Assembly: GCA_947588845.1 (NCBI GenBank)
Contig: CANQAR010000034.1
Coordinates: 1-39,033, forward strand
Source: an uncultured Lachnospiraceae bacterium
Lineage (GTDB): Bacteria; Bacillota; Clostridia; Lachnospirales; Lachnospiraceae
DNA: 39,033 nucleotides
Reading direction: 5' to 3'
Both the position numbers and the translations under genes were made by a program. The notes beneath the pieces were generated by a model. That model worked only from the letters and a program-made list of their open reading frames with translations, was not told the DNA's origin and ran no database searches. Shown piece by piece: positions 1-39,033 of this stretch; within the stretch, counting starts at the first letter, position 1, and the number at the start of each line of letters is the position of its first letter.

Positions 1-73
1 GTGTTTTTGGGGTCTCAGTGTCATGCTTTTCCATGTGAACATGGAACGCATGACCTTTCGACCCTGGCATCAT
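1..73 (-). repeat. Dispersed ATGATG/CATCAT element, copy 1 (cut by window edge)
   Basis: These 73 bases are identical to the end of the element at 34826-35073 (bases 35001-35073). They finish with the same CATCAT terminus. The rest of the copy lies outside the window. On the opposite strand the sequence matches the starts of the copies at 3664 and 21407. No transposase is encoded, so it is a non-autonomous dispersed repeat. Confidence 0.85.
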
Positions 74-203
74 GTAATTAATTTAATCATGCCACAAAAT
101 CATGCCGGTGTCAAAAGAAATCAGGAGAAACCATCCCGCGGGATAGCAATGTTTGAACAAATACCAAAAAACAGCAGAACCGAATGCAGATTTTGAGTAT
201 AAG

Positions 204-232
204 TTGACAGAAAAAACAGGGGATGTTATATT
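204..232 (+). promoter_or_regulatory. Sigma-A type promoter of the relict hydroxylase operon
   Basis: TTGACA (204-209) and TATATT (227-232) are separated by 17 bases, a near-consensus housekeeping promoter. It would give a leader of about 80 nt ending in the AAAGGAG ribosome site just before the ATG at 322. The promoter therefore still drives what remains of the locus. Confidence 0.7.
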
Positions 233-321
233 TAACGCAATGAAAATGCACAAATACAGGCGCTGCTTATGCGGTGCGGTCAGGAAAGTTTATTGGAAAG
301 CAGGAAGAAAGGAGACAAAGC

Positions 322-444
322 ATGGAACTGAAACGAGTATACCTGACGATCAATGGAGTTACCAAATCCATTCTTTTCGATCCGGAGAAGGATACGCTGG
401 CGGAGACCCTCAGGAGATACGGATATCTGGGCGTGAAAGCATGA
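322..444 (+). pseudogene. N-terminal [2Fe-2S] fragment of a molybdenum hydroxylase
   Basis: A 40-residue frame starts at an ATG with an excellent ribosome site (GAAAGGAG). It encodes the first beta-grasp strands of a [2Fe-2S] ferredoxin domain of the xanthine/aldehyde oxidoreductase type: MELKRVYLTINGV at the start and ETLRRYGYLGVK at the end. In intact relatives the cluster-binding Cys motif follows at once. Here the frame runs into TGA exactly at that point, and the next bases belong to a different protein. I read this as a deletion junction near 437-441 that removed the rest of the hydroxylase. The stop overlaps the next ATG (ATGA), so translation may still be coupled. Confidence 0.6.
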
Positions 445-1823
445 TTTTTCCGGGCATTGTCTCAAAAATCTGTCCGGGAGACTGCATGAAGAGCTGTGTC
501 CGCGGCCGGCGGACGGGAGACCACAGTGTCGATCTGAAGGCGCTGGAGCAGAGCTGTGTCGAGCATACGGCAAAACAAAAACCGGCCCGTTATACCATTT
601 TGAAGAAACCGCAGAAGGCGGCGGTGATCGGCGCGGGGCTGAGCGGCCTTGCCTGCGCGTACCGCATGGCTTCTTATGGCTACAGTGTCACTGTTTATGA
701 GATGGCGCAGAGCATCGGAGGCAGTGTGCTTTCCGAACTGGATCCGGAAGTCTGCCAGGCAGAGTTTGAGAAAGCGTTTGGCGTGGTGGACTGCGAATTT
801 GTTCTGGGAACCAGGGTGACGAATCTTGCGGAGATCCAGGCAGATGCCATTTATATTGCCACCGGAAAGGACGGGGACGACTTTGGACATTTTGCCGCAG
901 GAGGGAAAGAGTCAGATTTTGAATGTTGCATTGCCGGGGAAGACGGAGACGACTTTGGGCATTTTGCCGCAGGAGAAAAAGAGTCAGATTTTGAACGCTG
1001 CACTGCCGGGGAAGGTGGTGCCGGAAGCGGAGGACTTGTCTGCGGAAATTCCCCGGGAGTTTTTCTGGCCGGTCATGGCGGAGTCAGGAGGAGAACCACG
1101 GAAAAAGGAGCTCCTGCAGCAGGGATCGGAAGGAAAACAGAGGAAAACAGGAAAAACGGCAGAACAAGGATACGTGTACTTGATCCTTGTGCGGCAGCAG
1201 GCAATGATGGGATGGCAAATGCGGTGAGACAGCTGTTAAGGAATGCGGGCTATTCTCTCTTGGACGGAAACGAGCAGCCAGATCCCGCGTGCTGTGGGTT
1301 CGGCGGCCATATTTATCCGGCGGTGCCGGCAGTCTGTGATGCTTTTGCGAAGCGGCGGGTGGAAGGCGAGACGGAAATCTGTGGAGTTTACTGCGCAAAC
1401 TGCAGAGACGCCTATGTGCATGGCGGCGCTGACGCGAGGCATGTGCTGGAACTGATTCTTGGGGAGACGAAACGATGCGCAGCTCTTCCGGAACTGGATG
1501 AGCGCAGAGAGAACCGGCGCAGACTTAAAAGAATTTTTACCGGACAGCCAGAACCGAAGGAGGAGACGGGTATGAAGATTGAGATTCCTGTACAGCTGAT
1601 CGATAAGATGGACCGGGAACTGATTCTTCGGGAACAGGTTCATGCTGTGATTGAAGAAGCGGAAGAAACCGGCAAAAAAGTTTATGATCCGGAACAGGAC
1701 ATTTATTATGCGCATCAAAGGTTTGGATACGCCACCGTCTGGGCGGGATATCAGGTCACGGGAGACGGGGTTCTTGTAACCAGTGTTTACTGCCACCGCG
1801 TAGAGGTAGAGGAGAGTTTGTGA
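441..1823 (+). CDS. Shrunken FAD/dicluster oxidoreductase remnant fused in frame to a small conserved protein
   Basis: The frame from ATG 441 begins with a cluster-binding segment (MIFPGIVSKICPGDC..C), an NAD/FAD fold (AAVIGAGLSGLACAYRMA, then YEMAQSIGG) and a drastically shortened middle holding two 24-residue tandem repeats. Next comes a heterodisulfide-reductase-like CCG region (ACCGFGGHIYP, YCANCRDAYVHGG), and then the small protein that has its own start at 1572. It resembles the pyridine nucleotide-disulfide oxidoreductase/dicluster-binding proteins found beside selenium-dependent molybdenum hydroxylases (the DVU_1557 neighbourhood). The usual N-terminal Cys cluster, most of the FAD/NADPH domains and the stop before 1572 are absent. 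The frame is open but probably a decayed, non-functional fusion. A TTG at 153 would extend it, but lacks homology or a ribosome site. Confidence 0.55.
   Translation: MIFPGIVSKICPGDCMKSCVRGRRTGDHSVDLKALEQSCVEHTAKQKPARYTILKKPQKAAVIGAGLSGLACAYRMASYGYSVTVYEMAQSIGGSVLSELDPEVCQAEFEKAFGVVDCEFVLGTRVTNLAEIQADAIYIATGKDGDDFGHFAAGGKESDFECCIAGEDGDDFGHFAAGEKESDFERCTAGEGGAGSGGLVCGNSPGVFLAGHGGVRRRTTEKGAPAAGIGRKTEENRKNGRTRIRVLDPCAAAGNDGMANAVRQLLRNAGYSLLDGNEQPDPACCGFGGHIYPAVPAVCDAFAKRRVEGETEICGVYCANCRDAYVHGGADARHVLELILGETKRCAALPELDERRENRRRLKRIFTGQPEPKEETGMKIEIPVQLIDKMDRELILREQVHAVIEEAEETGKKVYDPEQDIYYAHQRFGYATVWAGYQVTGDGVLVTSVYCHRVEVEESL
870..1013 (+). repeat. Two 72-bp tandem repeats inside the oxidoreductase remnant
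   Basis: Units 870-941 and 942-1013 encode near-identical 24-residue blocks that start DGDDFGHFAAG and end AGE, with a few substitutions. The length is a multiple of three, so the frame is kept. It sits where the middle of the flavoprotein should be. The block does not resemble the usual FAD/NADPH domain, so it marks a rearrangement site. Confidence 0.9.
1572..1823 (+). CDS. Small conserved protein of the molybdenum-hydroxylase locus (83 aa)
   Basis: An ATG at 1572 follows the strong ribosome site AAGGAGGAG with good spacing. The product begins MKIEIPVQLIDKMDRE and has a helical middle and a C-terminal beta-rich part (YATVWAGYQVTGDGVLV). I do not know its function. In related loci a protein of about this size lies between the dicluster oxidoreductase and the four-Cys redox peptide, which is exactly its place here. 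It overlaps the next start (TGATG). It is in frame with the upstream remnant with no stop between them, so it may be made both alone and as the tail of a fusion. The separate start is favoured by the ribosome site. Confidence 0.6.
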   Translation: MKIEIPVQLIDKMDRELILREQVHAVIEEAEETGKKVYDPEQDIYYAHQRFGYATVWAGYQVTGDGVLVTSVYCHRVEVEESL

Positions 1824-1999
1824 TGGAATGTGCAAAATGCAATGTAAAAATGGAGCTGAGAAAGACAACGTTCCGTTATCTCGGCCATGAGATGACGCAC
1901 CCGATTCTTCGCTGCCCGGTCTGCGGACAGGCTTTTATCCCGGAAGAACTGGCGAATGGAAAAATTCTGAGCGTGGAAAAGGTGCTGGAAGATAAATAA
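1823..1999 (+). CDS. DVU_1557-like four-Cys redox peptide (58 aa)
   Basis: The start codon overlaps the preceding stop (TGATG), showing translational coupling. The 58-residue product has two CxxC pairs, MECAKC near the start and LRCPVCGQAF near residue 31, typical of a rubredoxin-like or zinc-ribbon fold. Small proteins of this kind accompany the dicluster oxidoreductase in selenium-dependent molybdenum hydroxylase clusters, where they are proposed redox partners. The gene itself looks intact even though the hydroxylase is gone. Family placement is from context and size, so an ordinary zinc ribbon remains possible. Confidence 0.6.
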   Translation: MECAKCNVKMELRKTTFRYLGHEMTHPILRCPVCGQAFIPEELANGKILSVEKVLEDK

Positions 2000-2106
2000 A
2001 GACGGATGATTTCCGCACAAAATATGTGGAAATTCTAAGGACCGCGGAGCGGTTGAACACAGGGTAACAGCAGCAGCGAGGGGAAGCAGGAGGATTGATA
2101 AATAAC

Positions 2107-2301
2107 ATGGACTATGCAGTGGGAGATATCGTCAAACTGAAAAAGAAACATCCCTGCGGCAGCCAGGAATGGGAGATTCTGCGGGTGGGCGCGGATTTCA
2201 GGCTGAAATGTCTGGGCTGTGGCCACCAGATCATGACGCCCAGGAAGCTCGTTGAAAAAAATACCAGAGGGCTTCGAAAAAAGCTTGAAAATGCTGAATA
2301 A
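2107..2301 (+). CDS. DUF951 family protein (64 aa)
   Basis: A small protein beginning MDYAVGDIVKLKKKHPCG, with a KCLGCGH segment near residue 38 and a basic C terminus (TRGLRKKLE). These are the hallmarks of DUF951, a short SH3-like/OB-like family found beside rpsF in many Firmicutes. An AGGAGG site lies 13 bases before ATG 2107. A TTG at 2095 is only one base after that site and is rejected as start. The function is unknown; the Cys and His pattern and basic tail would suit metal or nucleic-acid binding, but that is inference. Confidence 0.85.
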   Translation: MDYAVGDIVKLKKKHPCGSQEWEILRVGADFRLKCLGCGHQIMTPRKLVEKNTRGLRKKLENAE

Positions 2302-2331
2302 TTGTGATAAAGTAATTTTTCGTGATATATT
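2302..2331 (+). promoter_or_regulatory. Promoter of the rpsF-ssb-rpsR operon
   Basis: TTGTGA (2302-2307) and TATATT (2326-2331) are 18 bases apart, directly after the DUF951 stop. This gives a leader of about 50 nt before rpsF, so the ribosomal operon can be transcribed separately from DUF951. Confidence 0.5.
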
Positions 2332-2339
2332 ATTTCCTT

Positions 2340-2360
2340 GCTCTTCCTGCGGGGAAGGGC
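2340..2360 (+). promoter_or_regulatory. Leader hairpin upstream of rpsF
   Basis: GCTCTTCC (2340-2347) pairs with GGAAGGGC (2353-2360) around a five-base loop, ten bases before the AAGGAGG ribosome site. S6:S18 autoregulatory leaders are known in this operon family. I cannot confirm that this hairpin has the protein-binding bulge, so this is only a candidate. Confidence 0.35.
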
Positions 2361-2386
2361 CAGAGACCATAAGGAGGTGCGAAAGC

Positions 2387-2674
2387 ATGAACAAGTATGA
2401 ATTAGCAGTAGTTGTCAGCGCGAAGATTGAAGATGAGGAGAGAGCCGCTGTGATCGAGAGAGTGAAGGATGTTATCACACGTTTCGGCGGCACGATCACC
2501 GAGGTAGACGAGTGGGGCAAGAGAAGACTCGCTTACGAGATTCAGAAAATGCGTGAAGGATTCTACTACTTCGTTCGTTTTGAAGCTGATGCGAAGTGCC
2601 CGGCGGAAGTCGAGTCGCGTGTCCGTATCATGGACAATGTCATCAGATATTTATGCGTTAGACAGGATGCATAG
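2387..2674 (+). CDS. rpsF: 30S ribosomal protein bS6
   Basis: The 95-residue protein begins MNKYELAVVVSAKIEDEER and contains the bS6 signature GGTITEVDEWGKRRLAYEI followed by EGFYYFVRFEA, giving the full ferredoxin-like fold. It is a ribosomal platform protein that binds 16S rRNA with bS18. The start at 2387 is fixed by AAGGAGGTG seven bases upstream. An in-frame upstream extension from 2252 has no ribosome site and overlaps DUF951. It is followed after 19 bases by ssb and then rpsR, the classic order. Confidence 0.97.
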   Translation: MNKYELAVVVSAKIEDEERAAVIERVKDVITRFGGTITEVDEWGKRRLAYEIQKMREGFYYFVRFEADAKCPAEVESRVRIMDNVIRYLCVRQDA

Positions 2675-2693
2675 ATAGAAAAGAGGAGATAGA

Positions 2694-3185
2694 ATGAATA
2701 AAGTCATCTTAATGGGACGTTTGACAAGAGATCCTGAAATCCGTTATTCTGCGGGAGAAAGTTCGACAGCGGTTGCCAGGTACTCTCTGGCAGTGGACCG
2801 CAGATTCCGCCGTGACGGAGAGGCGAACGTCGATTTTATCAATTGTGTTGCTTTTGGGCGAACTGCAGAGTTTGCGGAGCGGTATTTCCGTCAGGGAACC
2901 AAGATTGCGATAACCGGCAGGATCCAGACCGGAAGCTATACAAACAGAGATGGCCAGAAAGTATATACGACAGATGTGGTTGTAGAAGAGCAGGAGTTTG
3001 CGGAGAGCAAGGCGGCGGCCAATGAATATAATGCCGCACGTCAGTCTGCCGCGCCGGCGCCGATGCCGGCCCCGGCTCAGAGTCCGCGGGAAGCAGTTCC
3101 GATGCCGAACCCCAGCCAGGCATCTGCGGGGGACGGCTTCATGAATATTCCGGATGGAATTGACGAGGAGCTTCCGTTCAATTAA
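2694..3185 (+). CDS. ssb: Single-stranded DNA-binding protein
   Basis: The 163-residue protein opens MNKVILMGRLTRDPEIRY and has an OB-fold of about 105 residues with the SSB core motifs VDFINCVAFGRTAEF and KIAITGRIQTGSY. A low-complexity Ala/Pro linker (about 110-150) leads to the acidic tip DEELPFN that recruits partner proteins. It coats single-stranded DNA in replication, repair and recombination. The ribosome site is GAGGAG just before the ATG. It lies between rpsF and rpsR, as usual in Firmicutes. Confidence 0.97.
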   Translation: MNKVILMGRLTRDPEIRYSAGESSTAVARYSLAVDRRFRRDGEANVDFINCVAFGRTAEFAERYFRQGTKIAITGRIQTGSYTNRDGQKVYTTDVVVEEQEFAESKAAANEYNAARQSAAPAPMPAPAQSPREAVPMPNPSQASAGDGFMNIPDGIDEELPFN

Positions 3186-3224
3186 AAGCGGCAGTTTGAT
3201 TCATGCGTAAAAGGAGGAAGAACC

Positions 3225-3488
3225 ATGGCATTCAATAAAGACAGAGGCGACGCCCCGATGAGAAAAAGAGGCGTTATCCGCAGAAGAAAGAAAGTATGCG
3301 TATTTTGCGGCAAAGAGAATAACGAGATCGATTACAAGGATGTAAACAAGCTGAAAAGATACGTATCCGAGCGAGGAAAAATTCTTCCGAGAAGAATTAC
3401 AGGCAACTGCGCGAAGCATCAGAGAGCGCTGACCGTAGCGATCAAACGCTCCCGTCACGTTGCTCTTATGCCGTACGTTCAGGATTAA
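3225..3488 (+). CDS. rpsR: 30S ribosomal protein bS18 (zinc-binding form)
   Basis: The 87-residue protein has the bS18 core ([48 protein letters not shown]). It keeps CVFC near residues 25-28 with NCAKH further on, so it is the C+ form that coordinates zinc. It binds bS6 on the small-subunit platform. An AAAGGAGGA site precedes the ATG. It is the last gene of the operon and is followed by a strong terminator. Confidence 0.97.
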
Positions 3489-3530
3489 TCTGACGGGCGT
3501 TGGTCCCGGTTTGAATAAGATGGACAAGGT

Positions 3531-3576
3531 GGAATCCCTGCCGCTGGTTTTAACAGCGGCAGGGATTCCTTGTTTT
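3531..3576 (+). terminator. Intrinsic terminator after rpsR
   Basis: A perfect 16-bp inverted repeat (GGAATCCCTGCCGCTG at 3531-3546, its complement at 3554-3569) with a seven-base loop is followed by TTGTTTT. It ends the rpsF-ssb-rpsR transcript. Confidence 0.95.
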
Positions 3577-3663
3577 ACGCAGTAACCGTGCAGACGAGCA
3601 GGAGGAAATGCCTGATTCTTATGGTTGCATGAAATTTCTTCCGGTGCTATACTTTACATAGTA

Positions 3664-3980
3664 ATGATGCCAGAGTCGAAAGGTCATGTGTTCCATGTTC
3701 ATATGGAAAAGCATGACACTGAGACCAAAAAAACACCGAAAAGAAGCCGTTTTTCATGGAAAAATGTGAAGATTTGAGGTGTTTCAGGATTTCGGGGGCG
3801 CTGTGCGCCAGTGGCGCACGTTCAGCGCCGGTTCTGAGCGCCAGCGGCGCTCGTTTAGAACCGACCGAAGCGGAGCGGAGACCCGGAGTGAAACGGAGAT
3901 TCGGGAGCACGAAGCGCGGAGAAACCACGGCATCATGGGGCAAACTACTTTTTGACGTTTTTTGCCCCCGGCAGCATCAT
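3664..3980 (+). repeat. Dispersed ATGATG/CATCAT element, copy 2 (317 bp)
   Basis: It runs from ATGATGCC (3664) to GCAGCATCAT (3980). The first 120 bases match the copies at 21407 and, in reverse, 34826 and 1. The interior has a GC-rich snapback region (GCGCCAGTGGCGC; GCGCCAGCGGCGC) that is longer than in the 34826 copy. The last 60 bases (GGAGAAACCACGGCATCATG onward) match that copy again. It fills the 442-base gap between the rpsR terminator and the XpaC-like gene, which holds no other convincing gene. The open frames across it are repeat-derived. Confidence 0.85.
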
Positions 3981-4018
3981 CGAAAACGGGAACGATCAAG
4001 GATTTGGGAGAAGGGAAA

Positions 4019-5755
4019 ATGGCAAAAAACGACTGGTATGAGGCGGGGGAAGCGATCCGCAATCTGGTGCAGAACGCGGTGGAGAATCAGGATTTTACCC
4101 AGCTTAGTTCGACGATCACGAATGTGATAAATCAGACGGTGGATGGATTTCAGGATGCGCTGTGGGAATCTCTCCGGGGACGTCCGCAAAGCGGCCGGGA
4201 AGGCAGCGGGGAACGCGCCGGGGATCAGTCATGGAATGACCGCGGCGGCAAAGAAAAACAGGCGCAGAATGACCGGGAAGATTATGCGGAACATTCCCGG
4301 GATTATCGGGGGGATGAGGCAGGCCGCGCGCAGAATTACTGGGAAAGGACTGCGGAGCAGTTTCGGGATGACGGCAGGAACGATACATACGATGATCAGT
4401 CTGGCAGCGCCGGGGGAAATTATCATTACCGTATGGGAGGGGTGAGATTCTCCGGGCAGGAGGCGGCCGACCGCATCCGGCGGAATATGGAAGAGAAAAG
4501 GCAGGAGATCCGCCCGGTCAGCAATCTGAAAGCGCCCGGGCGGGCGATTGGATGGTTCCTGGCGGCGACGGGCTACGGTTTTGGAAGCATGTTCGGACTT
4601 GCTCTTGTGATCGTTGCGGTCATCGGCGACGCGGTGGGCGGAATTCCGGATTTTGTCTATGTAATTCTTGGTCTTTTCACAGGTTTGAATCTGTGGATGG
4701 GCTCCGTGGGCAGCGAACGCCTTGGACTGGCAAGCCGCTTTCGGAGGTATGTGGCGATGCTGGGAAACAGGACTTTCTGTACTATAGAGGAACTTGCCTC
4801 AGGAACCGGAAAGACGATCAAATATATCAGAAAAGATCTGAAAAAGATGCTGCGCAGAGGATTTTTCCCGGAGGGGCATCTTGACCGGAAGGAAACATGT
4901 CTGATTACGGACAATGAGACGTATCAGCAGTACCTGCTCACGCAGCAGGAAGCGGACCGCAGAGCTGTCTTTGGAGAGGCGGCGTGGTCCGCGGAAAACG
5001 CCGGTGCGGGCAACGGTTCGGTTTCCGGGAGTGCCGGAAGCGGTTTAAATTCTGGACAGGCTGGCGGCGCTGGAGGAACTTCGGGTAACTGGTCGGATGG
5101 CACAAAGGGCGGCAGAGGTTCCGGACGGTCTGACAGTTCCCGGGAAAGTGCGGCTGCCCGGCCGGGTGGAGAAACGGATAATTCGGATTTCGGACGTTTT
5201 GGCAGTGCCGGACAGAGTTCAGATAACCGGGCAGACGAGGGAAGCAAGGGCCGGGATTTTGGAGAGAGAGACAAAACACAGGCGAATGGAAATCCGCAGG
5301 CCGCCCTGAACCAGGAATGCGGAAAGCTGATTGAGGAAGGCAGACGTTACATAGCGCATATCCGCGAGTGTAACGACAAAATTCCGGGAGAGGAAATATC
5401 GGCGAAACTGGACCGGCTGGAGCTGGTGGTCACGAGAATTTTCAGGGAAGTAGAGCGCAGGCCGGAGCTTGCGCCTGAGTTGCGGAAAATGATGAGCTAT
5501 TATCTGCCGACCACGCAGAAGCTGATCGATGCCTACTGCCAGTTTGATGAACAGCCGATCCGCGGGCAGAATATAGACAGCACGAAGAGGGAGATCGAGA
5601 ACGCTCTTGATACGATCAATCAGGCATTCGAGAATCTGCTGGACGGCTTTTTTGAGAATACCGCGTGGGATATTTCCTCCGATATTTCTGTTCTGCACAC
5701 GATGTTCGCGCAGGAAGGACTTACGGGCAAGGATTTCCCGAAGGGCGGGAAATGA
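4019..5755 (+). CDS. XpaC-like 5-bromo-4-chloroindolyl phosphate hydrolysis family protein
   Basis: This is a 578-residue protein. The N-terminal 170 residues are polar, followed by two membrane segments (about residues 185-235; GYGFGSMFGLALVIVAVIG and VYVILGLFTGLNLWMGS). A winged-helix-like stretch comes next (TIEELASGTGKTIKYIRKDL), then a Gly/Ser-rich linker (about 320-430). The C-terminal helical domain (KLIEEGRRYIAHIRECN to FAQEGLTGKDFP) resembles the XpaC/Halogen_Hydrol family. XpaC pairs with TelA, which is the next gene. The pair is linked to envelope stress and toxic-anion tolerance, but the biochemical role is unclear. Start 4019 follows GGGAG and lies 39 bases after the dispersed repeat. 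The long Gly/Ser linker is unusual for the family. Confidence 0.75.
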   Translation: MAKNDWYEAGEAIRNLVQNAVENQDFTQLSSTITNVINQTVDGFQDALWESLRGRPQSGREGSGERAGDQSWNDRGGKEKQAQNDREDYAEHSRDYRGDEAGRAQNYWERTAEQFRDDGRNDTYDDQSGSAGGNYHYRMGGVRFSGQEAADRIRRNMEEKRQEIRPVSNLKAPGRAIGWFLAATGYGFGSMFGLALVIVAVIGDAVGGIPDFVYVILGLFTGLNLWMGSVGSERLGLASRFRRYVAMLGNRTFCTIEELASGTGKTIKYIRKDLKKMLRRGFFPEGHLDRKETCLITDNETYQQYLLTQQEADRRAVFGEAAWSAENAGAGNGSVSGSAGSGLNSGQAGGAGGTSGNWSDGTKGGRGSGRSDSSRESAAARPGGETDNSDFGRFGSAGQSSDNRADEGSKGRDFGERDKTQANGNPQAALNQECGKLIEEGRRYIAHIRECNDKIPGEEISAKLDRLELVVTRIFREVERRPELAPELRKMMSYYLPTTQKLIDAYCQFDEQPIRGQNIDSTKREIENALDTINQAFENLLDGFFENTAWDISSDISVLHTMFAQEGLTGKDFPKGGK

Positions 5756-5766
5756 TTGTACCGGGT

Positions 5767-6010
5767 TTTCCGGGAGAAAGTGACTTTGCCGAAGATCAGA
5801 ATGGCGAGGCAGAAAAAACCGAACGCAGCAGGAGATTCTCCGGATGAAGACTTTCCAGGAGGAAGTGATTTTGCCGAAAATCAGAATGGCGAGGCAGAAA
5901 AAACCGAACGCAGCAGGAAATTCTCTGGATGAAAATTTTCCGGAAGGAAGTGATTTCGCCGGAGAACAAAGCAGCCAGAACAGAAAAGCAGCCGGTAGCA
6001 GGAGAAATAC
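5767..6010 (+). repeat. Three 85-bp tandem repeats between xpaC-like gene and telA
   Basis: Units start at 5767, 5852 and 5937. The first two are about 90% identical; the third diverges in its second half. Each contains GAAAGTGAC/GGAAGTGAT followed by TTTGCCGAA. Since 85 is not a multiple of three, each unit shifts frame. The same acidic peptide (SDFAE.QNGEAEKTERSR) is readable in a different frame in units 1 and 2. The third unit is read in frame with telA. Confidence 0.9.
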
Positions 6011-6026
6011 GAGGAGGAAACAGAAA

Positions 6027-7181
6027 ATGAGTGACCAGTTTAAAGATTACGCAGACGCGCCGACGCCGGTGCTGACTTTCGGCACACCTCTGCCGGAAGA
6101 GAAGAAAGTGCCTGAACCTGAGCCGGAGCCGGAACCGGCGAAGCCGCAGCTTGACGATAGTATGTTGTCCGAGGAAGAGCGGAAGATGGTGGATGATTTC
6201 AGCAGGCAGATCGATCTGCATGACTCAAACGGGATTCTGCAGTATGGCGCAGGGACACAGCACAAGATGGCCGAATTTTCAGAAAGTGCGCTGAATACGG
6301 TACGTACGAAGGATCTTGGGGAAGTCGGCGATATGATTTCCGGACTTGTGAGCGAGCTGAAGAGCTTTGACGCGGAGGAGGAAGACAAAGGCTTTTTCGG
6401 ATTTTTCAAAAAGAGCGGAAACAAAATCACGGCCATGAAGGCGAAGTATGAGAAGGCGGAAGTCAACGTGGAGAAGATCAGCGAGGTGCTGGAGGGGCAT
6501 CAGATCCAGCTTATGAAGGATGTCGCCATGCTGGACAAGATGTACGGCCTGAACCTTTCCTATTTTAAGGAGCTGTCCATGTACATTCTCGCGGGGAAAA
6601 AACGCCTGCAGGAGGTCCGGGACACGGAACTTGCGGATCTGGTCAGAAAAGCGCAGACGTCCAATCTTCCTGAGGATGCGCAGGCCGCGAAGGATGTGGA
6701 GGATCTCTGCGAACGTTTTGAAAAGAAAATCCATGATCTTGAGCTGACCAGAATGATCGCGATTCAGACGGCCCCGCAGATCCGTCTGGTGCAGTCGAGC
6801 AACACGATGATGATCGAAAAGATACAGACTACGCTTGTCAATACGATACCGCTCTGGAAGAGTCAGATGGTTATCGCACTCGGCGTCGAGCACGCGAACC
6901 AGGCGGCGAAAGCGCAGAGGGAAGTCACGGACATGACGAATCAGCTCCTGCGTAAAAATGCCGAGGCCCTGAAAATGGCTACGGTTGAGAGCGCAAAGGC
7001 TTCCGAGCGCGGGATCGTCGACCTGGATACGCTCAAGAATACGAACGCGGCTTTGATCAATACGCTGGACGAGGTCATGAAGATTCAGGAGGAAGGACGT
7101 CAGAAACGGTATGCCGCCGAGGAAGAGCTGAACCGCATGGAGCAGGAGCTCAAGAACAAGCTGCTGGAGATCCGCAGATAA
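6027..7181 (+). CDS. telA: TelA-like toxic anion resistance protein
   Basis: The 384-residue protein has a Pro/Glu-rich N terminus (PEPEPEPEPAKP, about 31-42) and then a long, mostly alpha-helical body typical of the TelA family (GFFGFFKKSGNKI, ILAGKKRLQEV, QTAPQIRLVQSSNTMMIEKI, QAAKAQREVTDMTNQLLRKN). TelA proteins are cytoplasmic and associated with tellurite, bacteriocin and cell-envelope resistance. They usually sit beside XpaC, as here. Start 6027 has GAGGAGGAAA just upstream. An in-frame ATG at 5844, inside the tandem repeats, lacks a ribosome site. Confidence 0.9.
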   Translation: MSDQFKDYADAPTPVLTFGTPLPEEKKVPEPEPEPEPAKPQLDDSMLSEEERKMVDDFSRQIDLHDSNGILQYGAGTQHKMAEFSESALNTVRTKDLGEVGDMISGLVSELKSFDAEEEDKGFFGFFKKSGNKITAMKAKYEKAEVNVEKISEVLEGHQIQLMKDVAMLDKMYGLNLSYFKELSMYILAGKKRLQEVRDTELADLVRKAQTSNLPEDAQAAKDVEDLCERFEKKIHDLELTRMIAIQTAPQIRLVQSSNTMMIEKIQTTLVNTIPLWKSQMVIALGVEHANQAAKAQREVTDMTNQLLRKNAEALKMATVESAKASERGIVDLDTLKNTNAALINTLDEVMKIQEEGRQKRYAAEEELNRMEQELKNKLLEIRR

Positions 7182-7212
7182 AAATATTTCTTGAATCATA
7201 GAAGGATACATT

Positions 7213-7311
7213 CCTCGCCCTTTGGGGCGTACAAACTAATACCGAGCGCAGCGAGGTTGGAGCGAATACCCCGCTCCTGCTTCGCAGGAGACAAACGCCT
7301 TTGTGGCGTTT
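7213..7311. repeat. Cluster of short hairpins between convergent genes
   Basis: Three small inverted repeats occur in 100 bases: CGCCC/GGGGCG (7216-7229), CTCCTGC/GCAGGAG (7274-7290) and AAACGCC/GGCGTTT (7293-7311). Two are followed by ACAAAC. They separate the convergent telA and response-regulator genes and could end transcription from both sides, but no long T run follows any of them. Confidence 0.5.
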
Positions 7312-7332
7312 AAGTGCCTGCGCCGGGGAAGT

Positions 7333-8037
7333 TTATTCCGCGTCCCGCATCCGGTATCCGATTCCGATTTCCGTGAAAATATACTGCGGCTGCGCCGGAT
7401 TGTTCTCAAGCTTTCGGCGGATGTTTGCCATGTTGACGCGCAGGATACGGTTGTTGTCGTCGGCATACGGCCCCCATACGTGGGAGATGATCGTATCATA
7501 AGTGATCACTTTGCCGCAGTTTTTTGCGAGCAGGGAGACAATCTTGTACTCGACCTGTGTCAGATGGACTTCTTTGCGGTCGACGGAGATCCGCCTCCGG
7601 TCGAAATCAATGACAAGTCCGCCTGCGCTGTAGACATGAGAATCCTTGCTGTCACTGCCTTTGATGTTTGAGAGATGGCGCACGGCGGTTCGGATGCGGG
7701 CAAGAAGTTCCGAGGTGCCGAAGGGCTTGGTGATGTAATCATCGGCCCCGAGGTCGAGCGCGGCGACTTTGTCATTCTCCTGTGTGCGCGCGGAGATCAC
7801 GATGATCGGCATGTTTGACCAGCTCCTGACTTTGCGGATGATATCCATGCCGTCGAGATCCGGGAGGCCGAGATCGAGCAGAAGGATCTCCGGGCAGCGG
7901 GATGTGATCTGTGTGATCCCGTCCCGCCCGGAATAGCTTTTGTAGACCTTGTAGCCCTGGCTTGTCAGTGCGGTCGCGATAAAATCACAGATATTTCTTT
8001 CATCTTCAATCACTAAAATAGAGAGTTTTGTGTTCAT
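7333..8037 (-). CDS. kdpE: KdpE-like OmpR-family response regulator
   Basis: The 234-residue protein has a receiver domain (ILVIEDERNI; phospho-acceptor Asp55 in LLLDLGLPD; Lys in DYITKPFG) and a C-terminal winged helix (VEYKIVSLLAKNCGKVI, HVWGPYADDNNRILRVNMAN). The sequence is closest to KdpE, the regulator of potassium-uptake operons. It is paired with the sensor kinase gene that ends one base upstream of its start, so the two are translationally linked. No kdpFABC genes are present in the window, so the target here is unknown. Confidence 0.9.
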   Translation of the reverse strand: MNTKLSILVIEDERNICDFIATALTSQGYKVYKSYSGRDGITQITSRCPEILLLDLGLPDLDGMDIIRKVRSWSNMPIIVISARTQENDKVAALDLGADDYITKPFGTSELLARIRTAVRHLSNIKGSDSKDSHVYSAGGLVIDFDRRRISVDRKEVHLTQVEYKIVSLLAKNCGKVITYDTIISHVWGPYADDNNRILRVNMANIRRKLENNPAQPQYIFTEIGIGYRMRDAE

Positions 8038-8038
8038 T

Positions 8039-9127
8039 TCATACCTCCGTGTCAGATCCGCCGTCTTTTGGCAGCGTAAAACAGAATTCAGCGCCGACGT
8101 CCATATTGCAGGCCATGATGATGCCGTCGTGCGCGTCTATGATCGATTTGCAGATCGACAGTCCGATTCCCATCCCCTTTTTCCCGTCCGGTGTGACAGA
8201 ACTGTCTGTACCGGTTCCGTTGAAAATGTCGGGGAGCTTGTAGCTGGGAATTCCGATTCCGTAGTCGCGCACATGGAAGGACACAGAATTTTCCTCACAG
8301 GTCACATAAAGATCCGTGGGCCGTGTGCTCTGGGAATGCATGACCGCGTTCTCGATCAGATTGATAATTACCTGCTCAATCAGCATCGCGTCCATTGGAA
8401 TCATCAGAAAATCTTCCGGCACGCGGACATTGACTCTGGCAGAGGGAATCCGCTTCTGGAGTCTCTGAACCGCCTCCGAGACGACTTCCTCGATGGGTTC
8501 CAGGGATTTTGTGACTTTTGCGCCTGATGTGTGAATCCGTGTGACGGTCAGGATATTTTCTACCATGTTCAGAAGCCAGTCCGCGTCTTCCTTTATATTT
8601 CTGACAAGGGTCAGCTGTTCTTCTTCTGACAGCAGAGAGAAGTGGTCGATATAGGTATTGGAACTTCCTATGATGCTGGTCAGCGGGGTGCGCAGATCGT
8701 GCGAGATCGCCCGCAGCAGGTTGGCGCGCATTTTTTCCTTCTCAGCTGCGGCAAGCTGTTTCTCGCGCACGGCGATGATGAGCGACTGCTCCTTGAGGTT
8801 CGTGGTGGCGGCGCTCATGAAGAAAGAGATGACAAGCATCGAGATGAACGCGACCGGATAGCCTGCCAGCGTAAAATCAATGTGCATGTACGGATAGGTA
8901 AAAAAGAAATTAATGCACAGGATGCTGATCACGGAGGCAATGATTCCGTAGATGTAGCGGGAGGTCATTCTCGCGATCACAACTACGGACAGAATATAAA
9001 TAGAAGAAACGTCAATAATACTGCTCGTGATGTGGTTCAGAAAAAAGGCCAGCAGCGTCCCCAGTATCAGAAAAACGCCTGTGACAATGGGGTCGTGGAT
9101 ACAGGGATCATCAAAAGACTGTTTCAT
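8039..9127 (-). CDS. KdpD-like sensor histidine kinase lacking the N-terminal KdpD/Usp domains
   Basis: The 362-residue protein starts at an ATG preceded by AAAGGAGG. Four closely spaced membrane segments (about residues 14-110, DUF4118 type) are followed by a HisKA domain (phospho-acceptor His143 in AISHDLRTPL) and an HATPase domain (LIENAVMHS, VRDYGIGIP, GMGIGLSICKSI). This is the C-terminal half of KdpD. The large cytosolic KdpD and universal-stress-like domains of the classic protein are absent. No upstream fragment of them is visible, so it looks like a natural short form rather than a recent truncation. An upstream in-frame start at 9295 has no ribosome site. Confidence 0.85.
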   Translation of the reverse strand: MKQSFDDPCIHDPIVTGVFLILGTLLAFFLNHITSSIIDVSSIYILSVVVIARMTSRYIYGIIASVISILCINFFFTYPYMHIDFTLAGYPVAFISMLVISFFMSAATTNLKEQSLIIAVREKQLAAAEKEKMRANLLRAISHDLRTPLTSIIGSSNTYIDHFSLLSEEEQLTLVRNIKEDADWLLNMVENILTVTRIHTSGAKVTKSLEPIEEVVSEAVQRLQKRIPSARVNVRVPEDFLMIPMDAMLIEQVIINLIENAVMHSQSTRPTDLYVTCEENSVSFHVRDYGIGIPSYKLPDIFNGTGTDSSVTPDGKKGMGIGLSICKSIIDAHDGIIMACNMDVGAEFCFTLPKDGGSDTEV

Positions 9128-9295
9128 GAGGACAGCCCTCCTTTCTGGTTCCGCGGAAGATCTGAGGTTACAGTTCGTTCCTCCACCGAGCTCGAGGTGA
9201 TTTCCGGACATCTTGTTCGGAAATCCCGAGGTCTGAGGCGCGAAATGCGCGTCCGTGGGATGCAGGGACAGGCAGCGGCACAAACCGTCAGACAC

Positions 9296-9325
9296 AGTAT
9301 ACTATAAATATCCGGCAGGGGGCAA
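9296..9325 (-). promoter_or_regulatory. Promoter of the KdpDE-like pair
   Basis: On the minus strand TTGCCC (9325-9320) and TATACT (9301-9296) are 18 bases apart. It gives a leader of about 165 nt before the kinase that holds a perfect hairpin GATTTCCG/CGGAAATC. The same hexamer pair is used by the promoter at 11470. Confidence 0.5.
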
Positions 9326-9346
9326 TAAAAAGTTGGAAAATTTGGG

Positions 9347-9375
9347 ATGACAACGTTTCTGCTTTGTGCTATAAT
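9347..9375 (+). promoter_or_regulatory. Promoter of the small membrane peptide and zincin genes
   Basis: ATGACA (9347-9352) and TATAAT (9370-9375) lie 17 bases apart. It diverges from the kinase promoter. The rest of the 346-base gap between 9127 and 9474 is leader sequence without a convincing gene. Confidence 0.55.
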
Positions 9376-9473
9376 CACAAAAGATACGACGTTGAACGGG
9401 GTCCGTTTTATGCGGTTTTCGGCCGCAGACGGAGGAGGACAGATAAACAGGAAGATATTGAGGTGAAAAGAAT

Positions 9474-9590
9474 ATGGGAATTTTATTGACAGTATTGATT
9501 TCATTTGTTGTGCTTGTTGCGGTGATCGTCACAGTGGTTACGGTTTCTGCCGTGTCGGGCGTGATTGCCGCTGAGGAAGATGAGGAATAG
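9474..9590 (+). CDS. Small single-pass membrane peptide (38 aa)
   Basis: ATG 9474 is preceded by GAGGTG at good spacing. The product is almost wholly one hydrophobic helix (MGILLTVLISFVVLVAVIV onward) and ends in the acidic tail EEDEE. It lies 18 bases before the zincin gene and shares its promoter, so the two are probably co-expressed. The function is unknown. A membrane anchor or regulator of the neighbouring peptidase is one possibility, without direct evidence. Confidence 0.6.
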   Translation: MGILLTVLISFVVLVAVIVTVVTVSAVSGVIAAEEDEE

Positions 9591-9608
9591 GAGCTTCCGT
9601 AAGGTATT

Positions 9609-9980
9609 ATGATTTCGCTGGAAAGATTTGAGGAAATCACAGAAGAAATTACGGGTACGCTTCCGGAAGAATTTTTCCGTGAGCTGCACGGAGGGGTCAT
9701 CGTCCGCGAGCAGGTGAAGATTCACCCGGCCGCCAGAGACAATGACCTTTTTGTTATGGGTGAATATCACAGGAATCGTTATCTGGGACGGTTTGTCGTG
9801 CTGTACTACGGATCTTTCGCGGCGTGCTGCGGATATCTGTCCGAGGAGGAGCTGAGAAAGAAACTGCGCAAGGTGATTCTCCATGAGTTCCGGCATCATC
9901 TGGAATCGCTGGCCGGGGAGAGGGATCTTGAGATCGAAGATGCGAAGGAGCTGTACGCGTATCTGCAGAAGAAACATTAG
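9609..9980 (+). CDS. Metallopeptidase family protein (zincin_1 type)
   Basis: The 123-residue protein has the zincin motif HEFRHHLE (about residues 92-99). This is an HExxH variant of the HEFxHH kind seen in the small single-domain zincin family PF06262. The preceding segment YLGRFVVLYYGSF is typical of the family, and ERDLEIED follows the motif. Substrates are unknown. The gene lies 18 bases downstream of the small membrane peptide, probably in one transcript. The exact substitution in the HExxH box should be checked for activity. Confidence 0.75.
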   Translation: MISLERFEEITEEITGTLPEEFFRELHGGVIVREQVKIHPAARDNDLFVMGEYHRNRYLGRFVVLYYGSFAACCGYLSEEELRKKLRKVILHEFRHHLESLAGERDLEIEDAKELYAYLQKKH

Positions 9981-10163
9981 AAACAAATTTGCCATCTGCC
10001 TCTGCATAGAGACGGACTTTTACAGTAAGTACTTGACGGATGGGACCTCCGGTTATAAAATGGGAAAGGTGAATTTTTCTGTACGGACATATGTGCGTAC
10101 AGGAAGTACAAAGCCAAACATTCATACCCTGCAGGGCAGGGCAGTACTGGAGGAGTTATTATT

Positions 10164-11450
10164 ATGAAAAAACCATTCAAGGAAATGAGCAGGGAAGAAC
10201 TGCTGCAGGAGAAGAGCGTCCTGGAAGCAAAGTACGAGGAGTACAAGGGAAGAGGACTCAAGCTGGACATGTCGAGGGGCAAGCCTTCCAAGGCACAGCT
10301 GGATCTTTCCAATGGGATGATGGACATCCTGAACAGTGATTCGGACATGAGGTGTGAGACGGGAGTAGATTGCAGAAATTACGGAGTCATGGATGGTATT
10401 CCGGAGGCAAGGCATCTGCTCGCGGAGATGTCGGAGGTTCCGGAGAAGAATATTCTGATTTACGGAAACTCCAGTCTGAACGTGATGTTTGATACCGTGG
10501 CGCGCGCAATGTCGATGGGCGTCTGCGGACATACGCCGTGGGGACTTCAGGGGCAGGTGAAGTTCCTGTGTCCGGTGCCTGGATACGACAGACATTTCGG
10601 CATCACGGAATTTTTCGGGATTGAGATGATCAATGTGCCGCTGTATACGACGGGTCCGGATATGGATATGGTGGAAGAGCTTGTCTCAAAAGATCCGATG
10701 ATTAAGGGAATATGGTGCGTCCCGAAATACTCGAATCCCACAGGTATCTCCTATTCGGATGAGACGGTCAGAAGGTTCGCGCATCTGAAGCCGGCGGCTC
10801 CGGATTTCCGTATTTTCTGGGACAATGCGTATTCCATCCATCATCTGTATGACGATGATCAGGACGTGATTCTTGAGCTGCTGACTGAGTGTGAGAAGGC
10901 AGGAAATCCGGATCTGGTCTATAAATTTATCTCGACATCGAAGGTGAGTTTTCCGGGCTCCGGCATCGCGGCGATGGCAGCTTCTGAGGCGAACCTGGCG
11001 GACGCGAGAAAAGCAATGTTCTATCAGACGATCGGCCATGACAAGCTGAACCAGCTCCGTCATGTGCGGTTCTTTAAGGATATGGACGGAATCCGGGCGC
11101 ATATGAAGAAACATGCGGATATTCTGCGTCCGAAATTTGAGGCAGTGCTTGATACGCTTGACAGAGAACTTGGCGGGCTTGAGATTGGAAGCTGGGTGAG
11201 ACCGAAGGGCGGCTACTTTATCGCGTTTGATTCTCTGGAAGGATGCGCGAAGAAGATCGTCGCGAAGGCGAAGGAAGCCGGAGTCACCATGACCGGCGCA
11301 GGAGCTACTTTCCCCTATGGAAAGGATCCGAAGGACAGCAATATCCGTATCGCTCCGTCCTTCCCGGAGCCGGAAGAGCTTGCGCTGGCCGCGGAGATTT
11401 TTGTGCTCAGCGTGAAGCTGGTGAGCATTGACAAGCTTCTGGAGCGCTGA
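10164..11450 (+). CDS. PLP-dependent aminotransferase, aspartate aminotransferase-like (type Ic)
   Basis: The 428-residue protein matches the PF12897 group of class I aminotransferases. It has an N-terminal LDMSRGKPSKAQLDLS, the segment CPVPGYDRHF, KGIWCVPKYSNPTGI, WDNAYSIHHLYDDD, the PLP lysine in FISTSKVSFPGSG and the C-terminal IRIAPSFPEPEEL. It is predicted to transfer amino groups between aspartate or a related amino acid and 2-oxoglutarate in the cytosol. The ribosome site GGAGGAG lies nine bases before the ATG. It stands alone, with 183 bases upstream and 220 downstream. Confidence 0.9.
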   Translation: MKKPFKEMSREELLQEKSVLEAKYEEYKGRGLKLDMSRGKPSKAQLDLSNGMMDILNSDSDMRCETGVDCRNYGVMDGIPEARHLLAEMSEVPEKNILIYGNSSLNVMFDTVARAMSMGVCGHTPWGLQGQVKFLCPVPGYDRHFGITEFFGIEMINVPLYTTGPDMDMVEELVSKDPMIKGIWCVPKYSNPTGISYSDETVRRFAHLKPAAPDFRIFWDNAYSIHHLYDDDQDVILELLTECEKAGNPDLVYKFISTSKVSFPGSGIAAMAASEANLADARKAMFYQTIGHDKLNQLRHVRFFKDMDGIRAHMKKHADILRPKFEAVLDTLDRELGGLEIGSWVRPKGGYFIAFDSLEGCAKKIVAKAKEAGVTMTGAGATFPYGKDPKDSNIRIAPSFPEPEELALAAEIFVLSVKLVSIDKLLER

Positions 11451-11469
11451 CAAAATCCCCTGTTTATTC

Positions 11470-11498
11470 TTGCCCAACCATAAAGAATGAGATATACT
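11470..11498 (+). promoter_or_regulatory. Promoter upstream of the repeat-rich membrane protein
   Basis: TTGCCC (11470-11475) and TATACT (11493-11498) are 17 bases apart. Transcription would start near 11505, leaving a 5' leader of about 165 nt. Confidence 0.6.
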
Positions 11499-11504
11499 AT
11501 CATA

Positions 11505-11660
11505 AAAAACCGGCTGCGGAAGGATAGAGTGAAGGATTCAGGCTCAGAGAGACCTGCCGGAGCAGTGTTACGTTCATGACCTGCAAGGGAGTGAACCGTA
11601 ACCCGAATTCCGCGGGAGAGTTCCGGACAGTCAGATATAATGCAGCAGAGAGTTTCAGGA
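11505..11660 (+). promoter_or_regulatory. Structured 5' leader of unknown class
   Basis: The leader contains GTTACGTTCA pairing with TGAACCGTAAC (one bulged base) around a 14-base loop at about 11566-11602. It also has GGCTC..GACCTGCC and CCGAA..TTCCGG pairings. It resembles a riboswitch- or T-box-sized leader but lacks the T-box AGGGTGG box. I could not match it to a class I know. Confidence 0.3.
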
Positions 11661-11670
11661 GGATAAGCAA

Positions 11671-13146
11671 ATGGCACAGGAGACGAAAGCGAAATCAGAG
11701 GGTGATCAGGTAAGAAGGACCATATATGGAGAGGGAAACCAAGCCCAGGGGACTATATATGGACAGGATAGTCAGACGCGTCCGGATCAGGGACAGCCTC
11801 AGAGAGTGACCAGACAGCCGCAGGGTGCGCCCTATGGCCAGGGCGGTCAGGCGCCTCAGCAAAGAGCGGCAGGCGGTCAGCCGGGTGCTCCGTACAGCCA
11901 GGTGAGAAGAACGGTGTATGGTCAGGATGAGCAGGGGCGTCCGGATCAGAGACAGATTCAAAGGATCGTCAGGCAGCCGCAGGGCGGCCAGATGCCTGCG
12001 CAGAGGATGTCTGGTCAGCCGCAAAGCGCTCAGGGCAGCCGGACGGCGTACAGGCAGCCGGACGGCAGAATGCGTCCGGATCAGAGGCAGCCTCAGCGGA
12101 CGGCCAGACAGCCGTATGCTCCGGGCAGTCAGATGTCTTCTCCGGTGCCAGGCAGCCGTCCGCAGGGACAGCGGGTTCCGCGCGGGCAGGCGCGGGGAGC
12201 CGTGTATGATCAGAACGGCCGTCCGCAGGGCAGAGTTCCGTACAGCCAGGGGGGCCGCGTGCCTTCGGGCGGTCAGATGGGAGATCCGGACAGACCGCAG
12301 GGAACGATGGTGCGGAAAAGGGACGGATATGCTCCGGGTTATGCGCCGGTGCGTTCAGGTTTGTCCGGGCGTCAGCTGATGGAACAGTCGAAAAAGATGT
12401 TCCGTTCTCCTGTGTTTTTGCTGATAGCGGCATTGTGTACAGTTTTTACGGTAACGACAATTGCGTCGGTGCTTTTGCAGGATCTGAGCTTTTCGCAGGT
12501 AGTCAATATCCTGGCAAACTTTGACGCGCCGTCGGAACTGATGGCATACGCGAACAGAATACTGAGCTTTATCTCGAAGCTTGGGAGCGGGATGATCGTG
12601 GTAAGCCTGCTTCTGCATCTGCCGGAATTTCTTCTGTGCGTCGGGTTCTGGATGCTGTTTATAACCGCGGGGAGCAGCCGGGATCCCATGCCGGGCACGG
12701 GTTTTCTGTGTACGAAGATTTATATCATTATAAAGATGATCATAATGTGCATTGTGATGCTGATCTGCCTGATCATGTCCGTGGTCTTTACCGTATCGGC
12801 ATGGATGTCGGATATTCTGCAGGCAAAGATTCTTTCCGCTGTCTTTCTTGCGGCAATGGTTGTGATCACGATGATGGTGATCATGTACTTTTTCTGCCTG
12901 CTCCATACGGTGAAGGTCTGCAGGGCGAACGCGATACAGGGCGATAATTTCAGCAGCGTTTCCAGATATGCCGCGGTTCTCACAATTTTTGCGGCTCTGT
13001 GCTCCGTGATCGGTCTGCTGTCCGCAATCGTGAATTCTGAGACGGCGGGTATCGTCAGCTTCGCCTGCAAAATCGGCTGGATGGTTCTGGCGGGGCTGTG
13101 GATCCTGATGTACAGAAGTAAGATCAAGGTTCCCGGAGCAGACTGA
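11671..13146 (+). CDS. Gln/Pro/Gly repeat-rich multi-pass membrane protein (491 aa)
   Basis: The first 230 residues are cytoplasmic-looking low-complexity repeats built on RRTIYGQ, QRPDQ.Q.QR and RQPQG. The remaining 260 residues hold about six hydrophobic helices: FLLIAALCTVFTVTTIASV, GMIVVSLLLHLPEFLLCVG, IIIKMIIMCIVMLICLIMSV, VFLAAMVVITMMVIMYFFCL and two near the C terminus. I do not recognise the family. The ribosome site AGGAGG is nine bases before the ATG. It has its own promoter and structured leader. Q/G-rich cytoplasmic tails on membrane proteins often mediate assembly, but no function can be assigned. Confidence 0.8.
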   Translation: MAQETKAKSEGDQVRRTIYGEGNQAQGTIYGQDSQTRPDQGQPQRVTRQPQGAPYGQGGQAPQQRAAGGQPGAPYSQVRRTVYGQDEQGRPDQRQIQRIVRQPQGGQMPAQRMSGQPQSAQGSRTAYRQPDGRMRPDQRQPQRTARQPYAPGSQMSSPVPGSRPQGQRVPRGQARGAVYDQNGRPQGRVPYSQGGRVPSGGQMGDPDRPQGTMVRKRDGYAPGYAPVRSGLSGRQLMEQSKKMFRSPVFLLIAALCTVFTVTTIASVLLQDLSFSQVVNILANFDAPSELMAYANRILSFISKLGSGMIVVSLLLHLPEFLLCVGFWMLFITAGSSRDPMPGTGFLCTKIYIIIKMIIMCIVMLICLIMSVVFTVSAWMSDILQAKILSAVFLAAMVVITMMVIMYFFCLLHTVKVCRANAIQGDNFSSVSRYAAVLTIFAALCSVIGLLSAIVNSETAGIVSFACKIGWMVLAGLWILMYRSKIKVPGAD

Positions 13147-13254
13147 CGGAGATTGGCCTTACGGCGCAGCAGCCTGCGGGGGATTGGAAGATGTCGCTGA
13201 CGCGACCCGCCGCAGGCGGAAATAGACAGCAATGCAGAGGAGGAATAAAAGGGA

Positions 13255-13608
13255 ATGCAGCTTTTGGTATTAGTGTTGAAACGTACGGAACTTGTGGGAG
13301 AACTGATGCTTGAACTTGCCGAGGCGGGGATCCATGGCGGAACAATGCTTGACAGTACCGGCATGGCGAGCGTGCTCGGGGATCTGGATGATATGCCGAT
13401 GTTCAGTCTGCTCCGCTCCATGCTGAATCACGACGGGCACAGGGAGGCGAGCAAGACAATGCTGTTTGTGCTGGAGGAGTCTGAGGTAGACAAGGCAAGA
13501 CAGGTGATCCGGAATGTGGTCGGCGATCTGAGCGTGGCAAACTCGGCAGTGATGTTCGGACTGCCGGTATCCTTTGTGGAAGGACTTGGTGAAAAGAAAT
13601 GGAGTTGA
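13255..13608 (+). CDS. PII-like/ferredoxin-fold regulatory protein (117 aa)
   Basis: The product starts MQLLVLVLKRTELVGELMLEL and shows a beta-alpha-beta pattern repeated twice (LLVLVLKRTE, KTMLFVLEESEVDKARQVIRNVVG). This is the arrangement of PII-like regulators. It overlaps the downstream cation:proton antiporter gene by ten bases, so the two are co-translated. It is probably a small ligand-sensing subunit that gates the transporter. That role is inferred from the pairing, and the ligand is unknown. The ribosome site GAGGAGGAA precedes the ATG. Confidence 0.65.
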   Translation: MQLLVLVLKRTELVGELMLELAEAGIHGGTMLDSTGMASVLGDLDDMPMFSLLRSMLNHDGHREASKTMLFVLEESEVDKARQVIRNVVGDLSVANSAVMFGLPVSFVEGLGEKKWS

Positions 13609-14774
13609 ATACACTGACCTATCTGGCGATCTGCATCTTCGCGGGGCTGGCCGCCGGAAAGGTCGTAAAACAGATAAAACTGCCGAATGTGACGGGATAT
13701 CTGATCGTGGGCATACTGATCGGACCGTCCGTGCTGAAAATCATTCCGGCGGGAATTGTGGAGGAATTCGGACTGATCTCCGAGATGGCGCTTGGGTTCA
13801 TCGCTTTCTCGATCGGTGCGGAATTCAAGCTCTCCTATTTGAAAAGAGTAGGGAAAGCGCCAGTGATCATTGCGTTTATGGAGGCCATAGTGGCCGTACT
13901 TGCCGTAGACGCCGCACTGCTTGTGACAGGCAATGATCCGGCGTTTTCTGTCTGTCTTGGAGCGATTGCGGCCGCAACGGCTCCGGCAGCTACCCTGATG
14001 GTTGTGAAGCAGTACAACGCGAAAGGGCCCGTGACACAGACCCTGCTTCCCGTGGTGGCAATCGATGACGCCGCCGCACTGATTGCGTTTGGAATCTCTG
14101 TGGCGATCGCGAAGACAATCTCGTCGAGCGGCAGCGTGAATCTGCTGGAGACGATCCTTGATCCGGTCTGGGAGATCGGGGGCGCGTTTGTGTTCGGCAC
14201 GCTGCTTGGACTGCTGCTGGCCCTGCTCGTGAAATATTATCACAGCCGCGGCAACCGCCTGTCGGCGGCGATCGGTTTTGTATTTCTCTGCGTGGGCATC
14301 TGCGATATCGTCGGCTTTTCCTCGCTGCTTGCATGCATGATGATGAGCGCCATATTTGTGAATTTCTCGGATGAGAGTCCGCGCGTATTTGAGCTTGTGG
14401 ACCGGATGACGCCGCCGCTGTTCATGCTGTTTTTCCTTGTGTCGGGGGCGGATCTGAATCTTGCGGTCATCCCGACTGTCGGGCTGGTGGGAATACTCTA
14501 CGTTGTATTCCGCGTGATCGGCAAGGTGGCGGGCAGCGCAATCGGCTGTCGTATATCCCATGCGCAGCCGGTGGTGCAGAAATGGCTCGGCTTTACTCTG
14601 ATCCCGCAGGCCGGCGTGGCGATTGGTCTCTCAGGGATAGCGATGCAGGTAGTTCCGGAATATGGAGCTGCGATCCGCGCGATCATTCTCTGCGGAACCG
14701 TGATCTATGAGCTGATCGGTCCGATTGCAACGAAGCTGGCGCTGACAAAGGCGGGGGAGATCAAAGAAGGCTAA
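13599..14774 (+). CDS. Cation:proton antiporter, CPA2 family
   Basis: The 391-residue membrane protein has 11-13 hydrophobic helices and CPA2 landmarks: IKLPNVTGYLIVGILIGPS, EMALGFIAFSIGAEF, AATAPAATLMVVKQYN and the core VVAIDDAAALIAFG, which carries the paired aspartates used for ion/proton exchange. It lacks the C-terminal RCK/TrkA_N domain of KefB-type systems. The small PII-like protein encoded just upstream (10-base overlap) may take that regulatory place. It exports Na+ or K+ in exchange for H+ across the cell membrane. Confidence 0.9.
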   Translation: MELNTLTYLAICIFAGLAAGKVVKQIKLPNVTGYLIVGILIGPSVLKIIPAGIVEEFGLISEMALGFIAFSIGAEFKLSYLKRVGKAPVIIAFMEAIVAVLAVDAALLVTGNDPAFSVCLGAIAAATAPAATLMVVKQYNAKGPVTQTLLPVVAIDDAAALIAFGISVAIAKTISSSGSVNLLETILDPVWEIGGAFVFGTLLGLLLALLVKYYHSRGNRLSAAIGFVFLCVGICDIVGFSSLLACMMMSAIFVNFSDESPRVFELVDRMTPPLFMLFFLVSGADLNLAVIPTVGLVGILYVVFRVIGKVAGSAIGCRISHAQPVVQKWLGFTLIPQAGVAIGLSGIAMQVVPEYGAAIRAIILCGTVIYELIGPIATKLALTKAGEIKEG

Positions 14775-14901
14775 CGCCGTTTTCGCGGGCAATGCGTCAA
14801 ACGTCCATGCCCGCATGGATATCGGAAAAAACAGACGGTACGCAGGGCTGTCTGATGAAGCAGATCTGAATCCTGCGCCGGAATTTGTGTGCGGGTTTCG
14901 A

Positions 14902-14994
14902 ACAGAATCGAGTAGGAGGCGGCTTTCCCTCCTGCTCGCCGCGCGGCCCGTGTGCTGCGTCAGCAGTTATTTTCCTTACACGGGTCTGTGCACA
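14902..14994 (-). repeat. GC-rich double-hairpin repeat, copy A
   Basis: Read on the minus strand it matches the copy at 31095-31190: TGTGCACAGACCCG, then CTGCTGACGCAGCA, GGGCCGCGCGG, CGAGCAGGAGGG and a complementary CCTACTCG arm. It has two stem-loops, one formed by CCCGTGT/ACACGGG and one by the CGAGCAGG-type arms. It lies in the gap after the antiporter gene and encodes nothing convincing. Confidence 0.8.
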
Positions 14995-15004
14995 GCAGAA
15001 AAAC

Positions 15005-15040
15005 AGTGCCGGAGAACTGGATCTCCGGCACTTGTTTTCT
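15005..15040. terminator. Bidirectional intrinsic terminator
   Basis: A perfect 11-bp stem AGTGCCGGAGA/TCTCCGGCACT (15005-15015, 15022-15032) has a six-base loop. It is followed by TGTTTTCT on the plus strand and by GTTTTTCT on the minus strand. It serves the convergent antiporter and AraC-type transcripts. Confidence 0.9.
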
Positions 15041-15091
15041 GGCAGCCAGAAACTGTCAGGCAAAGGTATTTCTTTTATATTCTATGGGATG

Positions 15092-15481
15092 TCATCCCGG
15101 CATTTTCAGAAAATCTTTGGGGTTTTTCCCGAATTCCCGTTTGAATGCCTTCAGATAATTCGAATAATCATTAAATCCGCATTCCCGGCAGGCAACGGTC
15201 ACAGGTGTGCCTTCGCGCAGCAGGCCAAGTGAAAGCATCAGTCTCTTTTTCATGATGTACTGATAAACGGTTATTCCAGTGTAATTTTTAAACTGTTTGC
15301 AAAGATAAAATTTGCTGATATGAAACCGCCCCGACAGCTCGTCCAGAGACAGATTACAGGTGATATTTTTGTTGATATAAAGGAGAACCTGGTTGATTGT
15401 TTCGTTTTCCGTGACGTCATCCGCAATACCAGGATCGCCGGCAAACGTAATCGGCTGGCTTGTAAAAATATTTTCCGACAT
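15092..15481 (-). CDS. AraC-family DNA-binding protein, HTH domain only (129 aa)
   Basis: The protein has about 28 N-terminal residues followed by a complete double HTH domain (VLLYINKNITCNLSLDELS, FHISKFYLCKQFKNYTG, TVACRECGFNDYSNYLKAFK, FGKNPKDFLK). The usual N-terminal sensing domain of about 150 residues is absent. The 200 bases upstream have no remnant of it. AAAGGAG precedes the ATG. It is the last gene in the direction of the folate operon but is separated from the acyltransferase by 202 bases, so it may have its own promoter. The regulated genes are unknown. Confidence 0.85.
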   Translation of the reverse strand: MSENIFTSQPITFAGDPGIADDVTENETINQVLLYINKNITCNLSLDELSGRFHISKFYLCKQFKNYTGITVYQYIMKKRLMLSLGLLREGTPVTVACRECGFNDYSNYLKAFKREFGKNPKDFLKMPG

Positions 15482-15683
15482 ATGAACACAACTCCTTTCA
15501 TATGTAAATCATATCAGGCGTCCACGCTGACACGGATGTTTAATGAACATCATAATGTTTTTGGGAAATCCGTAAAATCAGGAGTACTTCTTGATCATAT
15601 AAAATATATTTTGCATTATATAACAATTATCACTATATTTCAAGATGAAATATCCAGTATCTGCATGTAAACAATAAAAGATG

Positions 15684-16634
15684 TCATTTTGAACGTTTTT
15701 TTCCTGCCAGAAAAGGCAGAAAGCTGTTTATAAACAGTGCGGCCGGAGTCAGAAGCGCGCAGACCAGGACCAGTGCGGCAAGACCTCCGGGGAAAGTGTC
15801 TGTATGAAGGCCAGGGATAAGCTGTACAATGCGGAGCACAATCATGTGAAGTCCGAGAAAAACCAGCGTGTTTTCCCCAATCCACTCAAGAATCCGGATA
15901 CGTACGCGTTTGAGCGCGGACAGGACAACAAAAGAACCCGCCGCCGCGCATACAGTGAACAGAAGAGGATTGCCGAAAGTCAGCTTGTAGATTCCCGTTT
16001 TGCCGTTGACCAGCGCGAGCGCGCCTTCCAGCCCGGCCAGAATTACGAGAGCGGCGGGGCGCGGGCTGCTTTCCAGGATCAGGCCGCATCCCGCGTATCC
16101 GAGCGCAAGAAATCCCACAGAAGAGCAGCAGCGCAGCGCGGCCGATAAAAGAGGACTGCCGTTGTTTTTCAGGAAAAACGGAATCAGATATAAAAGAATG
16201 GCTGCGGCTGTCATCAGCCGTCCGCTTTTCTCCGCCTTGAGCAGAAGAATGAGCAGAAGCTCCGAGAGAAAGAGCGTCGGCAGAAACCACAGCGGAACAT
16301 TCAGCGGGTTCAGCAGAAGCCCGCCCCAAATGTTCTGCCCATTGAAATTAAAATGATTTCGCAGTCCGTAAATTGCCGCAAATACGAATTCAAAAAAAAT
16401 ATAGGGAAGGATCAGTTCTTTCAGTCCGGAGAAAAAGACCTGCCTGACAGGGCGGTCTGCCGTCTGCGTATAGTTCAGCAGGATGCCGCTGATAACAAAA
16501 AACAGCGGAATGTGAAACGAATAGATCAGAACGGGCAGAATACCGTCTGTCTCCCAGATGTGCCCCAGAATCACAAGAAGCATTCCGAGGCCTCTGGCGG
16601 CGTCCAGAAAAAATAAGCGGGTTTTTCTGGTCAT
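15684..16634 (-). CDS. Acyltransferase 3 family membrane protein
   Basis: The 316-residue protein starts with the family signature RLFFLDAARGLGMLLVILGH and SFHIPLFFVISGIL. It has about ten membrane segments (LILPYIFFEFVFAAIYG, NVPLWFLPTLFLSELLLILL, and others). Such enzymes transfer acyl groups to sugars or other envelope compounds at the membrane. Its start overlaps the folB-folK stop by four bases (ATGA), so it is translated from the folate operon. The biochemical link to folate synthesis is not obvious. Confidence 0.85.
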   Translation of the reverse strand: MTRKTRLFFLDAARGLGMLLVILGHIWETDGILPVLIYSFHIPLFFVISGILLNYTQTADRPVRQVFFSGLKELILPYIFFEFVFAAIYGLRNHFNFNGQNIWGGLLLNPLNVPLWFLPTLFLSELLLILLLKAEKSGRLMTAAAILLYLIPFFLKNNGSPLLSAALRCCSSVGFLALGYAGCGLILESSPRPAALVILAGLEGALALVNGKTGIYKLTFGNPLLFTVCAAAGSFVVLSALKRVRIRILEWIGENTLVFLGLHMIVLRIVQLIPGLHTDTFPGGLAALVLVCALLTPAALFINSFLPFLAGKKRSK

Positions 16635-17482
16635 AATGAGTTCTCCGTTTCAGAAGAACTGACCTGCGCGAGAAGCTGCGATACCGTCAGACCGAGAATC
16701 GGATGTCTTTTCCACGGCGCGATCTGCGCGAGTGGTTTCAGGACAAATTCCCGCAGATGCATTTCCACGTGGGGAATGATCAGTTCTTCCGTGTCCATGA
16801 TCAGATCGTCATACAGCAGAATGTCGAGATCAAGCGTCCGCGGTCCCCAGTGAATCAGGCGTTCGCGTTTTGCATCCTGTTCGATCCTGTGTAAAAGAAG
16901 CAGCAGCTCCTGCGGGGTAAACAGCGTGCGCAGACTCAGACAGGCATTCAGGAAATCATCCTGCTCTACGCCGCCGTAGGGCTTTGTGCACAGATAGTCG
17001 GAAACCTTGATCAGCTCGCACCCGGGAGTTTCCGCAAGCGCTTTCACCGCGTTGTCAAGATACGCCTGCTTGTCCCCCAGATTGGATCCGAGACCAAGGA
17101 AAGCGGTATGCCAGCCCCGCGTAATTGTCACGGAGACTGTCTCGAGCGGAAGACCGACCGGCGCCCAGGGCTTTTTCAGTTCGATCGTCACGGCCTGAAG
17201 ATGTTCCGTGTGAAGCAGAAGCTTTTGTGCGAGCTGTTCCGCCGCGGCCTCGATCAGCTGGTAGGTGTGGTTCTGCAGAAATTCTGTGATCTGCTGACTC
17301 ACAATTCCGTAGTGGATCGACTGTGTCAGATCGTCCGTTATTCCGGCCGTGCGTGTGTCCGTGTAGAGATCGGCTGACACGAGAAATTTCTGTCCCAGCC
17401 GGTTTTCCTCCGGAAATACGCCGTGATGTGCGAAGACTTCCAGATTTTTGATGGATATTTTATCAAATTGTTCTAAATTCAT
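16631..17482 (-). CDS. folK: Bifunctional dihydroneopterin aldolase / HPPK (FolB-FolK fusion)
   Basis: The 283-residue protein has two domains. Residues 1-120 are dihydroneopterin aldolase (ISIKNLEVFAHHGVFPEE, the pterin-binding EAAAEQLAQKLL). Residues 125-283 are 6-hydroxymethyl-7,8-dihydropterin pyrophosphokinase (TAFLGLGSNLGDKQAYLD, GPRTLDLDILLYDDL, IPHVEMHLREFVLKPLAQIAP). It performs two consecutive steps before FolP in cytosolic folate synthesis. The fusion is known in other Firmicutes. It lies 56 bases after folP and overlaps the acyltransferase. Confidence 0.95.
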   Translation of the reverse strand: MNLEQFDKISIKNLEVFAHHGVFPEENRLGQKFLVSADLYTDTRTAGITDDLTQSIHYGIVSQQITEFLQNHTYQLIEAAAEQLAQKLLLHTEHLQAVTIELKKPWAPVGLPLETVSVTITRGWHTAFLGLGSNLGDKQAYLDNAVKALAETPGCELIKVSDYLCTKPYGGVEQDDFLNACLSLRTLFTPQELLLLLHRIEQDAKRERLIHWGPRTLDLDILLYDDLIMDTEELIIPHVEMHLREFVLKPLAQIAPWKRHPILGLTVSQLLAQVSSSETENSL

Positions 17483-17538
17483 TGCAGAATCTCCATAAGA
17501 ATATTTTTTACAGGAAACTTTCGCTTTCCTGAACCGGT

Positions 17539-18354
17539 TTACTTGTGCTCCCGAAGGATTGCCTGTGTCATCCGGATCGCCCGGAGATTTTCCTTCACAT
17601 CGTGGACCCGGATAAAAGACGCGCCTTTTTGTACGCCGAAGACGGTTGTAACAAGCGTCCCCTCCACACGCTGGTCTGTTGGGAGATCGAGCGTCAGCCC
17701 GATCATGGACTTGCGCGAGGTAGCGAGCAGAATCGGACAGCCGAGTCCGGCCAGTTCTTCGAGATGGTTCGTGACAATCAGATTGTGCTCGTAAGTCTTG
17801 CCGAATCCGACCCCCGGGTCGAGGATGATCTGGTCCCGGCGGACGCCTGCCGCAAGCGCGATCCCGACAGACTCCCGCAGGTCATTCAGCACGTCCGTCA
17901 TGAAATCCTCGTATACGGCTTCTTTGCGGTTGTGCATCAGACAGCAGGGAACTTTGTACCGGGCTGTGACCTCGGCGGCACGGCGGTCATATTTGAACCC
18001 CCAGATGTCGTTGACCAGATCGGCGCCTGCCGCAAGCGCGGCCTCGATAACCTCGCTCTTATAGCTGTCGATCGATACGGGAATGTCAAAATTTTCCTTG
18101 ATCATGCGGATGACGGGGACAACGCGCGCAATCTCCTCAGCAGTTGTAATCTGGACATGCCCAGGTCGTGTGGACTCGCCGCCGACATCGATGATGGAGG
18201 CTCCCTCGGCGATCATATCCGCGACGTGGGCTTTCGCGCGTTCCTGGTCATTCCATTGTCCGCCGTCCGAAAAAGAATCCGGCGTGACATTGAGAATTCC
18301 CATGATGTAACAGTCGTGTTCTGTGTCAAAAGTACGATTTCCGATTTTAATCAT
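17539..18354 (-). CDS. folP: Dihydropteroate synthase
   Basis: The sequence has all FolP signatures: YIMGILNVTPDSFSDGG, IIDVGGESTRPG, PVSIDSYKSEV, LVNDIWGFKYD, LDPGVGFGKTYEHNL, LATSRKSMIG and the C-terminal FIRVHDVKENLRA. It condenses hydroxymethyl-dihydropterin pyrophosphate with p-aminobenzoate and is the sulfonamide target. I chose ATG 18354 (GGAG six bases upstream); an in-frame ATG at 18366 is also possible. It lies between the HD hydrolase and the folB-folK fusion in the folate operon. Confidence 0.95.
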   Translation of the reverse strand: MIKIGNRTFDTEHDCYIMGILNVTPDSFSDGGQWNDQERAKAHVADMIAEGASIIDVGGESTRPGHVQITTAEEIARVVPVIRMIKENFDIPVSIDSYKSEVIEAALAAGADLVNDIWGFKYDRRAAEVTARYKVPCCLMHNRKEAVYEDFMTDVLNDLRESVGIALAAGVRRDQIILDPGVGFGKTYEHNLIVTNHLEELAGLGCPILLATSRKSMIGLTLDLPTDQRVEGTLVTTVFGVQKGASFIRVHDVKENLRAIRMTQAILREHK

Positions 18355-18501
18355 AAAAAGCTCCATTCCGCCGCCTTTAGGCCGGCGGCACAAATCGTGA
18401 TGATTTTCACAACAGGAAAATGCGTTGTCTGCATTTCTGGAAAAGTTACGGCAGATTTTCCGAAAGAGGGAAGGACTCTGCTCATGTCCCGGATAAACCG
18501 C

Positions 18502-19122
18502 TCAGACTGTGAGCGTCAGATTCTTTTTCTCCCTGCTCCAGTCGCATTCCGGCTCCGCGGGGCACGCAAAACAGCACCGGGAGCGTTTGTCCGCCCGGTA
18601 GATCATGCCGGAAAGACCTTCGGCAAAGGCGGCTGCCTTATCCCGGTGGGAGAGGATCGCGTCGAGGATCCGTCTGGTATCCTCCTGACTGAATCCGCAT
18701 TCCGGCAAAATTTCCGCTGCGAGCTGCGCGCTCGCTTCGTGATGCGGAATCCCTTTTGTATATTGTAAATGCCGCCCGATGTCATGCAGCAGGGCGGCAG
18801 CATAAATGAGATATTTCGGGACAGTTGTTCCGGTTTCCAGATTTTCAATGTAAGCGATCCGCGCGACGTCCAGCAGGTGGTTTCTGTCGTGGCCGCAGAA
18901 AATACGCTCCCGTTCCAGCCGCTCGGTCGCGAGCAGGCTTTCCTGAAAGAGCGGGTGCTCCCAGATCCGCTGAAGGCGGTCGTTTTCCGCTGCGGCACAG
19001 GAGCTCCCGTCTGCCTTTTCCGGACGATTTTCCAGAGTTTTTCCGCCGGATTCTGCCGGAAGCTTTCCCGCGAAAGCTTCACAGGACTGCGCCGCAATAT
19101 TTTTCATGGTTTTTTCATTCAT
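18502..19122 (-). CDS. HD-domain phosphohydrolase of the folate operon
   Basis: The 206-residue protein has an HD metal-dependent hydrolase domain: [27 protein letters not shown] with the HD pair, [12 protein letters not shown], and [10 protein letters not shown] Cys-rich C-terminal motif follows ([13 protein letters not shown]), as in relatives annotated only as HD domain-containing. Its start overlaps the folE stop by four bases, so the two are co-translated. I infer a role in pterin metabolism, possibly removal of phosphates from dihydroneopterin triphosphate, since no other enzyme for that step is in the operon. This is untested. The N-terminal 45 residues look poorly conserved. Confidence 0.8.
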
Positions 19123-19682
19123 CTTCCTTTGTACTCCAGCATCCGGTAAAACGTGGTCTGCAGGGAATCATTTCCCTCAAAGACGCCGCGGGTCACCACG
19201 GTGACGGTCTTCGTACCCGGCTTTTTCACTCCGCGCATGGTCATGCACATATGTTCCGCCTCGATGAGCACCATAACGCCCTGCGGCTTCAGCTCCTGCA
19301 TGAAAATATCGGCGATCTGTGTGGTAAGCCTCTCCTGAAGCTGGAAGCGGCGGGCATAGACCTCAACTGTCCGCGCAATCTTGCTCAGGCCGACAACCTC
19401 CTGATTCGGTATATATGCAATTGCGGCCGTACCGTAAAACGGCAGCATGTGGTGTTCACAGAACGAATAAAAATGGATATCTTTCTCAAGAACCATGTCA
19501 TTGCTGTCCACATGAAAACGCTTCGCAAGGTGCGTCGCCGCATCCTCCGTATACCCTCCCGCAAGATCGCGGTACATGCGCGCGATCCGGTCAGGTGTCT
19601 CAAGCAGTCCTTCGCGGTGAATATCCTCACCGATTCCTTCGAGTATCAGCCGTACACCCTGTTTGATTTTTTCTTCATCCAT
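19119..19682 (-). CDS. folE: GTP cyclohydrolase I
   Basis: The 187-residue protein has the type I signatures: [15 protein letters not shown], the zinc/catalytic [33 protein letters not shown] and [16 protein letters not shown]. It opens folate synthesis by converting GTP to dihydroneopterin triphosphate. Start 19682 follows GGAGG at good spacing; a start at 19697 would overlap that ribosome site. It is the first gene of the operon and is preceded by a leader of about 420 nt. Confidence 0.95.
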
Positions 19683-20105
19683 AAGTAATTCCTCCATAAA
19701 TCAGGGATACAAATAATGGCCGCAGCAATACATTCCGCCCTGCGGCAGAATCTGACATACTGTGGATATAAAGTGTTGCGGTTCCTGTGCCTTCTGCGCA
19801 TCACGTTCCGCAGAAAGAACAGTAACCATAAAATGGCTGTGCGTAAGATATAAAGAAGCGGTGGATACAAATGACATGAGAGAGCATTGTAACCACACGG
19901 ACAGTACTGCAGATTTAAGTCAAGTACACTTCCGTATTTGGCTGCTTTTGCTTCGTAGCTATCCAAATATACTCTTGCACAGAACCCGCCCAAGTCCGTG
20001 CGGATTATTCGTTCCTTCCGGCAGTCAGACTCTGTTCCGGAATCAAAAGATGATCCTGCCGCTGATCTGCCGGGGGAAAAGCTGCATTCAGCTTTCCTTC
20101 CAGTA
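19683..20105 (-). promoter_or_regulatory. Long 5' leader of the folate operon
   Basis: Between the minus-strand promoter at 20112-20140 and folE lie about 420 bases. Near the 5' end are two strong stems: GGAAAGCTG/CAGCTTTTCC, and CCGGCAG(A)TCAG with CTGACTGCCGG. Further on, TATTTGG pairs with CCAAATA. A 58-codon frame (M at 19877, stop at 19701, ending YCCGHYLYP) could be a leader peptide but has no clear ribosome site. I do not recognise a known riboswitch, including the tetrahydrofolate class. Confidence 0.4.
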
Positions 20106-20111
20106 AACCCT

Positions 20112-20140
20112 ATTATAACCTATTTTGCGCACATATGCAA
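20112..20140 (-). promoter_or_regulatory. Promoter of the folate operon
   Basis: On the minus strand TTGCAT (20140-20135) and TATAAT (20117-20112) are exactly 17 bases apart. It points toward folE and diverges from the yhaM promoter. Confidence 0.7.
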
Positions 20141-20210
20141 CTAATGACAAATAATTAACGGAAGAATAATACTACAGAAAAGATCAGGGCCTGTGTTTTT
20201 CACTTGGTTC

Positions 20211-20239
20211 TTTACGAACCGCAATAATTCTACTATAAT
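20211..20239 (+). promoter_or_regulatory. Promoter of yhaM
   Basis: TTTACG (20211-20216) and TATAAT (20234-20239) are 17 bases apart and about 160 bases before the yhaM start. The leader has no recognised element. Confidence 0.6.
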
Positions 20240-20401
20240 AATCCGGTATATAAAAGTACCACATTCCGGCAGCTTTTGATTACGGGGTGGACGGTAACAT
20301 AAATATTGCTGTTTCTGTGCCGGCGAGTCCTGAATTTGCAGAACCGTCTGCCGGTCAGGAGAAACGGCAGTCACAGAAGGACCGGAAAGGGAGAGGACAG
20401 T

Positions 20402-21349
20402 ATGAAATATATAGAAACATTCCGCGAGGGAGACAAGATTAACGACATTTATCTCTGCAAATACAGACAGTCGGCGGTGGCCAAAAACGGAAAAATTTAT
20501 GAGAATGTGGTTTTTCAGGACAAGACGGGTACGATCGACGGGAAGATCTGGGATCCGAATTCCGCCGGGATCAGTGATTTTGAGGTGCTGAATTATGTGT
20601 GGGTCACGGGGGATGTGACGAATTTTCAGGGGACGCTGCAGCTCAATGTCAAGCGCGTGCGCAGAGCCGACGCGTCAGAGTATGTGGCGGAGGATTATCT
20701 TCCGGTCAGCGAAAAAAATATTGATGAAATGTATACAGACCTGATGAAATGCATGGAAAAAGTAAAAAATCCGTATCTGAGAAAACTGATCAGCATGTAT
20801 TTTATTGACAATCAGGCATTTATAGAAGCATTTAAGAAGCATTCCGCGGCGAAAACCGTCCATCACAGCTTTGTCGGCGGGCTTCTGGAACATACGCTCG
20901 GCGTTGTCCGGCTGTGCGATTTTTATGTGATGCAGTATCCGTATCTGAACCGGGATCTGCTGCTGACGGCCGCGCTGTTTCATGATATCGGGAAACTGAA
21001 GGAGATCTCGAATTTCCCGGAGAACGACTATACGGACGACGGACAGCTGCTCGGCCACATTGTGATGGGCAGCGAGCTGGTCGGCTTTGCCTGCCGCCAT
21101 ATTCAGAACTTCCCGAAGAAACTGATGAGCGAGCTGCAGCACTGCATACTTGCGCATCACGGGGAGCTGGAGTACGGTTCTCCGAAAAAACCGGCGCTCC
21201 CGGAAGCGCTGGCGCTGAACTACGCCGACAATACGGACGCGAAGCTGGAGACCATGCGCGAGGTTATAAAAGGCGCGGGGATAAATGCGGAGTGGCTTGG
21301 TTACAACAAATTGTTTGAGTCAAATATCAGGAAGAGTACGGAGTTTTAG
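20402..21349 (+). CDS. yhaM: 3'-5' exoribonuclease YhaM family protein
   Basis: The 315-residue length matches Bacillus YhaM. An N-terminal OB-fold (about 1-95; GKIYENVVFQDKTGTIDGKIWD, WVTGDVTNFQGTLQLNVK) is followed by an HD domain (HHSFVGGLLEHTLGVVRL, LLTAALFHDIGKLKEI, HCILAHHGELEYGSP). It degrades RNA and single-stranded DNA from the 3' end in the cytoplasm. Start 20402 follows GGGAGAGGA. It is a single-gene unit divergent from the folate operon. Confidence 0.9.
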   Translation: MKYIETFREGDKINDIYLCKYRQSAVAKNGKIYENVVFQDKTGTIDGKIWDPNSAGISDFEVLNYVWVTGDVTNFQGTLQLNVKRVRRADASEYVAEDYLPVSEKNIDEMYTDLMKCMEKVKNPYLRKLISMYFIDNQAFIEAFKKHSAAKTVHHSFVGGLLEHTLGVVRLCDFYVMQYPYLNRDLLLTAALFHDIGKLKEISNFPENDYTDDGQLLGHIVMGSELVGFACRHIQNFPKKLMSELQHCILAHHGELEYGSPKKPALPEALALNYADNTDAKLETMREVIKGAGINAEWLGYNKLFESNIRKSTEF

Positions 21350-21406
21350 AGATTGCCGCGGATCCGGGTGAAAACGGAAATGACCTGCCCGGCAGAATGG
21401 GATATC

Positions 21407-21527
21407 ATGATGCCGGGGTCGAAAGGCCATGCGTTTTATGTTCACATGAAAAAGCATGACACCGAAGCCCAAAAACACCGAAAAGGAGCCAGTTTTCATG
21501 GAAAAATGTGCGGATTTAAGGTGGGTG
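21407..21527 (+). repeat. Dispersed ATGATG element, copy 3 (5' part only)
   Basis: ATGATGCCGGGGTCGAAAGG (21407 onward) through the CATGGAAAAATGTGCGGATT motif matches the first 120 bases of the other copies. The GC-rich interior and most of the far end are missing. A short match to the far part (GGAGAAACCA at 21533) suggests an internal deletion. It ends about 50 bases before the rlmD start and creates an in-frame upstream extension of that gene. Confidence 0.8.
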
Positions 21528-21578
21528 GAGAAACCAGCGGTGTCTGAAAGCCTGACGGAGAATACAGCAGGAGGCAGA

Positions 21579-23138
21579 ATGAAAAAAGACGATGTGATCA
21601 CAGTGAAAATAGAAGATCTGAGTAATGAAGGACTTGGAATCGGGAAATATGACGGATTCACATTTTTTATAAAAGATACCGTGATCGGCGACGTGGCCGA
21701 GGCGAAGGTCATGAAAATGAAGAAGACTTACGGGTATGCCAGGCTGACCCGTCTTGTGGAGCCCAGCCCGGACCGCGTCACGCCTCCCTGCCCGGTTGCG
21801 CGCCAATGCGGAGGCTGTCAGATCCAGGCCATGTCCTACGAGGCGCAGCTTCGCTTTAAGGAGAAAAAAGTCCGCGGAAATCTCCGGCGCATTGGAAAAT
21901 TCGAGGATATTCCGATGGAGCCGATTATCGGGATGGGAGAACGAAAGTCTGCCGATGGAACTGAGACTGGGGAAATTTCCCGCGGATTGCCGGATTTGGC
22001 TGCCGGGATGGACTCTCTGTCAGTTGCGGAAACCGGCGGCAGAAAGCCAGACTGTGAAAATTCCAATGCTGCAGCAGAATCCGGATATCCTTTCCGATAC
22101 CGCAACAAGGCGCAGTTTCCGATTGGGAGAGACCGCAGCGGGAAGCTGACCGCAGGCTTTTATGCCGGACGTACTCACACGATTATTCCCTGCGAGGACT
22201 GTCTGCTCGGCAGCGAACTCAACCGTCCGATTCTGGAAACTGTGCTCGCCCACATGGAAAAATACCAGATACCGCCGTATGATGAGACCGCCGCAAGCGG
22301 TCTTGTCCGTCATGTCATGACGCGTGTCGGATTCCATACCGGTCAGGTCATGGTCTGCCTCGTCATCAACGGCGATTCCATTCCTCACGCGAAAGAACTG
22401 ACGGAGAATCTGTCCCGGGTTCCCGGCATGACCAGCATCATTCTGAACATCAATAAAGAGCGGACCAACGTGATCCTTGGCCGCGAGCAGAAACTGCTCT
22501 GGGGAAAGGAGACAATCGAGGACACAATCGGGGACATCCGCTTTTCGATATCCGCGCAGTCCTTCTATCAGGTAAATCCCATACAGACGGAAAAACTGTA
22601 CCGTAAGGCGCTCGAATATGCCGCTCTCACCGGAACGGAGACCGTCTGGGATCTGTACTGCGGGATCGGCACAATCTCCCTGTTTCTGGCCCGCAGCGCC
22701 CGCCAGGTCTGCGGCGTTGAGATCGTTCCGGAGGCCATCCGCGACGCGCGCCGAAACGCAGAGCTGAACCAGATCACAAACGCAGAGTTTTATGTCGGGA
22801 AAGCAGAGGAAGTTTTGCCCGAAAAATATAAAAACGAAGGAATCCACGCGGATGTCATCGTCGTCGACCCGCCTCGCAAAGGCTGTGAGGAGAGCGTCCT
22901 TGCCACGATGCTGCAGATGGCCCCGGGGAGGATTGTCTATGTGAGCTGCGATTCCGCGACGCTCGCGAGAGATCTGAGGTATCTGTGCGACGGCGGGTAC
23001 AGACTTGAGAAGGTCTGCCCTGTGGATCAGTTTGGAAACAGCGTCCATGTGGAGACTGTTGTTCTTTTAGTCGCGGAATATGTCAACGCCCGGGAACATG
23101 TCTATCTGGAGTATAAGCCGGAACATAGTATAGTATAA
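21579..23138 (+). CDS. rlmD: 23S rRNA (uracil-C5)-methyltransferase, RlmD/RlmCD family
   Basis: The 519-residue protein has an N-terminal TRAM domain (about 1-60), an iron-sulfur Cys set (C71, C77, C80 in CPVARQCGGC) and a C-terminal SAM-dependent domain (VWDLYCGIGTISLFLA, VVDPPRKGCEES, catalytic Cys in YVSCDSATLARDL). It methylates a uridine of 23S rRNA. Residues about 120-168 are a Gly/Ser/Glu-rich insertion between EPIIGM and YPFRYRNKAQFP, which are nearly adjacent in typical members. Start 21579 has AGGAGG. An in-frame ATG at 21456 lies within the dispersed repeat and is rejected. Confidence 0.93.
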   Translation: MKKDDVITVKIEDLSNEGLGIGKYDGFTFFIKDTVIGDVAEAKVMKMKKTYGYARLTRLVEPSPDRVTPPCPVARQCGGCQIQAMSYEAQLRFKEKKVRGNLRRIGKFEDIPMEPIIGMGERKSADGTETGEISRGLPDLAAGMDSLSVAETGGRKPDCENSNAAAESGYPFRYRNKAQFPIGRDRSGKLTAGFYAGRTHTIIPCEDCLLGSELNRPILETVLAHMEKYQIPPYDETAASGLVRHVMTRVGFHTGQVMVCLVINGDSIPHAKELTENLSRVPGMTSIILNINKERTNVILGREQKLLWGKETIEDTIGDIRFSISAQSFYQVNPIQTEKLYRKALEYAALTGTETVWDLYCGIGTISLFLARSARQVCGVEIVPEAIRDARRNAELNQITNAEFYVGKAEEVLPEKYKNEGIHADVIVVDPPRKGCEESVLATMLQMAPGRIVYVSCDSATLARDLRYLCDGGYRLEKVCPVDQFGNSVHVETVVLLVAEYVNAREHVYLEYKPEHSIV

Positions 23139-23220
23139 AAAGTTGACAGATCCCATACGCTAATCAGTGCTATGAGCCTTGCAGAAGAGCTCAGTCACCA
23201 TGTTGCGCAAACGAGTGAAA

Positions 23221-23280
23221 GAGCAGGATATGAAAGTGACGGAATCTGGTGAGAAGGCTGATCGAGAAGATTCCAGTTTA
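23221..23280 (+). pseudogene. 3'-end fragment of a large serine recombinase gene (left flank)
   Basis: These 60 bases align with 30710-30780 at the 3' end of the recombinase remnant on the other side of the methyltransferase island. Both have GAGCAGGATA..GAA.GTGA.GGAAT and GTGAGAAGGCTGATCG. The left copy lacks 11 bases in the middle. They form a direct repeat bracketing the island. The 80 bases further left hold nothing recognisable. Confidence 0.75.
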
Positions 23281-23321
23281 CGGAAATTGGTGATGCCATT
23301 GAGAAATAAGGAGATGACAAG

Positions 23322-25121
23322 GTGAGCGATATAAGGACAATATTTGAAAGACCGTTGCCTGCTACTAGAAATGGGGCTTTCTTTAATACATTTTCATATC
23401 CGACAAAAATATCACCTGAGTCAATAGCCATATATATTGTAGCCACAACCAGGCCCGGTGAAACAGTTTTAGATACGTTTAGCGGAAGTGGAAGTACTGG
23501 AATTGCTGCGTTATTATGTGAGCATCCTACTGAACGTATGAAAGAATTGGCAGGCGATTTAGGCATAGATCCTGTTTGGGGCCCAAGAAATGCTATTGGG
23601 TATGAGATAGGAACCTATGGTTCATTTGCCGCAAAGACTATAAGCAGCAGGTTAAAAGCAAATGAGTTTAAAAAGGCAGTGACTGATTTTGTCGGAAAAG
23701 CAGGAGAACAGTTGATGCATTATTACTCTGCTGTAGATCCTGATGGGAAAACTGGAATAATACGTTATATCATATGGTCTGAAATTCTTTTATGTCCATA
23801 TTGTGGTGAGGAAATCTCTTTTTTTGAAAGAGGAACCAGACGAAATCCTGTTATATTTGAAAAGGATATTATTTGTCCGCACTGCAGGAAGAAGACTTCT
23901 GTTGATGAAATGAAATTTCAGACAGAAGAGTATATGGATGGATTAACAGGAAAATCAGAAATAAGGAAGAAGCGTCTTCCATCATGGGTTTATGGGACTA
24001 CGAATGGTAAAAACTGGGATAGACCGGCAACGAATGAAGATCTTGAAAAAGCGGCTGCAATTGAGCGGGAAATGCAAGATTTAAATGATTTGCCTAAAGA
24101 GATACAATGGGGAGAATTACATAGAAATGGATATCATTTTGGGATTTCATATTTGCATCAATTCTATACAGCCCGAAACTATTTAATTATGCGTAAACTG
24201 TGGGATGCCGCAAATACGTATAGTCCGAAAGTGAAAGATGCCCTGCGACTGCTGCTGCTTAGTTATAATGCTTCGCATTGTACCTTGATGACGCGCGTTG
24301 TCGCCAAAAAGAATGCGAAAGATTTTGTTTTGACAGGGGCGCAAAGCGGAGTTCTTTATATTAGTAAACTTCCAGTTGAAAAGAATATTATTCTTGGACT
24401 TGAAAGAAAATCAAAACCATTTTATGAAGCATATAAATTGTTGGAGAATTGTACAGGAGATTATCTTATAAAGAATAAGTCAAGTGAAAAATTAGATGAA
24501 GAAGAAAACACGATAGATTTTGTATTTACAGATCCGCCTTTTGGCGATTTTATTCCTTATGCAGAGGTTAATCAGATCAATGAATTATGGTTAGAAAAAA
24601 CTACAGATAGAAAAAGAGAAATTATAATCAGTGCATCTCAAAATAAAGGAATCAGCGATTATCAGGCGATGCTCTCAAAGGTTTTTTCTGAGATTAAGAG
24701 AGTGTTAAAGGATTCATCATATGCTGCTGTTGTTTTTCATGCGGCAAAGGCGCAGATATGGAGTGCTTTTGAGAATTCCGTTTCTGACGCTGGATTAAAC
24801 GTTGAACTAACAAATATCCTGGATAAAAAGCAGGCCAGTTTTAAGCAGGTTGTATCAGAAGCATCTGTTCAGGGGGATCCATTATTACTATTAAGTAAAA
24901 AGATTCAAAAAGAGGGTGAGATTGAAGATGAAGAAGATATTATGGAAAGAATTATCTTATCAATGGAAGAAGAAAATAATTTTGATGAACGGAGAGTATA
25001 TTCTTTATACGTCAATGAATGTCTCCGAAAAAGTATTCATGTAACATACGATGCTAAAGATGCGTATATCCTTATTCGTCAATTAAGAAAGGATGTTATG
25101 GATGCAGCGCTGCAGGGATGA
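23322..25121 (+). CDS. DNA methyltransferase with internal zinc ribbon (island gene 1, 599 aa)
   Basis: The SAM-binding motif lies near the N terminus (VLDTFSGSGSTGIAAL, residues 49-64) and the catalytic motif near the C terminus (TDPPFGDF, 403-410). This order differs from the usual beta-class N4/N6 methylases. Between them are two CxxC pairs (CPYC 158-161, CPHC 185-188) that form a zinc ribbon, and a helical region. It probably methylates adenine N6 or cytosine N4 in DNA. It starts with GTG after AAGGAG and overlaps gene 2 by about 20 bases. Codons are A/T-rich compared with the neighbours at 20-23 kb. DUF1156-type methylases are the nearest group I can name, with doubt. Confidence 0.75.
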   Translation: MSDIRTIFERPLPATRNGAFFNTFSYPTKISPESIAIYIVATTRPGETVLDTFSGSGSTGIAALLCEHPTERMKELAGDLGIDPVWGPRNAIGYEIGTYGSFAAKTISSRLKANEFKKAVTDFVGKAGEQLMHYYSAVDPDGKTGIIRYIIWSEILLCPYCGEEISFFERGTRRNPVIFEKDIICPHCRKKTSVDEMKFQTEEYMDGLTGKSEIRKKRLPSWVYGTTNGKNWDRPATNEDLEKAAAIEREMQDLNDLPKEIQWGELHRNGYHFGISYLHQFYTARNYLIMRKLWDAANTYSPKVKDALRLLLLSYNASHCTLMTRVVAKKNAKDFVLTGAQSGVLYISKLPVEKNIILGLERKSKPFYEAYKLLENCTGDYLIKNKSSEKLDEEENTIDFVFTDPPFGDFIPYAEVNQINELWLEKTTDRKREIIISASQNKGISDYQAMLSKVFSEIKRVLKDSSYAAVVFHAAKAQIWSAFENSVSDAGLNVELTNILDKKQASFKQVVSEASVQGDPLLLLSKKIQKEGEIEDEEDIMERIILSMEEENNFDERRVYSLYVNECLRKSIHVTYDAKDAYILIRQLRKDVMDAALQG

Positions 25122-27084
25122 AAATTTTAAGATTAAACGATATGGGCAGGTTTTTTCCGGAAAACTGGTAGGTGATCTGCTGGTATCAATGTTACCCCCA
25201 AACCTGGCGGTCAAAACGATAGTTGATCCAATGGCTGGACGGGGAGATTTATTACAGGCAGCACATGCAAAGTATCCGCGGGCAGATGTAATTTTGGGAA
25301 TAGACATTGATAAAGATGTCATGGAGATGTGTAATACTATTGTTCCGGAAGCAAGGATACTTATTGAGGATGCCTTCAGAAGCGAAGAAATAGATATTGC
25401 GGACGGGTGGGATTTAGTAATTACGAATCCTCCCTATATCAGGTACCAAACGCTCAAAAATAATCCTGAAATAGGTCTGCCAGATGGAAAAGAACTTAGA
25501 GAAAGTCTGATAAAACATATTCAACGATCAAAACTGTTAGATGACCAGGAGAGACACCTGTATCTTGAAATTTCAAAAAATTACTCAGGTCTTTCGGACA
25601 TGGCCGTGCCAGCATGGATTTTATGTGCATCCATAGTGAAACAAGGCGGATACATGGCTATGGTTGTGCCTGAAACGTGGCTGAACAGGGATTATGCATT
25701 GCCGATTCACTATTTGCTTCTGCGTTGCTTTGAGATTATCGCTATAGCGCATGATGTAGAGTCTGCATGGTTTGAAAATGCCGAGGTAAGAACATGCCTG
25801 GTTATATGTAAAAGAAAAGAAAACAAACCTATAGATAATAATTATTCAGATACAGTTCTGCTGGAATTAAGTTCCGGAATAATAGATCAGAATTCTCTTG
25901 TGGGCAATATGAAGTATGGCAGCAGTGTTGGCTATGAAGCTTTGAATCAGATTATTTCCACGAAAGCAACTGGTTCATCAGAAGGCTTTTCTTCAAGAAT
26001 AGTTTCCGCATTGGAATTGTTTCCTGGTTTAATAGGGAGGATCAATGGGCAGAGGTGGATTTATAAAGAAGATAAACTGAAAGTTGAGGGTTATACCTGC
26101 CTTCCAAATGAAATAAGAGGAATAGTAAGTAAGAGTAATGAAGTTGAGTATGATTCATTAGAAACGCTTGGGTGGTCTGTTGGTCAGGGTCTAAGGACTG
26201 GTGCAAATGATTTCTTTTATGCACGGGTATTATTAGAAGATGCAATGTCTGTTGTTCAAACGGAACCATGGTATGACCGGGAGATAGTGTTGCCCTCAGA
26301 CAATGTTAGAAAAGCCTTTAAGAAACGGTCTGACATAAGTGGACTTGTGGTTAATTATGATGATTTGGAAAGATGTATATTTTATATTCAGAATCAGGTA
26401 AGAAAAGTAGATTATCAGAGAGTATCGCATAAAGTGATTGCAAATTATACTTTGATGGATCCTGACTTAGATGATTATGTTACCCAGGGGGAAACGTATA
26501 TATCGCCATCGCACAGGAGAGCTTTTAAAGAGTTGTCGGCTGTCATTACGAATGAAAAGAAAACGGGTGATGAATTTGAAAGATTCTGGTATATGCTTCC
26601 TCCATTAAAGGAAAGACATGTGCCAAACTTATGTATTTCCCGCGTTTGCGGTGAAAGTCCTGAAACAATATTTGTAAATCAGATAGCGGAAAAGGAAATA
26701 ATTGTTGATGCAAATTTTATTACGCTTTGGAATCAAGATCGGCAGGCCCAATTAATGGCATTTGCATTATTAAACTCTACATGGGCAAAGCTTTTTTTTG
26801 AAATCGCAGGCACAACAATGGGCGGTGGCGCATTAAAAGTTGAAGCGAGTCATGTGCGAAAAATAGTATTTCCAAGACTTGATAATGAGAAGAAAAAAGA
26901 ACTTGAAAACATTGGCAAAACAATTCTAAAAAAAGGGAGTATTAACCGGAAGATTCAAAAGCAAATAGATGAAATTGTAACCTTTCCTTTTGGAGAAGAA
27001 AACAGAGTATCTGTGAGTAATCAGCTGGAAGAATTACTTATTAGAAAAATGCGTGAAAGGACTGGGCGAAAATATGATGAATAA
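25102..27084 (+). CDS. N6-adenine DNA methyltransferase, Eco57I-like (island gene 2, 660 aa)
   Basis: The motif order is that of gamma-class adenine methylases: GQVFSG (15-20), VDPMAGRGDLL (41-51), GIDID (66-70) and catalytic NPPY (109-112). About 500 residues follow that contain a likely TaqI/Eco57I-type DNA-recognition domain (LLNSTWAKLFFEIAGT, ALKVEASHVRKIVFP). No nuclease motif is evident. ATG 25102 is eight bases after AAAGGA. ATG 25093 is in frame but overlaps that site. The gene overlaps both neighbours, showing one translation-coupled operon. Confidence 0.85.
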   Translation: MQRCRDENFKIKRYGQVFSGKLVGDLLVSMLPPNLAVKTIVDPMAGRGDLLQAAHAKYPRADVILGIDIDKDVMEMCNTIVPEARILIEDAFRSEEIDIADGWDLVITNPPYIRYQTLKNNPEIGLPDGKELRESLIKHIQRSKLLDDQERHLYLEISKNYSGLSDMAVPAWILCASIVKQGGYMAMVVPETWLNRDYALPIHYLLLRCFEIIAIAHDVESAWFENAEVRTCLVICKRKENKPIDNNYSDTVLLELSSGIIDQNSLVGNMKYGSSVGYEALNQIISTKATGSSEGFSSRIVSALELFPGLIGRINGQRWIYKEDKLKVEGYTCLPNEIRGIVSKSNEVEYDSLETLGWSVGQGLRTGANDFFYARVLLEDAMSVVQTEPWYDREIVLPSDNVRKAFKKRSDISGLVVNYDDLERCIFYIQNQVRKVDYQRVSHKVIANYTLMDPDLDDYVTQGETYISPSHRRAFKELSAVITNEKKTGDEFERFWYMLPPLKERHVPNLCISRVCGESPETIFVNQIAEKEIIVDANFITLWNQDRQAQLMAFALLNSTWAKLFFEIAGTTMGGGALKVEASHVRKIVFPRLDNEKKKELENIGKTILKKGSINRKIQKQIDEIVTFPFGEENRVSVSNQLEELLIRKMRERTGRKYDE

Positions 27085-30000
27085 AGATGAATTAAGATCA
27101 TTTGTGACAATTGCTCAGCGTGAAATAGATAATGGTTCTGTGGAAGATAAACTTAGACATTTACTATCAGCGAGTCTGAGTAAAATATTCCAGGATACAC
27201 CCTGGTGGGTTCAAGAACATGTGATGGGCATAGAGACCTATCTTCATTTTGCGAATACTAAAGGAAAAGAAAGAACAGGGTTTGCGGATTCAGTAGTTGG
27301 AAAAACTGCGATCGAATACGAGAAGAATCTGAAAATACCTGCTGTTTTTAATGAGGGATACCATCAGGTGGAGGAATACTGTGCAGCGCTGTGTAATTTG
27401 GGCATAGATGAAAAGGAGATCCTTGGAATACTGTCAGATACGGTGAGATGGTATGGATATACGATTAAAATTGTTGGAAATCAGGATCGGGAAAGACTGT
27501 TTGGGGCTGATGATATTGAATTAGAACAAGTTGATTTTGTTGATTTGTCTAATTGTTCGGACGAGGAAATGGAAAAGTTCGAATTGTTCATGAATAAGTA
27601 TCTGGGAAGAGAACAGTCCAGGATTCTTACAGCAAAAACACTGGTGCTTGATTTCGGTTTGGAAAGTGATTTTTATCGTAAAGAAATTAAAGGATACAGA
27701 GACGTGGTAGAGATTGCAATGCATTCAAATCCAGCTTATGCAGATCTGATCAAAACGGTATGGCAAAATTTTGTTGCATATTTAGGAGCATCCGAATACG
27801 GGATGTTTTCAAAGAATACCTATACAAACGAATATTATCTGGTAACTGTTGCAAAGATTATTTGCGCCAATATTCTTAACGGAACTCCGCTTATCTGCAA
27901 TGATATGGAGATTATTAAAATATTGAATGGACAATATTTTCAACAGAAAAATATTCAGAACCTTGTAGACTATGATTATTTTGGATGGTTAAACAGTTTG
28001 CCTTATGTTGACGGTATTGTTGAAAGTGCAAAAAGAATCCAAAGACTTTTAGTCAGTTATGACTTTAAGGTTATAGCTGAAGAAGATCTGTTTGGGGCCT
28101 TATTGGCGCAGTTATCGAATCGTGAACATCGTTTGCTTTTGGGGCAGGATTTCACGCCTCATTGGGTTGCGGAAAGTATGGTTGAGCATGCCATAAAAAA
28201 TATTGAAGAAGAACCTCGAATATTGGATATGTGCTGCGGCTCAGGAGTATTTCTGATTGAAGCAATCAGAAAAGTACGGGAGAAATATGCAATTAACACA
28301 CAAAATTATGATTCTGTAAAAGACGAAATGGTATTTTCATGTGTTATGGGTTTTGATATTGATCCGCTTGCCGTTATGCTTGCGAAAGTTAACTGGGTAA
28401 TGTCTATGAGGGATTTATTTCCATATCATAATGGTCAAATTACCATCCCTGTTTATCATGCAGATTCCCTTTTTGTAGCAACGCCTGTTACGCATAACAT
28501 GCCTTCAGGCAGTCAGGACTCTTATATTATGTATTTTGACAATAACGAGGTTGAAATTCCGGGTCATATGCTGACTCCTGCTCATCGACGTACTTTTGAC
28601 GCATTTATGTCTATTTGCTATAAATACGCTATGAAAAGAGCCGAGCAAAAGGAAAGCAGTCTTACAGATAAACAGCTTGATTATGTTCTGACTTCTGTAG
28701 AATCAGAAAGTAGTATTGTTTTGTCCCATATGGAGCGACAGGCTCAAAGGGTGGCAGCATACAATTTGATATTACAGTTGGAAGATCTTCAGAGAAAGGG
28801 ACGAAACGGGATTTGGTATTTCATTCTGAATAACAGCTATAAGCCAGGTCTGGTTGCAAACCAATTTAATTGTATTGTCTCTAATCCACCATGGCTGGCA
28901 ATGAGTAAACTGGCTGATAATCCATATAAGGAAATATTGCAGAAAAAAACAGATTCCTTCGGTATAAAGCCGCCTGGAGCATCTCATCTTCATATGGAAC
29001 TGGCAACAACCTTTTTAATAGCATCAATTGATAAATATTTGAAGGATGGCGCGAGATGGATGTGCGTTATGCCAGGGAGTATTTTGAGCGGATATCATCA
29101 TGATCCTCTCAGAATGGAGAAGTATAGAGATTCGGCGTATTCAGTAGATACCAGTATAGATACAATTTGGGAATTGCCAATATCTACATTCAAAAATAAA
29201 GCGGTAGTTCTTGGAGGAATCAGGACAGACAAAAAATCTGAATATCCAATTTCAGGAAGAGTATATGAAAACCCGGATTCATATACGGAGTGTAACTATA
29301 CTCTCAATAAACAGGGCAACCGGTCCGCATGGACAAACAAAGGAGAGAATGCTGAGCTTTTGGATATTATTAATTCGAATCCCTGGGAATTCAATCAGGG
29401 CGCCGATATTATGCCAAGAACGGCTTTGTTCCATGAATTTGTCCGGTTACCTAATGGAACATGGTCGATTAAAAAAATCGAGAATACATCGGAGTTGTAT
29501 TATCTGCTTAATGACAGCCATAAAAATGTATGCAGAGATTTGACAGCCGAAGGTTTCAGTAATGATTATATGTATGACTGTTTAATTTCAAAGCATCTGT
29601 CTCCATTTTTTGTTTCAGAACCTGTTAAGGTTATCCTTCCGGGAAAAAAGACGGAGGAAAAATGGAGAGGACTTACCGATGAAGAAATAGCTTTGATGAA
29701 TTCAGGAACGTCCTATGTTTTTACTGAGATTCAAACAGAGAGTAAAATGCCGTTATCTGCTTTGTTTGATCAGAAGATTAACATACGAAACAAGTTGGAT
29801 AAACAGAATTTCGCGTTGGCAAGATGGCTTGTTTTATCTAATGCAGGAGGCACTAATCCATGTGCAGCTTATATTGATTTGAATAAAATGGATAAGAAAA
29901 GGCTGATTGTTGATCAGACATTGTACTGGTATTTAGCAGAATCTGAAGAAGAAGCACTTTACATTGTGGGGATACTGAATAGTGTTGCATTATCATCTGC

Positions 30001-30298
30001 AATATCTGATTTTCAGCCGCAGGGAGGATTCGGTCCAAGGCATATTCATACGATACCATATAAGATTATTCCACGATATGATGGAACTGATGATGCGCAT
30101 ATGGAGGTAGTTACAAGGACAAAAGAGTTGATTGCAGAATGGACAGAATACTGCCGTTCTGAAAAGACTGGAAAGTATATCTCTCCGAATAGTGGAAGTT
30201 TAAACAGTAGGAGACGTAAGCTGCAAACAGTTCTTAAGACAATGGCTTCGTATGGGAAGTATGAGAAAGCATGCAGTAGTATTCTGTGTACAGAATAG
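27074..30298 (+). CDS. Putative bifunctional restriction-methyltransferase (PD-(D/E)XK-like N terminus plus N6 methylase; island gene 3, 1074 aa)
   Basis: Residues 70-130 read GFADSVVGKTAIEYEKNL, then YHQVEEYCAAL and GILSDTVRWYGY. This is the pattern of PD-(D/E)XK nuclease domains in type IIG/type I enzymes (D72, E81, K84, Q98). At the usual Lys position the residue is Glu83, with Lys84 next, so activity is uncertain. The methylase core follows: GQDFTP (357-362), ILDMCCGSGVFLIEAI (383-398), GFDIDP (426-431) and catalytic SNPPW (603-607). A long insertion separates the last two. The final 450 residues probably recognise DNA. The start overlaps gene 2 by 11 bases. It would be the cutting and modifying enzyme of the island. 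Confidence 0.8.
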   Translation: MMNKDELRSFVTIAQREIDNGSVEDKLRHLLSASLSKIFQDTPWWVQEHVMGIETYLHFANTKGKERTGFADSVVGKTAIEYEKNLKIPAVFNEGYHQVEEYCAALCNLGIDEKEILGILSDTVRWYGYTIKIVGNQDRERLFGADDIELEQVDFVDLSNCSDEEMEKFELFMNKYLGREQSRILTAKTLVLDFGLESDFYRKEIKGYRDVVEIAMHSNPAYADLIKTVWQNFVAYLGASEYGMFSKNTYTNEYYLVTVAKIICANILNGTPLICNDMEIIKILNGQYFQQKNIQNLVDYDYFGWLNSLPYVDGIVESAKRIQRLLVSYDFKVIAEEDLFGALLAQLSNREHRLLLGQDFTPHWVAESMVEHAIKNIEEEPRILDMCCGSGVFLIEAIRKVREKYAINTQNYDSVKDEMVFSCVMGFDIDPLAVMLAKVNWVMSMRDLFPYHNGQITIPVYHADSLFVATPVTHNMPSGSQDSYIMYFDNNEVEIPGHMLTPAHRRTFDAFMSICYKYAMKRAEQKESSLTDKQLDYVLTSVESESSIVLSHMERQAQRVAAYNLILQLEDLQRKGRNGIWYFILNNSYKPGLVANQFNCIVSNPPWLAMSKLADNPYKEILQKKTDSFGIKPPGASHLHMELATTFLIASIDKYLKDGARWMCVMPGSILSGYHHDPLRMEKYRDSAYSVDTSIDTIWELPISTFKNKAVVLGGIRTDKKSEYPISGRVYENPDSYTECNYTLNKQGNRSAWTNKGENAELLDIINSNPWEFNQGADIMPRTALFHEFVRLPNGTWSIKKIENTSELYYLLNDSHKNVCRDLTAEGFSNDYMYDCLISKHLSPFFVSEPVKVILPGKKTEEKWRGLTDEEIALMNSGTSYVFTEIQTESKMPLSALFDQKINIRNKLDKQNFALARWLVLSNAGGTNPCAAYIDLNKMDKKRLIVDQTLYWYLAESEEEALYIVGILNSVALSSAISDFQPQGGFGPRHIHTIPYKIIPRYDGTDDAHMEVVTRTKELIAEWTEYCRSEKTGKYISPNSGSLNSRRRKLQTVLKTMASYGKYEKACSSILCTE

Positions 30299-30320
30299 AG
30301 ATCAATAATGGGAATATCAT

Positions 30321-30838
30321 TCAAAAGTTACGCCGGGGCTGCAATACCGGTATCAGAATGGGGAGGTACGGGTAAACCATAACCGTTTCCTCGGATACAC
30401 GAAGGATCAGGAAGGGCACCTGGTTATAGAGTCGGCGGAGGTGGTAAAGCGGATCTACCGGGAGTATCTGGAGGGAGGAAGCCTGCTCCAGACCGCCAGA
30501 GGGCTGGAAGCAGACGGCATCCTTACAGCCGCAGGCAAGGCAAAGCGGCGGCCGGAGACGCTTAAGAAGATCCTGCAGAACGAAAAATATATTGGAGACG
30601 CGCTCCTGCAGAAGACATACACGGCAGATTTCCTGAGAAAGCACTGGCGGAGAGAGCTGAACGGGAGGGCCTGAAGAAGCGGGTCGCGGAGATGCGGAAG
30701 TTTTTGCGTGAGCAGGATACGAAGGTGATGGAATATGATGAGCAGCTGGTGAGAAGGCTGATCGGGAAAGTTACAGTTTATGATGAGCGGTTTGAGGTGG
30801 AATTCAAATCGGGTGTGAAGGTGGATGTGGAGAGATAA
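30321..30838 (+). pseudogene. Large serine recombinase remnant (right flank of island)
   Basis: The frame from 30321 reads a Recombinase domain ([60 protein letters not shown]) and stops at 30674. The final coiled-coil and C terminus (EQLVRRLIGKVTVYDE, EVEFKSGVKVDVER) continue in another frame to 30838. The catalytic resolvase domain and the zinc-ribbon part are missing. It begins 22 bases after island gene 3, so the gene was broken at or near the insertion point. The 3' end recurs at 23221. Confidence 0.85.
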
Positions 30839-30936
30839 ACCAGATTATGGAAAGGTCCTGCAGGTTTCAATGGAGCCTGCAGGGTCTGCTGCTTAATGAC
30901 GCGGGTTGAAAAATAGAAAACGTGAAAAGTGCAGAG

Positions 30937-30973
30937 GTCAGATACCCCACAGCAAGCTGATAGGGTATCTGAC
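30937..30973 (+). terminator. Hairpin after the recombinase remnant
   Basis: A perfect 11-bp stem GTCAGATACCC/GGGTATCTGAC with a 15-base loop is followed by only three T. It is a possible weak terminator or protein-binding palindrome. Confidence 0.45.
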
Positions 30974-31044
30974 TTTCGCGGCAGTCGCCATATGGACATG
31001 CTTGCATGTCCACTTGGCTTGTTGCTTGCGAAAATAAGGGATTT

Positions 31045-31095
31045 CCGGGAATCAGGACTGTGAGGATGGCGGTTCTGGTTCCCGGATTTTTGTTT
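31045..31095 (+). terminator. Intrinsic terminator before repeat copy B
   Basis: CCGGGAATCAG (31045-31055) pairs with CTGGTTCCCGG (31075-31085) with one mismatch. ATTTTTGTTT follows. The hairpin and T tract directly abut the GC-rich repeat that starts near 31095. Confidence 0.65.
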
Positions 31096-31190
31096 GCACA
31101 GGCCCGCATATGGAGATTAGCTGCTGACGCAGCATGCGGGCCGCGCGGGCGAGCAGGAGGGGAAACCGCCCCCTGCTCGATTTTGCTGCA
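31095..31190 (+). repeat. GC-rich double-hairpin repeat, copy B
   Basis: It matches 14902-14994 on the other strand. It has GCCCGCAT/ATGCGGGC enclosing CTGCTGACGCAGC, then GGGCCGCGCGGG, then CGAGCAGG/CCTGCTCG around GGGGAAACC. The 597-base gap 30839-31435 holds this element, two hairpins and a duplicated GAGTTGAGTTGA motif (31232 and 31280), but no convincing gene. Confidence 0.8.
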
Positions 31191-31435
31191 GTATGCGGAA
31201 ATATATCCACCGCTTCAAAGGGCGGAGAGTTGAGTTGACAGGCTGGATATGGGGGTATGTTGTGGAGACAAGATGATTAAGGGCGAGTTGAGTTGATAAA
31301 ATGGATGTAAGCAATACGGATGCCATGTCTGCGGCCTGCAGAGAAAGATTAATAGGGTAATTTATAATCCGGCTTTGCAATACAGTGTTTATGGAATGTG
31401 AGATAGTGCCTTGAAGAAAAATCGGCTGATAAGAC

Positions 31436-32029
31436 TCAAGGCTTTTTCAGTAAATTTCTAATAATCTCCTGTATATGATACCAGTCCTGATTTTTTTCCC
31501 ATCCGAGCGATTTGTTGACTGCAAAATTGCCGTGCAGCATAAACAGAAAAATTTTATCGGCCTCCCATTCAGTGACATGATAAGTTTTCATGATTTCCGG
31601 GATCTGCCTGGTTTTCTGCATCTTATATAACTTGTTTATGATGGAATGAGACAAATTTTCGTCCATAAAAAGTATCTTGTACTTTGGGTTGTCTGCAGCA
31701 CGCTGGCATACCGGGAGCAGGGCGTCTGGATCGAAGTCTGATTCTTTCAGATTATTTTCGGTTTCTATGTGGCGTGTAGATATTGCGGAGTCTGCCGGGT
31801 ACAGCGCGTCAAATTCCGTCAGTCGGAGTGCGTCATCCAGCAGTTCATTCAGCACATCATCCATATTGTCATAATGCAGATAGAAGGTTGCCCTGGTGAT
31901 TTCGGCCTGCCGGCACAGGGCGGTCACCGTTATCTTTTCGTAGGGCGTATCCTGCAGAAGTTCCAGGAAAGAATCCTTGATAATCTCTTTTGTCATTATT
32001 GTCCTTCGGTCCGTCTTTCTCTGCGCCAT
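31436..32029 (-). CDS. TetR-family transcriptional regulator 1
   Basis: The 197-residue protein has an N-terminal HTH (TKEIIKDSFLELLQDTPYEKITVTALCRQAEITRATFYLHYDNMDDVL) and a helical ligand domain. Its closest relative in the window is the second TetR at 35408-36004. Both have start regions reading AAAGGAATGGATA..AAACATG. I chose ATG 32029, since ATG 32041 touches the AAAGGA. It diverges from the sirtuin genes and probably controls them and itself. The ligand is unknown. Confidence 0.88.
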   Translation of the reverse strand: MAQRKTDRRTIMTKEIIKDSFLELLQDTPYEKITVTALCRQAEITRATFYLHYDNMDDVLNELLDDALRLTEFDALYPADSAISTRHIETENNLKESDFDPDALLPVCQRAADNPKYKILFMDENLSHSIINKLYKMQKTRQIPEIMKTYHVTEWEADKIFLFMLHGNFAVNKSLGWEKNQDWYHIQEIIRNLLKKP

Positions 32030-32121
32030 GTTTATATCCATTCCTTTCGCTTTGCTCAGGCATAAAACGTTATGGAAACGATTTCTCATTTTCCCTGAAA
32101 GTCCTATACAAAAACAGATAA

Positions 32122-32181
32122 ACTGTAAAAAACTGTTCCTATCCATGAAATTTGGATAGGACTTTTTAAGACGTTTACAGT
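32122..32181. promoter_or_regulatory. Nested palindromes, probable TetR operator
   Basis: TCCTATCCA (32137-32145) and TGGATAGGA (32153-32161) form a perfect 9-bp inverted repeat with a seven-base centre. It is enclosed by ACTGTAAA (32122-32129) and TTTACAGT (32174-32181). The outer arm overlaps the -10 box of the TetR promoter, as expected for autorepression. Confidence 0.6.
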
Positions 32182-32207
32182 ATAATCATTTTTATACACA
32201 GTGTCAA
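32179..32207 (-). promoter_or_regulatory. Promoter of TetR regulator 1
   Basis: On the minus strand TTGACA (32207-32202) and TATACT (32184-32179) are 17 bases apart, almost consensus. The leader carries the nested palindrome. Confidence 0.75.
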
Positions 32208-32269
32208 GAATATGGATTTTCAGAAAATGTTTTGATATATTCTTTATTGTGCAGGAAAGGGGATAGACC

Positions 32270-33127
32270 ATGAATTATGTGGAAATAGTGGAGAAGATCA
32301 GACAGGCGGACGCGATCCTGATCGGCGCGAGCAACGGCTTTTCTATTTCGGAGGGGCTTCATATTTTTGCGGATAACGACGCGTTTGAGGAAGTCTTTGG
32401 AGATTTTAAAAGAACATATGGTATCCGGAATATACTGATGGGATGTTTTGCAAAATGGCCTTCGCAGGAGAGCAGATGGGCTTTTTTAAGCAGGCTGATT
32501 AATCATTACAGCATCGATTATACCGGAAGTCAAAATACAGAAGCGCTGAAAGCGATCATTGGAGAAAAGTCGTACTTTTTTATAACTTCCAATGCGGAGA
32601 ATCACTTTGAACTTGCGGGTTTTGCCCCGGATCGTATCTGGGAAATTGAGGGAAGCTGGAAAGAGATACAGTGTGAGCGGGGATGCCATGATACCTTATA
32701 TCCCTTGTTCCCGCTGATTCCGGAAATGGCTTCGGCCGAACAGAATATGAAAGTTCCGTCGGAGCTGGTTCCGAGATGTCCGAAGTGCGGCGGACCGATG
32801 GCAGTACACTCCCCGCAGCAGCATCCTGTGGCCGGTGATATGGAAATGCAGCAGCGGTTCCAGCGTTTCATTCAGGAATATCACGGGAAAAGGCTTGTGA
32901 TCCTGGAGCTTGGAATCGGGTGGAGGAATCAGCTGATCAAAGCCCCGCTTATGCGGCTGGCGGCGCAGGAGCCCAATGCGGTCTATATTACGCTGAACAA
33001 AGGAGAGATCTATATCCCGGATCAGATCGCAGCGAAATCCTATGGACTCGATGGGGATATGACGGAGATGCTGGGGCAGTTACGGCAGGCGATTCAGGAA
33101 ATTACGACAAATAATGCAGGAAACTAA
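32270..33127 (+). CDS. Sir2-like protein, class M sirtuin paralogue with altered active site
   Basis: The 285-residue protein has a Sir2 Rossmann fold: LIGASNGFSISEGLHIF for NAD binding, ITSNAENHFELAGF (residues 105-118) in place of TxNxD, and two zinc Cys pairs (C135/C139, C170/C173). At the position of the catalytic His of classic sirtuins (Gln in class M enzymes) it has Glu127 (IWEIEGSW). The overall pattern (GIGWRNQLIKAPL near the end) follows SirTM, which ADP-ribosylates protein. Activity is doubtful with these substitutions. It heads a three-gene operon and is divergent from TetR 1. AAAGGGG precedes the start. Confidence 0.75.
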   Translation: MNYVEIVEKIRQADAILIGASNGFSISEGLHIFADNDAFEEVFGDFKRTYGIRNILMGCFAKWPSQESRWAFLSRLINHYSIDYTGSQNTEALKAIIGEKSYFFITSNAENHFELAGFAPDRIWEIEGSWKEIQCERGCHDTLYPLFPLIPEMASAEQNMKVPSELVPRCPKCGGPMAVHSPQQHPVAGDMEMQQRFQRFIQEYHGKRLVILELGIGWRNQLIKAPLMRLAAQEPNAVYITLNKGEIYIPDQIAAKSYGLDGDMTEMLGQLRQAIQEITTNNAGN

Positions 33128-33169
33128 ATAAGTAATGTATGGAAACTACGACAGGCGATGCAGGAAACA
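33097..33169 (+). repeat. 29-bp imperfect direct repeat between the sirtuin genes
   Basis: 33097-33125 (the last codons of the first sirtuin gene) recurs at 33141-33169 with about 23 of 29 bases the same. Most differences are A/G or T/C changes. It has duplicated the gene end into the intergenic space. Confidence 0.6.
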
Positions 33170-33200
33170 AATCTGTGATGGATGGAGGGAGGAACAGAAT

Positions 33201-34178
33201 ATGAGTATGTATGAAAATCTGGTCATGCAGACACAGATGAATTATTCCAGATATTATGGGCTGTATGCCGCCGGGAAAACGCCGGTGAAATTGAGTGAGA
33301 AAACGCCGCTGCCTTATGAAAAGCAGGTTGAGGAATTTGCCAAAAAAGTGAGAGAGGCGGACTGCGTTGTGGTCGGAGGTGCGTCCGGGTTATCCGCGGC
33401 AGGGGGCGGGGACTTTTATTACGGGGACACGCCGTCTTTTCGGCAGTATTTCGGAAAGTTTGCGGACAAATACGGTTTTAAGGGGGCCTTTTCCGGTATG
33501 CAGTACCCATACCGGACACGCGGGGAGTTCTGGGCTTATCTTGCCACGTTCCTGCACACCACGCAGACGGCGCCGATAAGGAAGCCTTATCTTGATCTCG
33601 ATCAGATCCTGTGCGGGAAAGACTTTTTTATTCTGACAACCAATCAGGATACGCAGTTTGTGAAGATCTATCCGGAGGAAAAAGTTGCCGAGATTCAGGG
33701 CGACCACAGATTTTTTCAGTGTTCCAGACAATGTTCCGATCGTACGTGGGATGCGGTGGAACCGGTAAAGCAGATGATGGAGGCGATGGGGAACGGGACC
33801 AGTATTCCGGAGGAGATGATCCCGCGCTGTCCAAACTGCGGAGCGGAGGCGTTTCCGTGGGTACGCGGCTATGGAAATTTCCTGCAGGGCAGAAAATATG
33901 ACGAACAGTACCAGAAAATATCGAAGTATATTACAGAACACAAAGGTAAAAAAATCCTCTTTCTGGAGCTCGGGGTAGGAAGGCTGACCCCGATGTTTAT
34001 ACAGGAGCCGTTCTGGAACCTGACGCTGAATTTTGAAGATGCCTTTTATATTGCGGTCAATGACCAGTATGATTTCCTGCCGCAGCAGATCGAGGAAAAA
34101 GGTTTTGTGATAAAGGCGGATATCGGACGAACGCTGGAGGACGCGGCGGCGGAGATGAAAGAAGGGATGCGGACATGA
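33201..34178 (+). CDS. Class M sirtuin-like protein (SirTM)
   Basis: This is a 325-residue protein. VVVGGASGLSAAGGGDFYYG is followed by YFGKFADKYGFKGAFSGMQY, ILTTNQDTQFVKIYP, AEIQGDHRFFQCSRQC and IPRCPNCGAEAFPW, then LFLELGVGRLTPMFIQ. The Gln in EIQGD (Q166) stands where classic sirtuins have the catalytic His. A Gln here is, from memory, the feature of streptococcal SirTM, an ADP-ribosyltransferase for lipoylated GcvH-L. Zinc Cys are C174, C178, C210 and C213. Start 33201 has GGAGGGAGG. The partners GcvH-L, macrodomain and LplA2 are not in the window. Confidence 0.8.
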   Translation: MSMYENLVMQTQMNYSRYYGLYAAGKTPVKLSEKTPLPYEKQVEEFAKKVREADCVVVGGASGLSAAGGGDFYYGDTPSFRQYFGKFADKYGFKGAFSGMQYPYRTRGEFWAYLATFLHTTQTAPIRKPYLDLDQILCGKDFFILTTNQDTQFVKIYPEEKVAEIQGDHRFFQCSRQCSDRTWDAVEPVKQMMEAMGNGTSIPEEMIPRCPNCGAEAFPWVRGYGNFLQGRKYDEQYQKISKYITEHKGKKILFLELGVGRLTPMFIQEPFWNLTLNFEDAFYIAVNDQYDFLPQQIEEKGFVIKADIGRTLEDAAAEMKEGMRT

Positions 34179-34795
34179 CACAAAACGAGCAGACAAAAGA
34201 AAACCGCGCGTTTATGGAAATGATGAAAGCAGCCAGGGAATGGCTCTCCGGCAGAGATCCGAAGGATATTGCCCAAAAGGCCGGCATCGATTACGATGAG
34301 GGGGCGAAGAGGTTTTCGCTCATAGGCCTCGGCATGGAAATAAGTATCAGCTATCCGAATTATGAGATGGAGCCGTACCTCAATGAATGGCAGCAGCTGG
34401 TCATTCTGCACTATATGAGGCTGGCGGACGGGACGCCGCTTCAAGGGCAGTGGATAACGATGGGAGAGGTGAAAGACGGCCTGATTCGGGGCGGAGACTT
34501 TGACCGGCGGTGTGAGAATGTGATCCGCAGCCGCTTAAGTCAGATCGCAGAAGAGGATCTGGAGGAAAAATGCCGGGCTATCGGAGGAAAGGTAATGCAG
34601 AGCAACGCGGATTTCACGGTTTGCTTTTATTTTCTGCCGCATTACCCGCTGTTGTTGAAACTATGGTTTGCGGACGAGGAATTTCCTGCATCCGGGAAAC
34701 TACTTTTGGATACCAGCGCGGATCATTATCTGATGATTGAGGACGCGGTAACCGTGGGGCAGATCATCATGGAGACGCTGGCGGGGGTATTTTAA
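34175..34795 (+). CDS. DUF3786 family protein
   Basis: The 206-residue protein fits DUF3786: IAQKAGIDYDEGAKRFSLIG, ILHYMRLADGTPLQGQWIT, FLPHYPLLLKLWFADEEFPA, LLLDTSADHYLMIEDAVTVG. DUF3786 proteins occur beside CooC-like ATPases and corrinoid or CO-dehydrogenase genes in anaerobes, but their activity is not known. The start overlaps the sirtuin stop by four bases (ATGA), so it is co-translated with it. A second, broken DUF3786 gene lies at 38145. Confidence 0.85.
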   Translation: MTQNEQTKENRAFMEMMKAAREWLSGRDPKDIAQKAGIDYDEGAKRFSLIGLGMEISISYPNYEMEPYLNEWQQLVILHYMRLADGTPLQGQWITMGEVKDGLIRGGDFDRRCENVIRSRLSQIAEEDLEEKCRAIGGKVMQSNADFTVCFYFLPHYPLLLKLWFADEEFPASGKLLLDTSADHYLMIEDAVTVGQIIMETLAGVF

Positions 34796-34825
34796 AGATT
34801 GCCATTTTTATTTCACGGACATATT

Positions 34826-35073
34826 ATGATGCTGGGGTCAAAAAGAATTTTGCCCCCATGATGCCACGGATTTCTCCGCACTTTGTGCTCCCGAATCTCC
34901 GTTTCACTCCGGTCGGTGCTGAGCGAACGTCCACTGGACGTTCAGCACCCTGAAACACCTCAAATCCGCACATTTTTCCATGAAAAATGGCTCCTTTTCG
35001 GTGTTTTTGGGGTCTCAGTGTCATGCTTTTCCATGTGAACATGGAACGCATGACCTTTCGACCCTGGCATCAT
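34826..35073 (-). repeat. Dispersed ATGATG/CATCAT element, copy 4 (248 bp, complete)
   Basis: Both ends are present: ATGATGCTGGGGTC and CCTGGCATCAT, giving 14-bp terminal inverted repeats with two mismatches. ATT flanks each side. The interior contains TGCTGAACGTCCAGTGGACGTTC in split arms, a shorter version of the interior of copy 2. It occupies most of the gap 34796-35220. Confidence 0.9.
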
Positions 35074-35220
35074 ATTATGTATTTATAAAAGCCTGATCCC
35101 CATGCAGGGAGGAGCAATCCGTAGACAATACAAAAAATCTCCATCATGCAGCTATAAAAACTGTAAGTCTGTATAGACGCATGACGGGTCATGGAAACTT
35201 TATAAACATCGGAGGTCGCT

Positions 35221-35394
35221 ATGACATATACAGAAGAATTTAAATACAAATGCCCGGTCGACTGGTCGCCTGTCACCCATACGATTATCTTCGAGAAGGC
35301 AGATCGGGTCCGTCTGTTTGAGGACACGATCCTCTCTTTTTCCTGCAGCCGAAACGCGGCCTGCACCAAATGCGCAGAGAATTATCGTGATTGA
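35221..35394 (+). CDS. Small Cys-containing protein (57 aa)
   Basis: ATG 35221 has GGAGG seven bases upstream. The product MTYTEEFKYKCPVDWSPVTH continues to an acidic middle (FEKADRVRLFED) and a Cys-rich end (SCSRNAACTKCAENYRD). Five Cys in 57 residues suggest a metal site. I do not recognise a family. It converges on TetR 2 with a 13-base gap. It may belong to the SirTM/DUF3786 transcript despite the repeat inserted between them. Confidence 0.55.
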   Translation: MTYTEEFKYKCPVDWSPVTHTIIFEKADRVRLFEDTILSFSCSRNAACTKCAENYRD

Positions 35395-35407
35395 TAGATC
35401 ATTTGTC

Positions 35408-36004
35408 TCATTGGTCGCTGCAGGATTCTTCCCTCTGATCGTGAATCAGAAAGGTTTCCAGGCCGGCACGGATAAACTGGTCGATGGTCTGCTGGATCCG
35501 GCTCCAGTCCGTGCATTTGTTTTTCAGCATCATACGGTTGATCGCAAGGCAGCCGTTCATCTGAAACCAGAAAACAGCCTCCGCCTGCTCAAAGGTCAGG
35601 AGGCTTTTCTGCATCAGGTGCGTGATGAAGCTTTCCCTGCCCGTATCAGAGAATTTCTCCAGCATCCGGGCGGAAACAACATCATCGGAAAAGAGTACCT
35701 GATACCGGGGAGAGGACTGTATTTTTTCGCAGAACGGATAGGTGCAGTTCTGTTTATTCGGGCATAGTACATGCTCCAGAACACTTGAAGCATCGGAAAG
35801 AAAATCTTCAAAGATATCGTTCAGTACATCGTCAATATCGTAGTAATGAAGATAGAAAGTGCCGCGGTTCATTTCCGCCTTTTTACAGATTTCCGTCACT
35901 GTAATTTTGTTATAAGACTTTGTTTTCAGCTCTTCGAGAAGAATATCTTTGATCGTCTGGCGGGTATATCTGCTGCGCCGGTCGTCTTTTCGTTTTTCTT
36001 CCAT
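35408..36004 (-). CDS. TetR-family transcriptional regulator 2
   Basis: The 198-residue protein has an N-terminal HTH (YTRQTIKDILLEELKTKSYNKITVTEICKKAEMNRGTFYLHYYDIDDVL) clearly similar to TetR 1 at 31436. The C-terminal ligand domain includes CPNKQNCTYPFC, which could bind metal. Start 36004 follows AAAGGA, in the same arrangement as TetR 1. It is divergent from the zinc-ribbon/CooC operon and probably represses it. Confidence 0.88.
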   Translation of the reverse strand: MEEKRKDDRRSRYTRQTIKDILLEELKTKSYNKITVTEICKKAEMNRGTFYLHYYDIDDVLNDIFEDFLSDASSVLEHVLCPNKQNCTYPFCEKIQSSPRYQVLFSDDVVSARMLEKFSDTGRESFITHLMQKSLLTFEQAEAVFWFQMNGCLAINRMMLKNKCTDWSRIQQTIDQFIRAGLETFLIHDQREESCSDQ

Positions 36005-36087
36005 GTTTCTATCCATTCCTTTCGCTGTATTTTCTCAACAATTTTCCGTTTCTGTTCAGGAACCTGCCAAAGTCAGATAATTGACGA

Positions 36088-36115
36088 TTGAACTTTTCCA
36101 TGCGTTTATTATAAT
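36088..36115 (+). promoter_or_regulatory. Promoter of the zinc-ribbon/CooC operon
   Basis: TTGAAC (36088-36093) and TATAAT (36110-36115) are 16 bases apart. A palindrome, TGTTC (36142-36146) and GAACA (36153-36157), lies downstream of the start point and is a likely operator for TetR 2. Confidence 0.6.
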
Positions 36116-36180
36116 GGGGCTGAACTAAAAAATCAACAGAATGTTCAAAAAAGAACAGTCTGTATCAGGAGGGATAAAAA

Positions 36181-36372
36181 ATGGGAAATATTGAATTTGC
36201 GGACTGCCAGGACGTAAGAAACCAGAAACAGATCATGGAGATTGAGTGTCCAAACTGTCATGAACCGAATGGAATTGAGGTTTTCCTTAAAGACGGGCTT
36301 ACAGTTGGAGAGAGTGAATGTGAAGCCTGCGGCTATGTGCTGCCAGAAGGAACTGTTCTGTCAGAAGAATAG
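36181..36372 (+). CDS. Zinc-ribbon peptide (63 aa)
   Basis: The product has two CxxC pairs, ECPNCHEPNG (about residues 22-31) and CEACGYVLPEG (about 48-58), forming a four-Cys zinc ribbon or rubredoxin-like site. AGGAGGGA precedes the ATG. It is the first gene of the CooC operon. Co-expression with metallo-enzyme maturation ATPases suggests a metal or electron-transfer role, which is inference only. Confidence 0.7.
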   Translation: MGNIEFADCQDVRNQKQIMEIECPNCHEPNGIEVFLKDGLTVGESECEACGYVLPEGTVLSEE

Positions 36373-36443
36373 GGAAAACGACAGGGAGTAAAAAGGAAAT
36401 ACGGTGCAGGAATAAAGAAAAACAAATCAAAGGAGAAATCAGG

Positions 36444-37214
36444 ATGGGACATATCATAGCGGTCGCCGGAAAAGGCGGCGTAGGAAAAACGACATTGTGT
36501 GGACTGTTGATTCAGTATTTATGTGAAAGCGGAAAAAAACCGGTGCTGGCGGTGGATGCGGACGCGAACTCGAATCTGAATGAGGTGCTTGGCGTGGATG
36601 TGGAGGTTACCCTGGGCGAATTGCGCGAGGAGATTGAGCGCGCGGGCGTGGACAGCCGTTATCAGATCCCGTCCGGGATGACGAAGCAGGCGTATCTGGA
36701 AATGAGGCTGGCGGATGCGGTTGCGGAGCAGGACGATTACGATCTGATGGTGATGGGACGGACGCAGGGGCAGGGCTGCTACTGCTTCGTCAATGGCCTG
36801 GTCCAGACGCAGATTCAGAAGCTTCAGAGTCAGTATCCCTATGTGGTGGTGGACAATGAGGCCGGCATGGAGCATATCAGCCGAGGCCTGATCCCGACCA
36901 TGGAGACGGCCATACTGGTGAGCGACTGCTCCAGGCGGGGCGTACAGGCGGCAGGCAGGATTGCGGCCTTGATGAAGGAACTGAATTTCAAACCGAAGAA
37001 GGTGGGCCTGATTGTGAACCGCGCGCCGGAAGGAAAACTGGATGAAGGGACGATGGAAGAGATCAACAAACAAGGATTAAATCTTCTGGGCGTAGTGCCT
37101 CATGACCCGAATGTATACCGGTATGACTGCGACGGGAAGCCGATCATCCAGTTGCCCAAAGACTCGCCGGTATGTAGCGCGCTATGCGATATTGCGCAGA
37201 AGCTGGAGTTATGA
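36444..37214 (+). CDS. cooC: CooC-type nickel/CO-dehydrogenase maturation ATPase
   Basis: The 256-residue P-loop ATPase of the MinD/CooC group has GKGGVGKTT (10-18), the signature VDADANSNLNEVLG, the metal-binding GCYCFVNGL (C112, C114) and VVVDNEAGMEHISRG. CooC binds Ni and ATP and inserts nickel into CO dehydrogenase. Related proteins serve corrinoid iron-sulfur proteins. The CxC motif is intact, which supports function. No CO dehydrogenase is in the window, so the client is unknown. AAAGGAG precedes the start. Confidence 0.85.
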   Translation: MGHIIAVAGKGGVGKTTLCGLLIQYLCESGKKPVLAVDADANSNLNEVLGVDVEVTLGELREEIERAGVDSRYQIPSGMTKQAYLEMRLADAVAEQDDYDLMVMGRTQGQGCYCFVNGLVQTQIQKLQSQYPYVVVDNEAGMEHISRGLIPTMETAILVSDCSRRGVQAAGRIAALMKELNFKPKKVGLIVNRAPEGKLDEGTMEEINKQGLNLLGVVPHDPNVYRYDCDGKPIIQLPKDSPVCSALCDIAQKLEL

Positions 37215-37252
37215 GAATCCTTGGCATCATGTCATTAAGTTTGGCGATTCCG

Positions 37253-37310
37253 GACGCCGCAGGGGACAGGAATATCTCCGGGTGGACGCCCTGTCCTTTT
37301 TGCGGCCGTC
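37253..37310 (+). promoter_or_regulatory. Intercistronic hairpin between the two CooC-like genes
   Basis: GACGCCGCA plus GGGGACAGG (37253-37270) pairs with CCTGTCC plus TGCGGCCGTC (37290-37310). It makes a long stem with small bulges around a 19-base loop. No T run follows. It may stabilise RNA or tune expression between the genes. Confidence 0.5.
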
Positions 37311-37358
37311 TAAATGACAATGGAGAAGCAATAAAAATGAGGAAAGGACAGATACAAA

Positions 37359-38132
37359 ATGAAGATAACGATATGCGGAAAAGGCGGTTGCGGAAAAAGT
37401 ACGGTGACAACACTTTTGGGAAAAGAACTTGTCCAAAAAGGGCAGAAGGTGCTGATTATTGATTCGGATGAGTCGAATTACGGGCTGCACCGTCAGCTGG
37501 GAGTGGAACTTCCAAGAGACTTCACAGAGTATTTCGGCGGTAAGGATAAAGCCTTCAAGACAATGATGACGAGCGGCATTCTGGAACAGATGAAGCTCTC
37601 CGCCTTTGCGAAGAAATTCTTCTCGGAAACCTGGACGCTGGATGATATTCCGGAAGAATACGTTGAAAAGAAGGACGGCATTATGCTGATGTCTGGCGGC
37701 AAAATAAGAAAGGCAAATGAAGGCTGTGCCTGCACGATGAACAGCATTATCGAGCAGTTTATCACCCATCTGCAGCTGGGCGAAGATGAGACTGCGCTTC
37801 TGGATATGGAGGCCGGCGTGGAGCATTTTGGAAGAGGAACGGACAACGGTGTGGACAAGGTTGTCATGGTTGTCGATCCATCCTATGAATCTCTGCGGCT
37901 TTCCAAAAAGATCAGGGATCTGGCAGAAAGTATTGGAAAGCCGGTCTATTATGTGCTGAATAAAGTGACAGAGGAAAACAGGGACCTTATGCTGGAGGAG
38001 GTTGCGGACCGGAATGCTGTGGTGGCCTGTATCCCGTTATCACAGAAGATATCGAAAGAGGGACTGTGCGGGCAGGAACTTACGGAAAGAGCGCCGGAAG
38101 TGGAAGAACTGGCCGAAAAACTGTTGAGGTAA
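37359..38132 (+). CDS. CooC-like P-loop ATPase (second)
   Basis: The 257-residue protein has GKGGCGKST (7-15), IIDSDESNYGLHRQLGV, the CxC motif GCACTMN (C123, C125) and LLDMEAGVEHFGRG. It is a different subgroup from the first CooC-like protein, but keeps the CxC pair that binds metal. Two ATPases together suggest either a heterodimer or two clients. AGGAAAGGACAG upstream provides a ribosome site. A TTG-start DUF3786 remnant follows 12 bases after the stop. Confidence 0.85.
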   Translation: MKITICGKGGCGKSTVTTLLGKELVQKGQKVLIIDSDESNYGLHRQLGVELPRDFTEYFGGKDKAFKTMMTSGILEQMKLSAFAKKFFSETWTLDDIPEEYVEKKDGIMLMSGGKIRKANEGCACTMNSIIEQFITHLQLGEDETALLDMEAGVEHFGRGTDNGVDKVVMVVDPSYESLRLSKKIRDLAESIGKPVYYVLNKVTEENRDLMLEEVADRNAVVACIPLSQKISKEGLCGQELTERAPEVEELAEKLLR

Positions 38133-38144
38133 AGGAGAAGTATT

Positions 38145-38447
38145 TTGAAAGAGCAGTATAACAAAAATAATCTGGTGGAACAGCCCTATGAACATTATCT
38201 GCATCAGTATCGGAACAGGAATCCTGAGCTGATAAGCAGTGAACTGGGATTTCCTTATTCAGAGGTAACGGGGAGCTTTCAGGTACGTTTTATGGGAAAT
38301 TTGTATAACATAACCTGGCCGGATTTCCGGATTACTGCACAGGATAAAGAAAAAAAGATTTATACCCTGGCAGAAGATATACACGCGCAGATTTTGCGCT
38401 GGCATTTTCTCCAGAGGATGTGGCATATGTGGTGGATGTTATATTAG
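38145..38447 (+). pseudogene. Truncated DUF3786 gene
   Basis: It starts with TTG after AAAGGAG. The first 85 residues resemble the N terminus of DUF3786 (NPELISSELGFPY, GSFQVRFMGNLYNITWPDFR, YTLAEDIHAQILRW). From about 38397 the frame becomes RMWHMWWMLY and stops. In another frame the same bases read ALAFSPEDVAYVVDVILDYM then KEYEKSNVKK and a stop, the tail of some other protein. I read this as a deletion that joined two genes. Confidence 0.65.
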
Positions 38448-38690
38448 ACTATATGAAAGAGTATGAAAAAAGTAATGTTAAAAAATGAGTTAAGAAGGAA
38501 AATTATGAATCTGCGTAAAGGTGAAAGAATGCAGCAATAAACCGATATTTTACAGGTTTTTTGGTCTGGGAACAGGAATAATTTAACTCCGATTTTGTTA
38601 GACGAATGGATGGTTTCCCGGAAGCTATTGATGAGAAATGTGCCGAGTAAGATTGTGAGAAAATGGGGATTAGAGGAGGAAGAAAGATAG

Positions 38691-38921
38691 ATACGTCTGG
38701 AGAAACTGCAGGAGTATCTGTGCCAAAGGAACTGGAAATACCGATACGCAGAAGAAGGCGGGTTTGGAAGCATTGACTGGGAGTACAGGGGAATTACATA
38801 TCATGTATGGGAATTTCCGGATGATGGTGCAGAGAGTAATGTGCAAATGGCTGATAAAATGAAAGAGTATTACGGAAGCTACGAAATAGAGATTATAAGG
38901 ATCATAGAAGGATGGGGATGA
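38691..38921 (+). pseudogene. Start-less remnant of a small conserved clostridial protein
   Basis: The frame IRLEKLQEYLCQRNWKYRYA to EEGGFGSIDWEYRGITYHVW and EFPDDGAESN looks coding and resembles a small protein family often labelled kinase in Clostridia, without catalytic motifs. It begins with ATA 11 bases after GAGGAGG, so the start codon may be lost (ATG to ATA), or the true start lies upstream. The bases 38448-38690 show only short broken frames (e.g. LTPILLDEWMVSRKLLM). Confidence 0.45.
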
Positions 38922-38925
38922 GAAG

Positions 38926-38964
38926 ATGAAGATTGCAATAACTGGAAAAGGTGGTGCAGGATAA
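38926..38964 (+). pseudogene. CooC-like gene stopped inside its P-loop
   Basis: ATG AAG ATT starts MKIAITGKGGAG and is then followed by TAA, exactly where GKGGAGKTT should continue. The next bases no longer read as a CooC protein. This is the stub of a third CooC-like ATPase, cut by a deletion. Confidence 0.65.
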
Positions 38965-39033
38965 ACGCATGAACGGAATCCGGCTTTAGTTTGCGTTTAT
39001 TTTTCATTTATTCCGTCAATAGACAATATCACG

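Follow-up and report, generated by a model that had tools for sequence, protein, structure and literature searches.

Is a compact run of three methyltransferase genes in a Lachnospiraceae genome the residue of a larger defence island, an epigenetic unit, or a restriction-modification system that is complete as it stands? The question is raised by the window, that is, the whole stretch of 39,033 nucleotides that we analysed, in which the following genes, termed M1, M2 and M3, lie head to tail:

23308..23313, + strand: likely ribosome-binding site of M1 (AAGGAG), inferred by reading the sequence
23322-25121, + strand: M1 open reading frame, 599 amino acids
25093-27084, + strand: M2 open reading frame, 663 amino acids
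27053-30298, + strand: M3 open reading frame, the call starting at 27053, 1081 amino acids
27077..30298, + strand: M3 read from the ATG at 27077, about 1073 amino acids

The three overlapping methylase genes of the first-pass annotation are present, with all the motifs named there; the SAM-binding and catalytic motifs are LDTFSGSG (residues 50-57) and DPPF (404-407) in M1, DPMAGRG (45-51) and NPPY (112-115) in M2, and DMCCGSG (392-398) and NPPW (611-614) in M3. The overlaps of about 20 and 11 bases that it reported can both be obtained, but they are set by the choice of start codon: M1 and M2 overlap by 29 bp (ATG 25093) or 20 bp (ATG 25102), and M2 and M3 by 8 bp (ATG 27077), 11 bp (ATG 27074) or 32 bp (open reading frame start 27053). 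The combination of ATG 25093 and ATG 27077 gives overlaps of 29 and 8 bp, identical to those of loci L039 and L041. Across the 10 loci in which gene spacing was measured, overlaps are at most 29 bp and gaps at most 21 bp, the tight packing being retained in divergent loci.

As had been noticed from the letters, the island is AT-richer than its neighbours, with a GC content of 0.378 versus 0.509 in the remaining window and a third-position GC of 0.28-0.33 versus 0.605-0.695 in the five other window genes measured. L039 and L040 also display a strong GC contrast with their flanks. The cassettes of the viral contigs L078-L082 and of plasmid L033, at a GC of 0.44-0.65, lie within 0.05 of their own flanks, and the contrast is not general to the trio. 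The genes are under purifying selection: dS was computable for 16 of 30 gene-pair comparisons, which give dN/dS values of 0.033-0.142 (rough, with dS at 1.0-3.5; in the other 14, dS was saturated), and for M3 the range is 0.03-0.09 (6 of 10 pairs computable). Because dN/dS is low and the gene order is kept in 14 loci, the trio is not a chance arrangement.

The profile and structure searches that the first pass had proposed assign each protein to a known class, M1 to PglXI, M2 to the gamma-class methylases around M.BseCI and M3 to REase_MTase_IIG. M3 is a Type IIG-like restriction-modification protein (Type IIC in the alternative designation), in which a PD-(D/E)XK-fold nuclease stands N-terminal to a gamma-class (NPPY/F/W) methylase, followed on the same chain by a recognition domain:

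27077..27622, + strand: PD-(D/E)XK-like nuclease domain of M3, with invariant D71, E80-x-E82 and Q97 (numbered from 27077)
28883..28894, + strand: NPPW catalytic motif of the M3 methylase domain, invariant in 7/7
29378..30178, + strand: C-terminal target-recognition region of M3

It matches the PADLOC model REase_MTase_IIG (9e-61) and Pfam N6_Mtase (2e-11), and its fold matches M.BseCI, CamA, BpuSI, DrdV, BrxX, MmeI and BsaXI. The full-length model is poor (pLDDT 59.9), hence the large rmsd of these matches, and only the separate N-terminal model is solid; the predicted nuclease fold matches RM.BpuSI. At the sequence level, a search of the PDB with M3 returned no match, nor did a search of PDB sequences with the M3 nuclease profile, BpuSI included.

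By its sequence, M2 is a gamma-class N6-adenine methyltransferase with a C-terminal region of its own. Its Pfam matches are Eco57I (4e-9) and N6_Mtase (1e-5), and M.BseCI is its nearest solved relative (5e-11). It is the fastest-evolving member of the trio, above all in residues 251-350 and 401-450. The profiles of M2 and M3 align over only 70 columns of the SAM-binding region (probability 75), and we therefore make no claim of a recognition domain common to the two.

M1 is a predicted amino-methyltransferase (m6A or m4C) with a core like that of the BREX type-3 methylases (PglXI/BrxXI). It matches Pfam N6_N4_Mtase (PF01555, 6e-14), its best PADLOC match is the model PglXI (5e-99), and motif I precedes motif IV with about 345 residues separating them. 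As defined in PMC12839542, the BREX type-3 class has a methylase core with a large insert bearing four cysteines, and M1 possesses both:

23793..23885, + strand: four-cysteine CxxC...CxxC zinc-ribbon-like motif of the M1 insert (C158, C161, C185, C188), invariant in 7/7 aligned homologues

The same source describes this architecture for BrxXI and the same insert in BREX-related (BR) methylases, and its authors state that they found no homologues of the insert outside BREX. M1 shares core, insert and four-cysteine motif with BrxXI, yet it is located outside BREX and, at 599 residues, is inferred to be too short for the C-terminal HTH region that the source describes for BrxXI.

The search for the same three-gene order in other genomes, also put forward by the first pass, yielded M1-M2-M3 in the same order and on the same strand in 14 loci. 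On the Lachnospiraceae side these are the window, L039 (uncultured Acetatifactor), L040 (Candidatus Mediterraneibacter norfolkensis) and L041 (Lachnospiraceae bacterium); L042 (genome G100) and L043 (G026) come from the window's family and L123 (G694) from its genus; L033 is a Hymenobacter plasmid and L077-L082 are IMG/VR contigs, two of which, L081 and L082, are almost duplicates of each other. Twelve of the 14 loci have every frame of the trio open (L080-L082 being judged on the matched stretch). The exceptions are L033, where M1 (11047-12842) is split over two frames by a frameshift or a sequencing error, with M2 and M3 open, and L077, where the contig end cuts M1. The lowest identities to the window are about 41-42% for M1, 30-31% for M2 and 34% for M3. 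The fifteenth locus found (L130) lies on a contig of 3 kb in which both M2 and M3 are cut; L083 and L085 have M1 only, and L084 ends within M2. Genome G689 has M1 and M2 (L076, 4613-8420), and its assembly gave no match to M3; the pair may be a remnant that only methylates.

This distribution is patchy. M3 has matches at E 1e-50 or better in 2/47 genomes of the genus, at 60% identity or more in 3/299 genomes of the family, and at E 1e-60 or better in 2/391 genomes of the class (one being the cut L130) and 3/398 of the phylum (two being more distant enzymes), while M1 at 50% or more occurs in 2/398 genomes of the phylum, the host genome G000 and G689. The viral search with an M1 alignment gave 23 loci, 8 of them at 37% or more over more than 300 residues; M3 by itself retrieved nothing from the viral set, and the trio loci there were found with alignment queries. 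None of the 50,697 named phage records contains the trio (19 match M3, none over 80% of its length, and one matches M1 in part), and a single record out of 72,556 for plasmids carries the complete set of genes. Two further Bacillota genomes, G636 and G676, encode M3-like proteins at E < 1e-60: no M1 or M2 match surrounds that of G676, and M1-like matches lie elsewhere on the contig of that of G636. A close M3 has M2 alongside in 10/10 cases found with M3 queries (window included), and M1, whole or partial, in 9/9 cases where the contig permits a verdict.

The boundaries of the moving unit can be read from the five closest loci (window, L039, L040, L041 and L123). In all 10 of their pairs, the left limit of blastn similarity falls at -21 to +19 bp relative to where M1 starts and the right limit at -39 to +14 bp relative to where M3 ends, and the flanks differ. 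Because homology stops at the trio's outer edges though the flanks differ, the moving unit is the three genes, and nothing has been lost between or beside them. In L040 the trio stands alone between rimM and trmD, and in L123 the cassette immediately precedes an RNase E/G gene. A lost helicase or nuclease gene, which the first pass had named among the findings that would overturn its reading, is ruled out by the cassette boundaries together with L040, and its description of the trio as an operon that is complete in itself, with three methylases, a single embedded nuclease (now placed at the M3 N-terminus) and neither helicase nor specificity gene, is upheld by edges that coincide in five loci.

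The gene ahead of the cassette in the window is rlmD-like; it is found in 6/6 genus stretches, preceded by the same HD-domain gene in the 4 that show it. Genus relatives L116-L121 have differing genes 3′ of rlmD, including, by eye, ParA/ParB-like genes in L117, and the 3′ side of rlmD may be an insertion hot spot. Two pieces of a recombinase bracket the cassette:

23221..23264, + strand: scrap just before the cassette, similar to the end of the same serine recombinase (19/19 and 22/25 bases match 30746-30764 and 30710-30734)
30324..30842, + strand: broken 3′ remnant of a large serine recombinase directly behind the cassette (PF07508, 1.4e-13 for 30324-30665; frame broken beyond)

Upstream of the trio, L079, L080 and L082 encode complete serine recombinases. 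In addition to the trio, the phage contig L077 carries terminase, portal and capsid genes; the trio would there be a restriction system carried as phage cargo, perhaps against rival phages. To the right of the window's island we also noted a DUF3786 gene (34175-34795) and two tandem ParA/MinD-like (CbiA-domain) ATPases (36444-38132).

Searches of 10 neighbours from 7 loci against Pfam, and of 9 proteins, mostly the same, against PADLOC placed defence genes beside the trio in four loci: McrB- and McrC-like genes in L078; an AAA_13 ATPase (PADLOC PDC-S06; 3825-6155) and an EVE-AAA_5 (McrB-like) gene (13216-16098) in L041, with the trio between them; QatC in L080; and a PLD/NgoFVII-like protein in L081. 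The L079 neighbour is a DUF2326 protein that weakly matches candidate defence ATPases, that of L042 is a DNA polymerase A, and that of L043 matched neither database. No neighbour is constant across loci, and therefore none belongs to the core. Short pieces resembling the L041 flanks seem, by eye, to persist beside the trio in L039 and L040.

BREX, DISARM and Type I systems do not accommodate the locus. M1 relatives of about 30% identity have PglZ within 10 kb in 13/16 genomes (exceptions G345, G451 and G647), and PglZ is on none of the four M1 contigs of G000, G100, G026 and G689. A search covering the trio and 10 window neighbours found no BrxC/DUF499 ATPase or helicase, for which the edges leave no room in five loci, and no drmA-type helicase; HsdR translocase and HsdS specificity genes are absent from the three genes. 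With PglZ, BrxC/DUF499, helicase and HsdR/HsdS all not found at the locus, membership in BREX, DISARM or Type I was rejected. In an M1 tree of 48 rows, 14 trio-type rows (12 from trios and 2 from loci that have M1-M2 or M1 alone) are separated from the remaining 34 (28 BREX-like by similarity and 6 viral) with a branch support of 100/100; the tree is midpoint-rooted, seven rows have an unusual letter make-up, and the M1 of L033 (two frames), that of L077 (cut) and L084 (contig end) were excluded from alignment and tree. Elsewhere in the host genome G000, two strong PglZ matches in open frames are found on other contigs (C168:3427, 899 amino acids; C3:21867, 874 amino acids), and this genome probably carries BREX systems there.

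Combining these findings, we consider it likely that the trio constitutes a Type IIG restriction-modification system that is complete, moves horizontally and consists of a combined restriction-modification enzyme and two companion methylases. What the sequences show are the domain content, conserved catalytic motifs, predicted nuclease fold, conserved gene order, cassette boundaries and purifying selection. By analogy with BpuSI and BseRI, the three proteins would act on a common target, divide its strands between them, cut unmodified DNA and serve in defence. M3 would bind the target via its C-terminal recognition domain, its gamma-class domain could methylate adenine there, and its N-terminal PD-(D/E)XK nuclease would cut unmodified DNA at a fixed distance. 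M1 and M2 would be the main host-protecting methylases, with M2 (gamma, m6A) probably marking one strand of the asymmetric target of M3 and M1 (m6A or m4C) the other. M3 is kept together with M2 and M1, yet M1-M2 stand without M3 in G689, a pattern that would be expected were M3 the dangerous member.

The three proteins might instead form one assembly, in which the BREX-type and gamma methylases read the modification state and license or restrain the lysine-free (E-x-E) nuclease; the trio would then be an ATP-free bridge between discrimination of the BREX kind and cutting of the Type IIG kind, a minimal mobile cassette that phages and plasmids disseminate. We regard this bridge as rather unlikely. 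Improbable, too, is the more general proposal of a single multi-subunit enzyme nearer to BREX or Type I than to Type IIG, with M1 and M2 controlling M3 or sensing modified phage DNA, for example: the PglXI affinity of M1 and the tight gene packing of divergent loci speak for it, but each of the three carries methylase motifs of its own plus an additional recognition region, the unit is without ATPase, helicase and PglZ, and one companion of BpuSI acts alone (PMC3817140).

An alternative that takes the opposite view of the nuclease is a methylation-only epigenetic system, in which this domain is a dead DNA-binding fold and the marks, set on host or phage DNA, serve regulation or protection from other restriction systems. 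The lysine of the E-x-K place is indeed absent in 10/10 trio M3 proteins, and self-protecting methylation would help a phage such as that of L077. However, D71, E80 and E82 are invariant in the same 10/10, which together with the low dN/dS of M3 shows that the site is kept; E-x-E is also present in 2/8 more distant Type IIG-like relatives and is an active variant in some known enzymes, such as BamHI; and M1-M2 occur without M3, as in G689, but a close M3 without M2 was not seen among those found. We deem a purely methylating trio unlikely. That the island is a decayed or partial BREX, BREX-related or DISARM island stripped of helicase, ATPase or PglZ is, despite the BREX type-3 resemblance of the M1 core and four-cysteine insert and the PglZ genes near its more distant relatives, highly improbable and already disfavoured by the M1 contigs free of PglZ, the homology that stops at the trio's own edges and the separation of the trio-type M1 rows.

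As a Type IIG system, the trio brings together a BREX type-3-class methylase and a Type IIG enzyme in a simple unit free of ATPases, so that the target and strand of this class could be studied with three genes; it puts the insert reported to be without homologues outside BREX (PMC12839542) into a non-BREX unit; it supplies a natural E-x-E variant of a Type IIG nuclease; and it defines a compact cassette across Lachnospiraceae contigs, a Bacteroidota plasmid and viral contigs.

Type IIG enzymes are described as having zero, one (Eco57I) or two (BpuSI) companion methylases (PMC4081073). BpuSI consists of RM, M1 and M2, and BseRI of RM and a fused M1~M2 (PMC3874165), an organisation with two further methylases beside the restriction-modification enzyme that the trio shows in 14 loci. 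A literature search outside subscription journals and REBASE met no account of this trio, BpuSI and BseRI being nearest. The first-pass suggestion of a possibly undescribed type of system thus does not hold, for a Type IIG enzyme with two companions is already on record in PMC3874165 and PMC4081073; three methylases with an embedded nuclease are unusual, as it had said, but they make up a recognisable kind of restriction-modification system.

The trio resembles BpuSI in combining a single Type IIG/IIC enzyme, made up of nuclease, gamma methylase and recognition domain, with two separate methylases. It differs in that a BpuSI companion is, according to PMC3817140 and PMC3874165, an m5C methylase where M1 is a BREX type-3 class amino-methylase, and in that the lysine is absent from the M3 nuclease motif. 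Both BpuSI companions were considered to be required if the system is to be stable in vivo, and the methylation by RM.BpuSI itself is 4-6 fold weaker than that by M1.BpuSI (PMC3817140). BseRI, compared by its description in PMC3874165, likewise joins a Type IIG enzyme with amino-methylase and gamma-class companions, but there an m4C-MTase is fused to a gamma-MTase, whereas M1 and M2 are separate genes. A Rhizobium enzyme annotated BseRI (L124) is 23% identical over 74% of M3, and its neighbour is one 945-residue methylase, weakly gamma-like, with no other gene there annotated as a methylase; this neighbour was rejected as an M1~M2 fusion, having only an 18-column stretch at the catalytic motif in common with M1. 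Eco57I pairs a combined enzyme with a separate gamma methylase, as in M3 and M2, but has a single companion (PMC3874165), and among the Type IIL enzymes (DrdV, MmeI), MmeI differs in having no separate companion methylase (PMC3817140, PMC4081073). Compared with these systems, the combination of a BREX type-3 class M1, a lysine-free nuclease motif and movement as an exact three-gene cassette looks like a new subfamily.
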